Shown one piece after another: positions 1 to 64,000 of a stretch of 64,000 bases of DNA. Both the position numbers and the translations under genes were made by a program. This DNA is from Rhabdobacter roseus. Its GTDB lineage: Bacteria > Bacteroidota > Bacteroidia > Cytophagales > Spirosomataceae. The notes beneath the pieces are model-generated. The model was not told the origin of the DNA and did not search any database. It saw only the letters and a list, made by a program, of their open reading frames with translations. The stretch's first letter is position 1. Each line of letters starts with the position of its first letter. The stretch covers positions 558,001 to 622,000 of the forward strand of contig NZ_JACHGF010000002.1 of NCBI RefSeq assembly GCF_014202275.1. The letters are read 5' to 3'.

Positions 1-842
1 TCTACACCCTCGACGAAGACGACGCCGACCTGGTAACTACCCTTACCGCCACGCTGCCTTCGGCGAGCCCCATTAAGGCGCTCTACCGGGTAGAAGGCGG
101 CAAAGAGGGAAGCAGCCGCTTTGTGGTTCAAGATGCCAACCAGGACATTTACCTGTGGGAGCAGGTATTCCAAGTACCCCGTAAAATCAACCGTTTTGTG
201 CGTTTTGAGAGCATCAGCCGTCCGGTGGTGTCGCTCAACCTGCAAGGGAATCGCTTCTTCATCGTTACGCAGCGCAATGGAAAAATCTTTCTCCTGAAAG
301 AATCAGGACTGGTGGTGCCAGGCTTCCCCGCCGACATCCTCACCCGCGCGGAAGGCGCTTTCACCTGGACCCAAAACGCCACGTCAGCCCAACCCGAGCT
401 GGTGGGTGTAAGTACCCTGGGGGAGCTCATCACGATTGACCTGAACGGGCAAATCACCACCCGTCGGCAATTGCTTCGTCCCGAGCCCAGTTCCCGCTTC
501 CGCACGTTGTTCGACAAAAATTCACTCGACTGGCTTATTCTGCGCCTCTCAGACAACAAGGCGGCCATCCTGAATAAGGAAGGACAAGAGCTCTTCGAGA
601 TCAAAAATGTACAGCCCAACGCCGAGCTCCAGTACCACTTTTTTGGGGTCGATAACCGTTTTATTACCATTGGCTCCCGGGGGTACACATCGGTTTTCGA
701 CCTGACCGGCCGACGGCTGGGCGATAAGCCGATCCCTTCGGAGATTCCGGTGAGCGTGACCTACCAGGCCCCCTACTACAAGTTATTTATCTTTGGTCGA
801 TCTCAAGACAAAATCCAGACTTGGTCCATCAAACTTCGATAA
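1..842 (+). CDS. C-terminal part of a propeller-like protein (5' end outside window)
   Basis: The frame is open from the left edge (first full codon at base 3), so the start lies upstream. About 279 residues are visible. They are rich in beta-strand patterns with recurring short blocks (NGKIFLL, GELITID, GRRLGDK) and one PGFPAD sequence. These resemble blades of a beta-propeller or FG-GAP type repeat. No enzyme motif is seen. The stop lies 6 bp before the next gene's ATG, which suggests co-transcription with the lipoprotein that follows. This is a hypothetical envelope or periplasmic protein; the propeller call is inference from repeat rhythm only. Confidence 0.7.
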   Translation, partial: YTLDEDDADLVTTLTATLPSASPIKALYRVEGGKEGSSRFVVQDANQDIYLWEQVFQVPRKINRFVRFESISRPVVSLNLQGNRFFIVTQRNGKIFLLKESGLVVPGFPADILTRAEGAFTWTQNATSAQPELVGVSTLGELITIDLNGQITTRRQLLRPEPSSRFRTLFDKNSLDWLILRLSDNKAAILNKEGQELFEIKNVQPNAELQYHFFGVDNRFITIGSRGYTSVFDLTGRRLGDKPIPSEIPVSVTYQAPYYKLFIFGRSQDKIQTWSIKLR

Positions 843-848
843 AGCCGC

Positions 849-1871
849 ATGAAGTACCTCCGTTACCTTTTTCTCTTTCTGTTTTCGGTAATCTGGCTGG
901 CGGGTTGCAACCGGGTAATTATGCAAAAGCTGGGGCAATGGCGGATCCTACCCGACGAGTACCTGTACGGCGACTTGTATCGCCTCTCCAACCTACCTTA
1001 CTTCAAAGACCTTCGGTCGGATTGTGAAGCCTACACGCCCCCCCAAGTACCCCCAGGTAGTAAAAAAATACATTTGTACATCATTGGTGACAGCTTCACT
1101 GAGGCGCAGCGGGTGGGGGCCGACGACTTCCCGGTAGACCGCTACCAGTACGTACATTGGAGCGACTACCTGCACCTCAGGTTGGATACGACGGCCCGTA
1201 ATATTCTATTGCTGGAATCCGTAGAGCGGCATTTTCGTCAAATTCTGGCCCAGCCCGTCACGTCCCTGGTTCCTGACACGGCTACGTTCGTGGTACCACC
1301 GCCGGGCGACCCGCGCCTGATGCCCAAAATTGACAATGCCTTTTCGGCACTGCAAACCGAAGATCGGCTCGAAAGTTTGCTGTTTAAGTACTCGCCCATC
1401 CTGGCCCTTAAGGAGTGGAAAGCGGCGTTTACCTACGCATTTTTCCGGCGGACCAGCGACAAAGTGACCATTTCAGAAGATGGGCAGGATATCGTGTACT
1501 ACCTCGACACGGACACTACCCTCATCAATTCTTCCTTCAAAACCTTGCTCGACTCGGAGGTGGACCTACTGGTAGAAAACCTGCAAGTTAGCGTCGATTT
1601 GTTCCGAAAAATGGGTTTCGACCAGGTACTTCTGTCGATCATTCCTAACAAAACCTCGGTGCTCATGCCTACCTACGGCCGCTACAACGGCCTCATCGAG
1701 CGGGTATACGCCCACCCCCGGCTCCCGGTACCCTACGTCGATGTACTTCACGACTTTCGGCAGCTTGGGCAGCAGTCGTACCTGCGCGGCGACTCCCACT
1801 GGACCTGCCCCGCCCAGTACCTCTGGCTGGACAAAGTCAATGCTTTGATTCTGGCCGACGCTACCCCGTAA
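849..1871 (+). CDS. SGNH/AlgX-like lipoprotein
   Basis: The 340-residue product begins with a lipoprotein signal peptide whose lipobox is LAGC (Cys20). Two motifs recall the SGNH hydrolase-like fold of the AlgX/AlgJ (DHHW) group: GDSFTE near residue 80, with a candidate Ser nucleophile, and RGDSHWTC near the C-terminus, supplying Asp and His. In that group the fold often acetylates or deacetylates exopolysaccharides at the periplasmic face. The substrate is unknown here. It follows the propeller-like gene by 6 bp and probably shares its transcript. Function is inferred from two short motifs, so the specific reaction is uncertain. Confidence 0.75.
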   Translation: MKYLRYLFLFLFSVIWLAGCNRVIMQKLGQWRILPDEYLYGDLYRLSNLPYFKDLRSDCEAYTPPQVPPGSKKIHLYIIGDSFTEAQRVGADDFPVDRYQYVHWSDYLHLRLDTTARNILLLESVERHFRQILAQPVTSLVPDTATFVVPPPGDPRLMPKIDNAFSALQTEDRLESLLFKYSPILALKEWKAAFTYAFFRRTSDKVTISEDGQDIVYYLDTDTTLINSSFKTLLDSEVDLLVENLQVSVDLFRKMGFDQVLLSIIPNKTSVLMPTYGRYNGLIERVYAHPRLPVPYVDVLHDFRQLGQQSYLRGDSHWTCPAQYLWLDKVNALILADATP

Positions 1872-2038
1872 TACCATGGCACGGTAAAGTCTTCTATAAC
1901 AACAGGGTACTTTGTTTCAATGAACCCAGCACTTTCGTTTGCTTCTTAGTAGAGTCTTTATTTATCACCAAGCGCGAAAGTACCCTCACCAACATTGTGG
2001 CCCGTTTTTTGTTACTAATTTCAGACGCTGCTCTACTC

Positions 2039-2078
2039 AAAGTACTTGCTCTACGCTCGCGTGCAGAGCAAGTACTTT
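2039..2078. promoter_or_regulatory. Perfect 14-bp inverted repeat in the leader of the DUF4344-like gene
   Basis: The arms AAAGTACTTGCTCT (2039-2052) and AGAGCAAGTACTTT (2065-2078) are exactly complementary around a 12-nt loop and end 33 bp before the next ATG. There is no T-run, so it is not a classical terminator. It could be an operator or a leader hairpin. Each arm contains the window-wide GTAC word. Confidence 0.5.
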
Positions 2079-2111
2079 CAGCGCCTCGACGTTACGTATA
2101 TTCATCTCTTT

Positions 2112-3278
2112 ATGAAAAAGGCATTTCTAACGCTGATCTTAGCCGGGCTGGGTTTTATGGCCAAAGCGCAGCAGGAGGGGCAAATCAAGCTCCACGTTCA
2201 AACCAGCCAGGTGGCCCCGCAGCTTTCCTCTTTTCTTTCGGTGGAGAAAGGCCTCACCCCATTTCTAAATCAACTCAACGCCACCTACGCCCCCGAGCAC
2301 GACATCCCGGTCTTAATTTGTGATTGCGGCGTGGAAAATGCCTTCTACACCCCCAGCATCCGGCAGATCACCATTTGTTACGAATGGCTCGATCAGCATT
2401 TGAAACTACTTACGCAGAAAACCGGCACAAAAGATTACGTGCATAAAGTACAAGGAATCGTGCTGGTTCCGCTGCTCCAGGAGTTGGGCAATGCCTTGCT
2501 TCACCAGCTCAACTACCCACTGGACGGGAAGGAGGCTCAGGCCGTGGATGAATTTGCGGTGGTGAGCTTAGCGGCCAATCCGGGGCATGAGTACTTTTGG
2601 CCGCTGCACTACGGCTTGCTGGCCAAGTACCACCGTACGCAAGCGTTGTCGGCCAAGAAGCAAAGCCCCGTCCGGGCCAACGAACAGCTGGCGGCCACCT
2701 ACGCGCCGGATCTGGCCCGTTACTACCGCCTTCGCTCAATCCTGTCGGGGGCCTATCCGGACCTGGCCTTGCAGGAAGGTACCATTGGCGACAACCGTGC
2801 GCCCAAGAATCGGCACAAGCTGGACGAAACCCGCTTTGAAAGTAGCTCCGATGAATACCAACGGATAGCCCGGCAGTGGGAAAATCGCCTGGCGGCCCTG
2901 AGTCGTCAGCAAAAAACGCTGCCCTTGCAGGCGCTCTCGATGGCTTCCGAAGAAGAAGTAGAAAAACCCGAAAGCATTACGATACCGATCTACCGGCTTA
3001 CGAGCCTGGAAATGGAGCACTGGCGCATCAAGTCGCATCCGCTCCACGAAATCCCCTTTCTTTCCGCCAAGCGGGAGCCTGGTCGGCGCGTGTATGACGT
3101 GCGGGTCAATGCGCAGGGAGAGCTGGTTTCGGCCAGCGCCAATCCCGGCCTGGCGCGCGGCCGGTGCCCCGTCGCTACCGAGGCCGTGATTCACCAGTTT
3201 GTCAATGCCCTGAAATTTGAACAAACGACCCAAGTACCCCCGGCTAACCACTCGGGGCGGATTGTGGTGGAGTTTTGA
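2112..3278 (+). CDS. Secreted DUF4344-like protein with a lost zinc site and a TonB-C-like tail
   Basis: The ATG at 2112 starts a clear Sec signal peptide (MKKAFLTLILAGLGFMAKA); in-frame upstream codons only add a non-signal tail. Residues around 60-160 look like DUF4344 putative metallopeptidases: a CDCGxxNAFY block, an ITICYEWL block and then a helix with QELGN at 123-127. Family members have HELGH there, so both zinc histidines are replaced (Q123, N127), while the later acidic block (D146, VDEFA) is kept. The last 70 residues (VYDVRVNAQGELVSA ... ALKFEQ ... GRIVVEF) resemble a TonB C-terminal domain. The combination suggests a non-catalytic binding protein in the periplasm. The assignment is from remembered family features and is moderately sure. 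Confidence 0.7.
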   Translation: MKKAFLTLILAGLGFMAKAQQEGQIKLHVQTSQVAPQLSSFLSVEKGLTPFLNQLNATYAPEHDIPVLICDCGVENAFYTPSIRQITICYEWLDQHLKLLTQKTGTKDYVHKVQGIVLVPLLQELGNALLHQLNYPLDGKEAQAVDEFAVVSLAANPGHEYFWPLHYGLLAKYHRTQALSAKKQSPVRANEQLAATYAPDLARYYRLRSILSGAYPDLALQEGTIGDNRAPKNRHKLDETRFESSSDEYQRIARQWENRLAALSRQQKTLPLQALSMASEEEVEKPESITIPIYRLTSLEMEHWRIKSHPLHEIPFLSAKREPGRRVYDVRVNAQGELVSASANPGLARGRCPVATEAVIHQFVNALKFEQTTQVPPANHSGRIVVEF

Positions 3279-3294
3279 ATAGAAAAAAACCAAT

Positions 3295-3333
3295 AATAAA
3301 GCCCTGTAAACATATAGCTTACAGGGCTTTATT
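3295..3333. terminator. Bidirectional intrinsic terminator
   Basis: A perfect 15-bp stem (3295-3309 with 3319-3333; arm AATAAAGCCCTGTAA) encloses a 9-nt loop. The A/T-rich outer stem supplies U-tracts both ways. It lies between the end of the DUF4344-like gene and the 3' end of the convergent tRNA-Val, and can serve both. Confidence 0.85.
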
Positions 3334-3345
3334 TCAATTTAGTAG

Positions 3346-3420
3346 TAGGACGTAGCGGGCTCGAACCGCTGACCTCCGCCCTGTCAAGGCGGCGCTCTGA
3401 ACCAACTGAGCTAACATCCT
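3346..3420 (-). tRNA. tRNA-Val (anticodon GAC)
   Basis: On the minus strand the 75-nt cloverleaf has an acceptor stem AGGATGT/ACGTCCT (one G-U pair), D-arm GCTCAGTTGGTTCAGAGC, anticodon arm CCGCC-TTGACAG-GGCGG, and T-arm with GGTTCGAGCC. The anticodon GAC reads GUC/GUU valine codons. CCA is not encoded; the bases after the discriminator read CTA. Confidence 0.95.
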
Positions 3421-3439
3421 ATTGTCAGCTGCAAATATA

Positions 3440-4753
3440 CTAATTATTGGTAGCGTCCAACCGAAAATGATACACTTTTTGTGAAGGAATGCGCGAAAGT
3501 AGCGCCAAACCCACCACAAAAATAAGCAGCAGCGCCAGCACGCTGTTGCGCATACTACCCGTCAGCTGCTCCACCAAGCCGTACACTAAAGTACCCATCA
3601 CGAGGGAGGTTTTCTCAGTGACGTCGTAAAAACTGAAGTAGGACGCCGTGTCGGCGGTGTCGTCGGGAATGAGCTTGGAGTAGGTAGCCCGCGAGAGCGA
3701 CTGGATGCCGCCCATGACCATGCCCACGCAGGCCGCCAGGATGTAAAATTCGGAGGCTTCGGTGATAAAATAGGCCCCGGTGCAGATCCCGATCCAGACC
3801 GTGACGCCGATCATGAGGGCGTAGATGTTACCCAGCTTGCTGGACAAAAACGAAAAGAAATACGAGCCTACGATACCCACCAACTGGATCAAAAGTACCG
3901 TCACGATGAGGCTCTGCGCGGGTAGTTTCAGCTCGTTGGCCCCGAAGATCGTCGCCACGTACATGACGGTCTGGACGCCCATATTGAACACAAAAAAGGC
4001 CAGCAAGTACCTCCGCAGGTTACTTTGGTACTGCAACTGACCAAGTACCTTCCGCAACTTCCGGAAGCCGTTGAACAGCCACTGGCCCGCGGGCTTTTTG
4101 TTAAAGGTATTGGAAGGAAGGTACTTGAACGGAATTTGCGCAAAAAGTACCCACCACACGCCCACCGTCAGGAACGAAATCCGGGCGGGCAGCGACTTGT
4201 CGGTGATGCCGTACTTTTCGGGAAAGAGAACCATCGTGAGGTTGGTCAGCAGCAGCAGCACGCTCCCCAGGTACCCCAGCGAAAACCCCCGGGCGCTGTA
4301 GCGGTCGAAGTTATCTTCAGTGGCGATTTCGGGTAAAAACGAATTATAAAAAACGATGCTGCCGCTCCAGCCAATCAAGCTCAACATGAACACAAACACC
4401 GAAATGGTGAGCGTTTCGCGGGTGAAGAAAAAAAGCAGGGTGCAGCTGGCGGCTCCCAGGTAGCAGAATAACTTCATGAAAAACTTCTTGCGGCCCGTGT
4501 AGTCGGCAATGGCGGTACAAAACGGGATGAGCAAGGCGACAATTAGGAAGGAGGCCGAGACACTGTACGAAAACAGGACGGAATTTTTGACCGTAAAACC
4601 CAGGAAATCAATCATGTCGCTGCCGCTTTCGGTGAGGGCCGTGGCGCTGAAGTACACCGGGAAGATACTGGACACTATCACCAGCGAGTGGACCGAGTTG
4701 GCCCAGTCGTACATACACCAGGCGTTGATGGTGCGCGGATTATTCTTTTGCAT
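3440..4753 (-). CDS. MFS transporter of the UMF1/Atg22-like family
   Basis: The 437-residue product is a twelve-helix integral membrane protein. The N-terminal block INAWCMYDWANS (residues 9-20) is the hallmark of the UMF1 branch of the major facilitator superfamily, related to fungal Atg22 vacuolar effluxers. A charged DYTGRKKFF loop sits between helices 2 and 3, as in MFS motif A. Bacterial members are thought to export small metabolites, but substrates are unknown. The gene lies downstream of a lipoprotein gene on the same strand, but a strong terminator separates them, so it probably has its own promoter. Confidence 0.88.
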   Translation of the reverse strand: MQKNNPRTINAWCMYDWANSVHSLVIVSSIFPVYFSATALTESGSDMIDFLGFTVKNSVLFSYSVSASFLIVALLIPFCTAIADYTGRKKFFMKLFCYLGAASCTLLFFFTRETLTISVFVFMLSLIGWSGSIVFYNSFLPEIATEDNFDRYSARGFSLGYLGSVLLLLTNLTMVLFPEKYGITDKSLPARISFLTVGVWWVLFAQIPFKYLPSNTFNKKPAGQWLFNGFRKLRKVLGQLQYQSNLRRYLLAFFVFNMGVQTVMYVATIFGANELKLPAQSLIVTVLLIQLVGIVGSYFFSFLSSKLGNIYALMIGVTVWIGICTGAYFITEASEFYILAACVGMVMGGIQSLSRATYSKLIPDDTADTASYFSFYDVTEKTSLVMGTLVYGLVEQLTGSMRNSVLALLLIFVVGLALLSRIPSQKVYHFRLDATNN

Positions 4754-4781
4754 GAGTCGGGGTTACGTATTTTTTGCGCAA

Positions 4782-4813
4782 AATAAAAAAAAGCGGCGGA
4801 ATATTTCCGCCGC
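4782..4813 (-). terminator. Intrinsic terminator of the upstream lipoprotein gene
   Basis: Stem GCGGCGGAA (4793-4801) pairs perfectly with TTCCGCCGC (4805-4813) around a 3-nt loop. The A-run at 4785-4792 becomes a U-tract on the minus strand. It lies 28 bp past the stop codon of the lipoprotein gene. Confidence 0.88.
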
Positions 4814-4840
4814 CTGTGCTACATAAGGTACCTTAAAAAA

Positions 4841-5296
4841 TTACTGCACCACCGGCTGAAAGACCAGGTTGGCGTCTTGCTCTACTCCATTGACGGGTAC
4901 TTTATTTTTTAGAGTAAGCTTGGAAGAGGAAAGTTCACCCACGGCAAATTTGCCCTTAAACTGGCTCACCTCTACGTCAAGTACCTTGGCGTCTTCCACC
5001 AGGTACCAGGTACCTCCGTTGATTACCTGCCGCGATACCCGATCCAGAGCTTTGGTAATGTTATTTTCAAAAAACTGAATATCAAAAAGATAGATCAACT
5101 GCGTTTCCAGGTTGAGCTGATTTTGCGGAATCGACCTACCGTTGGCATCCGTTACATCCACCAGGCGCCAGGGGTAGTTGACGAGCGTGCGCTCCTGGGG
5201 CGTCAGCTTGGCGTTCGGCTCGGGATTGTTGCGCTCGCAACCGGTACTTAGCCACAACAGCGTAAAAATCGTTGCGAAGTTTAAAAAACGTTTCAT
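4841..5296 (-). CDS. Small lipoprotein, lipocalin-like
   Basis: The 151-residue product has a lipoprotein signal with lipobox LSTGC (Cys20). After a short linker, the block YPWRLVDVTDANGR and the strand-rich remainder resemble the small lipocalin-like or META-type envelope lipoproteins common in Bacteroidota. No catalytic residues stand out. It is divergent from the T9SS protein gene across a 108-bp spacer that must hold both promoters, and is closed by its own terminator. Function is unknown; the lipocalin comparison is a guess from the W-R-L pattern. Confidence 0.75.
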   Translation of the reverse strand: MKRFLNFATIFTLLWLSTGCERNNPEPNAKLTPQERTLVNYPWRLVDVTDANGRSIPQNQLNLETQLIYLFDIQFFENNITKALDRVSRQVINGGTWYLVEDAKVLDVEVSQFKGKFAVGELSSSKLTLKNKVPVNGVEQDANLVFQPVVQ

Positions 5297-5404
5297 GGTA
5301 ATAGGCGTTGATATGTATTAGGGATTCCCAACTTTGTTGAAGACTTTTGCAAAGTAACGAATATGTTTTGGCAATTCGTGTCAACGTTTACGCAAATTTA
5401 CTGA

Positions 5405-7036
5405 ATGAAAAAGCGGCTATTAGCAATTAGCATCCTGGTAATCAGCCTCAACGAGGTACTTGCCCAAGGCTGCCAAACGGACTTCGTGCTCTCCCCCGTC
5501 ACGGGAACCAACGCCATTGAGTGGGATAAATTTCCGGAATTCAACCTGCCCTTCACGATCATTTACAACGGTCCGCGCTTCGGCGACACCCAGTCGGCTC
5601 CGTTGAAGCACGGCTTCAGCCACATTGCCTACTTCAGCGGACCCGAAAGTACCCTGCCGGTGAAAAACCGGGCGCTGCTCTGGAACAGCGTCGCGAGCAT
5701 CGATGGCTCCGGCCAGCCGTGGTCGGAGGTAGGGCTGCAAAGTCCCTGGGGCAACGACGCCGACCTCTACCGCAACCACTGGGCCAACTACCTGCGCGGC
5801 CTGGCCAATATCTTCGACGACTCCCGCGGCCAGGCCGTGCCCAGGGCCGACATCATCTGCCTGGATGTGGAGCGGATGCAGCGCGAAGACCGCGACATCC
5901 TGCGGCTCAAAACCGATCCGCGCATTCCGGAAAACTACCGCCAGCTCTCCGACGCCGAGTTTTTAAGTACCTACAAGCGCGACATCCGCGCGCGCTACAC
6001 CGAGGCCATTCAATACTACGAAAGCCTCAACCCTGACCCCAACACCAAGCTCAGCAGCTACAGCGACGTACCCGTACGGGGTACTTGGCTCAACGTGACG
6101 GCCAACAGCTGGCCAGACTGGACCACCAACCCCGCCCGCACGCACTACCTCATGCAAAACGACGCGGGCCGCGTGGGGGGTAGTTTTTACGAAAAAATGG
6201 ATTTCCTGACGCCTTCGCCCTACTACTTCTACGAGTATAATAATCCGCTGGGCAAGGACTACCTCTCTTATCTGCTTTTCCAGATCGAGGTGAACCGCGC
6301 CTGGAGCAACAAGCCTCAGGTACCTTTTGTGTGGATGCGCTACCACGACAGCTTCAATCCGGGTGCCCCGCAGATTCCTAGCTTCGTGGCCGAAGCCACG
6401 GCTATTTTCCCGTTCATGGCGGGGGCTAAAGGCCTGTGGTTATGGGAGAATAATATGTTCGAAAATACCCGTCAGGAAAACTACGCCGCCTACGAGCACT
6501 TCATCTATGGCCTCTACCGGCTGTCGCGCTTCGCGGATATGTTTGAGGGTGACTACCAGCTGGTAGCACCGCGCTCGGCCCGCGACGACATGGAGCAGCG
6601 TACGCCCATTTGGCGGGGCGTCGTGAAAGGCAACCAGATCCTGGTCGCGGCCCAAAATCCCTTCGCTACTGAAAACCAAGATACCCCTTTGCGCGTTACA
6701 CACGCAGGGTGGTCGCGCGAGCTGGTGCTGAAAGGCCGGGAGGTATTTCTGTGCCGGTTTGACCTGGGCGAGTCGCCGTTGTCGGAGGTGCTGGTAGTAC
6801 CCAACCCCACGCAGTCGGCCATCGAGGTACTTCTGAGCGGCCTCATCGACCGCACCGAAGTGGAGTACACGCTCTGGAACGTAGCGGGTATTCAGCTCCA
6901 GCGAGAAACCTTTCTCTTTGACAAAGATCAAATCAACTACCCCTTCGACCTGCCCGTGTTGCCCGCGGGGATGTACATTGTCAAACTCACCCAGGGTAGC
7001 CAGTCTATTTCCCGGAAACTAATCGTGAATCCCTGA
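5405..7036 (+). CDS. Secreted TIM-barrel-like protein with a type IX secretion C-terminal domain
   Basis: The 543-residue product starts with a Sec signal peptide ending EVLAQ. Residues around 25-400 contain blocks typical of glycoside-hydrolase-like barrels ([32 protein letters not shown]), with acidic residues at strand ends that could be catalytic. From about residue 465, the sequence [14 protein letters not shown] ... GIQLQRE ... [13 protein letters not shown] ... KLIVNP is a clear Por/T9SS sorting domain, cleaved on export across the outer membrane. The protein is therefore expected outside the cell or surface attached. I do not recognise the exact family; a glycan substrate is only inference. 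The YyaL-like gene follows after 29 bp. Confidence 0.8.
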
Positions 7037-7065
7037 TCCACCCAACAACTTCATCCAAACGACCC

Positions 7066-9075
7066 ATGAACCGACTTAGCCAAGAAACCAGCCCGTACCT
7101 GTTACAGCACGCCCACAACCCGGTAGACTGGTACCCCTGGGGCGAAGAAGCCCTGCAAAAGGCCAAAAGCGAAAACAAGCCCATCCTGGTGAGTATCGGG
7201 TACTCGGCCTGCCACTGGTGCCACGTCATGGAGCGCGAAAGTTTTGAAAATGAGGCCGTCGCGCAGGAGATGAACGAGCGTTTTGTGTGCATCAAGGTAG
7301 ATCGGGAAGAGCGCCCCGACGTAGATGCCGTGTATATGGACGCCGTGCAGGCCATGGGCGTGCGCGGCGGCTGGCCGCTCAACGTGTTGCTGCTGCCCGA
7401 CGCCCGGCCGTTTTATGGCGTCACCTACCTGCCGCCCCAAAACTGGGTGCAGCTGATCCAAAGCGCCCACAACGCCTTTCTGAACCACTACGACGAGCTC
7501 GCCGACTCCGCCGAGGGCTTCGTGCAAAACATGGCGATGGGCGAATCGGATAAGTACGGGCTGCAAGCCAGCACGAGTGAGTTTACACTGGATGAGCTCG
7601 ATGCCATGTTCGATCAGCTCAAAAAGCATTTCGACACCACCGACGGCGGCATGGATCGCGCGCCGAAGTTTATGATGCCGTCCATTTATAAATTTCTGCT
7701 CAGGTACTTTGACCTCACCCAGCATCCCGAGGCCATGGCGCAGCTGGAGCTCTCGCTGAACCGCATCGCCCTGGGTGGTATCTACGACCACGTGGGCGGC
7801 GGCTGGGCCCGCTACTCCGTAGATGGCCAGTGGTTTATCCCGCACTTTGAAAAAATGCTCTACGACAACGCCCAGCTCCTGTGCGTATATGCGGAAGCCT
7901 ACCAACTCACCCAAAGTACCCTCTACGCCGACCGCCTGCGCCAAACCCTGGCCTGGCTACAGGCCGAAATGGCTGCGCCTGAGGGTGGTTTCTACTCGGC
8001 CCTGGACGCCGACAGCGAAGGCGTCGAGGGCAAGTACTACATCTGGACCGAAGAAGAACTCAAAAAGGTACTTGGCGAGGATTTTGGCTGGTTTGCGCGG
8101 CTGTATAATATCCGGTCCGAGGGCAACTGGGAGCACGGCTACAACCACCTGCACCTCACCGAGCCGCCCGAGCAAACGGCGCAGTCGCTGGGTACCTACG
8201 CGGAAGAATTTACGAAAAGGTACCCCGCCGCGCTGCAAAAGCTGGCGGAGGTCCGCGCCAGCCGCGTGCGCCCCGGCCTCGACGACAAGGTACTTGCCTC
8301 CTGGAATGGCCTGCTAGTGCGCGGCCTCACCGACGCCTACCGCGCCTTGGGCGAGGAGCCCATCCGGCAAGCGGCGGTGCGGGTAGGTACTTTTTTGAAA
8401 ACCCAAATGACCCAAAACGGCCGCCTCTGGCGCAGCTTCAAGGAAGGCAAAGCCACGATCACGGCCTTTCTGGAAGACTACGCCGCCGTGCTGGAAGGGT
8501 ACCTGGGGCTTTACCAAATCACCTTCGACGAAGCCTGGCTGCACGAGGCCCAAACCCTGGCCGACTACGCCATCGCCAATTTCTTCGACTCCGAAGACGG
8601 CTTTTTCTTCTTCACCGACGTCGAAGGCGAAGCCCTCATTGCCCGCAAAAAAGAGCTTTTCGACAACGTCATTCCGGCGTCCAACTCCGTGATGGCTCAT
8701 GCCCTCTACACGCTAGGTACTTTGCTCGACCGCACCGACTACCTGGGCATCTCGAATCAAATGCTTTCCAAGATGCGTAAGATCCTGCTCCAGGACGTGC
8801 AGTGGGTCACCAACTGGGCCGCTCTCTACTGCCAGCGTGCGGCCCCCACCGCCGAGGTGGCCTTCGTGGGCCCGGAATGGGACGCGCTCCGCCAGGATTT
8901 CGATCGCTTTTTTATTCCCAATAAAGTGACAGTTGGTACCTCAGGTACCTCCGAGCTCCCCCTGCTCCAAGGCCGCACGACGCTCCAAGACCAAACGGCC
9001 ATCTACGTTTGCTTCGCCAAAACCTGCCAACTACCCGTTACCAATGTACCGGATGCTCTGGCGCAGCTGGGGTAG
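7066..9075 (+). CDS. Thioredoxin-domain protein of the DUF255/YyaL (SPATA20-like) family
   Basis: The 669-residue product has the family's N-terminal signature [16 protein letters not shown], then a thioredoxin-like domain with the redox motif C49-H-W-C52, and [11 protein letters not shown] and GGWPLNV blocks. The rest is an (alpha/alpha)6-barrel-like region resembling N-acylglucosamine epimerases, including a [12 protein letters not shown] block. Length fits full-length family members. The enzymatic role is not established in bacteria; the motif suggests thiol redox chemistry in the cytoplasm, since no signal peptide is present. Several window-wide GTAC words fall in all three codon frames within this gene. 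Confidence 0.92.
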
Positions 9076-9103
9076 TTTGGGAATTTAAACTAATTACAGC
9101 GAC

Positions 9104-9334
9104 ATGATCAAAGAATTTGAGCGAGTTGTTTTGACGGAAGCTATTTCGGGCACCGAGTTGAAAAAGGGAGATGTTGGCGTAGTTGTTGAGATCTACAATG
9201 AGGGCGAAGGGTATGAAGTGGAGTTTTTCGCGCTCAATGGTGAAACCATCACTGTGCAAACCCTAGATCGTAAACAAGTACGACCGGCTACAAGCCGTGA
9301 GATTCTGCACGTTCGTGATCGGACGGCGACTTAA
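9104..9334 (+). CDS. DUF4926 small protein
   Basis: The 76-residue product has a compact SH3-like beta pattern (FERVVLTEAIS ... LKKGDVGVVVEIY ... YEVEFFALNGETITV) that matches my memory of DUF4926. Members are small and frequent in genomes rich in toxin-antitoxin and accessory modules, but function is not known. It starts 28 bp after the YyaL-like gene. No partner gene is recognisable downstream. I am confident it is a real gene because of its clean domain pattern; the role is open. Confidence 0.75.
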   Translation: MIKEFERVVLTEAISGTELKKGDVGVVVEIYNEGEGYEVEFFALNGETITVQTLDRKQVRPATSREILHVRDRTAT

Positions 9335-9647
9335 TTTCTGTCCAAAGTACCTACTAAGGTACCTTAGCCCATCCCCGCTCGCCCTGATTTGAAATCGGCG
9401 GCGGGTTCATTCAGCGTTTTTAAAGCAAGCCGGGTACTTCGATTCGGACTTTCCTACACGCTGAATCGCTAGGTACTTGCCAGTGAAATAACGGCGCTGG
9501 TTTTTATTTGCTGAATAAAGTACGCATCGAGCGAAATGACCAGCCAGGTACCGACGAAAGGCACCTGGCTTCCACTCATCACATAAGTACCTCACTAGTA
9601 GTTCTTCCTTCGTACATTCCCGCCTGAATCATCTATTTTCTCAGCCC
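9335..9647. other. 313-bp spacer without a convincing gene
   Basis: The spacer between the DUF4926 and serine hydrolase genes contains one copy of a dispersed repeat (9373-9423) and several GTAC words. A 62-codon minus-strand frame here has no family resemblance and unusual composition, so I do not call it. Confidence 0.6.
9373..9423 (+). repeat. Dispersed intergenic repeat, copy A
   Basis: The segment CCGCTCGCCCTGATTT ... GGCGGCGGGTTCATTCAGCGTT aligns over about 45 nt with the segment at 14223 (core GATTTGnAATCG, GGCGGGTTCA, GCGTTT). Related GCGTTTG-AACGC cores occur near 34010 and 38088. It resembles a non-coding, non-autonomous interspersed element. Confidence 0.6.
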
Positions 9648-11366
9648 ATGAAAGTACCTTTATCTTTGCTCGTTCTCACCGTGGCGTTCGTCCAGAACGT
9701 CTCAGCCCAAGTACCCATTCCTACGGCCAAAATAGATTCCCTGTTTGCTGAGTGGAATAAACCCGGCATGCCCGGTGCCGTGGTTGGCGTAGTACACGGC
9801 GGGAAGTTGATCTACGCCAAAGGCTTCGGCGAGGCGGATTTGGAAACGGGGGCCAAAATCAGTCCCAAAACGGTTTTTCACGTGGCTTCGGTCTCCAAGC
9901 AGTTTACGGCCTACGCTATTGTGCTGCTGGCCGAACAGGGAAAGCTCTCGCTGGACGACGACATTCATAAGTACCTTCCCGAGGTACCTGACTTCGGCAA
10001 AACCATCACGATCCGGCACCTCATCCACCACACCAGCGGCCTGCGCGACCAGTGGAACCTGCTGGCGATGGCCGGTTGGCAGCTCGACGACGTCATTACC
10101 AAGCAGCACGTGCTGAACCTCGTGACGCGCCAGCAGGAGCTTAATTTCGAGCCCGGTTCGGCTTTTGCCTACTGCAACACCGGCTACACGCTCCTGGCCG
10201 AGATCGTGAGCCGGGTGGCCCAGCAACCCTTTGCCGACTGGATGCAGCAACAGGTGTTTAAGCCACTGGGTATGCAAAGTACCCTATTTTACGACAATCA
10301 GGAGGCGATCGTGAAGGGGCGGTCTTATTCGTTTCACGGGTCGGGTGCCCCCGGCGGGTTCAGCAAGAGCATCCTGAGCTACGGCAACGTGGGCGCTACC
10401 AGCCTGTTTACGACCGTGGAAGACCTCGCGCTTTGGCTGGCCAACTTCCGCTCGACCCAGCTAGGTACCCCGGCTACCATGCCGCAGATGCTGGAGCGCG
10501 GCCGACTTACCAAAGGCGATACCCTGCCCTACGCCTTTGGGCTTTCGCACGGCAACTACAAAGGTCTGGCCTACTACGGGCACAACGGAGCCGACGCCGG
10601 TTTTCGCTCGTACCTGGCCTATTTCCCCCAGGAAGAGTATGGTTTTATCGTGCTGAGCAACCAGGCGGAGTTTTCGCCGGACCGCAAGGGCTTTGAAGTA
10701 GCCAATCTATTTTTGGCTCCTTTTCTGAAAGAAGAAAAAAAGCCCGCCGCGCCGCTGGCGGCAAGTACCTCCGAAAACTCCCCCTTCGACTCCACGCGCT
10801 TCCGCGCCTACGCGGGTTCCTACTCGCTGGACGAAGCCCCCGGCTTTGTGCTGGCCTTCAAGCGCAACGGTTCGCGGTACTTCACCCAGGCCACCGGCCA
10901 GCCCGAAGTCGAGATGTTTCCGTCGTCTGATTCCACGTTCTTCCTCAAAGTGGTAGAGGCGTCCATTGTTTTTCATCAGGCCAAAGACGGGAAAGTGAAC
11001 CGCATTACACTCCGACAAAACGGCGACCACCCCGGTACCCGCGTACCGGCCCAGCCCGAGGTGATTCCGCTGGGGCAGTTTGTGGGCAAGTACTACAGCC
11101 CGGAGCTCGAAACGATTTATACGTTGGTAGAAAAAGCAGGTACCTTGAAGCTGCGGCACGTCCACCACGGCGAAGCAGATCTGAAGGTACTTAGTCCGGA
11201 CCGCCTGCAAGCGCCCTGGTGGTTTGTGCAGAACATCGACCTGGTGCGGGATACCTCCGGCAAAGTGGTGGGTCTGAAAATGACCAACGGTCGGGTAGCT
11301 AACCTATGGTTTAAGCGCCTGCCCGACGACTTCGCCGCGGGCGGAGCACCCACTGCCGCGAAGTAA
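9648..11366 (+). CDS. Secreted serine hydrolase, class C beta-lactamase/DD-peptidase fold
   Basis: The 572-residue product starts with a signal peptide ending VSAQ. It carries all three active-site elements of the beta-lactamase/penicillin-binding fold: S81-V-S-K84, Y175-C-N177 and H312-N-G314. HHTSGLRDQ around residue 128 is also typical. About 200 extra residues follow the catalytic domain and form a beta-rich C-terminal domain, as in Pab87-like or esterase-type members. A role in peptide or ester hydrolysis in the periplasm is likelier than antibiotic resistance. It is monocistronic and bounded by a terminator. Confidence 0.9.
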   Translation: MKVPLSLLVLTVAFVQNVSAQVPIPTAKIDSLFAEWNKPGMPGAVVGVVHGGKLIYAKGFGEADLETGAKISPKTVFHVASVSKQFTAYAIVLLAEQGKLSLDDDIHKYLPEVPDFGKTITIRHLIHHTSGLRDQWNLLAMAGWQLDDVITKQHVLNLVTRQQELNFEPGSAFAYCNTGYTLLAEIVSRVAQQPFADWMQQQVFKPLGMQSTLFYDNQEAIVKGRSYSFHGSGAPGGFSKSILSYGNVGATSLFTTVEDLALWLANFRSTQLGTPATMPQMLERGRLTKGDTLPYAFGLSHGNYKGLAYYGHNGADAGFRSYLAYFPQEEYGFIVLSNQAEFSPDRKGFEVANLFLAPFLKEEKKPAAPLAASTSENSPFDSTRFRAYAGSYSLDEAPGFVLAFKRNGSRYFTQATGQPEVEMFPSSDSTFFLKVVEASIVFHQAKDGKVNRITLRQNGDHPGTRVPAQPEVIPLGQFVGKYYSPELETIYTLVEKAGTLKLRHVHHGEADLKVLSPDRLQAPWWFVQNIDLVRDTSGKVVGLKMTNGRVANLWFKRLPDDFAAGGAPTAAK

Positions 11367-11369
11367 CAA

Positions 11370-11410
11370 AAAAGCCACCAAGCCCTGCAAAGTGAGGTTT
11401 GGTGGCTTTT
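11370..11410. terminator. Bidirectional terminator between convergent genes
   Basis: AAAAGCCACCAA (11370-11381) pairs perfectly with TTGGTGGCTTTT (11399-11410), with a 17-nt loop. The outer A/T pairs give U-tracts in both directions. It separates the serine hydrolase gene from the convergent SRPBCC gene. Confidence 0.85.
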
Positions 11411-11429
11411 GCCAAGTACCTAATGAGGT

Positions 11430-11936
11430 TTATTGTTGCTGCGAGGCCAGCAATTCGTCCAGGTTTTCCAGACCCATCGTAAATCCTTCTTTAAAGCCCA
11501 TCTCCAGGTGCGACTCCAGATCGGAGAGTTCTTTAAAGGTAATTTCGATGGAAACGACTGTCGCGTGGTCGCCCTGCGGCTGGAACGTATTGCTCCAGTG
11601 GGCGCCGGGCAGCGCGTCGTTGATCGTTCCGTTTTCGTCGCAAAACGCGTCCTGCGCCGTAAAAGCCTTTGTGGGCACAATGCTTTGGTAGTCGGCCCGG
11701 GCCCAGTGTTCTTCGCCTTCCGGCCCTACCATCGCGTACAGCCAGTGGCCGCCTTCCCGGAAATCCATCGTCTTAGTTTTGGCCTGCCAGGGCTTGGGAG
11801 CCCACCACTGGTCGAGCAGCTCGGCCTGCGTCCAGGCCGCCCATACGTTTGCCACCGGGGCGGCAAAAGCTCTCTCGACCCGGATTTTGTTGTTCTCTTT
11901 GTCTACGTTGAAATTCATCAACAGGCTACTTTTCAT
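11430..11936 (-). CDS. SRPBCC/AHSA1-domain protein
   Basis: The product of up to 168 residues has the AHSA1 (activator of Hsp90 ATPase homologue) pattern: a [18 protein letters not shown] start, LLDQWWAP and [13 protein letters not shown] in the middle, and a C-terminal [13 protein letters not shown] helix. This fold forms a hydrophobic ligand-binding cavity. The ATG at 11936 overlaps the ArsR stop codon by 11 nt; an internal ATG at 11918 (Met7) is an alternative start just after that stop. Either way it is translationally coupled to the ArsR gene. ArsR-SRPBCC pairs are common, and the ligand is usually unknown. Confidence 0.9.
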
Positions 11937-12264
11937 GATCGTCTGGTTTAAGGTTTATCAATACGTGGTCTAGCTGGTCAAAACGAACTTCCCAAAGCTG
12001 CCGGAACTGCGCCAGCCACTGGTCTACGCGCTGCATCTGGGCGGCGTTGAAATGGTAATAAATCTCCCGCCCGGCCAGCTCTTGCCGCACCAGCTGGCAT
12101 TCGGTAAGTACCTTGATGTGTTTGGAAACGGCCTGGCGGCTGGTATCAAAGTGCTCGGCCAGGGCGTTGGGCGTCATGGCCTGCACCGCAATCAGGCTCA
12201 GGATGGCCCGGCGCGTAGGGTCGGCAATGGCCTGAAAGACGTCTCGTCTGGTTTCTCTTGTCAT
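11926..12264 (-). CDS. ArsR-family repressor
   Basis: The 112-residue product from the ATG at 12264 is a winged-helix regulator: [16 protein letters not shown], then [20 protein letters not shown] as the recognition region, and a GREIYYHF wing. No Cys pair for metal sensing is evident, so it is not an arsenic or metal sensor of the classical kind. It forms an operon with the SRPBCC gene. Two GCAAC/GTTGC inverted repeats lie directly upstream of the start and suggest autorepression. Confidence 0.92.
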
Positions 12265-12269
12265 AATTA

Positions 12270-12316
12270 GCAACTTTATGGTTGCGAATATAAGCGCAAC
12301 TTTTTAGTTGCACAAA
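12270..12316 (-). promoter_or_regulatory. Promoter with two operator-like inverted repeats upstream of arsR
   Basis: GCAAC-N6-GTTGC (12270-12285) and GCAACT-TTTT-AGTTGC (12296-12311) are two copies of the same half-site. On the minus strand a TTTG at 12316-12313 and a TATATTCG box at 12292-12285 are 20 nt apart, close to the Bacteroidota promoter pattern TTG/TAnnTTTG. One inverted repeat lies in the promoter spacer and the other covers the -7 box end and start region, the expected layout for a repressor-controlled operon. Confidence 0.65.
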
Positions 12317-12482
12317 TAGCCTCTAATAAAAAATCTACAAGGAGATGCTTGGGCAGCCTGCTCGTTGCTTTCGCGGGTAGCTATTAATTTAACGTTAGGT
12401 ATTTTCGAGAGCAAGAGCGATGGACACCGTGCAGCAGCGGCAACATTCACCTACGTGGTGCTTCTGGTGCAGTAGGGAGTAT

Positions 12483-12746
12483 TTAAAAGGTGACAGGCTG
12501 TCCTTTTTCGGATTTTTCTCCCACAATCTCTTTTAGGTAGTTAGGACAAAAGTCGTACCCGTTTTCCCAGGCGATGCCGCCCCCTGGCTCAATAAACACT
12601 TGACTAAATTTATCATAATCAAGCAATTCTTCCGTAATCCCTTTACCCAAGTAAGGGCGAAAATTAATAATTTTGTCCTCCCCATCACTAAACTTTAGCC
12701 ATATTCGATACTGATCCAGCACCTTCAATTGATTTACTTCATGCAT
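12483..12746 (-). CDS. DUF2442 protein
   Basis: The 87-residue product shows the DUF2442 pattern: an N-terminal strand pair (YRIWLKFSDGEDKIINF), PYLG, and a C-terminal IEPGGGIAWENGYDFCPNYL. Members are small, cytoplasmic and frequently encoded next to DUF4160, as here. Its ATG lies 7 bp past the DUF4160 stop. The function of the pair is not established; toxin-antitoxin-like behaviour has been suggested by their genomic distribution only. Base composition is more AT-rich than the flanking genes. Confidence 0.88.
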   Translation of the reverse strand: MHEVNQLKVLDQYRIWLKFSDGEDKIINFRPYLGKGITEELLDYDKFSQVFIEPGGGIAWENGYDFCPNYLKEIVGEKSEKGQPVTF

Positions 12747-12753
12747 GGCCTTA

Positions 12754-13015
12754 TTAATTTAAAGGTTCAATCGCATCCAATGTAGTAGGAACAATAGCTT
12801 TCTGCCAGTTGTTCATTAATTCATCTTTATGATGTGAGGCCCATTCAAGTACCATTGCATGAGCTCGTTATAGGTAGACTACCCGCCAGGACATCCAATG
12901 TTCTGATATCATATTCGACCTTCATACCTTGATATTCCGCATGAAAATGTGGCGGATTATGATCTTGAAAATACATGCGAATAATAATTCCGTAAAATCT
13001 GGAAATTTCAGGCAT
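12754..13015 (-). pseudogene. DUF4160 gene with a single-base frameshift
   Basis: From the ATG at 13015 the frame reads MPEISRFYGIIIRMYFQDH, NPPHFHAEY, DIRTLDVLAGSLPIT, which is the DUF4160 pattern. It then runs into a stop. Adding one base near 12867 restores RAHAMVLEWASHHKDEL and NNWQKAIVPTTLDAIEPLN up to the stop at 12754-12756. The gene is therefore either a recent pseudogene or carries a sequencing error in an otherwise intact 87-codon gene. It is the usual partner of the DUF2442 gene behind it. Confidence 0.85.
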
Positions 13016-13115
13016 TTTCTTCAAAAATAAGAAAAGAATCTATGAGTTGCTGAGACTTGATGACAAATCCGGTTCTAACCATTTTCGTTTCGATGTTTCG
13101 TACTTCCTCAGCCAT
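13008..13115 (-). CDS. Possible 35-residue upstream ORF, coupled to DUF4160
   Basis: A 35-codon frame (MAEEVRNIETKMVRTGFVIK ... FEENA) begins inside the end of the preceding gene and its TGA overlaps the DUF4160 start (ATGCCTGA). The sequence has an amphipathic helix pattern and a clean overlap arrangement typical of coupled genes, but no family is recognised. It could be a leader peptide or a remnant. Confidence 0.35.
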   Translation of the reverse strand: MAEEVRNIETKMVRTGFVIKSQQLIDSFLIFEENA

Positions 13116-14082
13116 CTACTTTGATTTCTCCACTCGTCCCAAAATGCGAAGGCAGGTAAAAATCCATCCCGGTTTGCCGCTGTACTTGCAGTAGTTGGTT
13201 ATGAGTCTGGATGCTGCGTAAGCCAATTTCGGCCCGCAGTCGGTTGGCCTCCTGCACCTCCGCGGGCGTCATTCCCGCCTCCAAAATACCGTAGGCCTTC
13301 GTCTGGTGCCCGCTCACAACTACCCGGTACCAGTTATCGATAGACCCGTATTCATAGGGCGACAAGTACCCCTGCCGAAGCGCCTGCCGGAGCGAGGGTT
13401 GCAGGTACTTATACAGGCTGTCTTGCTGAACGTAGGCATCCGAGATGGAATTATGGTGGCTCAGGATCACGGCCGCCCAACTACTGTTTCCGATCAGGCG
13501 CTCGCCGGGGTAGCCACCATTCAAAATGAGCGGGATTAGCTGCGCCAATTGCTTCTCGCTGTGCGGGGCAAATTTCCGTTCGGCGTAGCGGTCGCGGGCT
13601 TTGGCACTAAACCTCAAAAGCGCTCCCAGGGCTTTCCACTGATCTTTCTTAAACATGCTATGTACCTGGGTACGCATGTCGACATTGATTCGGCGCTCGT
13701 ACAGCGCTCGCAGCGAGTCATACTCGGCCGATAGAAGCTGCCAGGTACCTGGCTCCAGGTGCTGCTTGAGGTAGGTATTTTTCCGGATCGACTTCAGCTC
13801 CCAGCCCTGAGCCACGCCCCGTCGAAGGTACCTGAGCACCTGCTGGCTATGGCCCGTATAAAGCGCCAACTGAGCCGCTACCTGGCAATCGCGCCGAAAA
13901 ACGAATGCGTAGTCCGCGAAGAGCTGATCGTAGATAGCCAGCGCCTGGGCAAACTCTGCCCGCGCGATGAGCTCCTCGGCCTCCCCAATGCGCTGGTGGT
14001 AGGCGGTGTAGTCTTCGGAAGCGCTGGCTCCTAGTCCGTAAAGTACCCATGAGGCAAAGAGAAGAAAAACGGTGGGCTTCAT
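13108..14082 (-). CDS. Secreted helical hypothetical protein
   Basis: The 324-residue product has a signal peptide (MKPTVFLLFASWVLYGLGASA) and a predominantly alpha-helical mature part. EELIARAEFAQALAIYDQLF and AQLALYTGHSQQVLRYLRRG look like TPR-type helical pairs. Aromatic and Tyr-rich blocks follow (SPYEYGSIDNWYRVV), then a region near residue 285 (ANRLRAEIGL). No catalytic motif is seen. Comparable proteins occur in Cytophagales, as I recall, without assigned function. It lies upstream of the DUF4160/DUF2442 genes on the same strand. Confidence 0.7.
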   Translation of the reverse strand: MKPTVFLLFASWVLYGLGASASEDYTAYHQRIGEAEELIARAEFAQALAIYDQLFADYAFVFRRDCQVAAQLALYTGHSQQVLRYLRRGVAQGWELKSIRKNTYLKQHLEPGTWQLLSAEYDSLRALYERRINVDMRTQVHSMFKKDQWKALGALLRFSAKARDRYAERKFAPHSEKQLAQLIPLILNGGYPGERLIGNSSWAAVILSHHNSISDAYVQQDSLYKYLQPSLRQALRQGYLSPYEYGSIDNWYRVVVSGHQTKAYGILEAGMTPAEVQEANRLRAEIGLRSIQTHNQLLQVQRQTGMDFYLPSHFGTSGEIKVDG

Positions 14083-14222
14083 GTAGAAAGTAGTGAAAAA
14101 GTACCTGCTTTAAAATACCAGGTACGGCATTACCGCCGGGAGTGTGGCAACAACAAGCGCGAACAGTGCTGGCTATTTTTATTTTAAAAAGAGACGTTCA
14201 TCAAATTCAAAAGGCGCGATAT

Positions 14223-14308
14223 TCCTGCTCGCCTCGATTTGTAATCGACGGCGGGTTCACTTTGCGTTTGAAACGCTAGAGAATTTTAACCCTGATTACA
14301 AATCAGGG
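14223..14308 (+). repeat. Dispersed intergenic repeat, copy B, with hairpin
   Basis: CTGCTCGCCTCGATTTGTAA and GACGGCGGGTTCACTTTGCG match copy A (9373). It is followed by GTTTGAAACGC and then CCCTGATT-ACA-AATCAGGG (14290-14308), a perfect 8-bp hairpin that could also end ruvC transcription. Apart from this element the 238-bp spacer shows nothing else. Confidence 0.6.
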
Positions 14309-14320
14309 CTAGCCAGCTAC

Positions 14321-14914
14321 CTACTTCAATCGATCCGGATTTTCGTTCACAAAAGCGCCCCAACCGCCTTTTTTGGATTTTTTGCCCGAAGTAGCTCCCA
14401 CCGACGCGGGGGAATTGGCGTGGTAGTGGTGGCAAATGGCAATGGCGATGCCGTCGGTCGCGTCCAGGAATTCGCGGCTTAGCTCCATTTTCAGGATGTT
14501 TTCGAGCATGTAGGCCACTTGCTCCTTGGAGGCGTTGCCATTGCCCGTCACCGACTGCTTCACTTTCTTGGGCGAGTACTCCACGATGGGGATGCTGCGC
14601 GCCAGGGCGGCGGCCATGGCTACGCCCTGCGCCCGGCCCAGCTTGAGCATCGACTGCGCATTTTTGCCGTAAAAAGGATCTTCGATGGCCATCTCGTCGG
14701 GCAGGTACTCTTCGATGAGCTGCGTGATGCGCTCAAAGATTTTCTTCAGTTTCAGCTCGTGGGTACTATATTTGCTCAGATGAATGACCCCGTACTGTAC
14801 CAACTCAATCTGCTGGCCCTTGACCATAATCACCCCGTAGCCCATCACCTGGGTGCCGGGGTCGACGCCAATGATTACTTTTTCCGATATTTCTTTTCGC
14901 GGTTGGCTTAGCAT
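14321..14914 (-). CDS. ruvC: Holliday junction endonuclease RuvC
   Basis: RuvC cuts four-way junctions during recombinational repair, with RuvAB. The 197-residue product has the RNase H-like fold signatures: IIGVDPGT (catalytic D18), MAIEDPFYGKNAQS (E78), LGRAQGVAM, SPKKVKQSVTGNGNASKEQV, and LDATDGIAIAICHH (D151 and D154). The ATG at 14914 gives the usual short lead before the first strand. A Lys/Gly-rich tail follows. Its start codon overlaps that of the divergent flippase-like gene within one CATG, so the promoters must lie inside each other's coding sequence. Confidence 0.95.
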   Translation of the reverse strand: MLSQPRKEISEKVIIGVDPGTQVMGYGVIMVKGQQIELVQYGVIHLSKYSTHELKLKKIFERITQLIEEYLPDEMAIEDPFYGKNAQSMLKLGRAQGVAMAAALARSIPIVEYSPKKVKQSVTGNGNASKEQVAYMLENILKMELSREFLDATDGIAIAICHHYHANSPASVGATSGKKSKKGGWGAFVNENPDRLK

Positions 14915-15917
14915 GGCGCAAGATAAACAACTCCTTCTTAGCAAAGAAGCAAGTACCCGCCGGAGGCTCTGGTGGCTGGCCAAGGCCGTGGTTACGCTGC
15001 TTATACTGAGCTACCTTTACCATACGCTGCGCGAAGAAAAAAAAGGACTGGCCAGCCTGGTGGCGACTTTTGGGGAGGTACTTGGCGGGGGCGGCTGGCG
15101 CACGCTGGTACTCATGCTGCTGCTGGCCCCCGTCAACTGGGCCATCGAAAGCCTGAAGTGGCAGCTCCTGGCGCGCAAGGCCGTCCCTGTGACGTTCTGG
15201 GAGGCCTTCCGAAGTACCCTCACGGGGCTGGCCATCGGGGTGGCGGTGCCGGCCCAGGTCGGCGACACGATGGGACGGGTGGCGTCGCTGCGCTCCGACC
15301 AGCGCCTGCGTGCCATCGGCGCGGCGGTGGTGTCCAACGGCGTACAGTTTTACGTTTCGCTGCTGGCGGGGGCGCTAAGCTGGCTGGCCCTGCGGGGTAC
15401 TTTGCCCCTACCTACTTCGCTGGCCCGGCTCCTCGACGGGCTGCTGGCATTTCTGCTGCTGGCGGGCGTCGTCGTTGCCTTTTTCAGAACCCAGCTCCTC
15501 CGCTGGGAGCCGAAGAAGCCATTCGTGGCCAAAATCGCCTCCTACCTGCGCGTGATAGGTACCTACCGGGGCCAGGAACTGGGTGCCGCGCTGGGACTGG
15601 GGCTACTCAGGTACCTGATTTTTCTGGGGCAATTCCTGCTCGCGCTCTACCTCTTCGACTTTCCACTGGCGCTCGGACAGCTGGCCGCCTGCGTGGGGCT
15701 GATCCTGCTGGCCAAGACGCTCCTGCCCGCCCTGAACGTCCTGGGCGACCTCGGCGTGCGGGAGTTTACCGCACTCTACATCTTTGCCCCCTTTGCCTTA
15801 CCCGCCGAGCAGGTCATTGCGGCCACGCTGCTGGTGTGGCTCGTCAATATCCTCGGTCCGCTGGTGGTGGGGGTGTTTTTAATCTGGAAATACCAATGGC
15901 GCACCCGCTATGACTGA
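14913..15917 (+). CDS. Lysylphosphatidylglycerol-synthase-TM/flippase-like membrane protein
   Basis: The 334-residue product is a multi-helix membrane protein of the UPF0104/MprF-N family. Conserved-looking blocks are NWAIESLKWQLL, GLAIGVAVPAQVGDTMGRV and LNVLGDLGVREF. In MprF this domain flips aminoacyl lipids; free-standing homologues are often beside glycosyltransferases and probably translocate a lipid-linked sugar or polyisoprenoid. The start at 14913 (MAQDKQLLL) is chosen over a more upstream frame because it excludes the ruvC body. Its end overlaps the GT2 gene by 8 nt, so both are one operon. Confidence 0.88.
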   Translation: MAQDKQLLLSKEASTRRRLWWLAKAVVTLLILSYLYHTLREEKKGLASLVATFGEVLGGGGWRTLVLMLLLAPVNWAIESLKWQLLARKAVPVTFWEAFRSTLTGLAIGVAVPAQVGDTMGRVASLRSDQRLRAIGAAVVSNGVQFYVSLLAGALSWLALRGTLPLPTSLARLLDGLLAFLLLAGVVVAFFRTQLLRWEPKKPFVAKIASYLRVIGTYRGQELGAALGLGLLRYLIFLGQFLLALYLFDFPLALGQLAACVGLILLAKTLLPALNVLGDLGVREFTALYIFAPFALPAEQVIAATLLVWLVNILGPLVVGVFLIWKYQWRTRYD

Positions 15918-17046
15918 AGTACTTACCTACCTACTTTTTGGCCTCACGGGCAGCTACGCGCTTTTTACGCTGGCGCTGGGGGTACTTTGGGGAAAAATCA
16001 AAGTACCCCGCGCCGGTACCTCCACGCGAGGCGTGCGGCTGTCGGTGGTGATCCCCGTGCGCAACGAGGCCGACAACATCCTCCACCTCCTGCACGACCT
16101 GGCCGCGCAAACCCTGGCCCATGAGCAGTACGAAGTTCTGGTGGTGGACGACGCCTCCACCGACGCTACCGCCGCGCTCGTGGAGCGCTGGGCGCGCCAA
16201 AGTACCTACCCGCTGCGGCTCATCCGCCTGCCCGACTCGCCCAGTACCTCCCCCAAAAAAAGGGCCATCGAAACGGCCATTGCCCAGGCCAACGGGCAGC
16301 TCATCGTCACGACCGACGGCGACTGCCGCGTACCGGCCACCTGGCTGAATACCCTCGCGCGCTGCTACCTCGAAACCCGACCTAAGCTCATCAGCGGCCC
16401 CGTCACCTTCACGCCCGAAAGTACCCTCACCGACCACCTGCAAACGGTGGAGTTCAGCAGCCTCATCGGCAGCGGGGCCGCCAGCCTGGCGGTGGGGGTA
16501 CCTTCCATGTGCAACGGAGCCAACCTGGCCTACGAAAAAGCGGCCTTTGAGGAAGTAGGCGGTTACGAAGGCGTGCGGCACATCGCCTCGGGCGACGACG
16601 AATTTCTGATGCACAAACTCGCCACCAGGTACCCCGGCCAGATCGTATTCCTGAAAGAGGCTGGGGCCATTGTACGCACCCAGCCGCACCGGCAGTGGCG
16701 GCAGTTTTACCGGCAACGCAAGCGCTGGGCCAGCAAGTGGAAGCACTACCAAAATCCCCGCACCATTGCCCTGGCGGTGTATATATTTGCCTGCAACGCT
16801 TCGCTCATCGTGGCGCTGGGAACCGGGCTGGCGGGGGTACTTTCGGGCTGGCAGGTCCTGGGGATCGCTTTGCTCAAATGCGCCCCTGAGTGGTTTTTTA
16901 TCGGGAGGGTACTTTGGTTTTTACAGAAAAAAAAATCCATTGGATTCATTCCGCTCGTGCAGCTTTTGTATCCTTTTTACGTCACATTTTTTGGATTGGC
17001 CGTACAAAAACCACAGTACGAATGGAAAGGGCGCAAATTGGTTTAA
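15910..17046 (+). CDS. Family 2 glycosyltransferase with C-terminal membrane helices
   Basis: The 378-residue product has an N-terminal membrane helix, then a GT-A domain with VVIPVRNEADN, VVDDASTD, a TTDGDC metal-binding motif, GDDEFL as catalytic acidic block and QRKRWASKW as the processive-type QxxRW signature. Two or three hydrophobic segments close the protein. It transfers an activated sugar at the cytoplasmic face of the inner membrane. Overlap with the flippase-like gene and the following deacetylase gene suggest a joint role in making a membrane-anchored glycan or glycolipid. Confidence 0.93.
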   Translation: MTEVLTYLLFGLTGSYALFTLALGVLWGKIKVPRAGTSTRGVRLSVVIPVRNEADNILHLLHDLAAQTLAHEQYEVLVVDDASTDATAALVERWARQSTYPLRLIRLPDSPSTSPKKRAIETAIAQANGQLIVTTDGDCRVPATWLNTLARCYLETRPKLISGPVTFTPESTLTDHLQTVEFSSLIGSGAASLAVGVPSMCNGANLAYEKAAFEEVGGYEGVRHIASGDDEFLMHKLATRYPGQIVFLKEAGAIVRTQPHRQWRQFYRQRKRWASKWKHYQNPRTIALAVYIFACNASLIVALGTGLAGVLSGWQVLGIALLKCAPEWFFIGRVLWFLQKKKSIGFIPLVQLLYPFYVTFFGLAVQKPQYEWKGRKLV

Positions 17047-17121
17047 TTTACCCCAATCGTTCCTTATATTTGACGGTTACCCTAAAACGTGACGTACCCC
17101 TGACCCACTGACACCCGTTTT

Positions 17122-17745
17122 ATGTTTTTGCATTATTCTCCTTTCTGGCTCAAGCTCCTGTATAGCTCCTACCTCTGGCGGGTACCTACGCAGGAAAAAA
17201 AGCTCTACCTGACGTTCGACGACGGCCCCATTCCGGACGTGACGGAGTTTGTGCTCGATACCCTGCAGCAGTTCAAAGCCCACGCTACGTTTTTTTGCAT
17301 CGGGGACAATGTGCGCAAGTACCCGGCCATATTTGAAAAAATTTTACAGGGAAGACACTCCGTGGGCAACCACACCTACAACCACCTCAACGGCTGGAAA
17401 ACCAACGACGAAACCTACCTGGCCAACATCGACCAGTGTACCCGGCAGCTCAACACCCACACCACCCTGTTCCGGCCGCCCTACGGCCGTATCAAACCCA
17501 GCCAGGCCAAAGCCGTGAGCATCGACAAAAAAATTGTGATGTGGGACGTCCTCAGCGGCGACTACTCGCCGGACGTGTCGCCGGAGAAGTGCCTGCGGAA
17601 AACCATCCGCTACGCCAAAAAGGGCTCCATCATTTTGTTTCACGACAGCCTGAAGGCCCAGCACAACCTCCGCTACGCGCTGCCCAGGGTACTTGGGCAT
17701 TTCGGTGCCGCCGGGTACCAGTTTGAGGTACTTCCCATGTGGTAG
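17122..17745 (+). CDS. Polysaccharide deacetylase (NodB domain, CE4)
   Basis: The 207-residue product carries the CE4 metal site: TFDDGP (D33 and D34) and H84-T-Y-N-H88, then the RPPYGR motif and a late ILFHDS. These residues bind a divalent metal and remove N-acetyl groups from GlcNAc-type sugars in peptidoglycan or envelope glycans. There is no obvious cleavable signal; the hydrophobic first 20 residues might anchor it. Its position between two GT2 genes supports action on the product of these transferases. Confidence 0.93.
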   Translation: MFLHYSPFWLKLLYSSYLWRVPTQEKKLYLTFDDGPIPDVTEFVLDTLQQFKAHATFFCIGDNVRKYPAIFEKILQGRHSVGNHTYNHLNGWKTNDETYLANIDQCTRQLNTHTTLFRPPYGRIKPSQAKAVSIDKKIVMWDVLSGDYSPDVSPEKCLRKTIRYAKKGSIILFHDSLKAQHNLRYALPRVLGHFGAAGYQFEVLPMW

Positions 17746-17747
17746 TT

Positions 17748-17778
17748 TTGGGCCAAAAGTACTTTATCTGCATCTTTG
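17748..17778 (+). promoter_or_regulatory. Candidate promoter for the second GT2 gene
   Basis: TTG (17748-17750) and CATCTTTG (17771-17778) are 20 nt apart, one mismatch from the Bacteroidota TAnnTTTG box, and lie just upstream of the TTG start at 17795. The leader would be very short. Confidence 0.4.
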
Positions 17779-17794
17779 GGCAAATTAACGCGCT

Positions 17795-18793
17795 TTGGAA
17801 GAAACCATTCAGGTAAGTATACTGGTAGCAGCCCGCAACGAGGAGGCCAACATTGAGCGCTGTCTGCGCGCGCTGGCCGCGCTTAAGTACCCCACTTACC
17901 AGCTCGAAATCCTGCTCGGCGACGACCACTCCACCGACCGCACGGGTACCTTGGCGCAAGCTTTCATCGCCGACAAACCCCAGTTTCGCTACGTGCGTAT
18001 CAGCCACCAGCTACCCGGCCTGCACGGCAAGGCCAACGTGCTGGCGCAGCTGGGCCAGCGGGCCCGCGGCAAGTACCTGCTCTTCTGCGACGCCGACATC
18101 GCCGTGCCACCCGGCTGGGTGGAAGCGCTGCTGGGGTACTTTACGCCCGATACCGTCGGGGTGGTGGTGGGGCTTACGCGCATAAGGCCCACCAGCTTGT
18201 TGGCTGATTTCCAGTCTATCGAGTGGCTCCTGGCGCTGGGTGGGATGCGGTTGCTCTCCCTCCTGACTATCCCCACCACCGGCATGGGCAACAACATGGC
18301 CGTGACCAGCGAGGCCTACCGGGCCGTGGGCGGCTACGAAACGCTGGGGTTTTCCATCGTGGAAGACTACGCGCTTTACCGGGCCATCATCGAGCGTGGG
18401 TATGCGTTCCGGCAGGCGTACGCGCCGGAGGTAATTGCCGAGTCGGAGCCGGTACCTACCCTACCCGAACTCCTGCGGCAGCGCAAACGTTGGGTAAAAG
18501 GAGCCATGCAAAGCCAGTGGTTTTTGCGGCTGAACTTTCTAGGCGCGGCTTTATTTTTGCCCATACTTATGCTGCTGCTGGTTTGGAATCCCTGGTTAGG
18601 TACCTGTCTGGCGGCGGCGCACTACCTGTTGCTCACGGCCACAAGTACCTTGGGCTTAATCCTGCTACGGCAGCGGGATCTTGGGAAAACGCTCCCCTTT
18701 TTTTGGTTTTATTTTGTCATAAATAGCACCCTGATGTTGCTCAACTACCTCCGACCCTCCCCCACCGTTTGGAAGGGTCGGGAGTACGTTTAA
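17795..18793 (+). CDS. Family 2 glycosyltransferase, second copy
   Basis: The 332-residue product begins at a TTG codon (MEETIQVSILVAARNEE); no ATG gives a full GT-A domain. Motifs are LVAARNEEANIE, LLGDDHSTDRT, FCDADIAVP, a conserved GNNMAV block, VEDYALY as catalytic acidic region and QRKRWVKG. At least two C-terminal membrane helices follow. It resembles the first GT2 but is shorter, so they probably act in succession on one lipid-linked glycan. Start-codon choice is moderately sure. Confidence 0.9.
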   Translation: MEETIQVSILVAARNEEANIERCLRALAALKYPTYQLEILLGDDHSTDRTGTLAQAFIADKPQFRYVRISHQLPGLHGKANVLAQLGQRARGKYLLFCDADIAVPPGWVEALLGYFTPDTVGVVVGLTRIRPTSLLADFQSIEWLLALGGMRLLSLLTIPTTGMGNNMAVTSEAYRAVGGYETLGFSIVEDYALYRAIIERGYAFRQAYAPEVIAESEPVPTLPELLRQRKRWVKGAMQSQWFLRLNFLGAALFLPILMLLLVWNPWLGTCLAAAHYLLLTATSTLGLILLRQRDLGKTLPFFWFYFVINSTLMLLNYLRPSPTVWKGREYV

Positions 18794-18810
18794 AGTACCT
18801 TTGAAAAATA

Positions 18811-19590
18811 ATGATCGAAACGCACGCGCACATTTACGACGAACAGTTTGAGCCCGAACGCGACGCCATGCTCAGCCGCGCCTGGCAGCGGGGCATCGAG
18901 CAGATCTGGATGCCCAACTGCGACCACACCACCGTGAATGGCATGATGCAGCTCGCCGACAAGTACCCCGGCCGCTGCCTGCCCATGATGGGTCTGCACC
19001 CCTGCTACGTGCAGGCAGATTTTGAAAAAGAACTCCAGCTGGTGGAAGACTGGCTCGGGAAGTACCCCTTCCTGGCCGTGGGCGAAATTGGCCTGGATCT
19101 TTTTTGGGATAAAACCTTCCGGGCGCAGCAAGAGGAAGCTTTTCTGATCCAATGCGGCCTGGCGCGCCAGCACAACCTCTGGATCGACATCCACAGCCGC
19201 AACGCCTTCTGGGAAACGATAGCGCTCATTGAGCAGTTTGCCGACCCGGCCCTGACGGGTATTTTCCACTGCTTCACGGGTACTTTAGAAGAAGCCCAAA
19301 AGGCCATCGAGCTGGGTTTCAAGCTGGGCATTGGCGGGGTAGCTACCTTCAAAAACGGCGGGCTCGACCAGGTACTTCCGCACGTGGCGCTGGAACAGCT
19401 CGTGCTCGAAACCGACAGTCCCTACCTGGCTCCGGTACCCTACCGCGGCAAACGCAACGAGCCCGCCTACCTGGATCTGGTGGCGCAGCGCGTGGGCGAC
19501 CTGATGCAGGTACCCAAGGAACAGGTCATGGCCACAACTACCCAAACGGCCCGGTCGCTCGTGGGGCCGAAGGTACTTTCAGCCAGCTAG
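18811..19590 (+). CDS. tatD: TatD-family metal-dependent DNase
   Basis: The 259-residue product has the TatD metal ligands in order: H5-A-H7 at the N-terminus, GEIGLD, a DIHSR block, FHCFTG, and ETDSPYL. Bacterial TatD enzymes are TIM-barrel 3'-5' exonucleases linked to DNA repair and stress. Length is normal for the family. It starts 17 bp after the GT2 gene and may share its transcript. A GTACCTTTG sequence sits only 7 bp before the ATG, too close to act as an ordinary promoter. Confidence 0.9.
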   Translation: MIETHAHIYDEQFEPERDAMLSRAWQRGIEQIWMPNCDHTTVNGMMQLADKYPGRCLPMMGLHPCYVQADFEKELQLVEDWLGKYPFLAVGEIGLDLFWDKTFRAQQEEAFLIQCGLARQHNLWIDIHSRNAFWETIALIEQFADPALTGIFHCFTGTLEEAQKAIELGFKLGIGGVATFKNGGLDQVLPHVALEQLVLETDSPYLAPVPYRGKRNEPAYLDLVAQRVGDLMQVPKEQVMATTTQTARSLVGPKVLSAS

Positions 19591-19638
19591 GTACTTGGCA
19601 AGAGGTACTTTGGCTTTAACACTATTGCATTTTTGGTT

Positions 19639-20712
19639 ATGAACTACAAAACGGTACGCATCAACCCCGTGTCGCCCGCCCCCGGCCGGGCTTCGGTGCT
19701 GGTGATTTATACGGGAGGTACCTTAGGGATGCGGTACGAAACCCAGGGCAAGCAGCTGGTCCCTTTTGAGTTTGAGCACATCATCGAGCGGGTACCCGAG
19801 GTGCAGCGGCTCGACTTCGAGATTACGTTCCTGACCCTGCCCGAGCCCATCGACTCTTCCAACATGAAGCCCGCGATCTGGCTGGAGCTGGCCCGCATCA
19901 TCCACGTCCACTACGCGCAGTACGACAGCTTCGTGATCCTGCACGGCACCGACACCATGGCCTACACGGCCTCCGCCCTAAGCTACCTGCTCGAAGGCCT
20001 CAGCAAGCCCGTGATCCTCACCGGGGCCCAACTACCCATCGGCGTGGCCCGCTCCGACGCCCGCGAGAACTTCATCACGGCCCTGGAGATTGCCGCCGAC
20101 ACGCACCCCAATGGCACGCCCATCGTGAGCGAAGTGTGTATTTATTTCAACTCCAGGCTCCTGCGCGGCAACCGCGCCAAAAAACAGGAGAGCTCCGACT
20201 TCGACGCTTTTCAGTCCGAAAACTACCCCGCCCTGGCCAACGCGGGCGTCCGGATCGATTACAACTGGCCTTACCTCCAGCCCTACCCGGCGGGTACTTT
20301 GCTCCGGCTCCATGCCCAGCTCGACCCCAACGTTACGTTCCTGAAGCTCTTTCCGGGCATTTGTCGGCAGGTGGTGCGCTCCATCCTGCGCATCGAGGGC
20401 CTGCGGGGCGTGGTGCTCGAAACCTTCGGAGCCGGCAACGCCCCCACCGACGCCTGGTTTCTGGAAGAAATCCGGCTGGCCCTGGAGCGCGGCCTGCTGC
20501 TCTTCAACGTGTCGCAGTGCAACGGGGGCCGCGTGACGCAGGGCCAGTACCAAACCAGCAAGTACCTCCAGGAAATTGGCGTGGTGAGCGGCACCGATAT
20601 TACGGCCGAAGCGGCCATTACCAAAATGATGTATGTCTTTGGTAACGAGCCCGATCACCACCAGCACGCCCAGTTGCTGGGTACTTCGCTACGCGGAGAA
20701 ATGAGTCATTGA
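19639..20712 (+). CDS. ansA: Type I L-asparaginase
   Basis: The enzyme hydrolyses L-asparagine to aspartate and ammonia in the cytoplasm. The 357-residue product has both threonine-site signatures of the family: VIYTGGTLGM, with the nucleophile Thr, and VILHGTDTMAYTASAL. ITGAQ-like LTGAQLPIG and GRSD-like VARSDARENF follow, and a C-terminal GNAP block lies near residue 276. No signal peptide supports the cytoplasmic type. ATG at 19639 is preferred over an in-frame TTG two codons upstream. It is followed by the tRNA-Ser promoter. Confidence 0.92.
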   Translation: MNYKTVRINPVSPAPGRASVLVIYTGGTLGMRYETQGKQLVPFEFEHIIERVPEVQRLDFEITFLTLPEPIDSSNMKPAIWLELARIIHVHYAQYDSFVILHGTDTMAYTASALSYLLEGLSKPVILTGAQLPIGVARSDARENFITALEIAADTHPNGTPIVSEVCIYFNSRLLRGNRAKKQESSDFDAFQSENYPALANAGVRIDYNWPYLQPYPAGTLLRLHAQLDPNVTFLKLFPGICRQVVRSILRIEGLRGVVLETFGAGNAPTDAWFLEEIRLALERGLLLFNVSQCNGGRVTQGQYQTSKYLQEIGVVSGTDITAEAAITKMMYVFGNEPDHHQHAQLLGTSLRGEMSH

Positions 20713-20713
20713 T

Positions 20714-20743
20714 TTGCAGAAGCACTAAATTACGTTATCTTTG
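20714..20743 (+). promoter_or_regulatory. Promoter of tRNA-Ser
   Basis: TTTG at 20713-20716 and TATCTTTG at 20736-20743 are separated by exactly 19 nt, a textbook Bacteroidota sigma-A promoter. Transcription would start around 20750, ten bases before the tRNA. Confidence 0.8.
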
Positions 20744-20760
20744 CACCCGCTTCCCCAAAC

Positions 20761-20847
<87 letters not shown>

Positions 20848-20864
20848 CAAAATGCCTTTAAAAG

Positions 20865-20894
20865 CCCGCTATACGCACAGTATAGCGGGTTTTT
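20865..20894 (+). terminator. Terminator of tRNA-Ser
   Basis: CCCGCTATAC pairs perfectly with GTATAGCGGG around a 5-nt loop and is followed by TTTTT (20890-20894). Confidence 0.9.
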
Positions 20895-20965
20895 AGCATT
20901 TAATGTATCCTATTTTGTACCTTAGGGTTAATAATTGGTGTATCCTAATTCAGAAAATAATAAAT

Positions 20966-21726
20966 ATGAGAATTTTAAGTGAGTACGAAAAAAAACTTTG
21001 CAATAAAATTTTAGGAGGAAGTACTGATAATAATTTTCTTGCAAACGTTATTGATAGCGATTTAGATGGCAGTAAAATTGAAATAAATAAACAAATAAAA
21101 CAGTAACAATATACTTTGATCATGGGACAGAAGAAAACATTCCTATATTTGATCTAGTCAGGGTACATGATGTTTTAAAGGTCATTGTTACTGCAATAAA
21201 ACTTATTAAAGATCTAGAAAAAGAGTCTCTTTTAATTTTATACTCTAACTCCCAATTTGATAATACCTTCACTTTTGGTCCAGGATCAGACATTATAAAC
21301 TTTTTGGGGTATGATATACCTGATATTGATATTTCCAATAACCTAATTGATCTTTGCACCAAAAACATAATTGTAACTGATGAATTTAGAAGATTTGTAA
21401 AAAGTGGATACATAGCGCGTGATGAACAAAGGTTCACGAAACAAATAAAAACATCTATTAAATCACTCACAATATCAACTTTCGCTTTATTATTGTCAGT
21501 TGGGTTTAATGTATATAATACGTACCAAAATTTAAAGGAGAAACCTAATATTACTACTTTAGAAAAAAAACAAATAGACACATTAGTACACCATCTTCAA
21601 CTACTTCAACAAAGTTTAGATAGTCTTAAAGAAGCATCTACGAAAAAGGAGCATATTCAAAGTCAAGTATATAAAGAGCAAAAAAACCAAGACCAAGTAA
21701 ATCCAAATAGATTTATTAAAAAATAA
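20966..21726 (+). pseudogene. Frameshifted gene for a C-terminally membrane-anchored protein
   Basis: From the ATG at 20966 the frame encodes MRILSEYEKKLCNKILGGST ... SKIEINKQ and stops at 21104-21106. The next frame is open from 21091 without a start (TVTIYFDHGTEENIPIFDLV ...) and runs to 21726. Joined near 21091-21104, within the A-rich tract AAATAAATAAACAAATAAAA, they give a protein of about 250 residues. The second half has one membrane helix (STFALLLSVGFNVY) followed by a Gln/Lys-rich coiled coil. No family is recognised. This is a one-base indel, a sequencing error in an A-rich stretch, or less likely programmed slippage. Confidence 0.7.
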
Positions 21727-21909
21727 GTACGCCTGTAAATATTTTTTAAAGGACATAACATTTTTTGCCCTTTATGCCTCCCTAAACCCCTTCTATAAGG
21801 AGGTGGTTTCATGGATTGATCGCACGTCAATATATATTTATGGCAATACCTTTTGAAGAATCTTTTTATGCCTATATTAAGTATCTATTAAAATAAAAGC
21901 ACTTATAAA

Positions 21910-22584
21910 ATGAAAATTGAAGAAAAAAAGAAGGGTATAATTGGCCTCCTCCTTTGGCTAATTATTTTCGGGGTTGGACTCGCCATTTACGCCCTTTTTT
22001 TCAAAAAATATGATATTCTTGTTAGCTCATTGGCTTTAATTATCTCTACAATATCTGCATCATTTGCCTACGAAGTAATTTTTCGAGATGCAATTAATAA
22101 ATTACCTCATGTAATAGTTGAATTTGATGGAGAAAGCAGGTATCAAATTTGGCAATTAGTTTTTAAAAACATAGGTGGAAGTACGGCTTATAATATAAGA
22201 TTATCTTGGCACAAATCATAATACATTACTACCATTATTCAACCTTTAAATAATGAAAATGAAGTAATTTCAATTCATAAAGAAGAATTATTCAATAGAA
22301 TAATTTGCTTAGAAAAAGGAGCTAATCATTATATTTGGATCGATACAATGAAACAATTCTATGAACGGAATAGTCCTGCAAATTTTATCGCAAGGATTTC
22401 TTTCGATGATCATCCATTTAATGGAACTACTAGATATATAGATATACCATTATCAGTAGAAGAACATCGTAGAACCTTGTATCATACAAACGAAAAGACA
22501 TATACTGATTTTAAATTCCAGAAAATACCAAAAATCCTTGAGGATATAGTTAAAGAGCTAAAAAGAATTAACAAAGATTCATAA
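21910..22584 (+). pseudogene. Membrane protein gene interrupted by one in-frame stop
   Basis: The frame from the ATG at 21910 encodes two N-terminal membrane helices (GLLLWLIIFGVGLAIYALFF and VSSLALIISTISASFAY) and a soluble part (HVIVEFDGES, WQLVFKNIGGSTAYNIRLSW), then meets TAA at 22219-22221. The same frame continues without any further stop to 22584 (TTIIQPLNNENEVISIHKEE ... LKRINKDS), giving 224 codons in all. The FKNIGGSTAYNI element is typical of small membrane proteins with a beta-sandwich of unknown function. It is probably a recent nonsense pseudogene; an independent downstream start at 22348 is less likely. Confidence 0.75.
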
Positions 22585-22621
22585 CGGTATTATTGATCCG
22601 TGAGTTAGTTTATAAAGCCTC

Positions 22622-22676
22622 CCCGTGCGGCGTCCGCTCCTGGAAGGAGGGACTGAGTGAGCGGACGCCGCGCGGG
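22622..22676. repeat. GC-rich 18-bp hairpin
   Basis: GCGGCGTCCGCTC (22627-22639) pairs perfectly with GAGCGGACGCCGC (22659-22671). Five further outer pairs, one of them G-T, extend the stem to 18 bp around a 19-nt loop. It is the only GC-rich block in about 3 kb of AT-rich DNA. No U-tract follows, so it is not a standard terminator. Confidence 0.8.
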
Positions 22677-22714
22677 TGTAAAGAGCACAAAACTCACATC
22701 CCTAAGAAAAATAT

Positions 22715-22826
22715 TTACAGACTTACTCACTCATCAATAAAGGGAAAGCCATCAAGATTTTTACAAGCTGATTTAAGAATTAATAACTAATTATCACTTT
22801 TTATTGATGTGTGAGTAAACCTGTAA
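22715..22826. repeat. 27-bp imperfect inverted repeat pair
   Basis: Left arm 22715-22741 begins TTACAGACTTACTCACTCAT and right arm 22800-22826 is its reverse complement with about three differences; 58 nt lie between them. Such an arrangement fits the ends of a miniature inverted-repeat element or a long RNA hairpin. Confidence 0.65.
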
Positions 22827-22975
22827 TTGTTTTCCCACTTTAGAGGCCATAAGCCCTTTACACTCGGTAAGGAAAGCCACCCCCTTAGTCCCTACGTAGG
22901 CAATAGGCTTTCCCTCTAAAAAGAAAGTTTCACAAATTAATTAATGCAGAAACAACTTAACATTCGCATATTATA

Positions 22976-23761
22976 ATGAACATTCAAGCTCATGGAACTT
23001 TCATTATTGCTATTATTTGTCGAGATGGCATTTTAATGGCCTCAGATTCAAGGTCCGCTTTCACCTTGGATCATGATGAATTAAACGAATTTGGAAGAAA
23101 AAAACATACAGTTTATGCCTATTATGATAATTCCAAAAAAATATTTCCTATTGGTAATTTTCAAATCGGCTTCATCGGGGTCTCTATGATGGGGAATAAA
23201 TATTTCAGTGAAATAACTAGCGACTTTTCTAAAAAACAAAAAGACTTGTTTTATGCAGAAGAAACCTTTGAACACTTTATAAACTATTTGAAAAACGATT
23301 TAAATATTGCTGAAAATACAATTTACGATGAGAACCAATACATTATTGCTGGTTACGAAAATGAATGTCCTGTAATTTTTGGACATGCTTATACAGGAGC
23401 AGTAAAAAATATACAAATTGGTGGTGCCATATACTCCGATTTAGATTTTAAGCCTTTTTTAACGAAACCAAATGATGTTGGACTTTATTGCAAGGATTTA
23501 GCGCCCTATTTGGAAGCTAATATTCGCAAATATGCAATCTATAAAAATGACAACATGATTGGCGGTCCTTTTTATATAATTCAAATCAATCCAGATAACT
23601 CGACAACTACAATTAAACAATTTAAACCTTACTACCATAAAACCTACAAAGAAATGGCAGAATTAATATTTAGAAATGAAATTAAAATGACTTACTTATT
23701 TCAAAACTCTAAAGAATTACTTTTTAATACTTTAATAGAAGGAATAAAACTCGGATATTAA
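22976..23761 (+). CDS. Orphan proteasome-like Ntn hydrolase
   Basis: The 261-residue product begins MNIQAHGTFIIAIICRDGIL then MASDSR. This matches the start of proteasome beta subunits: a Gly before Thr8 (the N-terminal nucleophile after self-cleavage), a strand, a turn RDG, and D24, which is position 17 counted from Thr8, the conserved Asp of the family. A Lys block KKIFPIGNFQIGFIGV (K54/K55) resembles the Lys33 region, with about 15 extra residues before it. The rest alternates strands and helices as in that fold. No ATPase or second subunit is encoded nearby. A free-standing peptidase or amidase is possible; the substrate is unknown. AT-rich, in the island. Confidence 0.65.
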   Translation: MNIQAHGTFIIAIICRDGILMASDSRSAFTLDHDELNEFGRKKHTVYAYYDNSKKIFPIGNFQIGFIGVSMMGNKYFSEITSDFSKKQKDLFYAEETFEHFINYLKNDLNIAENTIYDENQYIIAGYENECPVIFGHAYTGAVKNIQIGGAIYSDLDFKPFLTKPNDVGLYCKDLAPYLEANIRKYAIYKNDNMIGGPFYIIQINPDNSTTTIKQFKPYYHKTYKEMAELIFRNEIKMTYLFQNSKELLFNTLIEGIKLGY

Positions 23762-24387
23762 TCAGGCGAGTATAATACATAGTGATCACTGAGGTAGACT
23801 ATAACACTATTGGCTTATAAATTATTCTTTTTAATTTCTGGATGTAAAAACACCTTATAGTTCTTATCAAACTTATTCATATTAACAATATACTATTACT
23901 ATTTAGAAACACCCCTGTTTTAAGATGGTTCTAAATCATCTCAATGAAGCTAACTTTTGTAGTTTTATGATTGGGATACTGAATAACAAATAGCCGCAAT
24001 TCCCCTTTTTCATCCGGCACCAAATACCAGGGTACCATCAAATTCCGACGTATATAGATAGGGATTCGGCGGTTCTTCCACCGGGTTTGATGGGTCATAA
24101 TACGGGTAAAGGCCGCTTCTCCGGCCTGCTTTCCTGCTTCCATTGCTGGGCCATGGATTAAAAAAGTGTCACTCTGATTCCCTCTCTCCTACTTGAAATT
24201 AACCTTATTCCCAGTAGGTACTTTTGAAGTAACAAAAGCTTGCTCTTTGGTTCGGAGTGACACGTCCATTTGCAGTTGATGCCCCTTCTCCTTCTCTACC
24301 AGTCGATGGCCGGAATGATGCTGCCTGAATGCAACTCCAGGCGCACCAAGATACTTTCGTTAGGCTTTCAACGGTTATTCAATCTAC
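23762..24387. other. Island border region, degraded coding remnants only
   Basis: The first 170 bp are AT-rich with no feature. From 23931 on, minus-strand frames with protein-like composition but repeated stops are visible (see the separate entry). GTAGGTACTTTT at 24215 is the first RRGTACYY word after the island. Confidence 0.5.
23931..24191 (-). pseudogene. Probable remnant of an unrecognised gene
   Basis: A minus-strand frame from an ATG at 24143 encodes 70 residues (KNRRIPIYIRRNLMVPWYLV, KGELRLFVIQYPNHKTTKVS) with protein-like composition. The frame stays open upstream to a TAG at 24189-24191, and beyond that stop the same frame again reads coherently (QMDVSLRTKEQAFVTSKVPT). This suggests a longer gene broken by at least one stop. 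No family recognised. Confidence 0.3.
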
Positions 24388-24792
24388 TCAGAGCTCCACG
24401 CCGAGTAATTTTTGGCCTAGTTCATGCAAGGCGGTTTCTATTTTCTTCACCTGGGCCGGGCGAGGCTGTTTTAGCCCTGAGGCGTAATGTTGTAGCTGTT
24501 TACGGTTGATACCCGTTAGGCGCGCTACGCCGGAATAGGGAATTATGTCTTTCAGCTCGTGCAGCAGAGCAGAAACATCCAGTTTAAACTCCAATTCATA
24601 GTCTCTTTTGAAGGTATCAGGGATTGGATCGCCGTCCGCTAAGCTACCTTCTACGTGCAGAGCCACCGCTTCGGCTATATTATCCTTAATGGCTTCAAAA
24701 GTAGCACCCGTCGATATACATCCGGGCAATTCAGGGAGGTAGGCGTTGTAATTCTTGCCTGTATGTGAAATAATTACCAAGCTCTTTTCCAT
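24388..24792 (-). CDS. hicB: HicB-type antitoxin with C-terminal HTH
   Basis: The 134-residue product has the HicB partial RNase H-like fold in residues 1-75 (YNAYLPELPGCISTGATFEA, DNIAEAVALHVEG). A helix-turn-helix follows near the C-terminus (GVARLTGINRKQLQHYASGL). It neutralises HicA by blocking its RNA-binding surface and, through the HTH, represses the operon. It lies 23 bp after hicA on the same strand. The palindrome upstream of hicA is the likely binding site. Confidence 0.92.
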   Translation of the reverse strand: MEKSLVIISHTGKNYNAYLPELPGCISTGATFEAIKDNIAEAVALHVEGSLADGDPIPDTFKRDYELEFKLDVSALLHELKDIIPYSGVARLTGINRKQLQHYASGLKQPRPAQVKKIETALHELGQKLLGVEL

Positions 24793-24815
24793 AATGTTTT
24801 AAAGGAATACGAAGT

Positions 24816-25010
24816 CTATTTCAAATCTGCCTGTTTCAAGATAGAAGCTACCACAAAGTGATCCAGTTCGTGATTTTTTCCATGATCCGGTACTGTCACT
24901 TTCCCTGGCTTCGTCTGGTGGCTGTACTGCCTGTGGCTACCGCGCTGGTTTTTAAGGTACCAACCGTCCGCCTCCAGCATTTTGATAATATCTTTTACTT
25001 TTTTTCTCAT
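24816..25010 (-). CDS. hicA: HicA-type mRNA interferase toxin
   Basis: The 64-residue product from the ATG at 25010 has the double-stranded-RNA-binding-like HicA fold: KDIIKMLEADGWYLKNQRGS, with the catalytic His in RGSHRQY, then GKVTVPDHGKNHEL. HicA cleaves mRNA when free of HicB. An in-frame TTG nine codons upstream lies inside the promoter region and is rejected. Order toxin-antitoxin is the common hicAB arrangement. Confidence 0.92.
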   Translation of the reverse strand: MRKKVKDIIKMLEADGWYLKNQRGSHRQYSHQTKPGKVTVPDHGKNHELDHFVVASILKQADLK

Positions 25011-25034
25011 CGAAGCGTCTTCATGCTCGCTGTA

Positions 25035-25059
25035 CAAAGATAGCCAATTGGCTATCTTT
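25035..25059 (-). promoter_or_regulatory. hicAB promoter box and 24-bp palindromic operator
   Basis: Bases 25036-25059 form a perfect 24-bp palindrome (half-site AAAGATAGCCAA). Its hicA-proximal end contains TATCTTTG on the minus strand (25042-25035), an exact TAnnTTTG promoter box placed about 25 nt before the hicA ATG. A repressor bound to the palindrome would cover the -7 box, consistent with HicB autoregulation. Confidence 0.78.
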
Positions 25060-25160
25060 TAAGATAAACAATGTTATTTTTTATTCCACTTTTCTTAAAT
25101 AGGCGCCTGATGGGTAAGGGGAAATTGGTCAGGTACGCCAGCTGCCCTTGTCCTATTCAA

Positions 25161-25505
25161 CTACCCTCCCACGCCCGCCGCCGCCATCAGGTACTCGCCG
25201 TAGGCCGTTAACTGGTCGAGGATGGGCAGGGCGCGCTGGGCTTTTGCGGTGAGCGCGTACTCTACGCGAGGAGGCTTTTCGCGGTAGAGGGTGCGGGTAA
25301 TCATGCCCTTTTTCTCCAGCTCACGCAGCTGGGTATTAAGCATTTTGTGGGAGATGTGAGGAATGCGCTCCTTCAAGTCGCCGTAGCGAACGGGGCCGTG
25401 GCGGAGGCTCAGCAGGATGGGGATTTTCCAGGTACCTCCCAGGTGGGCCATGGCAAATTCCACGGGGCTGTAGTAAAGCCGGTGTTCGTGTCGGAAATCT
25501 TTCAT
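25161..25505 (-). CDS. HxlR-family regulator
   Basis: The 114-residue winged-helix protein shows the HxlR pattern: CxP-less start YYSPVEFAMAHLGGTWKIPI, then LLSLRHGPVRYGDLKERIP, HISHKMLNTQLRELEKKGMI as recognition helix and YREKPPRVEYALT as wing. The Cys near residue 13 typical of redox-sensing HxlR members is replaced by Ser, so direct thiol sensing is unlikely. No target gene is obvious; the neighbour on the same strand is a polytopic membrane protein 70 bp upstream. Confidence 0.92.
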   Translation of the reverse strand: MKDFRHEHRLYYSPVEFAMAHLGGTWKIPILLSLRHGPVRYGDLKERIPHISHKMLNTQLRELEKKGMITRTLYREKPPRVEYALTAKAQRALPILDQLTAYGEYLMAAAGVGG

Positions 25506-25575
25506 GCGCTAAAATTACCCGTTGATTAATCACCAAAGTACCCCCGGCGGAAGAAAATACAACGACTTGCGTCCG

Positions 25576-26979
25576 CTACCTTTTATCCTTTTTGGGCAGC
25601 ACCTTTCTCAATCCGGGATCATCCAACATGTGTTGCAGTCGTTTGTGATCCGGGTAGGGTATTTGAAAGCCCGGTTTATCGAGGACCGAGGGATCTCCAG
25701 CCTTGAGGTACGCCTCCACATTTTCCGTCTGGATCAACCTGATTTCGTGTTCTTTCCGCATGATCTTATGGTCATTCTTCGTATGCTTCTTATAACTGTT
25801 CAATAGTGCGCATATGAAAAAGAGCGCAGCGAATCGGAGCCCCCACCGGGTACCTGTCCTGTCCCCAAGTACCTCCGGCGCGCGAAGCACAAACCAGGTA
25901 TTGGCCGCCAGACCCAACAAAAGAAAGTCGGTATAACGGGGAGGTAAGTGGAGAAGATTATGGCCCCGGCCGTAAGCCAGAGCCATCCCTTGCATGGCTG
26001 TCCATACCAAACACCCCAGCATCAACAGATCCGTTTTTCCCATGAGTCGACGCCCCAAAAGCATAGGAAGTGCTACCAAAGCGGGTAGCCACATAACACC
26101 ATAGCGCAGGTTGTCTTCGCTAAAAGGCCAGGCCATCACCCGGATGACCGCTTCCATGAATTCCGTGGCGTTTTCAGCGCGCAAGGCTTGGTGGCCCATG
26201 TTATAGGGCATGGTCCAGTACGCCAAGGCTGCCATCAAAACGAGCAGCAAGATGAACCCCATCGATTTGAAAGTCATTTGGCGCTGCACCAAGGCCCTTG
26301 ACCCATACACCGCCGCCACGGCGAGCGGGGTCAGCAGGCCGGAAGCGAGGGTCAGCATGCTCAGCAAAGAGAGACCCAGGATAAGAAAAATCGACCAGCC
26401 TTGGTCAGGCCGGTGGACCGCCAGCGCCAGGGAAGAAAGGGTAAAGACCTGAATGAAATAAAACTGGCTCTGAAAACCAATGAGGATATTCTCCCACGAA
26501 AAGGGCAGCGAGGCTCCGGCCAGGATAACCGCCACCAGCAGCCATCGCACACCCTGAATCTCGCCCTCCTTGTAGAGTAGCCAAAGCAAAAGTAGGGGTG
26601 TGACGGCACTCAGCGGAATATTGAGGCGGGCTTCGTACAAATTATTCCATGAACCGCTCAGCTCGAAGCAGAGAAGGGTCAGCAAACGGGTGGGTAGTAT
26701 ACGGTGCTCATTATGGGCGGCCCACAGATCAGACAAACGCAAAGTACCCTCGGTCCAGGGCTTTAGTAATTTTGCCCATTCGGCATCCCACTGATCCCAA
26801 AAGGGAAGCGCCACGGCATACTGCTCGACATAATACCAGCGCGAAACGACAATGATCGACGCTCCGAAAATAAACAGAAAAATCCACTTCGGTTTCGTCC
26901 CTGCGGGCTGTCCCTGGGTCGTAGTAGCAGGCGTAATGGGTTTGGGGCGGCGCTGACTTTCGGGTCGCAAATCTTTCAT
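25576..26979 (-). CDS. Polytopic membrane protein, possibly GT-C-like
   Basis: The 467-residue product has a basic, Pro-rich N-terminus, then about ten membrane helices. A short loop after the first helix carries PFWDQWDAEW and later HNEHRILPTRLL. An acidic pair in the first outer loop is how GT-C glycosyltransferases place their catalytic residues. The charged C-terminal 60 residues are soluble. Large membrane proteins with the WDQWD and NEHR blocks occur in many bacteria and are mostly unassigned. Donor and acceptor cannot be inferred. Confidence 0.65.
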   Translation of the reverse strand: MKDLRPESQRRPKPITPATTTQGQPAGTKPKWIFLFIFGASIIVVSRWYYVEQYAVALPFWDQWDAEWAKLLKPWTEGTLRLSDLWAAHNEHRILPTRLLTLLCFELSGSWNNLYEARLNIPLSAVTPLLLLWLLYKEGEIQGVRWLLVAVILAGASLPFSWENILIGFQSQFYFIQVFTLSSLALAVHRPDQGWSIFLILGLSLLSMLTLASGLLTPLAVAAVYGSRALVQRQMTFKSMGFILLLVLMAALAYWTMPYNMGHQALRAENATEFMEAVIRVMAWPFSEDNLRYGVMWLPALVALPMLLGRRLMGKTDLLMLGCLVWTAMQGMALAYGRGHNLLHLPPRYTDFLLLGLAANTWFVLRAPEVLGDRTGTRWGLRFAALFFICALLNSYKKHTKNDHKIMRKEHEIRLIQTENVEAYLKAGDPSVLDKPGFQIPYPDHKRLQHMLDDPGLRKVLPKKDKR

Positions 26980-27104
26980 TTTCTAAAATATACCGCTGAT
27001 AACCAGTAAAGTACCTCCTTTTCGCTTTATCGGCAAAAAAGTATATAAAGAGAAAGGAAGGCGCGAATCTACTAGCTTTGTGCCAAACTTCCCCTTCACT
27101 ACCT

Positions 27105-27827
27105 ATGCACCCCAAAGAATGGATGACCATCCCGGTACTACCCTGCCTTTCGCTCGACGAAACGCTGGCCTTCTGGCAAACATTAGGCTACCAAGTGACT
27201 TACCACCAAAAGAGCCCGTATCCGTACGGCGTCGTAGAGCAAGGTGGCTATGCGCTGCACTTTAGGCGGGTGAAAGGTCTGAATCCGGCCCAATCAAACA
27301 GCGGCTGCCTGGTGATGGTTACGGATGTGGAGCGGGTGCACCAGGACTTCTCGCAGCGTCTGCGCGCGCAACTGGGCAAGGTATCTAGCACGGGCCTGCC
27401 GAGGCTATCGCGCATGAGGCCGGGACAGAGCCGCTTTACCGTTACCGACCCGGCTGGCAACTACGTGATCTTCATTAACCTCGGCGAGCAGGATACAAAG
27501 ACCTACCAGGAAGCCGACCATCCGAACCTCAGCCCGCTGCAAAAGGCCATCGCCGTGGCGGTACGCCTGCGGGATTTCAAAAATGATGATCCCGCTGCCG
27601 CCAAGACACTCGATGTCGCGCTTCGGCGCGCCCACGACGAAAGCCGGGTAGATACCGCCCAGGCGCTGCTCATGAGGGCCGAATTAGCCCTCCAGCTGGG
27701 CGATCTGGAGCGTGAACACACCTGCCAGGCCGAGCTCCGCACCCTCCGTCTAAACCCGGACGAAAAGTACCTTTTACAGCATAAACCGGACCTGGCTCCG
27801 CTTCTAGCCAAGTACCTACCGGAGTAA
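27105..27827 (+). CDS. VOC-fold (glyoxalase-like) protein with helical C-terminal extension
   Basis: The 240-residue product has a VOC domain in residues 1-125: VLPCLSLDETLAFWQTLGYQ, EQGGYALHFR, GCLVMVTDV and RFTVTDPAGNYVIFIN. It resembles bleomycin-resistance-like binding proteins more than true glyoxalases. The last 110 residues are helical with a TPR-like ring (AKTLDVALRRAHDESRVDTA, ALLMRAELALQLGDLE), an unusual fusion. The ATG at 27105 is chosen. A TAGCTTTG box lies at 27073-27080. Its last 29 codons are duplicated at 31827. Confidence 0.85.
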   Translation: MHPKEWMTIPVLPCLSLDETLAFWQTLGYQVTYHQKSPYPYGVVEQGGYALHFRRVKGLNPAQSNSGCLVMVTDVERVHQDFSQRLRAQLGKVSSTGLPRLSRMRPGQSRFTVTDPAGNYVIFINLGEQDTKTYQEADHPNLSPLQKAIAVAVRLRDFKNDDPAAAKTLDVALRRAHDESRVDTAQALLMRAELALQLGDLEREHTCQAELRTLRLNPDEKYLLQHKPDLAPLLAKYLPE

Positions 27828-28134
27828 GACGTTTAATCAGGCCCGGGCCATTTACAACCTTTGGCTCTTTAAATGACTCCTTGAAAAAAAATGAAGCCAT
27901 GAAACGATTGGTCCTGGCCCTACTCCTACTGGGCAGCCTAGCTGCCTGCCGCCTTTTTGAGGCTGAGCCCAAAGAACAGGCTGCTATCATTGAGTACTAC
28001 GACTACTCCAAGTGCGGCTTCTGCGGAGGGTGGTTTGTCAAAGTGGGTGAAGCGCGTTACCGCGCCGAAGTACCTCCTCCCTACGACCAAAATAATACGC
28101 TGGTCTGGATTCGGTACCGGCCCGATGAGCGGCC
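27738..28134 (+). repeat. 397-bp direct repeat, copy 1
   Basis: This segment, covering the end of the VOC gene and most of the small lipoprotein gene, is repeated at 31827-32223 with an exact offset of 4,089 bp, no net indels and a modest number of substitutions. Together with copy 2 it brackets the M43 metalloprotease gene. Confidence 0.9.
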
Positions 28135-28162
28135 AAGAGCATGGATTTGCGGGGAAATTTAG
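27899..28162 (+). pseudogene. Truncated copy of the small Cys-rich lipoprotein
   Basis: The frame matches the lipoprotein at 31988 for about 80 residues, from the signal peptide (lipobox LAAC) through CGFCGGWF and RYRAEVPPPYDQ to YRPDERP. It then diverges into RAWICGEI and stops. The loss of the natural end at the repeat boundary (28134) shows that this is the damaged copy. It may still be expressed and lipidated. Confidence 0.75.
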
Positions 28163-28383
28163 TGCAGAAAATAGTATGCTTTGTAGACAAAGAAGGAGTA
28201 ATTTGTATTCATAAACATCTTTCATAACTAATGTTATGGTCTATTTAATTAGGTATATGGACTTTATTTTTTGCTATCAAAAAGCGATAATGCTTTACAA
28301 ATATTGGTAGCTAGGGCAGTTTTCGATAGAGCTAAATAATCGATATTTTATAGTACCGTAAAACTAACTTATTCATCCTCATC

Positions 28384-31300
28384 ATGAAACATATCGCTCT
28401 ACTTTTACTTACTTCCCTAACTATTCGAGTTGCGGCGCAAGCCCCCGTCATTTCTGATAGCCTGCTTCCTTGCGGCGTAACTGACTCTTTCCTTACAAAA
28501 CAGATCGACCCACAGGTATTAAAACAAATGAACTCCCAGTGGGAAGAATATTCCAAACGCTCTACTGCCAAAGGGCGGCTGTCGGCCGAGGATCCTGTAC
28601 TAGTAGTACCTGTCATATTCCATATCGCCCACCGGGGTGAAGCTTTGGGCAGCGGCTCCAACCTATCGGAAGGACGTATTCAAGCGGCCTTGGCAATCCT
28701 GAATAACATATTTAGAGCCCGCGGTAAATATGCCTCTGCCAATGACACACGCATTGAATTTGTGCTGGCCAATTGCTCCGGCATTGACCGAGCCGATGCC
28801 TCCGGGGTACCTAATTTTTTGAATTTAGGAGTCAATTATTACGACTACAATCAAATCCAACAGGTAACAGCCCTCTTTGGCACCTACCAGGACAAGGTTG
28901 TTAATATCTATGTGAGCCACTCGATTTCCGGAGCCTCTGGCTTTGCTTATTATGGCGGAGATATTTTTATTACAACTGGCGAATTTCCAAATGCAACAGG
29001 CTACAATGCCTCGGCTCGGGTTTTTGCTCATGAAATGGGCCATAGCCTATTTTTGCATCATACTTTTCAAGGAGATAATTCCTGTTCGGGCTGCCCAAGC
29101 GAAAATGTGATCTGCCCGGTAAATACTAATCCTCTCACGGATGGAGATCAGGTAGCTGATACCTCTCCCCACCGTGTTCAAGATTTGGGTTTCGACACGC
29201 CCGAGACTGCTTTGAACCCTTGTACGGATGCACCTTTCGGTATTGGCACGATCAGGAACCACATGGCTTATGGTAACAATGCTGATCGTTTCACGCCCGG
29301 GCAAATCGCTCGGATGAGATTCTTTTTAGAAACCTATCTGACTAAGTGGATCTATTCCGATGCCATCCCTACCCCAAACAATCAGCTTTCGTTGTGGTCA
29401 GTGCCAGCTTCCGTCTGTGCTAATTCGTCGGTTACCGTTGGGTTTAATAATAATTCTGGAAGCTCTAATCCGGTATTCCTTATTCAAAAGGGTGATGACG
29501 TGGTTCAGTACGTTGATATTTCTACAAATCCAGCCAGTTTTATCTTTCCCGAGAGTGCATTCGGCTCGATTTATTTTAATCTAAGCAGCGGCAACGATTA
29601 TCGAATACGGGTCGTAGCGGGCTGTAACAGCCAGCTTTCACAAGCCATTCAAGTAAATAATGGTGCAATATATGCCGCTCTTATAGTCGATGCTAACAAC
29701 CAGCTCCTGCCTAACACGGATGATGATCAAAATATTTCTCTTAGTCGTTGCCCTGGTTCATCACTTACGCTGAAAGCTCGGCTAACCAATCTGCAAAATA
29801 ACATTGAGGTTCCCTTACCCGAGTCCGATTTGACCAATTTTACCTATCAATGGACTTTGGATGGAGCCCCTTTGGCAGGAGCTACGGGCATAAGTTACGC
29901 TGCTAGTGGCAATGGCGTTTACCGTTATGCCGTCACGAGCTCTCTTTGTACGAGTCAGAGTAAAACCTCAAAATCCGCTACCCTCAGTTCCAATGCAATG
30001 GCTAGTTCTACTACTAGTGGTGCTTATGGTGGCCGTTTGCCCCTCGAGCGCCAGTGCACAGGGAGTACTGTAAATCTTTATTCGACCTACGCTAGCAACT
30101 CGGCAAGCTATACCTGGTACAAAGATGGCATTGCAATTCCCGGTGAAACCAGGCGCACCTTCATAGCAGGAAACAAGGGCACCTACCGAGTCATAGCTAG
30201 CGATGGATCATGTATCATTTCCGTACCGGGGGATGATGGTGTAGCTCTTAATTTTTCCAGTGTGCTGGAAAATCATATTTTCACTAGAAAGCTTACAACA
30301 AGTGGCTTTATTGAAGTAAAAGACAGCTTGGTTTGTAGAGATTACATGTTTATGTTTGGAGCTGATTTTTGGCCCGAGGGAGCAAACGGACAAAGAACAA
30401 GATGGGCTGAGGGACTTTCCTACCAATGGCTTCGCAATGGGGTTGAGATTCAATCAGCCACTTATCTGAATTATAGTACAAATCTCGAGGGTATTTATAG
30501 TTTAAGGATTCGTCAGGGGACCTGTGAGTCGATCAGTAATAGTAAGAGTCTTTACAAATCAGACAAAGCCCAGAAGCCTGAAATACTGACTCCAACTTCC
30601 TTTGGAAACGGTGTCTCTTACTACCTACATCTGAAATATGCGACAAATCAAGAGTGGTTCAAAGACGATCAGCCCCTCAATAACAGGGATGATAGTTTGT
30701 TGGTTTCCACGCCTGGCGTATACAAGGTCCGCAAAAGTTTTAGTCAATGCGCCATTGACTCCGACCCAGTGCTAGTGAGTTTTGGCAATACACTATCGCC
30801 CATGATTTCAGCCCGGGATTCTGTGCGCTTGGTTTGTAATAGTGCTTCTTCCCCGGCTTTGCTTTATTTGGAGCAAAAATTCTTTCAAAGTACTTCTGGC
30901 TTAAGCTATCGTTGGATGAAGGATGGCATTGATCTGCCCCTTTCTGACCCCTACGCCGATAAGGACACAATCCTTATATTTCAAAATGGAGTATACCAGC
31001 TACGGGTTAGCAATGGGCTCGCAAGTGGAGTTTCCAATCCCATTAGGGTCAGTTCCGTTAGTAACCAGACAGTTCAACTTTCTTCGCTAAACGGGCAGCT
31101 TACATCCTGCAACGGTACTTCAATCCGTCTTACTTTTCCTTCAACATCCTTAGTCAACCCCGTTCTTACTTGGATGAAAGACGATGTATTAATTCCCGGC
31201 CAATCTAATTCATGGCTCAATGCCCAGCAGTCAGGAATTTACACGGCTTCTTATCAGGGCAATGGCTGTACTATTACATCGGAACCCATCCAGGTGACGG

Positions 31301-31782
31301 TGGGTGGCCCGCTTTCTTTGGCCACCCTGACGGGTAGTCAAGCCATCCGGGTCGGCGAGAATGCCAATTTACTCCTTTCATCTACGGTACAGCCTCCATT
31401 CTACTATAAATTATCCGATGGCAGTGAGTATTATCCTCAAACCAATTCTCATACAAGCGTCAAAGCACCTTCTGTTTCCACCACTTACACATTAATCAAT
31501 TTTGGCACACCCTGTGGTCTTGGCAATACGGCGGGCGTAGCACAAATTGATGTAACAAACTGTCTTGCAGGTACCACAAATTACACCCTTAACTCAGGCT
31601 TATGGAGCAATCCATATATTTGGAGCTGTGGCAGCGTGCCAACTGTACTGGATCCAGTGCGCGTAAATTCTGCTCATACCATTTATTTACAAGAGGGTAA
31701 CGAGGCTAGATCTAAAAGTATTGAGTTACAGGGGCAACTGGAGCATGGCAGCAATTCCAATTTACATATAGGCCAAAACTAA
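28384..31782 (+). CDS. Large secreted M43 (cytophagalysin-type) metalloprotease with Ig-like repeats
   Basis: The 1,132-residue product has a signal peptide ending VAAQ. It has a pappalysin-family zinc protease domain with H216-E-M-G-H220 and H226 as zinc ligands and a Met-turn NHMAY (M294), followed by FTPGQIARMR. Paired Cys blocks (NSCSGCPS) fit M43 disulfides. From about residue 330, repeated beta-sandwich units follow, with recurrent YTWYKDG, YQWLRNG and YRWMKDG strands, as in Ig-like modules of Cytophagales surface proteins. The end lacks the usual KLIVNP-type T9SS tail and instead reads GTTNYTLNSGLWSNPYIW ... LHIGQN. The gene has few RRGTACYY words, lower GC, and lies between direct repeats, all consistent with acquisition. 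Confidence 0.88.
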   Translation: MKHIALLLLTSLTIRVAAQAPVISDSLLPCGVTDSFLTKQIDPQVLKQMNSQWEEYSKRSTAKGRLSAEDPVLVVPVIFHIAHRGEALGSGSNLSEGRIQAALAILNNIFRARGKYASANDTRIEFVLANCSGIDRADASGVPNFLNLGVNYYDYNQIQQVTALFGTYQDKVVNIYVSHSISGASGFAYYGGDIFITTGEFPNATGYNASARVFAHEMGHSLFLHHTFQGDNSCSGCPSENVICPVNTNPLTDGDQVADTSPHRVQDLGFDTPETALNPCTDAPFGIGTIRNHMAYGNNADRFTPGQIARMRFFLETYLTKWIYSDAIPTPNNQLSLWSVPASVCANSSVTVGFNNNSGSSNPVFLIQKGDDVVQYVDISTNPASFIFPESAFGSIYFNLSSGNDYRIRVVAGCNSQLSQAIQVNNGAIYAALIVDANNQLLPNTDDDQNISLSRCPGSSLTLKARLTNLQNNIEVPLPESDLTNFTYQWTLDGAPLAGATGISYAASGNGVYRYAVTSSLCTSQSKTSKSATLSSNAMASSTTSGAYGGRLPLERQCTGSTVNLYSTYASNSASYTWYKDGIAIPGETRRTFIAGNKGTYRVIASDGSCIISVPGDDGVALNFSSVLENHIFTRKLTTSGFIEVKDSLVCRDYMFMFGADFWPEGANGQRTRWAEGLSYQWLRNGVEIQSATYLNYSTNLEGIYSLRIRQGTCESISNSKSLYKSDKAQKPEILTPTSFGNGVSYYLHLKYATNQEWFKDDQPLNNRDDSLLVSTPGVYKVRKSFSQCAIDSDPVLVSFGNTLSPMISARDSVRLVCNSASSPALLYLEQKFFQSTSGLSYRWMKDGIDLPLSDPYADKDTILIFQNGVYQLRVSNGLASGVSNPIRVSSVSNQTVQLSSLNGQLTSCNGTSIRLTFPSTSLVNPVLTWMKDDVLIPGQSNSWLNAQQSGIYTASYQGNGCTITSEPIQVTVGGPLSLATLTGSQAIRVGENANLLLSSTVQPPFYYKLSDGSEYYPQTNSHTSVKAPSVSTTYTLINFGTPCGLGNTAGVAQIDVTNCLAGTTNYTLNSGLWSNPYIWSCGSVPTVLDPVRVNSAHTIYLQEGNEARSKSIELQGQLEHGSNSNLHIGQN

Positions 31783-31826
31783 CGAAGCATTTTCATGGGT
31801 TATCATGAAGTAACCACAGTACTAAA

Positions 31827-31916
31827 CGCACCCTTCGCCTAAACCCGGACGAAAAGTACCTTTTACAGCATAAACCGGACCTGGTTCCGCTTCTAGCCAA
31901 GTACCTACCGGAGTAA
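31827..31916 (+). pseudogene. Orphan 3' fragment of the VOC gene
   Basis: The last 29 codons of the VOC-TPR gene are repeated here (RTLRLNPDEKYLLQHKPDLV, then a stop) without any start. It is the left end of direct repeat copy 2 and records the duplication. Confidence 0.85.
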
Positions 31917-32223
31917 GACGTTTGATCAAGCCGGGCCCTTTCCAACCTTTGGCTCTTTAAATGACTCCTTTGGAAAAAAACGAAGCAATGAAACGATTGG
32001 TCCTGGCCCTACTCCTGCTCGGCAGCCTGACGGCCTGCCGCCTTTTCGAGGCTGAGCCTAAAGAACAGGCCGCTACCATTGAGTACTACGACTACTCCAA
32101 ATGCGGCTTCTGCGGAGGGTGGTTTGTCAAAGTGGGGGAAGAACGCTACCGCGCCGAAGTACCTCCTCCTTATGACCAGGAGAATACGCCAGTCTGGATT
32201 CGGTACCGGCCCGATGAACGGCC
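31827..32223 (+). repeat. 397-bp direct repeat, copy 2
   Basis: Second copy of the segment at 27738-28134. This copy continues into the complete lipoprotein end, so it keeps the ancestral right-hand junction while copy 1 keeps the ancestral left-hand junction. Confidence 0.9.
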
Positions 32224-32275
32224 CGGCTATCAGGATATGAACTGGATTACGATCACGTCCATCCGTAAACGGTAG
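31988..32275 (+). CDS. Small Cys-containing lipoprotein (complete copy)
   Basis: The 95-residue product has a lipoprotein signal (MKRLVLALLLLGSLTAC), then a mature part with YYDYSKCGFCGGWFVK and YRAEVPPPYDQ, and ends WITITSIRKR. The C-G-F-C pair could bind metal or form a disulfide, but the protein is too short for a thioredoxin fold. The pattern CGFCGGW occurs in small Bacteroidota lipoproteins of unknown role. The start MKRLV is preferred over an upstream in-frame codon because it gives a canonical signal peptide. Confidence 0.78.
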   Translation: MKRLVLALLLLGSLTACRLFEAEPKEQAATIEYYDYSKCGFCGGWFVKVGEERYRAEVPPPYDQENTPVWIRYRPDERPGYQDMNWITITSIRKR

Positions 32276-32392
32276 GTGATGAGGTACTTGTCCAAAGGTA
32301 CCTCTGAAAATTGGGCTGCTAAAAATTGCAATTATTGATTTTTTATCCTTAATTAGCTTCATTCAATCCCCCACAACCATGCTGCCTTTCCC

Positions 32393-33175
32393 ATGAAAAA
32401 GTACCTGGCACTTTCGCTTTTAGCTTTGACCGCACTGGCTTCCGCCTGCTCAGGTACCCGCGAGGGAAAGCCCCTGGTAGAGCCCAGCACCATCATCAGT
32501 AGTCCCGAAAACTGGCACCAGTACGAAAGGCAGCACGTCAGGTTCTACGAGCAATTTACGGCGTTTGATGCAAAAGGTGAGGAAATACCCAGGGGCGCGT
32601 TCCTGGAGCGTTTGGCGCAGGGCAACTACTACCCCGTGCGGCTCAGGGCGGGCAACGGTTCGTTTCATTACCAGCTGTATAAGCTAAGTCCCTACGATGA
32701 CGACTACGTGCGGGCGGCGGTTCGGCAGACGGGTCAAAATGCCTATGGGTACTTCCAGATGGAAGGAAAAACCTTACCTGACTTTAGCTTTGTAGACCTG
32801 AAAGGGAACGTGTATACCCAGGAGACGCTGCGGGGAAAAACGGTAGTACTGAAGGGGTGGTTTATCAAATGTACCGCCTGCGTGAGAGAAATGCCCGAGC
32901 TGAACCAACTGGTGAAGCAGTACGAAAACCGGGACGATATCCTGTTCCTAAGTCTGGCCTTTGACTCCGAGGAAGACCTGAAAGCCTTTGCCCAAAAAAG
33001 AGCGTTTGATTACGCCATCGTACCGAGTCAGGAAAAGTACCTTAGGGAAGACCTGAATCTGAGTATGTACCCTACTCACATTGTGATCAATAAGCAAGGA
33101 CTGATCACCTACGTCGTCAACGACGTCCGCGAGCTTATACCTCTGCTGGAACGGCAGGTACGGGAAACCAGTTGA
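32393..33175 (+). CDS. TlpA-like thioredoxin-fold lipoprotein
   Basis: The 260-residue product has lipobox SAC (Cys19). Residues 1-115 form an unassigned domain, and from about 125 on there is an AhpC/TlpA-type domain: LPDFSFVDLKGNVYTQETLR, then KGWFIKC160-TAC163-VREMPELN, and a cis-Pro region MYPTHIVINKQG. It is expected to be a periplasmic thiol-disulfide oxidoreductase anchored to a membrane. CTAC replaces the commoner CxPC, which may alter redox potential. The following lipoprotein gene starts 42 bp downstream. Confidence 0.88.
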   Translation: MKKYLALSLLALTALASACSGTREGKPLVEPSTIISSPENWHQYERQHVRFYEQFTAFDAKGEEIPRGAFLERLAQGNYYPVRLRAGNGSFHYQLYKLSPYDDDYVRAAVRQTGQNAYGYFQMEGKTLPDFSFVDLKGNVYTQETLRGKTVVLKGWFIKCTACVREMPELNQLVKQYENRDDILFLSLAFDSEEDLKAFAQKRAFDYAIVPSQEKYLREDLNLSMYPTHIVINKQGLITYVVNDVRELIPLLERQVRETS

Positions 33176-33217
33176 CTTTTTGGACCACAACCTTTTCGTT
33201 ATTAACCCAAGTACCTT

Positions 33218-33694
33218 ATGAAAAAGCTCCTGCTACTTTCCATCATTTCGCTGTGCCTGGGCTGCAAACGGGAAGAAGGGCCGGTCGATACCGCGGCTCG
33301 GGCGGCTGGCAAGTACCTGGTAGAGTACTACGTAGTAGATCAAGACACGCTGTGGTCGGCTCGTGGCATCAACAAGCTCGGCCTAAGCGACTTCCATATA
33401 GAGGTAAGCCGCGTCAGTGCCGATAGCGTCCTGATCACCCATCGCTCCGTCCGGAATGGATCCTCTTCGGGCTTTGGGGTGTATTCCCGCATTCAGGAAG
33501 TGGACGGTATTTTTCAGCTGGCCAATAAAATAAATTCTCACTACCTGCACGAAAGTACCATCGCCGGAGGTGTTTTTTACGAGCGTTCGGTGAATATGAA
33601 CGCAGATTCGCTGCTGAAAAGATGGGAATATGATTCGCTCAAAAGTCCGTATGAAATACCGCTTCGGGAAGTGATTCTATCGGCCCGAAAGTAG
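33218..33694 (+). CDS. Small lipoprotein of unknown function
   Basis: The 158-residue product has a lipobox LGC (Cys16) and a beta-rich mature domain (AAGKYLVEYYVVDQDTLWSA, DFHIEVSRVSADSVLI), with a rhythm like small lipocalin/fatty-acid-binding barrels of Bacteroidota. No catalytic residues stand out. It follows the TlpA-like lipoprotein gene and is probably in one transcript. Function is unknown. Confidence 0.75.
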   Translation: MKKLLLLSIISLCLGCKREEGPVDTAARAAGKYLVEYYVVDQDTLWSARGINKLGLSDFHIEVSRVSADSVLITHRSVRNGSSSGFGVYSRIQEVDGIFQLANKINSHYLHESTIAGGVFYERSVNMNADSLLKRWEYDSLKSPYEIPLREVILSARK

Positions 33695-33906
33695 GTCTTC
33701 ACTACCTTTTGAGGCACTTTCTTTTCTGAGTTTCATTCCTCTTCGCCAATCCCTAAAGGTACTCTTATTCCAAAAAAATCTTTAACAAAGTACCCCCGGA
33801 CCGTCCAACCGGGTACCTAGCCCATTACTTGAACATCACTGGCAATTCACCAGCAAGGTACTTTCCAAAGGTACCGGGCGGAGGTAGTTTGAGCTGGTTT
33901 GAATTG

Positions 33907-34014
33907 GAGCTGGTTCGTGTTTGACTTTGTGCTGGTTCGCGTTTGACTTTCGAGCTGGTTCGCGTTTGACTTTCGAGCTGGTTCGCGTTTGACTTTCGAG
34001 CTGGTTCGCGTTTG
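33907..34014 (+). repeat. 23-bp tandem repeat, about five copies
   Basis: The unit GAGCTGGTTCGCGTTTGACT plus TTC repeats at 33907, 33930 (one base short), 33952, 33975 and 33998 (partial). The last unit runs into GCGTTTGCAACGC. The middle copies are identical, implying recent expansion. Confidence 0.9.
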
Positions 34015-34052
34015 CAACGCGAACCCACCGCGCCTTGCGTTTGTAACGCAAC
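34005..34052 (+). repeat. Dispersed intergenic repeat, copy C
   Basis: GTTCGCGTTTGCAACGCGAA, then CCTTGCGTTTGTAACGCAAC, are two self-complementary GCGTTTG-AACGC cores like the one at 14264-14276. A weaker relative (AACGCAAGGCCCGTGGCTTT) lies at 38089. The tandem array next to it seems to have grown from the same sequence. Confidence 0.55.
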
Positions 34053-34064
34053 TTGAAAGTACCC

Positions 34065-35048
34065 CTAAGCCGCCATGGCTTCCTTGTTGTACTTGGTCCG
34101 GTAGTCGACGGGCGTCATGCCGGTGCATTTGCGGAAAATATCCCGGAAGGCCTTCGTGTCGTTATAGCCCACGTCGTACATCACTTCGTTGACCGTTTTG
34201 CGGCCCGCTTCCAGCTGTTTTTTGGCCGCTTCGATCTTCACACGCTGCATGTATTCGATCACCGTGTTGCTGGTGGCTTTCTTGAACCTACGCTCAAAGC
34301 TCCGCCGCCCTACCCCAAAGCGATCGGCCAGGTCGTCTACCGTGATTTTATCCTGAAAATGCTGCTCAATAAACTCCTGGGCCTGTTTCACGGCGTCGTC
34401 GGGGTGGTCTTTTTGTCCCTGAAAAATAATAAAGGGCGACTGGCTGCTGCGGTCAATGTCGATCTCGAAGATCTTGGACGAAAGTACCGCCATTTCGCGC
34501 CCGGCAAATTTCTCGATCAGGTACAGGTTGAGGTTGAGTGACGAATAAGCCCCGCCGCTGGTATAAATGCCCTTTTCGTCGGTAATGACTTTCTCATCCA
34601 CCAGATTCACGTCCGGAAACATGCGCCGAAACTCCGCCGCCGCCATCCAGTGCGTCGCGCAGCTTTTTCCTTTGAGTAACCCGGTACTGGCCAGCAGAAA
34701 AGCGCCGATGCACAGGCTGGCTACTTCGGCCCCCTGCTTGTACTGCTGGTAGATCCACGGAAAAAACGCGCGGTTGGCCTCTACCACCGCCTGGTAGTCG
34801 CCGTGAACGGCCGGGATGATCACCAGGTCGGTTTTTTTAACCTGCGCGATCGTCACATCCGGCCGGATGCTGAACAAGCCGTTGCTGAGCTGGGCTTCCG
34901 GACTGGCCCCCACCAAGTGCACGTCAAAGAGGGGCTTTTTGCCAAAGCGCTCCAGGTACCCGTTGGCCATCGTGAACATCTTGAAGGTGGCTTCCAGGTT
35001 GCTGAGGCTGGAGTCTCCTTCCGGCAGAAGTATTGATATATGTTTCAT
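34065..35048 (-). CDS. AraC-family regulator with DJ-1/PfpI (GATase1) sensor domain
   Basis: The 327-residue product has an N-terminal GATase1-like domain (residues 1-190) with LVIIPAVHG and a nucleophile-elbow-like SLCIGAFLLAS that keeps the Cys. A C-terminal AraC DNA-binding domain spans 220-320 (DKITVDDLADRFGVGRRSFE, VNEVMYDVGYNDTKAFRDIF). Such regulators usually bind small metabolites and activate adjacent genes. The divergent gene cluster beginning at 35170 is the obvious target. The 121-bp intergenic spacer contains TACCTTTG at 35132-35139 facing that cluster. Confidence 0.93.
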   Translation of the reverse strand: MKHISILLPEGDSSLSNLEATFKMFTMANGYLERFGKKPLFDVHLVGASPEAQLSNGLFSIRPDVTIAQVKKTDLVIIPAVHGDYQAVVEANRAFFPWIYQQYKQGAEVASLCIGAFLLASTGLLKGKSCATHWMAAAEFRRMFPDVNLVDEKVITDEKGIYTSGGAYSSLNLNLYLIEKFAGREMAVLSSKIFEIDIDRSSQSPFIIFQGQKDHPDDAVKQAQEFIEQHFQDKITVDDLADRFGVGRRSFERRFKKATSNTVIEYMQRVKIEAAKKQLEAGRKTVNEVMYDVGYNDTKAFRDIFRKCTGMTPVDYRTKYNKEAMAA

Positions 35049-35169
35049 GCTCCAAAAGTAGGGATTTGAATTGTCGCGATCAACCCCTTAAAGAGTCGTA
35101 ATCACACCGCCACCAAGTGGTTATAGTAGGGTACCTTTGTCTTCATCTTTTTTATCGTAAAAGAAAAAA

Positions 35170-35730
35170 ATGAGAAAGCTAAAACTGCAGATGCAAATCA
35201 GCCTGGACGGCTTCGTGGCCGGGCCTAACGGCGAAATGGACTGGCTGGTGTGGAACTGGGACGACGCCCTGAACCAGTATGTAACCGACCTGACCGAGCC
35301 CGTCGAGACCATCGTGCTGGGCCGCAAACTGGCCGAAGGCTTTATTCCGGCCTGGAAAGCGCAAATTGACGAGCCCGGCGGACGAAAAATGGTGGAGACA
35401 CCCAAAATTGTTTTTTCAAAATCGCTGTCGCCCACCGATCCGGCTGTGGCCGATTGGGAATATGCGACACTCAACAGCGGCGACCTGGCCCAGGAAATAA
35501 CCCGGCTCAAGCAGCAGCCGGGCGGGGACATCATTGCCTACGGCGGCGCGGAGTTTGTGTCGGAGCTCATCCGGCTGAATCTCATCGACGAATACCACCT
35601 CTTGGTCAATCCTACGGGTCTGGGCCAGGGAATGGCCATTTTTCGGCATCGCGCCGACCTGCGGCTACAGCACGCGCAGGCTTTTTCGTGCGGAATCACC
35701 GCGCTATGCTACGTACCGTCAAAAACCTAA
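35170..35730 (+). CDS. Dihydrofolate-reductase-like (RibD C-terminal fold) protein
   Basis: The 186-residue product has the RibD-C/DHFR-like signature KLKLQMQISLDGFVAGPNGE, a VLGRKLAEGF block for nucleotide binding and DIIAYGGAEFVSELIRLNLI at the dinucleotide site. Members reduce pterin or other substrates using NADPH, but most are unassigned. It opens a same-strand run of small enzymes and is divergent from the GATase1-AraC regulator. The stop is 12 bp before the DinB-like gene. Confidence 0.9.
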   Translation: MRKLKLQMQISLDGFVAGPNGEMDWLVWNWDDALNQYVTDLTEPVETIVLGRKLAEGFIPAWKAQIDEPGGRKMVETPKIVFSKSLSPTDPAVADWEYATLNSGDLAQEITRLKQQPGGDIIAYGGAEFVSELIRLNLIDEYHLLVNPTGLGQGMAIFRHRADLRLQHAQAFSCGITALCYVPSKT

Positions 35731-35742
35731 ACGCCCCCCACC

Positions 35743-36246
35743 ATGCGCCACGAGCTCCTAAACCAGTTTGACGCGGTCACGTCCGAGCTGATCCAGCTCC
35801 TGGAATCGCTGGGCCCGGAAGCCCTCAACCAGGTACCTTTTGAAGGGAGCTGGACGCCCGGCCAAATCGGAGAGCATTTACTAAAATCTTACGGCGTGGC
35901 CGATACGCTGCGAGGTACCGTGCAGCCTACTCAGCGCCCGTACGATCAGAAAGCCGCGGAAATACGGGGCGTTTTTCTGGATTTTAGTACCAAAATGCAG
36001 TCGCCGCCCTTTTTGATTCCTTCTGAGGTACCACACGACCCGGAAAAACTCCTGGTCGACTTACGCCAAAAGCTGGCGGCGATTCGGGCCGTGGCCGAAA
36101 CGGAAGACCTCACCCTGACTTGCCTGGACTTCGAACTACCCGGTACGGGTACCCTTACCCGCTGGGAATGGATCGACTTTGTAACCGTGCATACCCAACG
36201 TCACGTTCATCAGCTCAAAGAGGCCCTGAAGCAGCTTTTTTCCTGA
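35743..36246 (+). CDS. DinB-like superfamily protein
   Basis: The 167-residue helical product shows a DinB/YfiT four-helix pattern with putative metal ligands: QIGEHLLKS (His in helix 2), and VTVHTQRHVHQL (two or three His in the last helix). Such proteins are thiol- or metal-dependent transferases in some lineages and stress-induced in others. It lies 12 bp behind the RibD-C-like gene in the putative AraC-controlled run. Exact reaction is unknown. Confidence 0.88.
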   Translation: MRHELLNQFDAVTSELIQLLESLGPEALNQVPFEGSWTPGQIGEHLLKSYGVADTLRGTVQPTQRPYDQKAAEIRGVFLDFSTKMQSPPFLIPSEVPHDPEKLLVDLRQKLAAIRAVAETEDLTLTCLDFELPGTGTLTRWEWIDFVTVHTQRHVHQLKEALKQLFS

Positions 36247-36312
36247 CTCAGCGCCCTGGCCACTGGTCTTACACAGGTTTTCTTTAAAAGCTTTTCTTAA
36301 ACAAAAAAAGAC

Positions 36313-36810
36313 ATGAAAAGTACCCCAACGATCCTGAATCCCACGCGCTTTGTGCCAAGCCAGAAGCCCCTCCTGGTAGCGGGGCTCAGCCAAGATTACC
36401 CATATACCGACATTGATAAAATTCCCCTCCTCTGGCAGGAGTTTGTGCCCTACCTGGGTCACATTCCGGGGCAACAGGGAGGCGTCACCTACGGCCTGTG
36501 CTTCGACCAGCAGGGCGGCGTAAAGTACCTCTGCGGCGTGGAGGTAGCCAGTACCGAGGGTCTGCCAGTAGCCTTCACCTACGAAAAACTACCGGCCTAC
36601 ACCTACGCCGTTTTTACGCACGACGGCCCGTTAAGTACCCTCTGCCACACCATCGAGGCCATCGGGAGCGTGTGGCTACCGCAGGCCGACTACGAAAAAG
36701 CCGCCGGAGCCAATTGTTTTTTTGAACGCTACGGCGAGGCCTTTGACCCCGAAACCGGCACCGGCGACCTGGAAGTATGGGTACCTGTGCAGCCCAAAAC
36801 AAGTTTATAA
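36313..36810 (+). CDS. GyrI-like small-molecule-binding protein
   Basis: The 165-residue product matches the GyrI-like/AraC effector-binding fold: LLVAGLSQDYPY, LWQEFVPYLGHIP, TYGLCFD, KYLCGVEVAS, a YAVFTHDGPLSTLCHTIEAI motif and an ERYGEAFDP end. Free-standing members bind or hydrolyse cationic drugs or act as gyrase inhibitors. It lies in the run of small enzymes after DinB, 66 bp away. No DNA-binding domain is present. Confidence 0.9.
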   Translation: MKSTPTILNPTRFVPSQKPLLVAGLSQDYPYTDIDKIPLLWQEFVPYLGHIPGQQGGVTYGLCFDQQGGVKYLCGVEVASTEGLPVAFTYEKLPAYTYAVFTHDGPLSTLCHTIEAIGSVWLPQADYEKAAGANCFFERYGEAFDPETGTGDLEVWVPVQPKTSL

Positions 36811-36829
36811 CCCTTTAACCGTAAAGCTC

Positions 36830-37192
36830 ATGACCGAAAAAGCGCAACTTATCCAACGATTCAACGAAGCCTACGCCCAGGGCGACGCCGACTACATCAT
36901 CGACCAGGTAACCGACGACATCGTCTGGACGGTCATTGGCGAGAAACCCCTACGGGGCAAGGAGGCCTTTGCCAAAGCGACCCGCGAAATGGAAGGGGGT
37001 ACCTTGAGCAGCTTCACCATTGACCACGTCATTACGCACGGCCGTACGGCCGCCGCTAACGGCTCCATGACCATGAAAGACCCCTCGGGCGAGGAAAAAG
37101 CCTACGCTTTTTGCGACATCTACGTATTCAGTGGTTTTAAGAATGCCAAGATCAAAGAAATGACGTCTTACGTGATCGAGGTGAAGCCTTAA
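36830..37192 (+). CDS. SnoaL-like (NTF2-fold) protein
   Basis: The 120-residue product from the ATG at 36830 has the NTF2-like pattern: LIQRFNEAYAQGDADYIIDQ, VTDDIVWTVIGEKPLRGKEA and a terminal strand IKEMTSYVIEV. This cone-shaped fold either binds hydrophobic ligands or catalyses isomerisation. An upstream extension in the same frame overlaps the GyrI gene and is rejected. It is the last gene of the 35.2-37.2 kb run. Confidence 0.9.
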   Translation: MTEKAQLIQRFNEAYAQGDADYIIDQVTDDIVWTVIGEKPLRGKEAFAKATREMEGGTLSSFTIDHVITHGRTAAANGSMTMKDPSGEEKAYAFCDIYVFSGFKNAKIKEMTSYVIEVKP

Positions 37193-37302
37193 CGCCCCGA
37201 AAGTACCCGACCGTTTACGAAATAGCGCCGTTAATTAGTTTAACAATCAATGCATTATAGTATGTTTAGGGAGTTTTTTGAAACACCTTATCAACAACTA
37301 TC

Positions 37303-37677
37303 ATGAGCAAACTACTTCTTAGTGCTTTGATTGCGGCCTTCTGTTGGGGCCAAGTACCCCCCACCAACGACCTGGCGAATTCGAAATGGTCGGGTACGGT
37401 ACATGCTCCCGATCCGGTAGCCTGCGTGTTTGCCTTCAGCGACAACCAGTTTGTGTGTTCCGTAGAAAATGCGGTTCTGGAAAGCATGACGTACGAAACC
37501 AAAGGGGACACGCTGAAGATCAAAAAAATAAGCGGGGGTAGTCCGTGCGGGGAAGAAGTAGGTCTTTATAAATTCAGTATCAACGACAACGTCCTGAAGC
37601 TGGACCCGATTCAAGATGCCTGCGAAGCCCGTCCGTATAGCTTCAGCCCCGACGGCTACGAAAGACTAAAAGAGTAG
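37303..37677 (+). CDS. Small secreted protein
   Basis: The 124-residue product has a short signal peptide (MSKLLLSALIAAFCWGQ), then a beta-rich domain with NSKWSGTVHAPDPVACVFAF and a late KLDPIQDACEARPYSF. Four mature Cys residues could form two disulfides. It resembles small periplasmic lipocalin-like proteins; no family is certain. It stands alone between the enzyme run and a convergent VOC gene. Confidence 0.7.
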   Translation: MSKLLLSALIAAFCWGQVPPTNDLANSKWSGTVHAPDPVACVFAFSDNQFVCSVENAVLESMTYETKGDTLKIKKISGGSPCGEEVGLYKFSINDNVLKLDPIQDACEARPYSFSPDGYERLKE

Positions 37678-37709
37678 GCACCTGGCGTCAGCGGCCCTCT
37701 TGCCCTTTT

Positions 37710-38066
37710 TTACTTCAGGTACTCGATGAGCTCAAAGCGGTTGCCAAAAGGGTCGCGAAAAAAGCAGCGCTCGCGGCCTGCAATGGGCGATGACGTGCTG
37801 ATGCCCACGCCCTGGCTCTCTAAAAACGCCCGCGCCGCCGCCAGATCGGCCACCTCAAAAGCCGGATGGCGGTCAGAATGATAAGTACCTTCCTCTTCGG
37901 TGAGGTGTAGCTCAATGTCGCCGATGCGGTACCAGGTAGCGCCGCGCGGGTGCTGGCCGGCGATCTCTTCCAGGCCCAAAGTACCTCCGTAAAAAGCCCT
38001 GGCCGCGGCTTTGGTGCCCGGCGGAATGGTGATCAGGACGTGATCGAGCCGCTTGAAGTGTATCAT
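37710..38066 (-). CDS. VOC-family (glyoxalase-like) protein
   Basis: The 118-residue single VOC domain reads FKRLDHVLITIPPG, ARAFYGGTLGLEE, WYRIGDIELHLTEE, HPAFEVADLAAARAFLE, RCFFRDPFGNRFELIEY. His8 and the Glu in the final strand, with HLT in the middle, supply the usual metal-ligand set, so a metal-dependent lyase or dioxygenase activity is possible. The neighbouring cupin gene lies upstream on the same strand, 64 bp away, with a short GCGTT repeat between them. Confidence 0.92.
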   Translation of the reverse strand: MIHFKRLDHVLITIPPGTKAAARAFYGGTLGLEEIAGQHPRGATWYRIGDIELHLTEEEGTYHSDRHPAFEVADLAAARAFLESQGVGISTSSPIAGRERCFFRDPFGNRFELIEYLK

Positions 38067-38130
38067 GATGCTGCTAAAGTACCCCTCAACGCAAGGCCCG
38101 TGGCTTTGCGTTTTTTTGCAATAATACGCG

Positions 38131-38640
38131 CTATTTCCAGATTTTCCGCAGCCCCGCTTCGGCTCCGTACAGCGGATCGGTGGTGGGCATAGGTACCTGG
38201 GCTAAGTTCTGATCCGCCTCGGGCCGGTCACCTGGTTGGCCCTTTTTCAGGTCAGGACTGAGGCCGTCGGGGTAGGCCCCTACTACCGTAAACTCGTCGG
38301 AATGCCGCAGGCACTTGTGCCCTACACCCGCCGGAATCACGATGACATCCCCCGCCTGTACCTGTACCGACGGCCCCTGCTCGCCGCCCAGCTGCAGCAA
38401 CGCCGAGCCGCTGAAGACGCCCAGCACCTCGTGGGTGTTGCTGTGGTAATGGTGAAAAGGGTACACGCCCCAGCGCCAGGAGTTGGTCCAGTGGTGCGCG
38501 GCAAAGGTATCTTCCAGCCATTCGGCGCTGCGGGTGCCCTGCGCGGCAAACGCCTGGCGGTACAGCAGCAAGGGGTACTTGCTGTTGGGAATGGTGCCGT
38601 CGTCGGGAAAGAGCAGTAGTTCGGGTTCGGTAGGTTGCAT
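38131..38640 (-). CDS. Cupin-domain protein
   Basis: The 169-residue product is a single cupin. The first motif is FHHYHSNTHEVLGVFSG (His, His and Glu metal ligands) and the second is GDVIVIPAGVGHKC (Pro and His). The YPFHHYHS start is typical of small secondary cupins, sometimes annotated as YjlB-like. The metal-binding site looks complete, but the substrate is unknown. Confidence 0.9.
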   Translation of the reverse strand: MQPTEPELLLFPDDGTIPNSKYPLLLYRQAFAAQGTRSAEWLEDTFAAHHWTNSWRWGVYPFHHYHSNTHEVLGVFSGSALLQLGGEQGPSVQVQAGDVIVIPAGVGHKCLRHSDEFTVVGAYPDGLSPDLKKGQPGDRPEADQNLAQVPMPTTDPLYGAEAGLRKIWK

Positions 38641-38964
38641 GGTTTTAGGGTTTAATCAGGCAAGTCAACGCCAGCGGGGTACTTGGATCACTTTTTTCCT
38701 GATAACTCCCCAAAGTACCCGGCTGTTTAGTCCCATAGGGTACTTTTTATCCTTGCTTATTATTAACGAAAACCTTTAAAATCCTCCACCAAGTACCTGT
38801 TCTGTTGATTGTAAAAGTATTCTAACGCGTTATTTTTGAGCCTAGAAGGTACTTTACAAAAGTAGACAATGGCTGACCGCAGCGCGGCCGGCGAAGCGAA
38901 AAGGTACTTATGGAAGAGCAGGTACTTTTTACCAACTTTACAACCCAATGCATTTTTCATACAA
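38641..38964. repeat. Spacer with seven RRGTACYY words
   Basis: This 324-bp divergent spacer between the cupin and ThuA-like genes has no gene but seven copies of the GTAC word between 38677 and 38930 (for example GGGTACTT, AAGTACCC, AGGTACTT). A frame continuing upstream from the ThuA-like gene is open here but lacks protein-like composition. Confidence 0.7.
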
Positions 38965-39783
38965 ATGAATCTAAAATTCATAGCCCTGCTCCTCAGTACC
39001 TCTCTGCCGCTGCGGGCCCAGCCCGACGCGGCGGCGTTTCGGGTCATTGCGTTTTTTACCGCCCGCCACGATGCGGCGCACGTGAGTTTTGTGTGGGAAG
39101 CCAACCGCTGGTTTGCCGAGAGGGCCCGTCAGCACGCTTTCACTTACGACACCACCAGCAACTGGAACCACCTCAACGCCGACTTCCTGGCGCGCTACCA
39201 GGTCGTTTTGTTTCTGGATACCCGGCCCGAGGTACCCGCCCAGCGCGAGGCCTTCCGGCAGTACATGGAGCGCGGCGGGGCCTGGATGGGCTTCCACTTT
39301 GCGGCCTTCGCGCTCACGCCGTCCACCTATCCGCAAAATTGGGACTGGTACCACCAGGACTTTCTGGGTTCGGGCGAGTACCGTAGCAATACCTGGCGAC
39401 CTACCTCGGCGGTACTTCGGGTCGAAAACCGGCCCCACGCCGCCACGGCGCAGCTGCCGGATACCTTTCGCGCCGCGCCCAACGAGTGGTACAGCTGGCA
39501 AAACGACCTCCGCGCCCAGCCCGACATCCAGGTCCTGCTCTCCGTCGACCCGGCCAGTTTTCCGCTGGGGACCGGGCCCAAGTCCCACGAGATTTGGCAC
39601 AGCGGCTACTACCCCGTGGCCTGGACCCACAAAAAATACCGGATGATCTACCTGAACATGGGCCATAACGACCTCGACTACGAAAACAAAACCAACCGCG
39701 CGCTGTCATCGACCTTTCAGAGCAAAAGCCAGAATCTATTCATTTTGAATAGTTTGCAATGGCTGGGGAGCGGGAAGCGGTAG
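38965..39783 (+). CDS. Secreted ThuA-like protein
   Basis: The 272-residue product from the ATG at 38965 has a signal peptide ending LRAQ. The mature part matches the ThuA (trehalose utilisation) glutamine-amidotransferase-like fold: VIAFFTARHDAAHVSFVWEA, VVLFLDTRPEVPAQREAFRQ, GAWMGFHFAAFA, a late HPVAW-like GYYPVAWTHKKY and NMGHNDLDY. Bacteroidota carry many secreted ThuA proteins in glycan-degradation contexts, mostly without a known activity. No sugar-utilisation genes are adjacent. Confidence 0.88.
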   Translation: MNLKFIALLLSTSLPLRAQPDAAAFRVIAFFTARHDAAHVSFVWEANRWFAERARQHAFTYDTTSNWNHLNADFLARYQVVLFLDTRPEVPAQREAFRQYMERGGAWMGFHFAAFALTPSTYPQNWDWYHQDFLGSGEYRSNTWRPTSAVLRVENRPHAATAQLPDTFRAAPNEWYSWQNDLRAQPDIQVLLSVDPASFPLGTGPKSHEIWHSGYYPVAWTHKKYRMIYLNMGHNDLDYENKTNRALSSTFQSKSQNLFILNSLQWLGSGKR

Positions 39784-39809
39784 GTACTTGCGGGCAGGTA
39801 CCTTTGCTT

Positions 39810-40334
39810 CTAGAGGTGCTTACCCATAAAGCGGCCCCGCCGGGAAAACAGGATGCTCAGCGAGACGAGATCACAAGCAAGCAGCACCGTGCCTTGCAGG
39901 AAGATGGAATGGCCAAACCCGCGAAAATAGTCGCCGAAGGCTTCGCTGAGGGCGGCCTTTTGTAAAAACCAATACGCAACCACCAGGTACCCCAGATCCA
40001 AACCGACATTCACCAAAAGCAGTCTTTTAAAGTGCGCGTAGCGCTCCGTAGCGGCAGCCATTGGGCGGTGATGCGCGTTTTTATACCATAAAATAATCGC
40101 CACCACCAGGTTGATACTCCCCCAGGCGGCGTTCATGTGCAGGAAATGATGGAATTGGCCTGCACTTAAAAACATGCCGCCTCCCCCAAGTAGCAGGTTG
40201 GCTACAGCCCACCCCAGCAGTACTTTAGCGTGGGTAACGATGTGCTCTTGGAGGCAGTTCGGCCCGGGGACGGTGGGTTTTTCTTGCTCTATGTTTGGCT
40301 CGGCAGGGTGCGTTGAAGATAGTTCAGGTCGCAT
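39810..40334 (-). CDS. Small multi-helix membrane protein
   Basis: The 174-residue product from the ATG at 40334 has a polar N-terminus and four hydrophobic segments (VLLGWAVANLLLGGGGMFLS, AAWGSINLVVAIILWY, LLLVNVGLDLGYLVVAYWFL, IFLQGTVLLACDLVSLSILF), with conserved-looking QFHHFLHMNAAWGSIN. It resembles the Bacteroidota family of small membrane proteins sometimes annotated DUF6992; I am not sure of that number. Function is unknown. Confidence 0.75.
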   Translation of the reverse strand: MRPELSSTHPAEPNIEQEKPTVPGPNCLQEHIVTHAKVLLGWAVANLLLGGGGMFLSAGQFHHFLHMNAAWGSINLVVAIILWYKNAHHRPMAAATERYAHFKRLLLVNVGLDLGYLVVAYWFLQKAALSEAFGDYFRGFGHSIFLQGTVLLACDLVSLSILFSRRGRFMGKHL

Positions 40335-40544
40335 GGTACTTGTGAACGGATGAATGGCTGGTGATGTGGCATAAAGGTAGCGATGCAAGTACCCTGAAAA
40401 ACTGAGGCGCATCAGCTCCCTGGTTGATTTTGGTCTTGGGAAGGCCATACTGGGGTCGTTGGGCTCCTCTTTTACCCACTCAGCTTTTAAAAGTGGGCAA
40501 AGCGAAGTACCTTAGAATATCAATAAACTCAAAACCCACAACGC

Positions 40545-41396
40545 ATGAAGCGAATCTTGGTCCCCACCGACTTCTCCCCCACGGCCGAAAAGGCGTTTCG
40601 GTACGCCCTGGAGCTGGCCGCCCAACGTGAGGGAAAGGTATATCTTTTTCACGTTTATACGCCCGTGGAAAGTCCGTTTATCGAGACCGTCGAAGTACGG
40701 CGCGAGTACAACCTGGAGCGCGAGCAAGCCCTCATGCACGACCTGCACCGGCTCCGCGACCAGCTTCAGCCCCAGTACCCGCAGGTGTCGGTAACGGTGG
40801 TGCTGGCCCGCTCGCCTTTGGTGCAAAGTACCTTGCGGTTTTGCCACGAAAACAACATCGACCTGCTCGTGATGGGTACCCAGGGAGCCAGCGGACTGAA
40901 AAAAGTACTGCTGGGCACCATCGCGGCCCGTCTGCTGGAAAAAACCGAAGTACCCCTGCTGCTGGTACCCGAAGAATTTGCGTGGAAAAAACCGCGCGAG
41001 CTGGTGATCGCCACCACGACTCCTCAGGTAGACCTAACGGCGCTCAGCACCGCCAGCCAATTGGCCGACTGCTTCGACGCCCGCCTCACGGCGGTGCACC
41101 TGGTGGCCGGAGAAGTAGAGGAACTGGAGAAAGTACAGGAGGAATTTAGCCGCCATACCCAGCAGCTTAGCTTGGAGCTGGAGGTACCTTCGCTCAGCGG
41201 CAAGGTACTTCGCAACTGGTCGATCAGCGAGGGACTGGAAACGCTACACGAGGAAGTACCGTACGATTTGCTAGTGATGGTCAAACGGAAAAAGACTTTT
41301 TTGCAGTACTTCTATCAGGAAAGCCTCACCCAACACATGGCCTACCTCACGCGCTTGCCGCTGCTGGTGATTCCACCCACACCGCTAAGTAACTAA
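40545..41396 (+). CDS. Tandem-domain universal stress protein
   Basis: The 283-residue product has two UspA domains. The first starts MKRILVPTDFSPTAEKAFRY and ends with the ATP-binding loop GTQGASGLKKVLLGTIAARL, with G-2x-G-9x-G(S/T)-like spacing. The second (from about 150) is degenerate in the loop region. Such proteins respond to energy, redox or oxygen stress. The gene converges with the lactate permease gene, and their stop codons overlap by 4 nt, so there is no room for a terminator between them. Confidence 0.93.
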   Translation: MKRILVPTDFSPTAEKAFRYALELAAQREGKVYLFHVYTPVESPFIETVEVRREYNLEREQALMHDLHRLRDQLQPQYPQVSVTVVLARSPLVQSTLRFCHENNIDLLVMGTQGASGLKKVLLGTIAARLLEKTEVPLLLVPEEFAWKKPRELVIATTTPQVDLTALSTASQLADCFDARLTAVHLVAGEVEELEKVQEEFSRHTQQLSLELEVPSLSGKVLRNWSISEGLETLHEEVPYDLLVMVKRKKTFLQYFYQESLTQHMAYLTRLPLLVIPPTPLSN

Positions 41397-42835
41397 GCGG
41401 TCAAAGTGTACAGCCCAAACGCCACTAACACGATAACCAGGTAGTACACCACCACCACGGGAATGGTACGGCGGTAAATGGCTTTGTCGGCCACCGGCTC
41501 CGGCAGGGTACTTTTTACCATCAGGATGTTTTGCAGCGACAGGGCATTCCCGATGGCACTTCCCGTATTGAGTAGCGCCGCCAAAAGGGTACTGGCCCCC
41601 CCCGCCGAGAGCAGCGATGTGCCAAACATCATGTTGCTGACGGTGGCACTGCCGGTAATGAAAGTACCCACGATCCCCAGCAGCGGGGCCAGCGCCAGCC
41701 AGGCCGTGGGCCCCAGCGTGTGGGTGAGGTAGCGCACAAAGTCGTTGACGTCGACGCCGATGAGGCGGGTAAAAAACACCAGTAAAAAAATCACGACCAG
41801 CACGTTTTTGAGCTTCGTCCAGGTACTTTGAATGCCTTTTTGGAGGGGAATGGAGCGGTTGAATAAAAACAAAAGCAGGGTCGTGAGCAGGAAAACTACC
41901 CCCGGCTGGAAGTAGGCCATGGTACGCAGGGGTACTTCCTGGTAGTACTTTTGAACCGAGGCTCCGCCCAGCAGGTACTTGGTTGGCAGCAAAAGTCCCA
42001 CAAAAACCAGGTAGGGCCAAAAGGTATTGAAAAACAAGCGTAACGCCCCCCCTCCCGGCAAGCGCAGCACGCTAAACGCCAGCAACCCCACGCCCCCCGC
42101 CAGCACCGAGCCCAGCTCCACGCCCAGCCACAGCGCCGAGCTGAACGGTACCGCGAAGCAGACGCCCGCCAGCAGCAGGCTTTTCCACTCCCGCCGGGGC
42201 GCAGGGGTACTTTTGTCGAGCCGGGCCAGAATCAGCGCCAGCAGCCAGGGAAGTACCAGGGCCGGTAGCCAATTTAACCACACAATTTGATTCACGACCT
42301 CCTGCGTGGCCGCGGGCGTCAGGTGTGCACTACCCAGCCCTACCTTCACAGGCGTACCCAGCGCCCCAAAGTTGACGGCCAGCGTATTGGCGGCCAGCGG
42401 CAATACTACCGCGCTCAGCGCCGAGAAGCCCAGGCTGAATAGCAGCGGAGCAATGAGCATGGCGGGTGTGCCAAATCCCGCCACGCCCTCCAGAAAACTA
42501 CCCAAAAACCACGCGAGCAACAACGCCACCGTGAGGCGGGAATCCTGCGCGGCCACGTACTCTTTGAGCGGCTCAAACCGCCCCGAGAGCTCCTGCACCA
42601 GAAAAAAAAGGTACGCGCCCGCAATCAGGAGCGCCAGCTCGGCGGTGATGATGGTGGCGTTCAGAAACTCGACCACAAGCTGCTGCGTAGCCAGCGTGCT
42701 GGTCATGATTTTCAGCAGCAGGTAGGTACCCAGGGCCGCCCCGATGCCGCCGATCAACGTCCGGCCCGTGATGATAAAAAGCAGCAACAAGCCCAGCGAA
42801 ATGGCCCAGGCGTAGGTCGTGAGTAGGTCAAACAT
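41393..42835 (-). CDS. lctP: L-lactate permease family transporter
   Basis: The 480-residue product has twelve or more membrane helices and the LctP/LldP family blocks SFLEGVAGFGTPAMLIAPLL and NFGALGTPVKVGLG, plus a late TFITGSATVSNMMFG. The family imports L-lactate, D-lactate or glycolate in symport with protons. It is shorter than the 550-residue E. coli LldP, as many homologues are. No lactate dehydrogenase gene is adjacent. The 4-nt overlap with the convergent uspA gene is noted above. Confidence 0.92.
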   Translation of the reverse strand: MFDLLTTYAWAISLGLLLLFIITGRTLIGGIGAALGTYLLLKIMTSTLATQQLVVEFLNATIITAELALLIAGAYLFFLVQELSGRFEPLKEYVAAQDSRLTVALLLAWFLGSFLEGVAGFGTPAMLIAPLLFSLGFSALSAVVLPLAANTLAVNFGALGTPVKVGLGSAHLTPAATQEVVNQIVWLNWLPALVLPWLLALILARLDKSTPAPRREWKSLLLAGVCFAVPFSSALWLGVELGSVLAGGVGLLAFSVLRLPGGGALRLFFNTFWPYLVFVGLLLPTKYLLGGASVQKYYQEVPLRTMAYFQPGVVFLLTTLLLFLFNRSIPLQKGIQSTWTKLKNVLVVIFLLVFFTRLIGVDVNDFVRYLTHTLGPTAWLALAPLLGIVGTFITGSATVSNMMFGTSLLSAGGASTLLAALLNTGSAIGNALSLQNILMVKSTLPEPVADKAIYRRTIPVVVVYYLVIVLVAFGLYTLTA

Positions 42836-43268
42836 AGCGTATTTGGTTCAAAGCGACTTCCCAAAAACCGACTTTAACCCCTCCGCTCACACGGAACTGA
42901 GGGACGTCTGCCGGTTACCATCAAAGGTCGGGGGCCGTTGTCTCCGCTTTTAGGTACTTTCACTTGGCAAGATACAAACATAGCCGCAGGAAAACCGCTT
43001 AAAGGTATTTTGGAAGTCGGGCTTTCGGGCCGATGCCTGGCAGGATGCGACCCCTTTGTCCTGCCTGCGCAAGCCAAGTACCGGTCCCTCCTACCCCTGC
43101 CCGTCCCATACGTCCGTTAGCGCACGTTGGTGTTCGATTCTGAACAATTTCAGGTAGCTTACTTTGGTAAAAAAGTACCTTAAAGCCTCAGAAATGGCCT
43201 TTATCATTTTTGGCCTGATTTTTTATACCGAAATAGATAAAATACTCCCGGCACTCAACTTTCAACCC
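42836..43268. other. 433-bp intergenic region without a supported gene
   Basis: The divergent spacer must carry the promoters of the permease and PadR genes. A 60-codon plus-strand frame at 42938 has a protein-like middle (GTFTWQDTNIAAGKPLKGIL) but no family and an odd Pro/Cys-rich end; it could be a decayed fragment. Confidence 0.5.
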
Positions 43269-43604
43269 ATGCGACGTAGTGATTTAGGCGAATTTGAGGA
43301 AATCGTGTTGCTGTCCGTAGCAGCCCTGGCCCCCACGGCCTATTCGGTGCTTATTGCCGAAGAACTTGAAATGGAAACGGGCAAGTCGGTCAGTACCGGG
43401 GCGGTACACGCCGCCCTGCAACGGCTGGAACAAAAGGGGTACCTGACTTCCTACCTGGGCGAGGCCACGGCCGAGCGGGGTGGCCGCCGCAAACGGCTGT
43501 TCTCGGTTACGGCGCTCGGCGGACGGGTACTCAGTGACGTGCGCTCGGTACGCAACCGGCTCTGGGAGCGCATCGCCCCTCCCCTGCGGCTGGAATGGAG
43601 CTAA
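43269..43604 (+). CDS. PadR-family repressor
   Basis: The 111-residue product from the ATG at 43269 is a winged-helix PadR protein: LGEFEEIVLLSVAALAPTAY, SVSTGAVHAALQRLEQKGYL as recognition helix and RRKRLFSVTALGGRVL as wing. An upstream open frame that adds 35 hydrophobic residues is rejected because it lacks homology. The gene opens a PadR-permease-permease operon, an arrangement widespread in Cytophagales where PadR probably represses the transporter genes in response to envelope stress or drugs. Confidence 0.92.
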   Translation: MRRSDLGEFEEIVLLSVAALAPTAYSVLIAEELEMETGKSVSTGAVHAALQRLEQKGYLTSYLGEATAERGGRRKRLFSVTALGGRVLSDVRSVRNRLWERIAPPLRLEWS

Positions 43605-43676
43605 AAGAGGTAGTTTCGATCGGAGGCCAATATTGTAAACCATTCCTATCCATTGGGTAAAGCCAGCCTTAAAACC

Positions 43677-46376
43677 ATGAACCCAAAATCCTTTGAACCA
43701 CCCCGTTGGCTGGATCGCCTGCTGAACTGGCTCGTAGCGCCGCACCTGCGCGAGGAGGTACTCGGCGACCTGCACGAGCGCTACGCCCGGCGCGTCCGGC
43801 GGCTGGGCGAGCGCCGGGCCCGCAGCGGCTACTGGCGTGAGGTACTGGCCTACCTACGTCCCCGCTTTATCAAACGACAACCTAACCCATACCCTCAACC
43901 CAATCAAACAGCCATGATTCGTAACTACCTTAAAATTGCCTGGCGGACGCTGAGCCGGAACAAGCTCTATACCGCTCTGAATGTGGCGGGACTTACCTTC
44001 GGGATCAGCTGCTTTCTGCTGATTGGACTCTACCTTTTTGACGAACTCACCTTCGATCAACAGCACAGCCAGGCGAAACGTATATACAGGGCCATCCAGC
44101 ACAAGAAAACGCCCACCGACGAACTGACCATTGCGGCATCGAGCTACAAGGTATCCGAAGAATCGAGAAAAAGCATTGGCGAAATTGAAAACTCCGCCCG
44201 AATCCTCCGGACCGGCAGGGCCAACCTCACCAACCCGGAAAATAAAAATACCTTTCAGGAAACGGTGATGTTTGCCAACGCTGGCTTGATGAAAGTGTTC
44301 GACTTCGAAGCCGTAGACGGCGATACCAAAACCGGTTTGGATGAACCCAACTCCATCGTGCTCGTCGAAGAACTGGCGCAACGCTTGTTCAACAGCACGC
44401 AGGTGGTTGGCAAGACCGTCGAATTTGAGTTTTTTTCAAACAAACCGCTGACCATTACCGCGGTCCTGAAAAACCATCCCCGCAATTCTAGCTTCGATTT
44501 CAAACTAGCGGTTTCGGAAGCGACCATCAGCAACACCGATGACTTTGCTCAATGGACCGCAGACTGGGCCGCTCAGGATTTTATGACTTTCTTTTTGCTA
44601 AAAGAGCAGGCCAGGCCATCGGTAGTGGCCGATAAGATCACCCAGCTACTCACTACCAATGCGAAATTGGAGCCAGGTACCTCCCTAAACTATTCGTTGC
44701 AGCCGCTGGCCGATATCCATTTATATTCGGAAGGCATTGTTGATAGCGCCCGAAACTCCAACGTGGAAGCCATGAGCCAGGGCGTGTTGCTGTACGTCAA
44801 AATCTTTGCGATCGTTGCCCTTTTCGTACTGCTCATCGCCTGCATCAACTACATGAACCTGGCGACGGCGCGGGCTTCTAACCGCTCGAAGGAGATTGGC
44901 GTTCGGAAAGCCAGCGGAGCGTTTCAGAGCCACATCATCCATCAGTTTCTGACCGAGTCGCTGGTCGTCACTATCATTTCTTTTGTTTTGGCTTTAATGT
45001 TCGTTAATGTACTGCTTCCTTCTTTCAATGCTTTTACCAACAAGGAACTCTCGCTGGGAATCCACACCGACTACCGAATCTGGCTTTATGCGTTTCTGGC
45101 CCTGGTGGTCACAGGCCTGCTGTCGGGTAGTTATCCTTCCCTACTTTTATCCCGGTTCAAGCCGCTTTCGTTACTAAAAAATCTGAAAACCCAGCCCAAA
45201 GGTAGTTGGTCCATACGGCAAGGGTTGGTGGTGTTCCAGTTTACCATTTCGGTAGTGATGATGGTGGCCACGATTGTGCTTTTCCAGCAGGTGCGGTTTG
45301 CCACTACCAAAAACCTGGGTTTTAATCAGGAGTTGCTGCTGGTGGTGGACATCAACAGTCGTAAAATTCGGAGTGCAGCCGAAACAATTAAAACCGAATT
45401 TAGCCGAATCCCGTCGGTCCAAAACGTAGCGGCGACTTCCCGCGTACCGGGCGAATGGAAGATGATCCCGACGGTAAAAATCAGGGAAGTCGGCAAAACC
45501 GAGGAACATCAGATCGCCTACCTGATCGGAGCCGACGAAAATTTTGCCCGGACTTTTGAAGTACAGCTGCTGAACGGTCGAAATTTTGCGGGAAAGGGCG
45601 ATTCGGCCTCGGTACTGCTCAACGAAACCGCCGCCCGGCTACTGGGTATCACCCAAGCTACCGAGCAACTGGTGGAGATACCTTCCCGCGCCATGGCAGG
45701 AAATTACCAACCTCTCAATGACGACAGAAAACCCTTTTCGGCCCGGGTTGTCGGTATTGTCAAGGATTTCCATTTTCAGTCGTTACGCGAGAAAATAGCC
45801 CCCATGGTGTTAGCGTACGAAAACAATCCGGTGCATCCAATTGACTACTATACGGCCCGCATCGAGGGAGAGGACATACCGGCCACGCTGGAAAAAATGA
45901 ATGCGGTGCTGACCCACATTGACCCAACTCATCTGCTCGAATACCATTTTCTGGATGAACAATTGGCTAGGTTTTACGCCGAAGACCAGCGCCGGGGTAC
46001 CTTGTTGATTTGGGTGGCCTTGGCGACCATTTTCATTGCCTGTCTCGGTCTTTTTGGGCTAGCCACCTATGCCGCCGAACAGCGCATCAAGGAGATCGGC
46101 GTACGTAAGGTACTGGGAGCCAGTATTTTTAATCTCACGGCTCTGCTCTCAAAAGATTTTCTAAAATTGGTGTTCATTGCGAATGGCATTGCCTTTCCGC
46201 TGGCTTGGTGGGCCACGTCAAAATGGCTCGAAGAATTTGCGTACCATATTCAGCCCGCGTGGTGGGTGTTTGCGGTTTCGGGCATATTGTCCGTGGCCAT
46301 TGCCCTAGCCACCGTCAGCTTCCAGGCCATCAGAGCGGCCCTGATGAACCCAGCCAAAAGCTTGCAGAGTGAATGA
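43677..46376 (+). CDS. FtsX/MacB-like ABC permease with N-terminal prefix domain (first of two)
   Basis: The 899-residue product begins with a roughly 75-residue prefix (PPRWLDRLLNWLVAPHLREE, LGDLHERYARRVR) and then has the architecture of a tandem FtsX permease: TM1, a large MacB_PCD periplasmic domain, three helices with LLIACINYMNLATA and RSKEIGVRKASGA, then a second PCD and three helices with LFGLATYAAEQRIKEIGVRK. No ATP-binding domain is present, so an ATPase must be encoded elsewhere. The 4-nt overlap with the next gene shows one operon. The prefix is nearly identical to that of the second permease at DNA level, unlike the middle. Confidence 0.92.
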   Translation: MNPKSFEPPRWLDRLLNWLVAPHLREEVLGDLHERYARRVRRLGERRARSGYWREVLAYLRPRFIKRQPNPYPQPNQTAMIRNYLKIAWRTLSRNKLYTALNVAGLTFGISCFLLIGLYLFDELTFDQQHSQAKRIYRAIQHKKTPTDELTIAASSYKVSEESRKSIGEIENSARILRTGRANLTNPENKNTFQETVMFANAGLMKVFDFEAVDGDTKTGLDEPNSIVLVEELAQRLFNSTQVVGKTVEFEFFSNKPLTITAVLKNHPRNSSFDFKLAVSEATISNTDDFAQWTADWAAQDFMTFFLLKEQARPSVVADKITQLLTTNAKLEPGTSLNYSLQPLADIHLYSEGIVDSARNSNVEAMSQGVLLYVKIFAIVALFVLLIACINYMNLATARASNRSKEIGVRKASGAFQSHIIHQFLTESLVVTIISFVLALMFVNVLLPSFNAFTNKELSLGIHTDYRIWLYAFLALVVTGLLSGSYPSLLLSRFKPLSLLKNLKTQPKGSWSIRQGLVVFQFTISVVMMVATIVLFQQVRFATTKNLGFNQELLLVVDINSRKIRSAAETIKTEFSRIPSVQNVAATSRVPGEWKMIPTVKIREVGKTEEHQIAYLIGADENFARTFEVQLLNGRNFAGKGDSASVLLNETAARLLGITQATEQLVEIPSRAMAGNYQPLNDDRKPFSARVVGIVKDFHFQSLREKIAPMVLAYENNPVHPIDYYTARIEGEDIPATLEKMNAVLTHIDPTHLLEYHFLDEQLARFYAEDQRRGTLLIWVALATIFIACLGLFGLATYAAEQRIKEIGVRKVLGASIFNLTALLSKDFLKLVFIANGIAFPLAWWATSKWLEEFAYHIQPAWWVFAVSGILSVAIALATVSFQAIRAALMNPAKSLQSE

Positions 46377-49006
46377 AAACACCACCCCCGCCCCGCTGGC
46401 TTGACCGCCTACTCAATTGGCTCGTGGCACCGCACCTGCGCGAGGAGGTACTCGGCGACCTCCACGAGCGCTATGCCCGGCGCGTCCGGCGGCTTGGCGA
46501 ACGCCAAGCCCGCAGCGGCTACTGGCGCGAGGTACTGGCCTACCTACGGCCCCGCTTTATCAAACGACAACCTAACGAATACCCTCAACCAAACCCCATA
46601 GCCATGTTAACTACCTACCTTAAAATTGCCTGGCGGAATATAAGGTTCTCCAAAACCTTCTCTCTGATCAATGGATTCGGCCTGACGCTAGGTATTTCCT
46701 GCTCCTTACTGGTTTTTCTGGTGATCATGCACGAAACCAGCTATGACAGGCAGCACAAAAACGCCGACCGCATCTTCCGGGTCGAAACCATGAACAAGAA
46801 TTATGCTACTCCTCATGCCGGGACATATACCGAACTGAGTAGTGTGTTGAAAGAAGCGCCTGAATTTGAGGCCGTGGTACCTATCTGGAACGAGTGGGGG
46901 CGCGGTTTGTCGATTCCTGCCTCAGGAGATTCTTTTAAAGAGCGTATCGCCTTTGTTGATCCGGCAATCTTTCAACTGCTCGATTATCGATGGGTAGCGG
47001 GAGATGCCCCTTCCGCGCTTTCGCAGCCTAATAGGGTGGTTTTGACGGAGTCCTATGCGAAGAAGTTTTTTGGCACCACCGATGCCATCGGGAAAACGAT
47101 TCGCTACGATAACAGCCAGGATTTGCAGGTAGCGGGCGTACTGGAAGATTACCCGGTGACCACGAATTTCCCCTTCGACGTACTGGTTTCTTTCCCCACC
47201 TTGAAGCGTGTGAACCCCGGCTATGATTCGCATGGTTGGACGGGCTTTGGTGACAACCATCAAATCTATGTGCTATTAAAATCTGCTTTCCAACCGCAGC
47301 AATTAGCAAAACGATTTCATGACATTCAGGTCAAATACCAGAAAGACCCCAAGACGGTTGAGAATCAACAATTCGTTCTGAACCCGCTTTCCGAAGTCCA
47401 CTATGCGTACAACCTGAGCGGTCGGCAGGCCAATCCCAAACTTCTGCGAATGCTGGGTCTGATCGGGGTGTTCGTGCTCCTGATCGCCTGCATCAATTTT
47501 ATTAACCTCACGACCGCCCAAACTCTCAAGCGAGCCAAAGAAATCGGGGTCAGGAAGGCGGTTGGTAGTAGCCGGGGCTCGCTTATGATCCAATTCATGG
47601 CTGAGGCCGGGCTGGTTACTTTCCTGGCTTCGCTGACGTCGGTAGTTATAGCCTGGCTGCTGCTGCCTTTCATCGCTTCCCTAATGGGACTACCCCTGCA
47701 TACCACCGATCTGTTTACGTGGAAAACCGGCGCGTTTTTGGTCGCCATACTGGGGCTTACTACCTTATTAACTGGGGCATATCCAGCATTCCGTCTGTCG
47801 GGCATGCCGCCCATTTGGGCGCTAAAAAGCAATAAGCTGCCGCAGGGCGAGCGCCGCATTTCGTTGCGCCAGGGGCTGGTGGTGGTGCAATTCACCATTT
47901 CTATGATCTTGATGAGCTGTGCTTTGTTTACCAACCGTCAAGTGTCTTTTTTCCAACAAGCCGACCTTGGATTTAATAAAAACGCCATCATCACCGTGAG
48001 CCTCCCCGAAAACCAGCCCGAGAAACTACGGTCGCTCCGCGTACAGTTGATGGAATCGCCCCAGATCAAAGAGGTCAGCTATTCGTTCAACAGCGCCTCG
48101 GCGGAAAGCAACTGGATGCAAGGGATACAATACCGCGAAAACGCTGAAATAAAGGAAGTTAGAACACAGATAAAAATGGGAGACGCCCATTTTCTCGACA
48201 CGTACTGTATTCAGCTCCTGGCCGGCGAAAAACTTCAGGATGCGGATACGTTGTCTGCTTTGCCAAAAGTACTGGTCAACGAAATTTTTCTCCAGCGGGT
48301 GGGGATTTCTAATCCCGAGGCGGCTCTAGGCCAGAAAGTATACTTCGGAGATGGGTCCCAACTGGCAATCATCAAGGGCGTAGTCAAAAACTTCCACGTC
48401 AATTCCTTGCACCAGAAAATAGACCCGACCCTGATTCAGGTTGTTCCCAACCATTTCTATCAGGCCGGCATTAAGCTGCAAAGCGAAAAACCAACCCCAC
48501 AGGCCATTCAAACCGCGCTAACTACCCTTGTAAAGGCTTGGAAGACTACCTTCCCCCATGAGGTTTTTGAATACAAATTTCTAGACGACACGCTGGCTCA
48601 GGCGTATCATAATGAGGCCAGAACGGTACAACTCATTGAAGCCTCGACGCTGGTTGCCATTCTGATCGCCTGCCTGGGTTTATTCGGGCTGGCCACGTTT
48701 ACGGCTGAGCAACGCACCAAAGAAATCGGGGTTCGGAAAGTCCTGGGGGCCTCGGTGGCTAGCCTTGTTTCCCTGATCACTAAAGATTTTCTGAAACTAG
48801 TTCTGCTGGCTGGATTCATTGCTGCGCCCATTGCCTGGTACGCCATGAGGCAGTGGTTACAGAATTTCGAGTTTAAAACCGAAATCAATGGGTGGGTATT
48901 TGCTCTAACCGTTTTGCTAATGGGGAGTATTGCCCTGGCCACCGTCAGCTTCCAGGCCATCAGAGCGGCCCTGATGAACCCGGTGAAAAGCTTGCGCTCG
49001 GAATAA
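46373..49006 (+). CDS. FtsX/MacB-like ABC permease with N-terminal prefix domain (second of two)
   Basis: The 877-residue product has the same layout as the preceding permease: prefix, TM1 (FSLINGFGLTLGISCSLLVF), periplasmic domain, LLIACINFINLTTA with KRAKEIGVRKAVG, second periplasmic domain, and LFGLATFTAEQRTKEIGVRK near the end. The ATGA overlap with the upstream gene suggests translational coupling and perhaps a heterodimer. Sequence identity to its partner is high in the first 80 and last 20 codons and low between. Few RRGTACYY words occur in the middle of either gene. Confidence 0.92.
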   Translation: MKTPPPPRWLDRLLNWLVAPHLREEVLGDLHERYARRVRRLGERQARSGYWREVLAYLRPRFIKRQPNEYPQPNPIAMLTTYLKIAWRNIRFSKTFSLINGFGLTLGISCSLLVFLVIMHETSYDRQHKNADRIFRVETMNKNYATPHAGTYTELSSVLKEAPEFEAVVPIWNEWGRGLSIPASGDSFKERIAFVDPAIFQLLDYRWVAGDAPSALSQPNRVVLTESYAKKFFGTTDAIGKTIRYDNSQDLQVAGVLEDYPVTTNFPFDVLVSFPTLKRVNPGYDSHGWTGFGDNHQIYVLLKSAFQPQQLAKRFHDIQVKYQKDPKTVENQQFVLNPLSEVHYAYNLSGRQANPKLLRMLGLIGVFVLLIACINFINLTTAQTLKRAKEIGVRKAVGSSRGSLMIQFMAEAGLVTFLASLTSVVIAWLLLPFIASLMGLPLHTTDLFTWKTGAFLVAILGLTTLLTGAYPAFRLSGMPPIWALKSNKLPQGERRISLRQGLVVVQFTISMILMSCALFTNRQVSFFQQADLGFNKNAIITVSLPENQPEKLRSLRVQLMESPQIKEVSYSFNSASAESNWMQGIQYRENAEIKEVRTQIKMGDAHFLDTYCIQLLAGEKLQDADTLSALPKVLVNEIFLQRVGISNPEAALGQKVYFGDGSQLAIIKGVVKNFHVNSLHQKIDPTLIQVVPNHFYQAGIKLQSEKPTPQAIQTALTTLVKAWKTTFPHEVFEYKFLDDTLAQAYHNEARTVQLIEASTLVAILIACLGLFGLATFTAEQRTKEIGVRKVLGASVASLVSLITKDFLKLVLLAGFIAAPIAWYAMRQWLQNFEFKTEINGWVFALTVLLMGSIALATVSFQAIRAALMNPVKSLRSE

Positions 49007-49035
49007 ACTACGGAGGTACCTTCCCGAAAGTACCT

Positions 49036-49749
49036 TCAGCGCCACTGCATCAGGGCGGCGTTCAGGGCCTCTTCGACGCGCCAGCGGGGCTTATGGAAGT
49101 AGATCATGCCGTGGCCAGGCAGCATCAGGTCGGTGTCGACCCTGGCAAATTTGCGGAGTGATTCGGTGTAGATTTTTTTATCAAAATCAATGGAGCCGCT
49201 CCAGCCAAAATCGCCGCTGAGCAAGGTACCGATCACGTCGCCGCTGATGACAATGCGCCGCTGGTCCAGCGTGAAGAAAAAGGCCGTGCAGCCCATGCTG
49301 TGGCCCGGCAGGTGCATTACCTCAATATCCACGCCCAGCAGCGAGAGGGTTTGTCCGTCGGTCACGAGCTGGTCCACGGTCACGGGCGTGAATTCTTTGT
49401 GGTAGAGGTACCCACAGCAGCGCTCGTCGCCCGCCGCTACGGCCTCGGCAGTTTGCCGGATGGCCACGAGCTTTACGCCGCGCTGCTTGAGCAGGTGCGC
49501 GCCCCCGGCGTGGTCGTAGTGCGGGTGGGTCAGGAGGCAGTACCGGATCTCTTCTGGTGGCAGGTCCCAGTAGCGCATGTTGGCGAAGATCTGCTCCAGG
49601 GTATCGCCGCAGCCACAATCGAAGAGCAGCAGGCCTTCGGGCGTTTTCAGGATGTAGGAATTGCCGTCGTTCCAGAGCGCCCCCGGCTGATCAAACGTGA
49701 TGCCGTTGAGATCTCCCCCAACCTGGTAAAGGTTTTTAAGTACCTGCAT
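49036..49749 (-). CDS. MBL-fold metallo-hydrolase
   Basis: The 237-residue product carries the metallo-beta-lactamase motif THPHYDHAGGAHLL (HxHxDH), then LPGHSMGCTAFFF (second His) and ISGDVIG (bridging Asp), with MLPGHG at the end as the last His. It is a two-zinc hydrolase of the glyoxalase-II/lactonase type, cytoplasmic and without a signal peptide. It sits at the start of the 49-52 kb minus-strand group, but 29 bp downstream of the propeller lipoprotein gene. Substrate unknown. Confidence 0.92.
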   Translation of the reverse strand: MQVLKNLYQVGGDLNGITFDQPGALWNDGNSYILKTPEGLLLFDCGCGDTLEQIFANMRYWDLPPEEIRYCLLTHPHYDHAGGAHLLKQRGVKLVAIRQTAEAVAAGDERCCGYLYHKEFTPVTVDQLVTDGQTLSLLGVDIEVMHLPGHSMGCTAFFFTLDQRRIVISGDVIGTLLSGDFGWSGSIDFDKKIYTESLRKFARVDTDLMLPGHGMIYFHKPRWRVEEALNAALMQWR

Positions 49750-49778
49750 ACGAGGGTCTTTTTATAAAAAAAGAAAAT

Positions 49779-50735
49779 TTAGTTAGTCTTGCCCGCAGGC
49801 CAGTATACGTTCACCTCCGGGTGCATGGTGTAGAGCCGGTACCGGGTACCATCGGGCACCAGTATTCCGCTCGACGTATTGTTACCCATTATGGGGTTAC
49901 GGGGGTACTTTTCCCAGTGAATCAGGTCCTTGGATACGGCCACGTTGGTGGACCACTCCCGCCAGTCGGCGTAGGCGGTGGCGTGGTAGTAGGCGTAGTA
50001 AAGGCCCTGGTACTGCACGATCTGGTTCATGGCCACGCCGTGCTTATCCACGGCCTCGGGACCCGCGGCCAGCACGGGCTCGTCCTGCACGTTGGTCCAC
50101 ACCTTCAGGTCTTTGGAGGTAGCCAGCCAGATGGCCGCGTCGTTGCGCTCGTAGTAGAGGTACCAGGTTTTGCCCTGCTTCCAGACGGTGGGCGTACCGT
50201 AGGGCCCGGCTTCCAGCGGCTTGCCGTTCTTAAGTCGTATGTCGAGTGCGCCGCGGTCGGTCCAGTGGAGGCGGTCGGTGGAGGTGAAGAGGTGCGCTAT
50301 GTCGTCTTGGCTTTCGGCAAACATATAGTAGGTACCCTGCTCTTTCAACACGAATACATCCTCGACCCACTGGCCGGTGTGAATGGGGTTGGCGGGATGG
50401 CGCGTCCAGGCCAGGCCGTCGGCCGAGGTAGCGTAGCCCAGGTACTTGGTTTGGTCCGTTCCGGTTTTGGTGTAGCCAGTGTACCAGAGGTGGTAGCCGT
50501 CTTCTTCTTTAAGGATAAAGCCCCGCTCCCGGATGCGCTGGTCCCAGGTGTCGGTGCCCGTACCGGCAAACACCGGATTGCCCTCGTAGGGCGTAAACTG
50601 GACCAGTTCGGGCGGAAATTTCAGAGAGGTACTTTCCTCGACGGAAACGAAGCGGGGCGAGGTACTTGGCGACTTGGCACAACCCAGCAAAAGTACCCCC
50701 AGCGCGCTCAGGGCGTAGTATTTTAGCGTGTTCAT
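49779..50735 (-). CDS. Five-bladed-propeller lipoprotein, GH43/GH130-like
   Basis: The 318-residue product has lipobox LLGC (Cys19) followed by repeated blades typical of GH32/43/130-type beta-propellers: YEGNPVFAGTGTDTWDQRIR, GYHLWYTGYT, LAWTRHPANPI, TYYMFAESQDDIAHLFTSTD, TWYLYYERNDAAIWLATSKD, and IHWEKYPRNPI. Acidic residues at blade ends (for example in WVEDVF and GPYGTPT) could be catalytic. A role in trimming oligosaccharides in the periplasm is plausible. It starts 6 bp after the phosphatase gene, so the two are an operon. Confidence 0.82.
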   Translation of the reverse strand: MNTLKYYALSALGVLLLGCAKSPSTSPRFVSVEESTSLKFPPELVQFTPYEGNPVFAGTGTDTWDQRIRERGFILKEEDGYHLWYTGYTKTGTDQTKYLGYATSADGLAWTRHPANPIHTGQWVEDVFVLKEQGTYYMFAESQDDIAHLFTSTDRLHWTDRGALDIRLKNGKPLEAGPYGTPTVWKQGKTWYLYYERNDAAIWLATSKDLKVWTNVQDEPVLAAGPEAVDKHGVAMNQIVQYQGLYYAYYHATAYADWREWSTNVAVSKDLIHWEKYPRNPIMGNNTSSGILVPDGTRYRLYTMHPEVNVYWPAGKTN

Positions 50736-50741
50736 GGTGTA

Positions 50742-52067
50742 TTAATTGCGTTCGGCTACGTCTTCGGGTATGCGGTTGACGAGCTTGTTGTTCGCGCCTT
50801 TTTGTTTGATCAGTTCGAAGGCGTCGTAAAGCTCACCGGTGGCCGTATAGGTATAAAAGGAAAGTGTGTCGCCGTCTACTTCCACGACGTGAAAAAGCTG
50901 GGTATAAATAGCCGCCCGATCCATCCAGGGAGCCTTATCGACGTTGGAATTGGTCATTTTTGGTCCACTCACCGACACCACGTACATGGTACCCGAGCGC
51001 GCGCCTTTTTCCTGCATCGGGATGTTGAACATACCGCGGGCGTAGGTGTGGTCGTGCCCCTGAAGCACCAGATCTACCTTGTATTTATCAAAAAGCGGCT
51101 TGAAGGTTTCACGCATACGCTTGTTGTCGCGGGTCGTTTTGGGCGAAACAATGGGGTGATGAAAGGTAATGCAGGTCCAGGTATTGGGATTATTTTTCAA
51201 AATACCCTCCAGCCAGTCGCGCTGGCTTTTCAGGTGTGCGTCCGACACTTCTACCTGGTCCGAATTAAGCGAAATGAAGCGCATGCCCTGAATATCGGCG
51301 TAGTAGCAGGTTTCTTCCAGCCCCTTGGGACCATTCTCGGGCAGCGTAAATTGCGGCCGCCAGAACACCGAGGTAGTGTTGAGGCCGTTAGCATCCTCGA
51401 AATGGTCGTGGTTGCCGGGCGTGGGAAAGGCCGGGATCATGCTGTGAATGAAGCCGCCGCCCTGAAACCAGTCGCCCCACTCTACGTCGCGGTTGGCGCG
51501 GTTGATCAGGTCTCCGGCGTACATCATCAGCCGGGCTTCGGGCGCTTTGGTAAAAGCCTCCCGCGCCACCCGCGACCACAATGAGCGGATGTTGGTCTGG
51601 ACGTCGCCGTAGTAAATAAAAGAAAATTTTTCGCCCGGTTTTCCCGCCGTCGTGAAGTGTATCCACTCGCTCCAGTGCTCGCCCTGCCCCACGCGGTAGG
51701 CGTACTTGGTATTGGGTTGTAGTTTTTCAAAAACGACGGAATGGTAGTGGGCCGTAGGGGTATCCTGCCACGTCAGCTTTTCGGTGCGGGCCTGCAGGCG
51801 CTGGGCCTTTTCCACAAAACGCGGGTCAGCCTCGGCCAGGGCTATCTCGGCGAAGCTCTCCGTAACTACCTCACTGGTACGCCAGTTTACCGCCACGGAG
51901 GTGGAAGGGTCTTGCGTGACGTTGAGTACCAGTCGGTCTGGCATCTGGGTAGGTAGGTACGGGTTTCCGGCGACCTGCGCGCGCAGGCTCAGGCTACTCA
52001 GCAGCAAGCCCGCCCACAGGCCGTGCCGGAGCTTTACGCGAAAAGAAAAGGAAGAAAAAGGCAACAT
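50742..52067 (-). CDS. Secreted purple-acid-phosphatase-like metallophosphoesterase
   Basis: The 441-residue product has a signal peptide, then an N-terminal fibronectin-III-like domain of purple acid phosphatases (PDRLVLNVTQDPSTSVAVNW, LQPNTKYAYRVG). The dinuclear metal site of the calcineurin fold follows: YYGDVQ, YAGDLI, PTPGNHDHFED, FHHPIVSP and LQGHDHTYARG. It hydrolyses phosphomonoesters or diesters outside the inner membrane. The downstream propeller gene begins 6 bp after the stop, which suggests joint use on a phosphorylated glycan, as inference. Confidence 0.9.
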   Translation of the reverse strand: MLPFSSFSFRVKLRHGLWAGLLLSSLSLRAQVAGNPYLPTQMPDRLVLNVTQDPSTSVAVNWRTSEVVTESFAEIALAEADPRFVEKAQRLQARTEKLTWQDTPTAHYHSVVFEKLQPNTKYAYRVGQGEHWSEWIHFTTAGKPGEKFSFIYYGDVQTNIRSLWSRVAREAFTKAPEARLMMYAGDLINRANRDVEWGDWFQGGGFIHSMIPAFPTPGNHDHFEDANGLNTTSVFWRPQFTLPENGPKGLEETCYYADIQGMRFISLNSDQVEVSDAHLKSQRDWLEGILKNNPNTWTCITFHHPIVSPKTTRDNKRMRETFKPLFDKYKVDLVLQGHDHTYARGMFNIPMQEKGARSGTMYVVSVSGPKMTNSNVDKAPWMDRAAIYTQLFHVVEVDGDTLSFYTYTATGELYDAFELIKQKGANNKLVNRIPEDVAERN

Positions 52068-52083
52068 AGACGAATGAATTCGG

Positions 52084-52240
52084 GTACTGGGAAGAGGTAC
52101 CTTTAGCCGCGTCAGCGGTACTAGCGGGTACTTTTTTATACTGGTAATACGGACATTTTAAGTAAATAGACTACCCAAGGTACTTCTAGAATACAAACCA
52201 AGGTACTTTTAAAGCCCGGTACCCGCAAGGTACTTCGTCA
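52084..52240. repeat. Divergent spacer packed with GTAC words
   Basis: Eight GTAC sequences lie in about 160 bp, five of them full RRGTACYY (AGGTACCT, GGGTACTT, AGGTACTT three times). The spacer separates the phosphatase and esterase genes, which are transcribed away from it, so it must also hold two promoters. Confidence 0.8.
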
Positions 52241-52251
52241 TTTTTCTAGCT

Positions 52252-53151
52252 ATGCACCCACGATTTTTTCTCGGCAGTTTGCTTCTGCTCCTGGCCCTAA
52301 ATACCCAGGCGCAGCGCGAATTCCCGCTCTACAACGGCCCCGTTCCCAACAGCCTATCGGTACCGAACGAAGAAGTCGACAACGGCAAAGGAGTGGTTTC
52401 GAAAGTCTCCATCCCGACGCTCACGGCCTTCTTGCCCCCGAAAGAAAAAGCCAACGGCGCGGCAGTGATCGTTTGTCCCGGCGGCGGTTATGGGGTGCTG
52501 GTTATCGAGCGGGAGGGCTACGCCATTGCCCGAGCGTTCGCGGAAATGGGCGTGGCGGCTTTTGTGCTCAAGTACCGCTTGCCCAGCCCAGGTACCATGG
52601 CCAACACGGCCATTGGCCCGCTGCAAGACGCCCAGCAGGCCATCCGGACGGTACGGCAGCGCGCCGCCGAGTGGAACGTAGACCCGCAGAAGATCGGGAT
52701 CATGGGCTTTTCGGCGGGTGGCCACCTGGCCGCTACGGCGGGTACCCACTTCAAAGTACCCCTGATTGATAATCCGGAAAAGACCAGCCTGCGTCCCGAT
52801 TTCCTGATCCTGGTGTACCCCGTCATTAGCTTTCAGGAAAGCCTCAGCCACGGCGGCTCCCGCTCCAACCTGCTGGGTACTTCGGCCAGCCGCGAGGCCA
52901 TTGATTTGTATTCCAACGAACTCCAGGTAGACGCCCAAACGCCCCCGGCATTTCTGACCCACGCCTCCGACGACTCCAAAGTACCCGTAGCCAACAGCCT
53001 GGTATTTTACCAGGCGCTGCTGCGCCACCAGGTACCCGCCGAGATGCACATTTACGCTAAGGGCGAGCACGGCTACGGCAAAACACCCGCTTTCGAGGAG
53101 TGGTTTGGCCGCTGCCGTAGATGGCTCGCCACCAGCGGACTGATTCCGTAA
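52252..53151 (+). CDS. Secreted alpha/beta-hydrolase, BD-FAE/acetyl-esterase-like
   Basis: The 299-residue product has a signal peptide ending TQAQ. It has the features of the esterase/lipase family often found with xylan and pectin systems: oxyanion element CPGGGYGVL, nucleophile elbow MGFSAGGHLAAT, acid in THASDDSKVP and catalytic His in KGEHGYGKTP. It probably removes acetyl groups from plant polysaccharides in the periplasm or outside the cell. It is transcribed away from the phosphatase operon. No glycosidase operon is adjacent. Confidence 0.9.
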   Translation: MHPRFFLGSLLLLLALNTQAQREFPLYNGPVPNSLSVPNEEVDNGKGVVSKVSIPTLTAFLPPKEKANGAAVIVCPGGGYGVLVIEREGYAIARAFAEMGVAAFVLKYRLPSPGTMANTAIGPLQDAQQAIRTVRQRAAEWNVDPQKIGIMGFSAGGHLAATAGTHFKVPLIDNPEKTSLRPDFLILVYPVISFQESLSHGGSRSNLLGTSASREAIDLYSNELQVDAQTPPAFLTHASDDSKVPVANSLVFYQALLRHQVPAEMHIYAKGEHGYGKTPAFEEWFGRCRRWLATSGLIP

Positions 53152-53306
53152 GGTACCTTCAAACGGTACTTTAATTGCAAAAGTACCCCTTAGAAAATGG
53201 GGCAAAATGGCGTTTCAGTATAAATAATCGTGTACATCGCTTTTAATAAAGGTAGAAGATACTATCTTGACTTTTCAAAAAATTCAACCCAAAACCCAAT
53301 AGCTAT

Positions 53307-53837
53307 ATGTTACGAAGATTACTGACCGTGGCACTTGTTGCTGCCATGCCGCTAATGTACGGATGCGAAGGCCCGCAGGGCGAAGTAGGTCCCGAAGGAC
53401 CACAAGGCCCGCAAGGAACACAGGGCCCCGAAGGTGAAGAAGGTGTCGCCGGTGCCATTCAGTTCACAACGGGAGCAAGACAAACCGATGAGGATGGGGA
53501 TTTGGGCTTTTCCCTCGATATACCCGCCGAAGCAGCTTCCTTTGTAGAGAAAGGGGTCGTGTTGGTGTACGCAAAAACGCAGGGTTTCTGGTTTCAGGTA
53601 CCCGGTGAAATTTTCTTTGCCAACGGAGGCTTTGGCCGCTACACCTTTGCCTACCGCGTCAGCGGGGGCAAGTTTGATGTACAACTCATCCAGACCGCAA
53701 CCGCTGATACCAATCCTCAGCGGCAGTTTGAAGACGTTCGGGTCGTGCTGGTACTGGCACTCAACTCGCGCCTGAGTGCCGACGTGGATTTCAAAGACTA
53801 CAAGCAGGTACAGAAAGCCTTCAACCTACCGGAGTAA
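53307..53837 (+). CDS. Collagen-like-repeat lipoprotein
   Basis: The 176-residue product has lipobox MYGC (Cys20). Directly behind it are nine Gly-X-Y triplets (GPQ GEV GPE GPQ GPQ GTQ GPE GEE GVA), enough for a short triple helix. A beta-rich C-terminal domain of about 125 residues follows (GDLGFSLDIPAEAASF, GRYTFAYRVSGGKFDVQLI). A trimeric, membrane-tethered surface or periplasmic stalk is the obvious reading. Proline hydroxylation is not expected, and Gln/Glu-rich Y positions fit bacterial collagens. Function is unknown. Confidence 0.85.
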   Translation: MLRRLLTVALVAAMPLMYGCEGPQGEVGPEGPQGPQGTQGPEGEEGVAGAIQFTTGARQTDEDGDLGFSLDIPAEAASFVEKGVVLVYAKTQGFWFQVPGEIFFANGGFGRYTFAYRVSGGKFDVQLIQTATADTNPQRQFEDVRVVLVLALNSRLSADVDFKDYKQVQKAFNLPE

Positions 53838-53971
53838 AAATCTTTATTTCAAAACCCAGGGAAAGGAGCTAAACGGGTACCTGCGGGTACGGTTTGGCTC
53901 CTTTCTAGCGTATTGCTGGTACGCCTTTCAAAAAAGCGCTAATTTTACCGTTTACTTAACCTATCTCTTGC

Positions 53972-55459
53972 GTGGCGCTCAACACCGAAAATGTACGTCT
54001 GGTCTTTGGACTCAAACTGAAACAACTCCGCCTGGACAAAAAAATGTCGCTCAGCGAGCTGTCGCAGAAGTCGGGGCTGTCGATTTCCTACATCAACGAA
54101 ATTGAAAAAGGGAAAAAGTACCCCAAAGCCGACAAGATCATTGCGCTGGCCTCGGCCATGGACGTGGACTACGACACGCTGGTGTCCTTGAAACTGAGCA
54201 AGCGCCTCGAGCCCATTTCGGAGCTACTGAGCTCCAACATCCTCACCGAACTGCCGCTGGAGCTCTTTGGCATCGACCCGGCCAGCCTGCTGGAGCTCCT
54301 CTCCGACGCCCCCACCAAGATCAGCGCTTTCATCGGGACGCTCATCGAAATTGCCCGCAACTACAACATGTCAGTGGAGCAGTTTTACTTCTCGGCCCTG
54401 CGTACCTACCAGGAAATGCACGACAACCACTTTGAAGAAATCGAGGAGGAAGCCGAGCGTTTTTTGCTGGAAAGCGGTATTGGAGAAGAAATGATCCTGA
54501 ATGAAAAGTACCTGGCCGACGTACTGCGGAAAGAGTACGGCTACATCATTGAAGAAATAGACGGCAAAAACTACCCCGAACTCTTGGGGGTACGCTCGCT
54601 ATACCTGCCGCGCCAACCGGCCAACCGGCTGCTGGTTAACGGGGAGCTGTCGTCGGTGCAACGTGCTTTTGTGTACGGCCGCGAGATTGGGTACCAGTAC
54701 CTCAAACTCAAAAACCGCCTGCTTACCACTTCGCAGGTGGAGGCCGAGTCCTTTGAGCAGTTGCTCAATAATTTCAAAGCCTCCTACTTTGGCAGCGCCA
54801 TCATCATCAAACGCTCGCTGCTTTCGCGGAAATTAACGGATTTCTTTGCGCTCGAAACCTGGCAACCCGACAAGCTCGTGGCCATGATCGACGAGTTCAA
54901 TACTACGCCCGAGACCTTCTGCTACCGGCTGAGCAACGTCCTGCCGCACTACTTCGGCATTCGGCAGCTCTTTTTTCTGCGCTTCAACAACTACCCCGGC
55001 CAGAATATCTTCCACATGACCAAGGAGATGCACATCACACGCAAGCATAACCCGCATACCGTAAAAGACGAGCACTACTGCCGCCGCTGGGTGGCGCTTA
55101 CCATTCTTCAGGATTTGGCAGAATTGGTCAAGGAAAAAAAATACGCCCACACTCTATGCCGGGGGCAGCTCTCGTGCTACGTAGGTACCTCGGACGAGTA
55201 CTTTGTGGTGAGCTTTGCCAAGCCCATGACGCCCAACCCGTCGCTGAACGTGAGCGTGTCCATGGGCATTTACCTGGACGAGCCCGCCCGCACGACCCTG
55301 CGCTTCCTGGGTGATCCGGCCATTCCCTTTCGGGAGGTCAACGAAACCTGCGAACGTTGCGCCCTTTTTGACTGCAAAGAGCGCATTGCCGCCCCCACCG
55401 TGCTCCAAAAACGCCAGAAAACGGAGAAGCTGCGCCGGGCGCTCCAAAAGATGAACTGA
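53972..55459 (+). CDS. XRE-family regulator of the RamB/ScfR (short-chain acyl metabolism) type
   Basis: The 495-residue product from a GTG start has an N-terminal XRE helix-turn-helix (residues 12-66: LKQLRLDKKMSLSELSQKSG, LSISYINEIEKGKKYPKADK). A long middle part follows, related to the IrrE/ImmA-associated region, then a C-terminal Cys cluster C460-E-R-C463 ... C468. This is the plan of RamB and ScfR, which control acetate, propionate and glyoxylate-cycle genes in Actinobacteria by sensing acyl-CoA. Targets may include the nearby acyl-CoA dehydrogenase and PEP synthase genes, which is inference only. Confidence 0.88.
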   Translation: MALNTENVRLVFGLKLKQLRLDKKMSLSELSQKSGLSISYINEIEKGKKYPKADKIIALASAMDVDYDTLVSLKLSKRLEPISELLSSNILTELPLELFGIDPASLLELLSDAPTKISAFIGTLIEIARNYNMSVEQFYFSALRTYQEMHDNHFEEIEEEAERFLLESGIGEEMILNEKYLADVLRKEYGYIIEEIDGKNYPELLGVRSLYLPRQPANRLLVNGELSSVQRAFVYGREIGYQYLKLKNRLLTTSQVEAESFEQLLNNFKASYFGSAIIIKRSLLSRKLTDFFALETWQPDKLVAMIDEFNTTPETFCYRLSNVLPHYFGIRQLFFLRFNNYPGQNIFHMTKEMHITRKHNPHTVKDEHYCRRWVALTILQDLAELVKEKKYAHTLCRGQLSCYVGTSDEYFVVSFAKPMTPNPSLNVSVSMGIYLDEPARTTLRFLGDPAIPFREVNETCERCALFDCKERIAAPTVLQKRQKTEKLRRALQKMN

Positions 55460-55545
55460 GCGGAAGATGTCACCAATTTCCAATATTAGCCATTAAAAAT
55501 AGCTTAAAAATAGGCTCTAACGGCCACGTAATCCTTCATCTGCCG

Positions 55546-55553
55546 TATATTTG
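55546..55553 (+). promoter_or_regulatory. TATATTTG promoter box
   Basis: An exact TAnnTTTG box lies 45 bp before the ATG of the sterol-desaturase-like gene. A matching upstream TTG at the right spacing is not visible, so it is only a partial promoter match. Confidence 0.45.
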
Positions 55554-55597
55554 CAAACATTTTTGGCAATACCCTCCGCCAACTCTGCTGTAAAGTT

Positions 55598-56536
55598 ATG
55601 ACAGGCACCTTCGCGACCGAGGAGTTAATTATTCGTTTGTCCACTCCTTTTTATATTGTCCTGATTGGTTTAGAAATCATTCTGACCCATTGGAAGCATC
55701 GCCCGGCCTACCAGTGGCGCGATACGTTGAATAATGCGGCCCTCATGATTCTGAACGGGGGGATCGACCTGCTCTTTCGGGCGGGCTACGTGGGCATACT
55801 GCTGTGGTTTTTCACGCACCGGCTCGTGGAGCCCAGCGCCAATCCTTACGTATATTGGGGACTGCTGTTTCTGGCCGAGGACTTCGCTTTTTACCTTTTG
55901 CACTACGTCGACCACCATTGCCGGCTGTTCTGGGCGGTCCATGTCACCCACCATTCTTCCGAACATTTTAACCTCAGTACCGGTTTTCGGTCATCGGTTT
56001 TTCAGCCGCTATATCGTTTTGTGTACTTCATTCCGTTGGCGCTGGTAGGTTTTCATCCCGCCGACATCGTCATCATGTACTCGGCCACGCAGATCTACGG
56101 CATTCTGGTTCATACCAAGCACGTAGGCAAACTCGGCTGGCTGGAGCACATCCTCGTGACGCCCGCGCACCACCGCGTACACCACGCCTCCAACGTAGAG
56201 TACCTGGACAAAAACATGGGTATGTGCCTCATTATCTGGGACAAACTTTTCGGCACTTTTCAAGAAGAGCTACCTACCATCCCGCCCAAATACGGACTAA
56301 CTACCTCGCTGGCCTCAGAAGACATTACGCATACCATTTTTCACGAATGGAAAGCCATTGCCCAGGATTTCCGGAGCTCGGGGCAGTGGAGTACCCGGCT
56401 GAAGTACCTCCTGTATCCGCCCGGCTGGTCGCCTGACGGCTCCCGCAAAACGAGCAAAGAACTCCAGGCCGAGCAAGCCATAATCCCGGCTCCCGAAAGT
56501 ACCCGGCTGATTGAGTCCGAGAAGGTACTTTCGTAA
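55598..56536 (+). CDS. Sterol desaturase/fatty acid hydroxylase family membrane protein
   Basis: The 312-residue product has four or five membrane helices and the di-iron histidine boxes of the family: HYVDHH, HVTHHSSEH, and later HTKHVG with TPAHHRVHH. These enzymes hydroxylate or desaturate lipids using oxygen. Bacteroidota members include hydroxylases for ornithine lipids, sphingolipids or carotenoids, so a lipid substrate is likely, but which one cannot be told. It converges with the acyl-CoA dehydrogenase gene across 29 bp. Confidence 0.92.
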   Translation: MTGTFATEELIIRLSTPFYIVLIGLEIILTHWKHRPAYQWRDTLNNAALMILNGGIDLLFRAGYVGILLWFFTHRLVEPSANPYVYWGLLFLAEDFAFYLLHYVDHHCRLFWAVHVTHHSSEHFNLSTGFRSSVFQPLYRFVYFIPLALVGFHPADIVIMYSATQIYGILVHTKHVGKLGWLEHILVTPAHHRVHHASNVEYLDKNMGMCLIIWDKLFGTFQEELPTIPPKYGLTTSLASEDITHTIFHEWKAIAQDFRSSGQWSTRLKYLLYPPGWSPDGSRKTSKELQAEQAIIPAPESTRLIESEKVLS

Positions 56537-56565
56537 AGGTGCGTCCAGGGTACTTGCCACTACCC

Positions 56566-57729
56566 TTACTTGAACGCCGGAATGCCCGTGATTTCAGCCC
56601 CCAGAATTAGTAGGTGAATGTCGTGGGTACCCTCGTAGGTCACCACCGACTCCAGGTTCATGAGGTGGCGCATGATGGGGTACTCGCCCGTAATGCCCAT
56701 GCCGCCCAGGATTTGCCGGGCCTCGCGCGCTACGCGCAGGGCCATGTCCACGTTGTTTCGTTTCGCCATGGAGATCTGCGCCGTCGTGGCCTTGCCTTGG
56801 TCCTTCAAAGTACCCAGTCGCCAACTCAGCAGCTGCGCCTGGGTAAGGGCCGTGAGCATCTCGGCTAGTTTTTTTTGGGTAAGCTGAAACGCCCCGATGG
56901 GCTTATCGAACTGCACGCGGTCGGCGGCGTATTGCACGGCGGTTTCGTAGCAGTCCAGCGCGGCTCCTACGGCTCCCCACGCAATGCCGTAGCGGGCCTG
57001 GTCCAGGCAATGCAAGGGAGCCGCCAGCCCCAGCGCGTTTTCCAGCAGGTTTTCCTTAGGTACTTTCACGTTCTCGAACACCAGCTCGCCCGTTGCGCTG
57101 GCACGTAACGACCATTTATTATGAATTTCGGGCGTCGAAAAACCCTCCATGCCGCGCTCCACCAGCAAGCCCTGCACCCGCCCCTGCTCGTTGCGGGCCC
57201 ATACCACGGCCACATCGGCCAGGGGCGCGTTGGTGATCCAGAGCTTGGCGCCGTTGAGTAAGTAGTGGGCACCTTCGTCCGTAAAGTGGGTTTTCATGCC
57301 ACCGGGGTTGGAGCCGTGGTCGGGCTCGGTGAGGCCAAAGCAGCCCAGCAACTCGCCGGTGGCGAGGCCCGGCAGGTACTTTCGGCGCTGGGCTTCGGAG
57401 CCAAAGTGGTAGATGGGCCCCATCACAAGCGAGCTCTGCACCGACACCACCGACCGGATTCCGGAGTCGCCCCGCTCCATTTCCTGGCACAATAGCCCGT
57501 AGCTGGTGTAGTCCAGGCCGCCCCCGCCGTACTCGGCCGGGAGGGTAATGCCGAACGCGCCCAGCTCGCCCAGCTTCCTGACGAGCTCCCGCGGAAAGGC
57601 CGCCCGCTGGGCGTAGTCGTTGATGATGGGTTTAATTTCCCGGTCGGTAAAGGTTCGGATGGACTGCCGGATCAGCCGCTGCTCGGGGGTCAGGAGCTCG
57701 TCCAGTTTATAAAAATCAGTATCGATCAT
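56566..57729 (-). CDS. Acyl-CoA dehydrogenase, glutaryl-CoA-dehydrogenase-like
   Basis: The 387-residue product has the full ACAD fold: N-terminal helices, FGLTEPDHGSNPGGMKT (FAD and substrate contacts), LWITNAPLADVAVVWAR, and the C-terminal ARQILGGMGITGEYP with YEGTHDIHLLILG. The Glu in YEGTHD (E366) is the catalytic base position. Presence of GSNPGGMKT and YEGTHDIH resembles glutaryl-CoA dehydrogenases, which act in lysine and tryptophan catabolism, though some homologues oxidise other acyl-CoAs. FAD-dependent, soluble, tetrameric. It is divergent from the PEP synthase gene. Confidence 0.92.
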   Translation of the reverse strand: MIDTDFYKLDELLTPEQRLIRQSIRTFTDREIKPIINDYAQRAAFPRELVRKLGELGAFGITLPAEYGGGGLDYTSYGLLCQEMERGDSGIRSVVSVQSSLVMGPIYHFGSEAQRRKYLPGLATGELLGCFGLTEPDHGSNPGGMKTHFTDEGAHYLLNGAKLWITNAPLADVAVVWARNEQGRVQGLLVERGMEGFSTPEIHNKWSLRASATGELVFENVKVPKENLLENALGLAAPLHCLDQARYGIAWGAVGAALDCYETAVQYAADRVQFDKPIGAFQLTQKKLAEMLTALTQAQLLSWRLGTLKDQGKATTAQISMAKRNNVDMALRVAREARQILGGMGITGEYPIMRHLMNLESVVTYEGTHDIHLLILGAEITGIPAFK

Positions 57730-57730
57730 G

Positions 57731-57829
57731 GAGGTACTTGAGGTTAATGAGGTACTTCAGAAGTACTTTACAAGAGTAAAGGTACTTCAAGCGGCTTTTG
57801 TTCGGTATTCTAAAAAAAGTACCCCTACG
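57731..57829. repeat. Cluster of five RRGTACYY words in a spacer
   Basis: AGGTACTT, AGGTACTT, AAGTACTT, AGGTACTT and AAGTACCC lie within about 90 bp between the divergent acyl-CoA dehydrogenase and PEP synthase genes; GTACTTC-A-GAAGTAC forms a small inverted repeat. This is the densest group in the window. Confidence 0.85.
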
Positions 57830-57953
57830 CGAGATTATTGATGATTAATCTTTACACTGAATATGATCGTAATCAGGCACTTACCTTGGCAATATCATGA
57901 ATCAATCATTGGATAGTGGGTAGCTTGCCCTCTCATCCTAAACAACAACCGAC

Positions 57954-60350
57954 ATGAGCACCTGGATACTCCCATTCAGTCAGATCAATAACGCAATGAT
58001 CGCCCAAGTAGGCGGCAAAAATGCCTCCCTAGGTGAAATGTTTAACGGGCTACGACCCTTTGGCGTTCGCATTCCGGACGGTTTTGCCCTCACTACGGAA
58101 GCCTACAAGCACTTTATTTATGAGAATGAACTTCACGAACCGATTTTGGCTTTGCTCGACCAACTGGATACCCAAACCTTCTCGAACCTGGCTTTGATCG
58201 GAGAGCAGATCCGTCAGTTGATTCACCAAGGTACTTTTCCGCCCTCTATTTCCGAAGCGATCGGCCGGGCGTTTGAAGATCTTAAGCAGCGCTATCCGGC
58301 AGCCATCCAGGTAGCCGTACGCAGTAGCGCCACCGCCGAAGACCTGGTCACGGCTAGTTTTGCGGGACAGCACGAATCCTTTCTCAATGTGCAGACCACC
58401 GAGCAGCTACTAGAAGCCTGCCAGGGCTGCTACGCTTCGCTCTACACCGACCGGGCCATCAAGTACCGGCACGACAACGGGTTTGAGCACTTGAAAGTGG
58501 CCCTTTCGGTAGGGGTTCAAAAAATGGTACGCTCCGACGGTGCCTCGTCCGGGGTTTGCTTTACGGTCGATCCCGACACCAGTCACCAAAATCTGATGCT
58601 GGTGACGGGCAGCTGGGGATTGGGCGAAAACGTTGTATTGGGTAACGTCAATCCCGATGAATTTTACGTTTTTAAACCTTCTCTGGACAAACGCTCCAAT
58701 GCGGTAATTAACCAAAAACGGGGCGAAAAATCGATTACTATGGTGTATGCTGACGTTCCGGAAGACGGCAAACTCACGGTGAACATCAGCACCACGCCCG
58801 AAAAAAGAAATGCCTGGGTACTTTCGAATGCAGAAGTAAACCTTCTGGCCCGGTGGTCGCTGCGCATTGAGCAGCATTACGGCAAACCCATGGATATTGA
58901 ATGGGCTAAGGACAGCCTCGACGGGCAACTTTACATTGTTCAGGCAAGGCCCGTAACCACCCTGGGGCAAGAGGCGCTACATATTACTGAGTACCACCTG
59001 CAAGCCACGGGCAAGGTACTGGCCCAGGGCAAGGGCATTGGTCAGCGCATCGTCACGGGGACGGCCCGGGTCGTGGCTTCGCCCAAAGATGTTCCAGACG
59101 ACATTGGGCTGACGGATATACTGGTAACAGACATCACCACGCCCGACTGGGACCCGATCCTTAAAAAAGTAGCCGCTATCATCACCAACCGAGGTGGCCG
59201 CACCAGCCACGCGGCCATTGTAGCCCGGGAGGTAGGTGCGCTGGCCGTAGTAGGTACCAACAACGGTACCAGCCAAATCCCCAACGGGGCTACCATTACC
59301 GTTTCTTGTATCGATGCGCAGTCCGGAATGGTGTACGAGGGGCTCCTGCCCTTTACGAAGGAGGAAATTAGCCTGACTGACCTTCCCAAACCGCTGACCG
59401 AATGCCATCTTATTCTGGGCGATCCATCGCAGGCGCTCAGGATGTCGCAACTGCCCAGCACTGGGGTTGGACTCATGCGGCTGGAATTTATTATTACCAA
59501 CGCCATTGGCATACATCCGATGGCTCTGGTGCAGTACGACCAGCTTACGGATGAAGCCGTGAAGGAAGAGATCAGTCACCTAACGCAGCAGTACCCCGAT
59601 AAAAAGGAGTTTTTTGTGGATCAGCTAGCCCAGGCGGTAGCCTTGGTGGCAGCCAGTTTTTACCCTCGTCCGGTCATTGTCAGGATGAGCGATTTCAAAA
59701 CCAACGAGTACGCAAACTTACTGGGGGGACGACCTTTCGAACCCGCCGAAGAAAACCCCATGCTGGGCTGGCGCGGTGCCAGCCGCTACTATGATCCCAG
59801 GTACCGTGAAGGCTTTCGTTTGGAATGCGAAGCCATGCGGCGCGTCCGCGACCAGATGGGCTTCACCAATGTAAAACTGATGATTCCCTTTTGCCGCACA
59901 ATAGATGAAGGACATAAGGTACTTGAGGTGATGAAAGATTTTGGGCTTACACAACACCAAAACGGGCTAGAAGTGTACGTCATGGCCGAAATCCCCAGCA
60001 ACATCATTCAGGCCGAGGCTTTCGCCGACCTTTTCGATGGTTTCTCCATTGGATCAAATGACCTCACTCAACTGGCACTGGGCGTCGACCGTGATTCCTC
60101 CACGGTGCAGGGCCTCTTTGACGAAAATGACCCAACCGTCCGGGAGTTGATTGCCCTGCTCCTCCGAAAGGCGCGCCTGGCCAACCGCCCCGTGGGTATC
60201 TGCGGCCAGGGGCCCAGCGACAACCCGGCCTTTGCGCGTTTTCTCGCAGAAGAGGGCATTCACAGCATTTCCCTCACGCCCGACGCCTTCCTGCGTGGGC
60301 TAACGACCATCGCTGAGGCCGAAGCCGCGGTCACGCTGCACGGCGTGTAG
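57954..60350 (+). CDS. ppsA: Phosphoenolpyruvate synthase
   Basis: The enzyme makes PEP from pyruvate and ATP with AMP and phosphate as co-products, the entry to gluconeogenesis from pyruvate or lactate. The 798-residue product has the ATP-grasp domain (QVGGKNASLGEMF, VAVRSSATAEDL, SFAGQHESFLNV), the swivelling phosphohistidine domain (GGRTSHAAIVAREVG, H419; E. coli His421) and the PEP/pyruvate TIM barrel ending GSNDLTQLALGVDRDS and GICGQGPSDNP. Its length fits PpsA rather than PPDK. The gene carries few RRGTACYY words (about three), fewer than its neighbours. The adjacent lactate permease 15 kb away is functionally compatible but not linked. Confidence 0.95.
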   Translation: MSTWILPFSQINNAMIAQVGGKNASLGEMFNGLRPFGVRIPDGFALTTEAYKHFIYENELHEPILALLDQLDTQTFSNLALIGEQIRQLIHQGTFPPSISEAIGRAFEDLKQRYPAAIQVAVRSSATAEDLVTASFAGQHESFLNVQTTEQLLEACQGCYASLYTDRAIKYRHDNGFEHLKVALSVGVQKMVRSDGASSGVCFTVDPDTSHQNLMLVTGSWGLGENVVLGNVNPDEFYVFKPSLDKRSNAVINQKRGEKSITMVYADVPEDGKLTVNISTTPEKRNAWVLSNAEVNLLARWSLRIEQHYGKPMDIEWAKDSLDGQLYIVQARPVTTLGQEALHITEYHLQATGKVLAQGKGIGQRIVTGTARVVASPKDVPDDIGLTDILVTDITTPDWDPILKKVAAIITNRGGRTSHAAIVAREVGALAVVGTNNGTSQIPNGATITVSCIDAQSGMVYEGLLPFTKEEISLTDLPKPLTECHLILGDPSQALRMSQLPSTGVGLMRLEFIITNAIGIHPMALVQYDQLTDEAVKEEISHLTQQYPDKKEFFVDQLAQAVALVAASFYPRPVIVRMSDFKTNEYANLLGGRPFEPAEENPMLGWRGASRYYDPRYREGFRLECEAMRRVRDQMGFTNVKLMIPFCRTIDEGHKVLEVMKDFGLTQHQNGLEVYVMAEIPSNIIQAEAFADLFDGFSIGSNDLTQLALGVDRDSSTVQGLFDENDPTVRELIALLLRKARLANRPVGICGQGPSDNPAFARFLAEEGIHSISLTPDAFLRGLTTIAEAEAAVTLHGV

Positions 60351-60377
60351 TGCTTCAAAAAAAGTCAGTAATGCCTC

Positions 60378-60412
60378 AAAGGGGTAGTCTTAATGGGCTA
60401 TCCCTTTTTTTT
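60378..60412 (+). terminator. Terminator of ppsA
   Basis: AAAGGGGTAG (60378-60387) pairs with CTATCCCTTT (60398-60407), with one G-U pair, and is followed by a T-run to 60412. Confidence 0.85.
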
Positions 60413-60556
60413 AGGATCTTTTAGGTACTCTTTTAGAACTATAATTTCAAAAATCACCCCAAGTATCCCTACAAAAAAGCTCCCCTCTACCCCGGGGGCC
60501 AGGATAAAGAGGAGCGACAATTTATTTTGATAAATCGCCTGGGTACTTCCAAGTAC

Positions 60557-61435
60557 CTACTGAATCAGGTACTCATTTCCCTGGTTGATCAACGCTTCGT
60601 GGACCTGGGGGTCGGGCGCGTAGAGTGCCAGCAACGGCACGCGGGGCTTGTAGGCGAGCTGGCGCGTCAGGCTTCGGTTCCAGAGGGCATCCAGCAGGGA
60701 CTTCCGTCTCGGAACCGTCACTAGCAAATCCACGGCGTGGGTAGACAGGTAGCTTTCAATGCCGTGCTCCACCTTTTCGTCCAAGATAAAATGAGGCTCT
60801 ACCTCCACCGTGGCCAGGGCCCGCCGGAGTTGTTGGCTGTACCACTCAAAGTCTTGCCCCAGGAGCACGGGCGTATGGTTATCCACGATGGTCAGAGCCG
60901 TGAGCCGGGCCTTTTTTCGGTCAATGAGCTCCTGAAGCGGCTGTAGTTTTTCCAGCTGCGTAAAGCTGCCGTAATCCAGCGCCAGCGTAACATCCCGCAC
61001 CGGACGGCCCGTGGCACTTGAAGGCACTACCAGCACGTGCGCTTTGGCGTGGCGAATAAGCCCGGTGGCTACACTACCCAGCACTGGCAAAAAACCGGCG
61101 CCCGTGGCCCCCACCACCACGTAGTCGTAGGCCCGGTGGGTCAGGGCCCGCGTAACGGCCTCCACCGGATCACCCGGAGCCGTGAGGGTACGGTACGTGT
61201 GGTAGGCCGGCGTAGGCTGGTCGGTGAGCTCACTAAGTACCTTTTGCAGGTTTTCTTGCGCGGCCAGCACGCTTTCCTCCTGGAGCGGGGCCGTTTCGTA
61301 CATGACATCCGGCAGCAGCGGATAGGCATGTAACAGGTCAAATTCGGCCGCCGTGTCGTAAAACAACACCTGGGCAAAACGAATGGCTCTTTTAGAGGCT
61401 TCCGAAAAGTCGGTCAGCAACAGTATCTTTTTCAT
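60557..61435 (-). CDS. Tandem-domain universal stress protein, second locus
   Basis: The 292-residue product from the ATG at 61435 has a first UspA domain (MKKILLLTDFSEASKRAIRF, YDYVVVGATGAGFLPVLGSV, ATGLIRHAKAHVLVVPS) and a second degenerate domain (VRDVTLALDYGSF ... LLVTVPRRKSLLDAL). Frames extending upstream of 61435 lack homology. It shares its strand with two small genes upstream, 37 and 34 bp apart, giving a three-gene unit that could belong to a low-oxygen or redox response. That grouping is inference. Confidence 0.9.
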   Translation of the reverse strand: MKKILLLTDFSEASKRAIRFAQVLFYDTAAEFDLLHAYPLLPDVMYETAPLQEESVLAAQENLQKVLSELTDQPTPAYHTYRTLTAPGDPVEAVTRALTHRAYDYVVVGATGAGFLPVLGSVATGLIRHAKAHVLVVPSSATGRPVRDVTLALDYGSFTQLEKLQPLQELIDRKKARLTALTIVDNHTPVLLGQDFEWYSQQLRRALATVEVEPHFILDEKVEHGIESYLSTHAVDLLVTVPRRKSLLDALWNRSLTRQLAYKPRVPLLALYAPDPQVHEALINQGNEYLIQ

Positions 61436-61472
61436 AGCAAAGTAGGCTGTTTGGTAAGTAAAGTAACAGGTA

Positions 61473-61841
61473 CTATTTCCCGGCTTGGAAAGCCATGGCG
61501 AGCTCCTTGCCCTTGCTGTTTTGCTCATGCAGCGTCCAGTGGCGGGTGTATTCGGTATCGTCCCAGGTGTAGCCCATTTTCCGAAGTACCTCTACCCGCA
61601 GTCCGAAGGTCTCCTGAAAGAGCCGTTCAAAATCACGGACCGACATGGCCGGGTCCACCGTCAAACGAGCCGAACGGTCGGTTGGGTCTTGCCACGCGCC
61701 CAGGGGTACCTGGCTTTGGGTATCGTCAACGAGCCCTGCCAACGGCGTAAAAAACTGTAACTTAAGGAAGGGGAAATGCCGTTCCCACCGTTGGCTCGCT
61801 TGTTGGGTGCTGTGTGCTGAGGTAAGTTCGAAGGGTTTCAT
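61473..61841 (-). CDS. Small hypothetical protein in the UspA unit
   Basis: The 122-residue product is soluble with no signal: MKPFELTSAHSTQQASQRWE, a central DPAMSVRDFERLFQETFGLR and a C-terminal YTRHWTLHEQNSKGKELAMA. The middle helix and final strand recall proteins found in Bacteroidota together with UspA or respiratory genes, but I do not recognise a named family. Spacing of 37 bp to the UspA gene and 34 bp to the upstream gene supports one transcript. Confidence 0.7.
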   Translation of the reverse strand: MKPFELTSAHSTQQASQRWERHFPFLKLQFFTPLAGLVDDTQSQVPLGAWQDPTDRSARLTVDPAMSVRDFERLFQETFGLRVEVLRKMGYTWDDTEYTRHWTLHEQNSKGKELAMAFQAGK

Positions 61842-61875
61842 AGGCAGCGAAATAAAGAAGTTGGTGCACTGACCA

Positions 61876-62121
61876 TCAATCGACCCGAATTTCTTTCTCG
61901 GCCCAATAGTGACACTTGCCGTCCCACCAATTTAAGATGACGCTCCAAAGGCCCCGGCTCAGCGGCTGGGTCGACACGACCTGCCGGGGTTTTTGATCGG
62001 GCTTTACGGTGAGGCGCAGCTGCTCTCCGGGCCCCGATTGTTTTTGAAAAATCAGCTCGGCTTTCCTGAACGAATCGGGCAGGACAAAGGCCAATTGCTT
62101 ACGTGTTGGTTCAAAGGTCAT
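61876..62121 (-). CDS. Small beta-rich protein, FixH-like end
   Basis: The 81-residue product (KQLAFVLPDSFRKAELIFQK ... GLWSVILNWWDGKCHYWAEK) is a single beta-sandwich-like domain. The GLWSVILNWWDGKCHYW element resembles the C-terminal part of FixH and related YtkA-like domains, but the membrane helix of FixH is absent. First gene of the UspA unit. Low certainty on the family; likely a real gene because of its position and composition. Confidence 0.6.
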   Translation of the reverse strand: MTFEPTRKQLAFVLPDSFRKAELIFQKQSGPGEQLRLTVKPDQKPRQVVSTQPLSRGLWSVILNWWDGKCHYWAEKEIRVD

Positions 62122-62447
62122 GGGTACTTCGGTTTAGGAGTGGCACTGAATGTACCACAAAGAAAGGCTCCTTATTCCCGCTTTTTCATGAGGCAAATTT
62201 CCTAAGTACCTGATTCTTGTCAGTTTGTACCAATACTACTAGTGGAGAATAAAATCAAAAACGCCCATAATTGAAAAACGGTCAACCGCCGCCAACACCC
62301 AACCGGCCGCTTCAGCCCAGTTGTCGTCCTGACGCCTTCAATAAGGGTACTTACTGGGGTGGTTTCGAAAAATAAAAAAACCGTTTTGTCTAATTTGAGG
62401 GTACTTTGCGGGTGTATCAAGGTACTTTGTCTAAAAAACACCACTAC
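62122..62447. other. 326-bp divergent spacer, no gene
   Basis: The region holds the promoters of the UspA unit and the DoxX gene. Three RRGTACYY words lie between 62345 and 62425 (GGGTACTT twice, AGGTACTT). A minus-strand frame of 110 codons across 62220-62552 is antisense to the DoxX start and lacks any family pattern. Confidence 0.6.
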
Positions 62448-62792
62448 ATGGGAGCTGTCATCATGGGCTTGCTGTACATCGGCGCGGGAATCAATCACTT
62501 CGTCAATCCCCGGTTTTACCTCAAAATCATGCCGCCCTACCTGCCTGCTCACGCGCTGCTGGTGAGCCTAAGCGGGGTGGCGGAGGTACTTTTGGGCGCG
62601 GCGCTGCTGGTACCTGCTACCCGTAGCTGGGCCGCTTGGGGTATTATTGTGCTCCTGATTGCGGTCTTCCCGGCCAACCTTTACATGGCTTACGGCGCGC
62701 CTTTTCAATCCATTTCGCCCTGGATACGCTGGGGCCGCCTACCGCTCCAGCTCGTGCTGATCGGCTGGGCCTACTACTACACCCGGCCGTAG
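62448..62792 (+). CDS. DoxX-family membrane protein
   Basis: The 114-residue product has four membrane helices: MGAVIMGLLYIGAGINHFVN, LLVSLSGVAEVLLGAALLVP, AAWGIIVLLIAVFPANLYMA and LPLQLVLIGWAYYY. The GINHF and SGVAEVLLG blocks are characteristic of the DoxX/DoxX-like group, which is connected to quinone or thiosulfate redox chemistry in some members and otherwise unassigned. The ATG at 62448 is preferred; an in-frame TTG at 62406 or 62427 would add 7-14 basic residues and cannot be excluded. Confidence 0.85.
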   Translation: MGAVIMGLLYIGAGINHFVNPRFYLKIMPPYLPAHALLVSLSGVAEVLLGAALLVPATRSWAAWGIIVLLIAVFPANLYMAYGAPFQSISPWIRWGRLPLQLVLIGWAYYYTRP

Positions 62793-62834
62793 GTACCTGG
62801 TCACCGAGGGCGCCGGGCTTAGGGCAAAGGGGAC

Positions 62835-63323
62835 TTAGGCGTTCATGACATTATGGATCCAAAAAGCCCCGTAGACGAAGACAAAATGCCCCAGAAAAAT
62901 GGTAAGCAGGTAGGGCCGTAACGCGAGCTGAGGAGGCCGGGGATGCAGCCGAAAGAGGCCGTACCACACACCGATGGCCAGTACCCCGCTCGCCAGCCCA
63001 AACCAAAAAGCAGTGCCGTAGCCCGAGTCTCCCACGCCCCACGCCCAAAGTACCCGGTACGCCAGCACGAAAAGTACCCCCACGGCGTAGTGCGCCACCG
63101 TGCCCACGCCAATCGCCAGCGGACGGTCCGAGAGCCCTCCGTCGGGGGTAGTTTGAAAGGTCAACATGGTACCTAGTACCTTCACCACTTTCAGTACGTA
63201 GGGTGTCAGAAACCCCAGTAGGTACATAAACAGCGTCATCAGAAAAGTACCGGCCAGGCCAGCGGTGACGATCACCAGCCAGTCGGAGGGAGTGAGGTGA
63301 ACGGCCAGGGAGTAAGAGAGCAT
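62835..63323 (-). CDS. Multi-helix membrane protein
   Basis: The 162-residue product from the ATG at 63323 has five hydrophobic segments (WLVIVTAGLAGTFLMTLFMY, GVGTVAHYAVGVLFVLAYRV, AFWFGLASGVLAIGVWYGLF, LLTIFLGHFVFVYGAFWI) and repeated Gly. Its general form resembles the small YagU/DUF1440 or DUF2938 type membrane proteins, with conserved-looking AHYAVGVLF and GHFVFVYG. The assignment is uncertain. Upstream in-frame codons are Pro/Arg-rich and rejected as an N-terminus. Confidence 0.72.
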   Translation of the reverse strand: MLSYSLAVHLTPSDWLVIVTAGLAGTFLMTLFMYLLGFLTPYVLKVVKVLGTMLTFQTTPDGGLSDRPLAIGVGTVAHYAVGVLFVLAYRVLWAWGVGDSGYGTAFWFGLASGVLAIGVWYGLFRLHPRPPQLALRPYLLTIFLGHFVFVYGAFWIHNVMNA

Positions 63324-63348
63324 GGAGTGTGGGTTAAATGGGTTTAAG

Positions 63349-63487
63349 GGGTACTTTGGCCAAGTACCTTTTTGCCAAGTGGAAAAAACGCGTACCAAGG
63401 GCCGGTGGCAGGCAGGTACTTGGCGCAACGGCAGCCTGGCAAATGGTCCCTGTGCCAAGGTACTTTCGTCTCTTTTTGGTACCTTTG
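63349..63487. repeat. Spacer rich in GTAC words
   Basis: GGGTACTT, AAGTACCT, AGGTACTT and AGGTACTT plus two partial words lie within 140 bp before the FAD-enzyme gene. The last, GGTACCTTTG, also forms a TAnnTTTG box (63480-63487) about 28 bp before the ATG. Confidence 0.65.
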
Positions 63488-63514
63488 TGGCCTTAAAGGC
63501 TAACTCCCTTTCCC

Positions 63515-64000
63515 ATGAAACAAACGCTTCAGCTCACGCTGCCGCCCGAAATAGCGCTGGACGAACCCGCTTTTCGGCAACACATCTTGGCGGACCTCCG
63601 CCTGCCCCCGGAAGCCACGGTCCGGAAATTGCGCCAGTCCATCGACGCCCGCAGCCGCCAGATCAAAGTAAACGTCCAGGCCGAGGTATTTGTCGGCGAA
63701 GTACCCCCACCCGTGATCCAGTACCAGCGTCAGTACCCCGACGTCTCGCACCGCCCGCAGGCCATCATTGTGGGCTGCGGCCCGGCAGGTATGTTTGCGG
63801 CGGTGCGGCTCATTGAGCTGGGCGTGAAGCCCATCCTGATCGAGCGGGGCAAGGACGTGCGCAGCCGCAGGCGCGACCTGGCGGCCATTAATAAAGATCA
63901 CGTCGTACATCCCGACTCCAACTACTGCTTCGGCGAAGGCGGCGCGGGTACCTACTCCGACGGCAAGCTCTATACGCGCTCCAGCAAGCGGGGGGATATT
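63515..64000 (+). CDS. FAD-dependent dehydrogenase (COG2509-like), 5' part only
   Basis: The gene runs off the right edge; 162 residues are visible. An N-terminal beta-alpha domain (LTLPPEIALDEPAFRQHILA, KLRQSIDARSRQIKVNVQAE) is followed by the Rossmann FAD-binding motif IIVGCGPAGMFAAVRLIE and by FGEGGAGTYSDGKLYTRS. The N-terminal domain plus the latter block are typical of the COG2509 family of uncharacterised FAD-dependent dehydrogenases of about 520 residues. Cytoplasmic, function not assigned. Start ATG is supported by the ideal position of the N-terminal domain. Confidence 0.88.
   Translation, partial: MKQTLQLTLPPEIALDEPAFRQHILADLRLPPEATVRKLRQSIDARSRQIKVNVQAEVFVGEVPPPVIQYQRQYPDVSHRPQAIIVGCGPAGMFAAVRLIELGVKPILIERGKDVRSRRRDLAAINKDHVVHPDSNYCFGEGGAGTYSDGKLYTRSSKRGDI

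Follow-up and report, generated by a model that had tools for sequence, protein, structure and literature searches.

How did a single protease gene come to lie between two diverged copies of one and the same gene junction? The question is raised by a locus within a stretch of 64,000 nucleotides of the Rhabdobacter roseus genome (hereafter called the window). With a probability of roughly one half, we interpret this locus as the product of an additive integration, Campbell-like and brought about by a single crossover or an equivalent process, of related DNA that carried the protease gene.

The arrangement of the locus is that of an insert flanked by direct repeats (Table 1). The two 397-bp repeats, which an earlier note on this DNA had placed around the protease gene, were confirmed and are 91% identical. 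When the genome was searched at the DNA level with positions 27000–28383, the 397-bp match was the sole non-self match (E = 1e-158), and the insert contains no long frame other than the protease gene. The distance of 4,089 bp between the copies also held up; measured piece by piece it amounts to 4089, 4088 and 4089, which points to two compensating 1-base indels. Likewise confirmed were the complementary truncations, with a whole VOC gene and a cut lipoprotein gene at the left copy, and a VOC fragment and the whole lipoprotein gene at the right one. The copies differ at 3 of 90 positions in the VOC part, at 9 of 71 in the intergenic part (two of the nine being the indels) and at 22 of 236 in the lipoprotein part. 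Given this geometry, clean deletion of the protease gene through recombination between the copies, as the earlier note had envisaged, is possible; it may be rare because the longest identical run between them is 46 bases. Apart from the 397-bp pair, the only direct repeat of at least 80 bp in the window pairs position 43698 with position 46388. It belongs to two adjacent long genes (43653–49006), probably tandem paralogues, which have in common a 250-bp segment that is 88% identical.

Table 1. Features of the protease locus and its surroundings (positions in the window)
Feature	Position	Strand	Remarks
tRNA-Ser	20761–20848		
467-aa frame between HxlR and VOC genes	25576–26979	minus	No Pfam family above cut-off
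VOC-type gene, bleomycin-binding-like, complete	27078–27827	+	From frame list; start more likely the ATG at 27105
Left repeat copy	27738–28134	+	397 bp; repeat search, genome DNA search, alignment
Left lipoprotein gene, truncated	27899–28162	+	No homology beyond 28134; lacks the conserved C-terminus
Unique insert	28135–31826	.	3,692 bp; one long gene, repeat copies on either side
Putative M43-type metallopeptidase gene, 1132 aa	28384–31782	+	Ig-like match; 65-aa C-terminal domain recurring in host genome
Right repeat copy	31827–32223	+	397 bp; repeat search, genome DNA search, alignment
VOC 3' fragment in right copy	31827–31916	+	29 codons and stop
Right lipoprotein gene, complete, 95 aa	31988–32275	+	Family with C-G-x-C-G-G-W

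The VOC protein matches bleomycin-binding families of NCBIfam far under their cut-off, and homologues of about 53% are found in Dyadobacter and others. The frame of the left lipoprotein gene departs from homology after codon 78 and soon reaches its stop. An alignment with 18 relatives revealed that the lipoprotein family ends in a W-I-x-I-x-S-I-R-x-R region, which is missing from the left copy. Two of the five amino-acid differences between the copies, N65 and L68 of the left copy, are states absent from the 18 aligned relatives, which suggests some decay of this copy after joining. Several copies of the lipoprotein gene occur in some relatives, with four matches in genome G119, three of them clustered within 3.3 kb (locus L165), and seven in G202. 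In a further genome (G231, locus L169) a lipoprotein relative is located beside frames that by eye resemble fragments of a reverse transcriptase and a transposase.

Based on its sequence, the inserted protein is predicted to be a metallopeptidase of the M43 type, and thus a putative protease. It scores 38.1 bits against Pfam family PF05572 (Peptidase_M43), above the curated cut-off of 23, and also matches an Ig-like family. The consensus zinc motif of M43 enzymes is HExxHxxGxxH; the protein studied here has HEMGHSLFLHH, in which the HExxH core and a third histidine six residues after the second are present and the glycine is replaced. The glycine is likewise lacking in five others of the seven frames whose motif was displayed in a scan of eleven loci, one of the seven having glycine at the eighth position. 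Besides the replaced glycine, this protein differs from M43 metallopeptidases as described in its long Ig-like stretch and in a C-terminal domain that occurs repeatedly in the host. That domain, comprising the last 65 residues (31576–31779), has no Pfam match at E values up to 1. It follows the pattern W..P..WSCG..PT...V.I...H.I.L and is encoded at nine places in this genome (the protease itself included), at the protein end in three other frames, and in seven of 22 other genomes searched. We consider it a candidate for an undescribed sorting domain. Since it recurs in this genome and in relatives, the protease probably represents a protein type that members of the Spirosomataceae make themselves and presumably export, and type IX secretion may be the route.

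The protease gene itself looks foreign. Its GC3 of 0.43 is the third lowest among 48 long window frames, the other 47 having a mean of 0.68 (standard deviation 0.11); these frames were chosen mechanically and may include a few false ones. The protease class as such is not low in GC3 here, because values of 0.56 to 0.72 were obtained for six large frames from related sites in the genome. A relative of the protease in genome G017 has a GC3 of 0.60. The composition had previously been called native-poor on the basis of word density; our measure was GC3, and by this measure the gene is indeed unusual for the genome. As its GC3 also differs from that of the neighbouring genes, any donor would have had to be a composite molecule.

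The 6.9-Mb genome, assembled in 27 contigs, is the only representative of its genus in the comparison set. A full-length relative of the protease was found in one of 221 other genomes of the family (G017; 52%) by a search that required an E value of 1e-45 or better, scored at most three candidates per genome and may have missed others. The 19-kb surroundings of this relative contain no match to the VOC protein, the lipoprotein or the redoxin. Protein searches of 222 family genomes, own genome included, detected the VOC protein in 14 (E = 1e-10), the lipoprotein in 30 (E = 1e-3) and the redoxin in 30 (E = 1e-20). VOC and lipoprotein genes, present in 13 and 29 of the 221 other genomes, respectively, are never neighbours there. 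Four of these genomes possess both. In G129 the two genes are on different contigs, and in G093, G128 and G158 a distance of 136 kb or more separates them. An additional VOC alignment search of GTDB contigs, in which the own genome was possibly absent, yielded 74 loci. Altogether 159 loci were compared with flanks of 1.5 to 10 kb (own-genome loci dropped, some genomes present twice). A VOC gene was seen in 87 and a lipoprotein gene in 32 of them, none had both or combined the lipoprotein with M43, and no two of VOC, lipoprotein, redoxin and M43 occurred together at any of the 159. An empty VOC–lipoprotein site was thus not encountered among the relatives examined, a set in which this genome is the only one of its genus. 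As the two genes were not neighbours in any of these relatives, the ancestral order VOC–lipoprotein, which the earlier note had proposed, would follow from the repeats in this window. An arrangement with both lipoprotein copies and the protease in conserved order, which would have spoken against that proposal, was not found in these relatives either. A thin literature search, whose terms did not include the organism name, returned no description of this locus.

In 28 of the 74 GTDB loci an HxlR-type regulator gene accompanies the VOC homologue at a distance of no more than 350 bases; the two genes are on opposite strands in 20 cases and on one strand in 8. In the window the HxlR gene (25161–25505) is 1,599 bases away from the VOC gene, and a 467-aa frame occupies the space between them. 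This frame may have been inserted as well, next to the same VOC gene, and may thereby have separated an HxlR–VOC pair. The region following the tRNA-Ser gene (20849–25037) contains a HicA/HicB pair as well as AT-rich frames with a GC of about 0.29; one of these frames weakly matches a proteasome subunit, with a score under the cut-off. Together with the possible insertion between HxlR and VOC, the AT-rich frames and the HicAB pair suggest a variable stretch of the chromosome. On the other side of the protease locus, a short tandem array with a unit of about 23 bp (33904–34014) is found between a small gene (33218–33694) and a gene named by eye as encoding an AraC-like regulator (34065–35048).

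The history of the locus can be approached through the substitutions that separate the repeat copies. Over 78 codons the lipoprotein copies show 13 synonymous and 5 non-synonymous codon differences, corresponding to a dS of 0.36 (NG86) or 0.27 (YN00) and a dN of 0.034 or 0.033, and 3 of 90 bases are changed in the headless VOC fragment. If the junction had been duplicated at insertion, both the cut lipoprotein gene and the headless VOC fragment would have been free to drift, and the observed pattern would be unexpected. Three histories were simulated, with neutral rates that were the same for the two branches; each history was run 1500 times under each of 15 settings. Runs were accepted when near all four counts (synonymous 13 ± 3, non-synonymous 5 ± 2, VOC 3 ± 2, intergenic 9 ± 3). 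At the best setting, 132 of 1500 runs were accepted for copies that diverged under selection before joining, 22 for an old tandem pair in which the VOC fragment was drifting, and 6 for a duplication at insertion followed by drift. A separate simulation of 600 runs that omitted the intergenic count gave best values of 0.090, 0.008 and 0.008, which is the same direction. The simulations therefore favour divergence before joining by about 22:1 over drift after insertion and by about 6:1 over an older tandem, in the sense of support rather than proof, given that they rest on 34 differences and author-chosen tolerances, that the two intergenic indels are outside the model, and that the model includes neither gene conversion nor a promoter in the VOC 3' end. 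This pattern suggests that most of the divergence between the repeats predates their joining. Reading the age of the insertion from the repeat divergence, as had been proposed, would then be misleading. The related proposal that the protease entered together with a duplication of the junction stands in so far as the gene lies between two junction copies; the substitution pattern, small as its numbers are, tends to speak against these copies having been alike at insertion.

Several other histories have to be weighed against additive integration. The earlier note's own reading, in which one event inserted the protease and duplicated a 397-bp target whose copies have drifted since, would directly account for the exact repeat–insert–repeat anatomy with its complementary truncations, and N65 and L68 resemble the decay it predicts for the left copy. 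Insertion with long target duplication, i.e. genes placed between long direct copies of the target, has a precedent in Helicobacter pylori (Nobusato et al. 2000, as cited in PMC1643837, PMC3154945 and PMC4978471), and the passages of those articles concerned with it describe the pattern in other bacteria. As in that system, a unique insert is located between long direct target copies here. According to the same passages, the H. pylori cases are polymorphisms between two strains and frequently involve restriction-modification genes. The R. roseus locus, by contrast, carries a protease gene, has no counterpart strain without it in the comparison set, and its copies apparently diverged before joining. 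Moreover, a broken left lipoprotein gene should have gained mostly amino-acid changes, and at no setting did more than 6 of 1500 runs approach the observed counts; we therefore regard this history as unlikely. Less improbable, while still a tentative option, is a history in which the VOC 3' end and the lipoprotein gene were duplicated in tandem at an earlier time, giving two working lipoprotein genes, the first of which later lost its 3' end to the inserted protease segment. The low dN/dS calls for long function of both lipoprotein genes, as this history provides, and the family is present in multiple copies in some relatives. On the other hand, a drifting VOC fragment should have accumulated more than three changes (22 as compared with 132 accepted runs). 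Nor did a comparison of the insert head and tail with the sequence after the right lipoprotein gene uncover a remnant of a tandem tail, either after the lipoprotein truncation (shuffle P = 0.32) or in the 44 bp that follow the stop of the protease gene up to the VOC fragment (P = 0.85), the latter offering little to test. Head and tail also showed no remnant likeness to the surroundings of the G017 relative (shuffle P = 0.27 and 0.27). If a promoter of the lipoprotein gene is present in the VOC 3' end, selection would act on the fragment and the old tandem pair would fit equally well; gene conversion over the VOC part could also mimic the substitution pattern.

A transposon, an integron cassette or an integrase-dependent element as carrier of the protease gene is very improbable, even though a single-gene insert bounded by direct repeats superficially resembles one. 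Target-site duplications are usually far shorter than 397 bp. No second frame of the size of a recombinase was seen when the frame list of the insert was read by eye, and inverted repeats of at least 20 nt are absent from the insert ends. A search of this genome with the insert head found no second copy beyond chance-level matches (best other match E = 0.26). The nearest tRNA gene of the window, that for tRNA-Ser, ends almost 7 kb away, and no repeat of at least 22 bp links it with the protease region. A transposon or island was rejected on these grounds.

Additive integration, in turn, fits the observation that two copies which evolved apart now flank a foreign-looking gene. The homologous segment it requires is present on both sides of the insert, and the lipoprotein dN is low although the left gene is now broken. 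Based on these features we propose that the incoming DNA would have carried the protease gene together with a diverged junction of VOC 3' end and lipoprotein gene from a related lineage. Donor and resident junctions would have paired within the shared 397 bp, and a single crossover would have kept both junction copies, one on each side of the cargo. The outcome would be a complete VOC gene and an intact right lipoprotein gene next to a broken left one; later recombination between the copies could drop the protease and restore an uninterrupted VOC–lipoprotein junction. We infer from the simulations that one repeat copy is donor-derived, whereas the donor, the circular or joined form of its DNA, the single crossover and the route of entry, which may have been transformation, are inferred as parts of the model. 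A donor sequence was not found among the relatives examined. A partial parallel is provided by merodiploids generated through transformation in pneumococcus (Johnston et al. 2013; PMC3784515). There, too, the entry of homologous DNA results in direct duplications, so that a segment persists in both copies. The tandem duplications described there span about 100–900 kb between repeats of the recipient; the copies of R. roseus measure 397 bp and surround a foreign-looking gene.

Because the two copies appear to have evolved apart before being brought together, the protease gene was probably acquired when related DNA recombined with the chromosome in an ordinary way, and not through a novel type of mobile element. 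The locus is a single case, for which no donor was found, and as such a modest example. It would be a doubtful generalization, which we nevertheless put forward, that additive integration through short stretches of diverged homology is a way in which cargo genes spread in the Bacteroidota, that the scar, two copies differing by the divergence of donor and recipient, is a readable signature distinguishing this process from target duplication, and that similar scars are common around genes for surface proteins. If the reading of the present locus as an additive integration is right, its repeats reflect the divergence between donor and recipient instead of the date of insertion, and the pattern of synonymous and non-synonymous changes in the truncated halves provides a simple test to tell homology-driven gene gain from target duplication.
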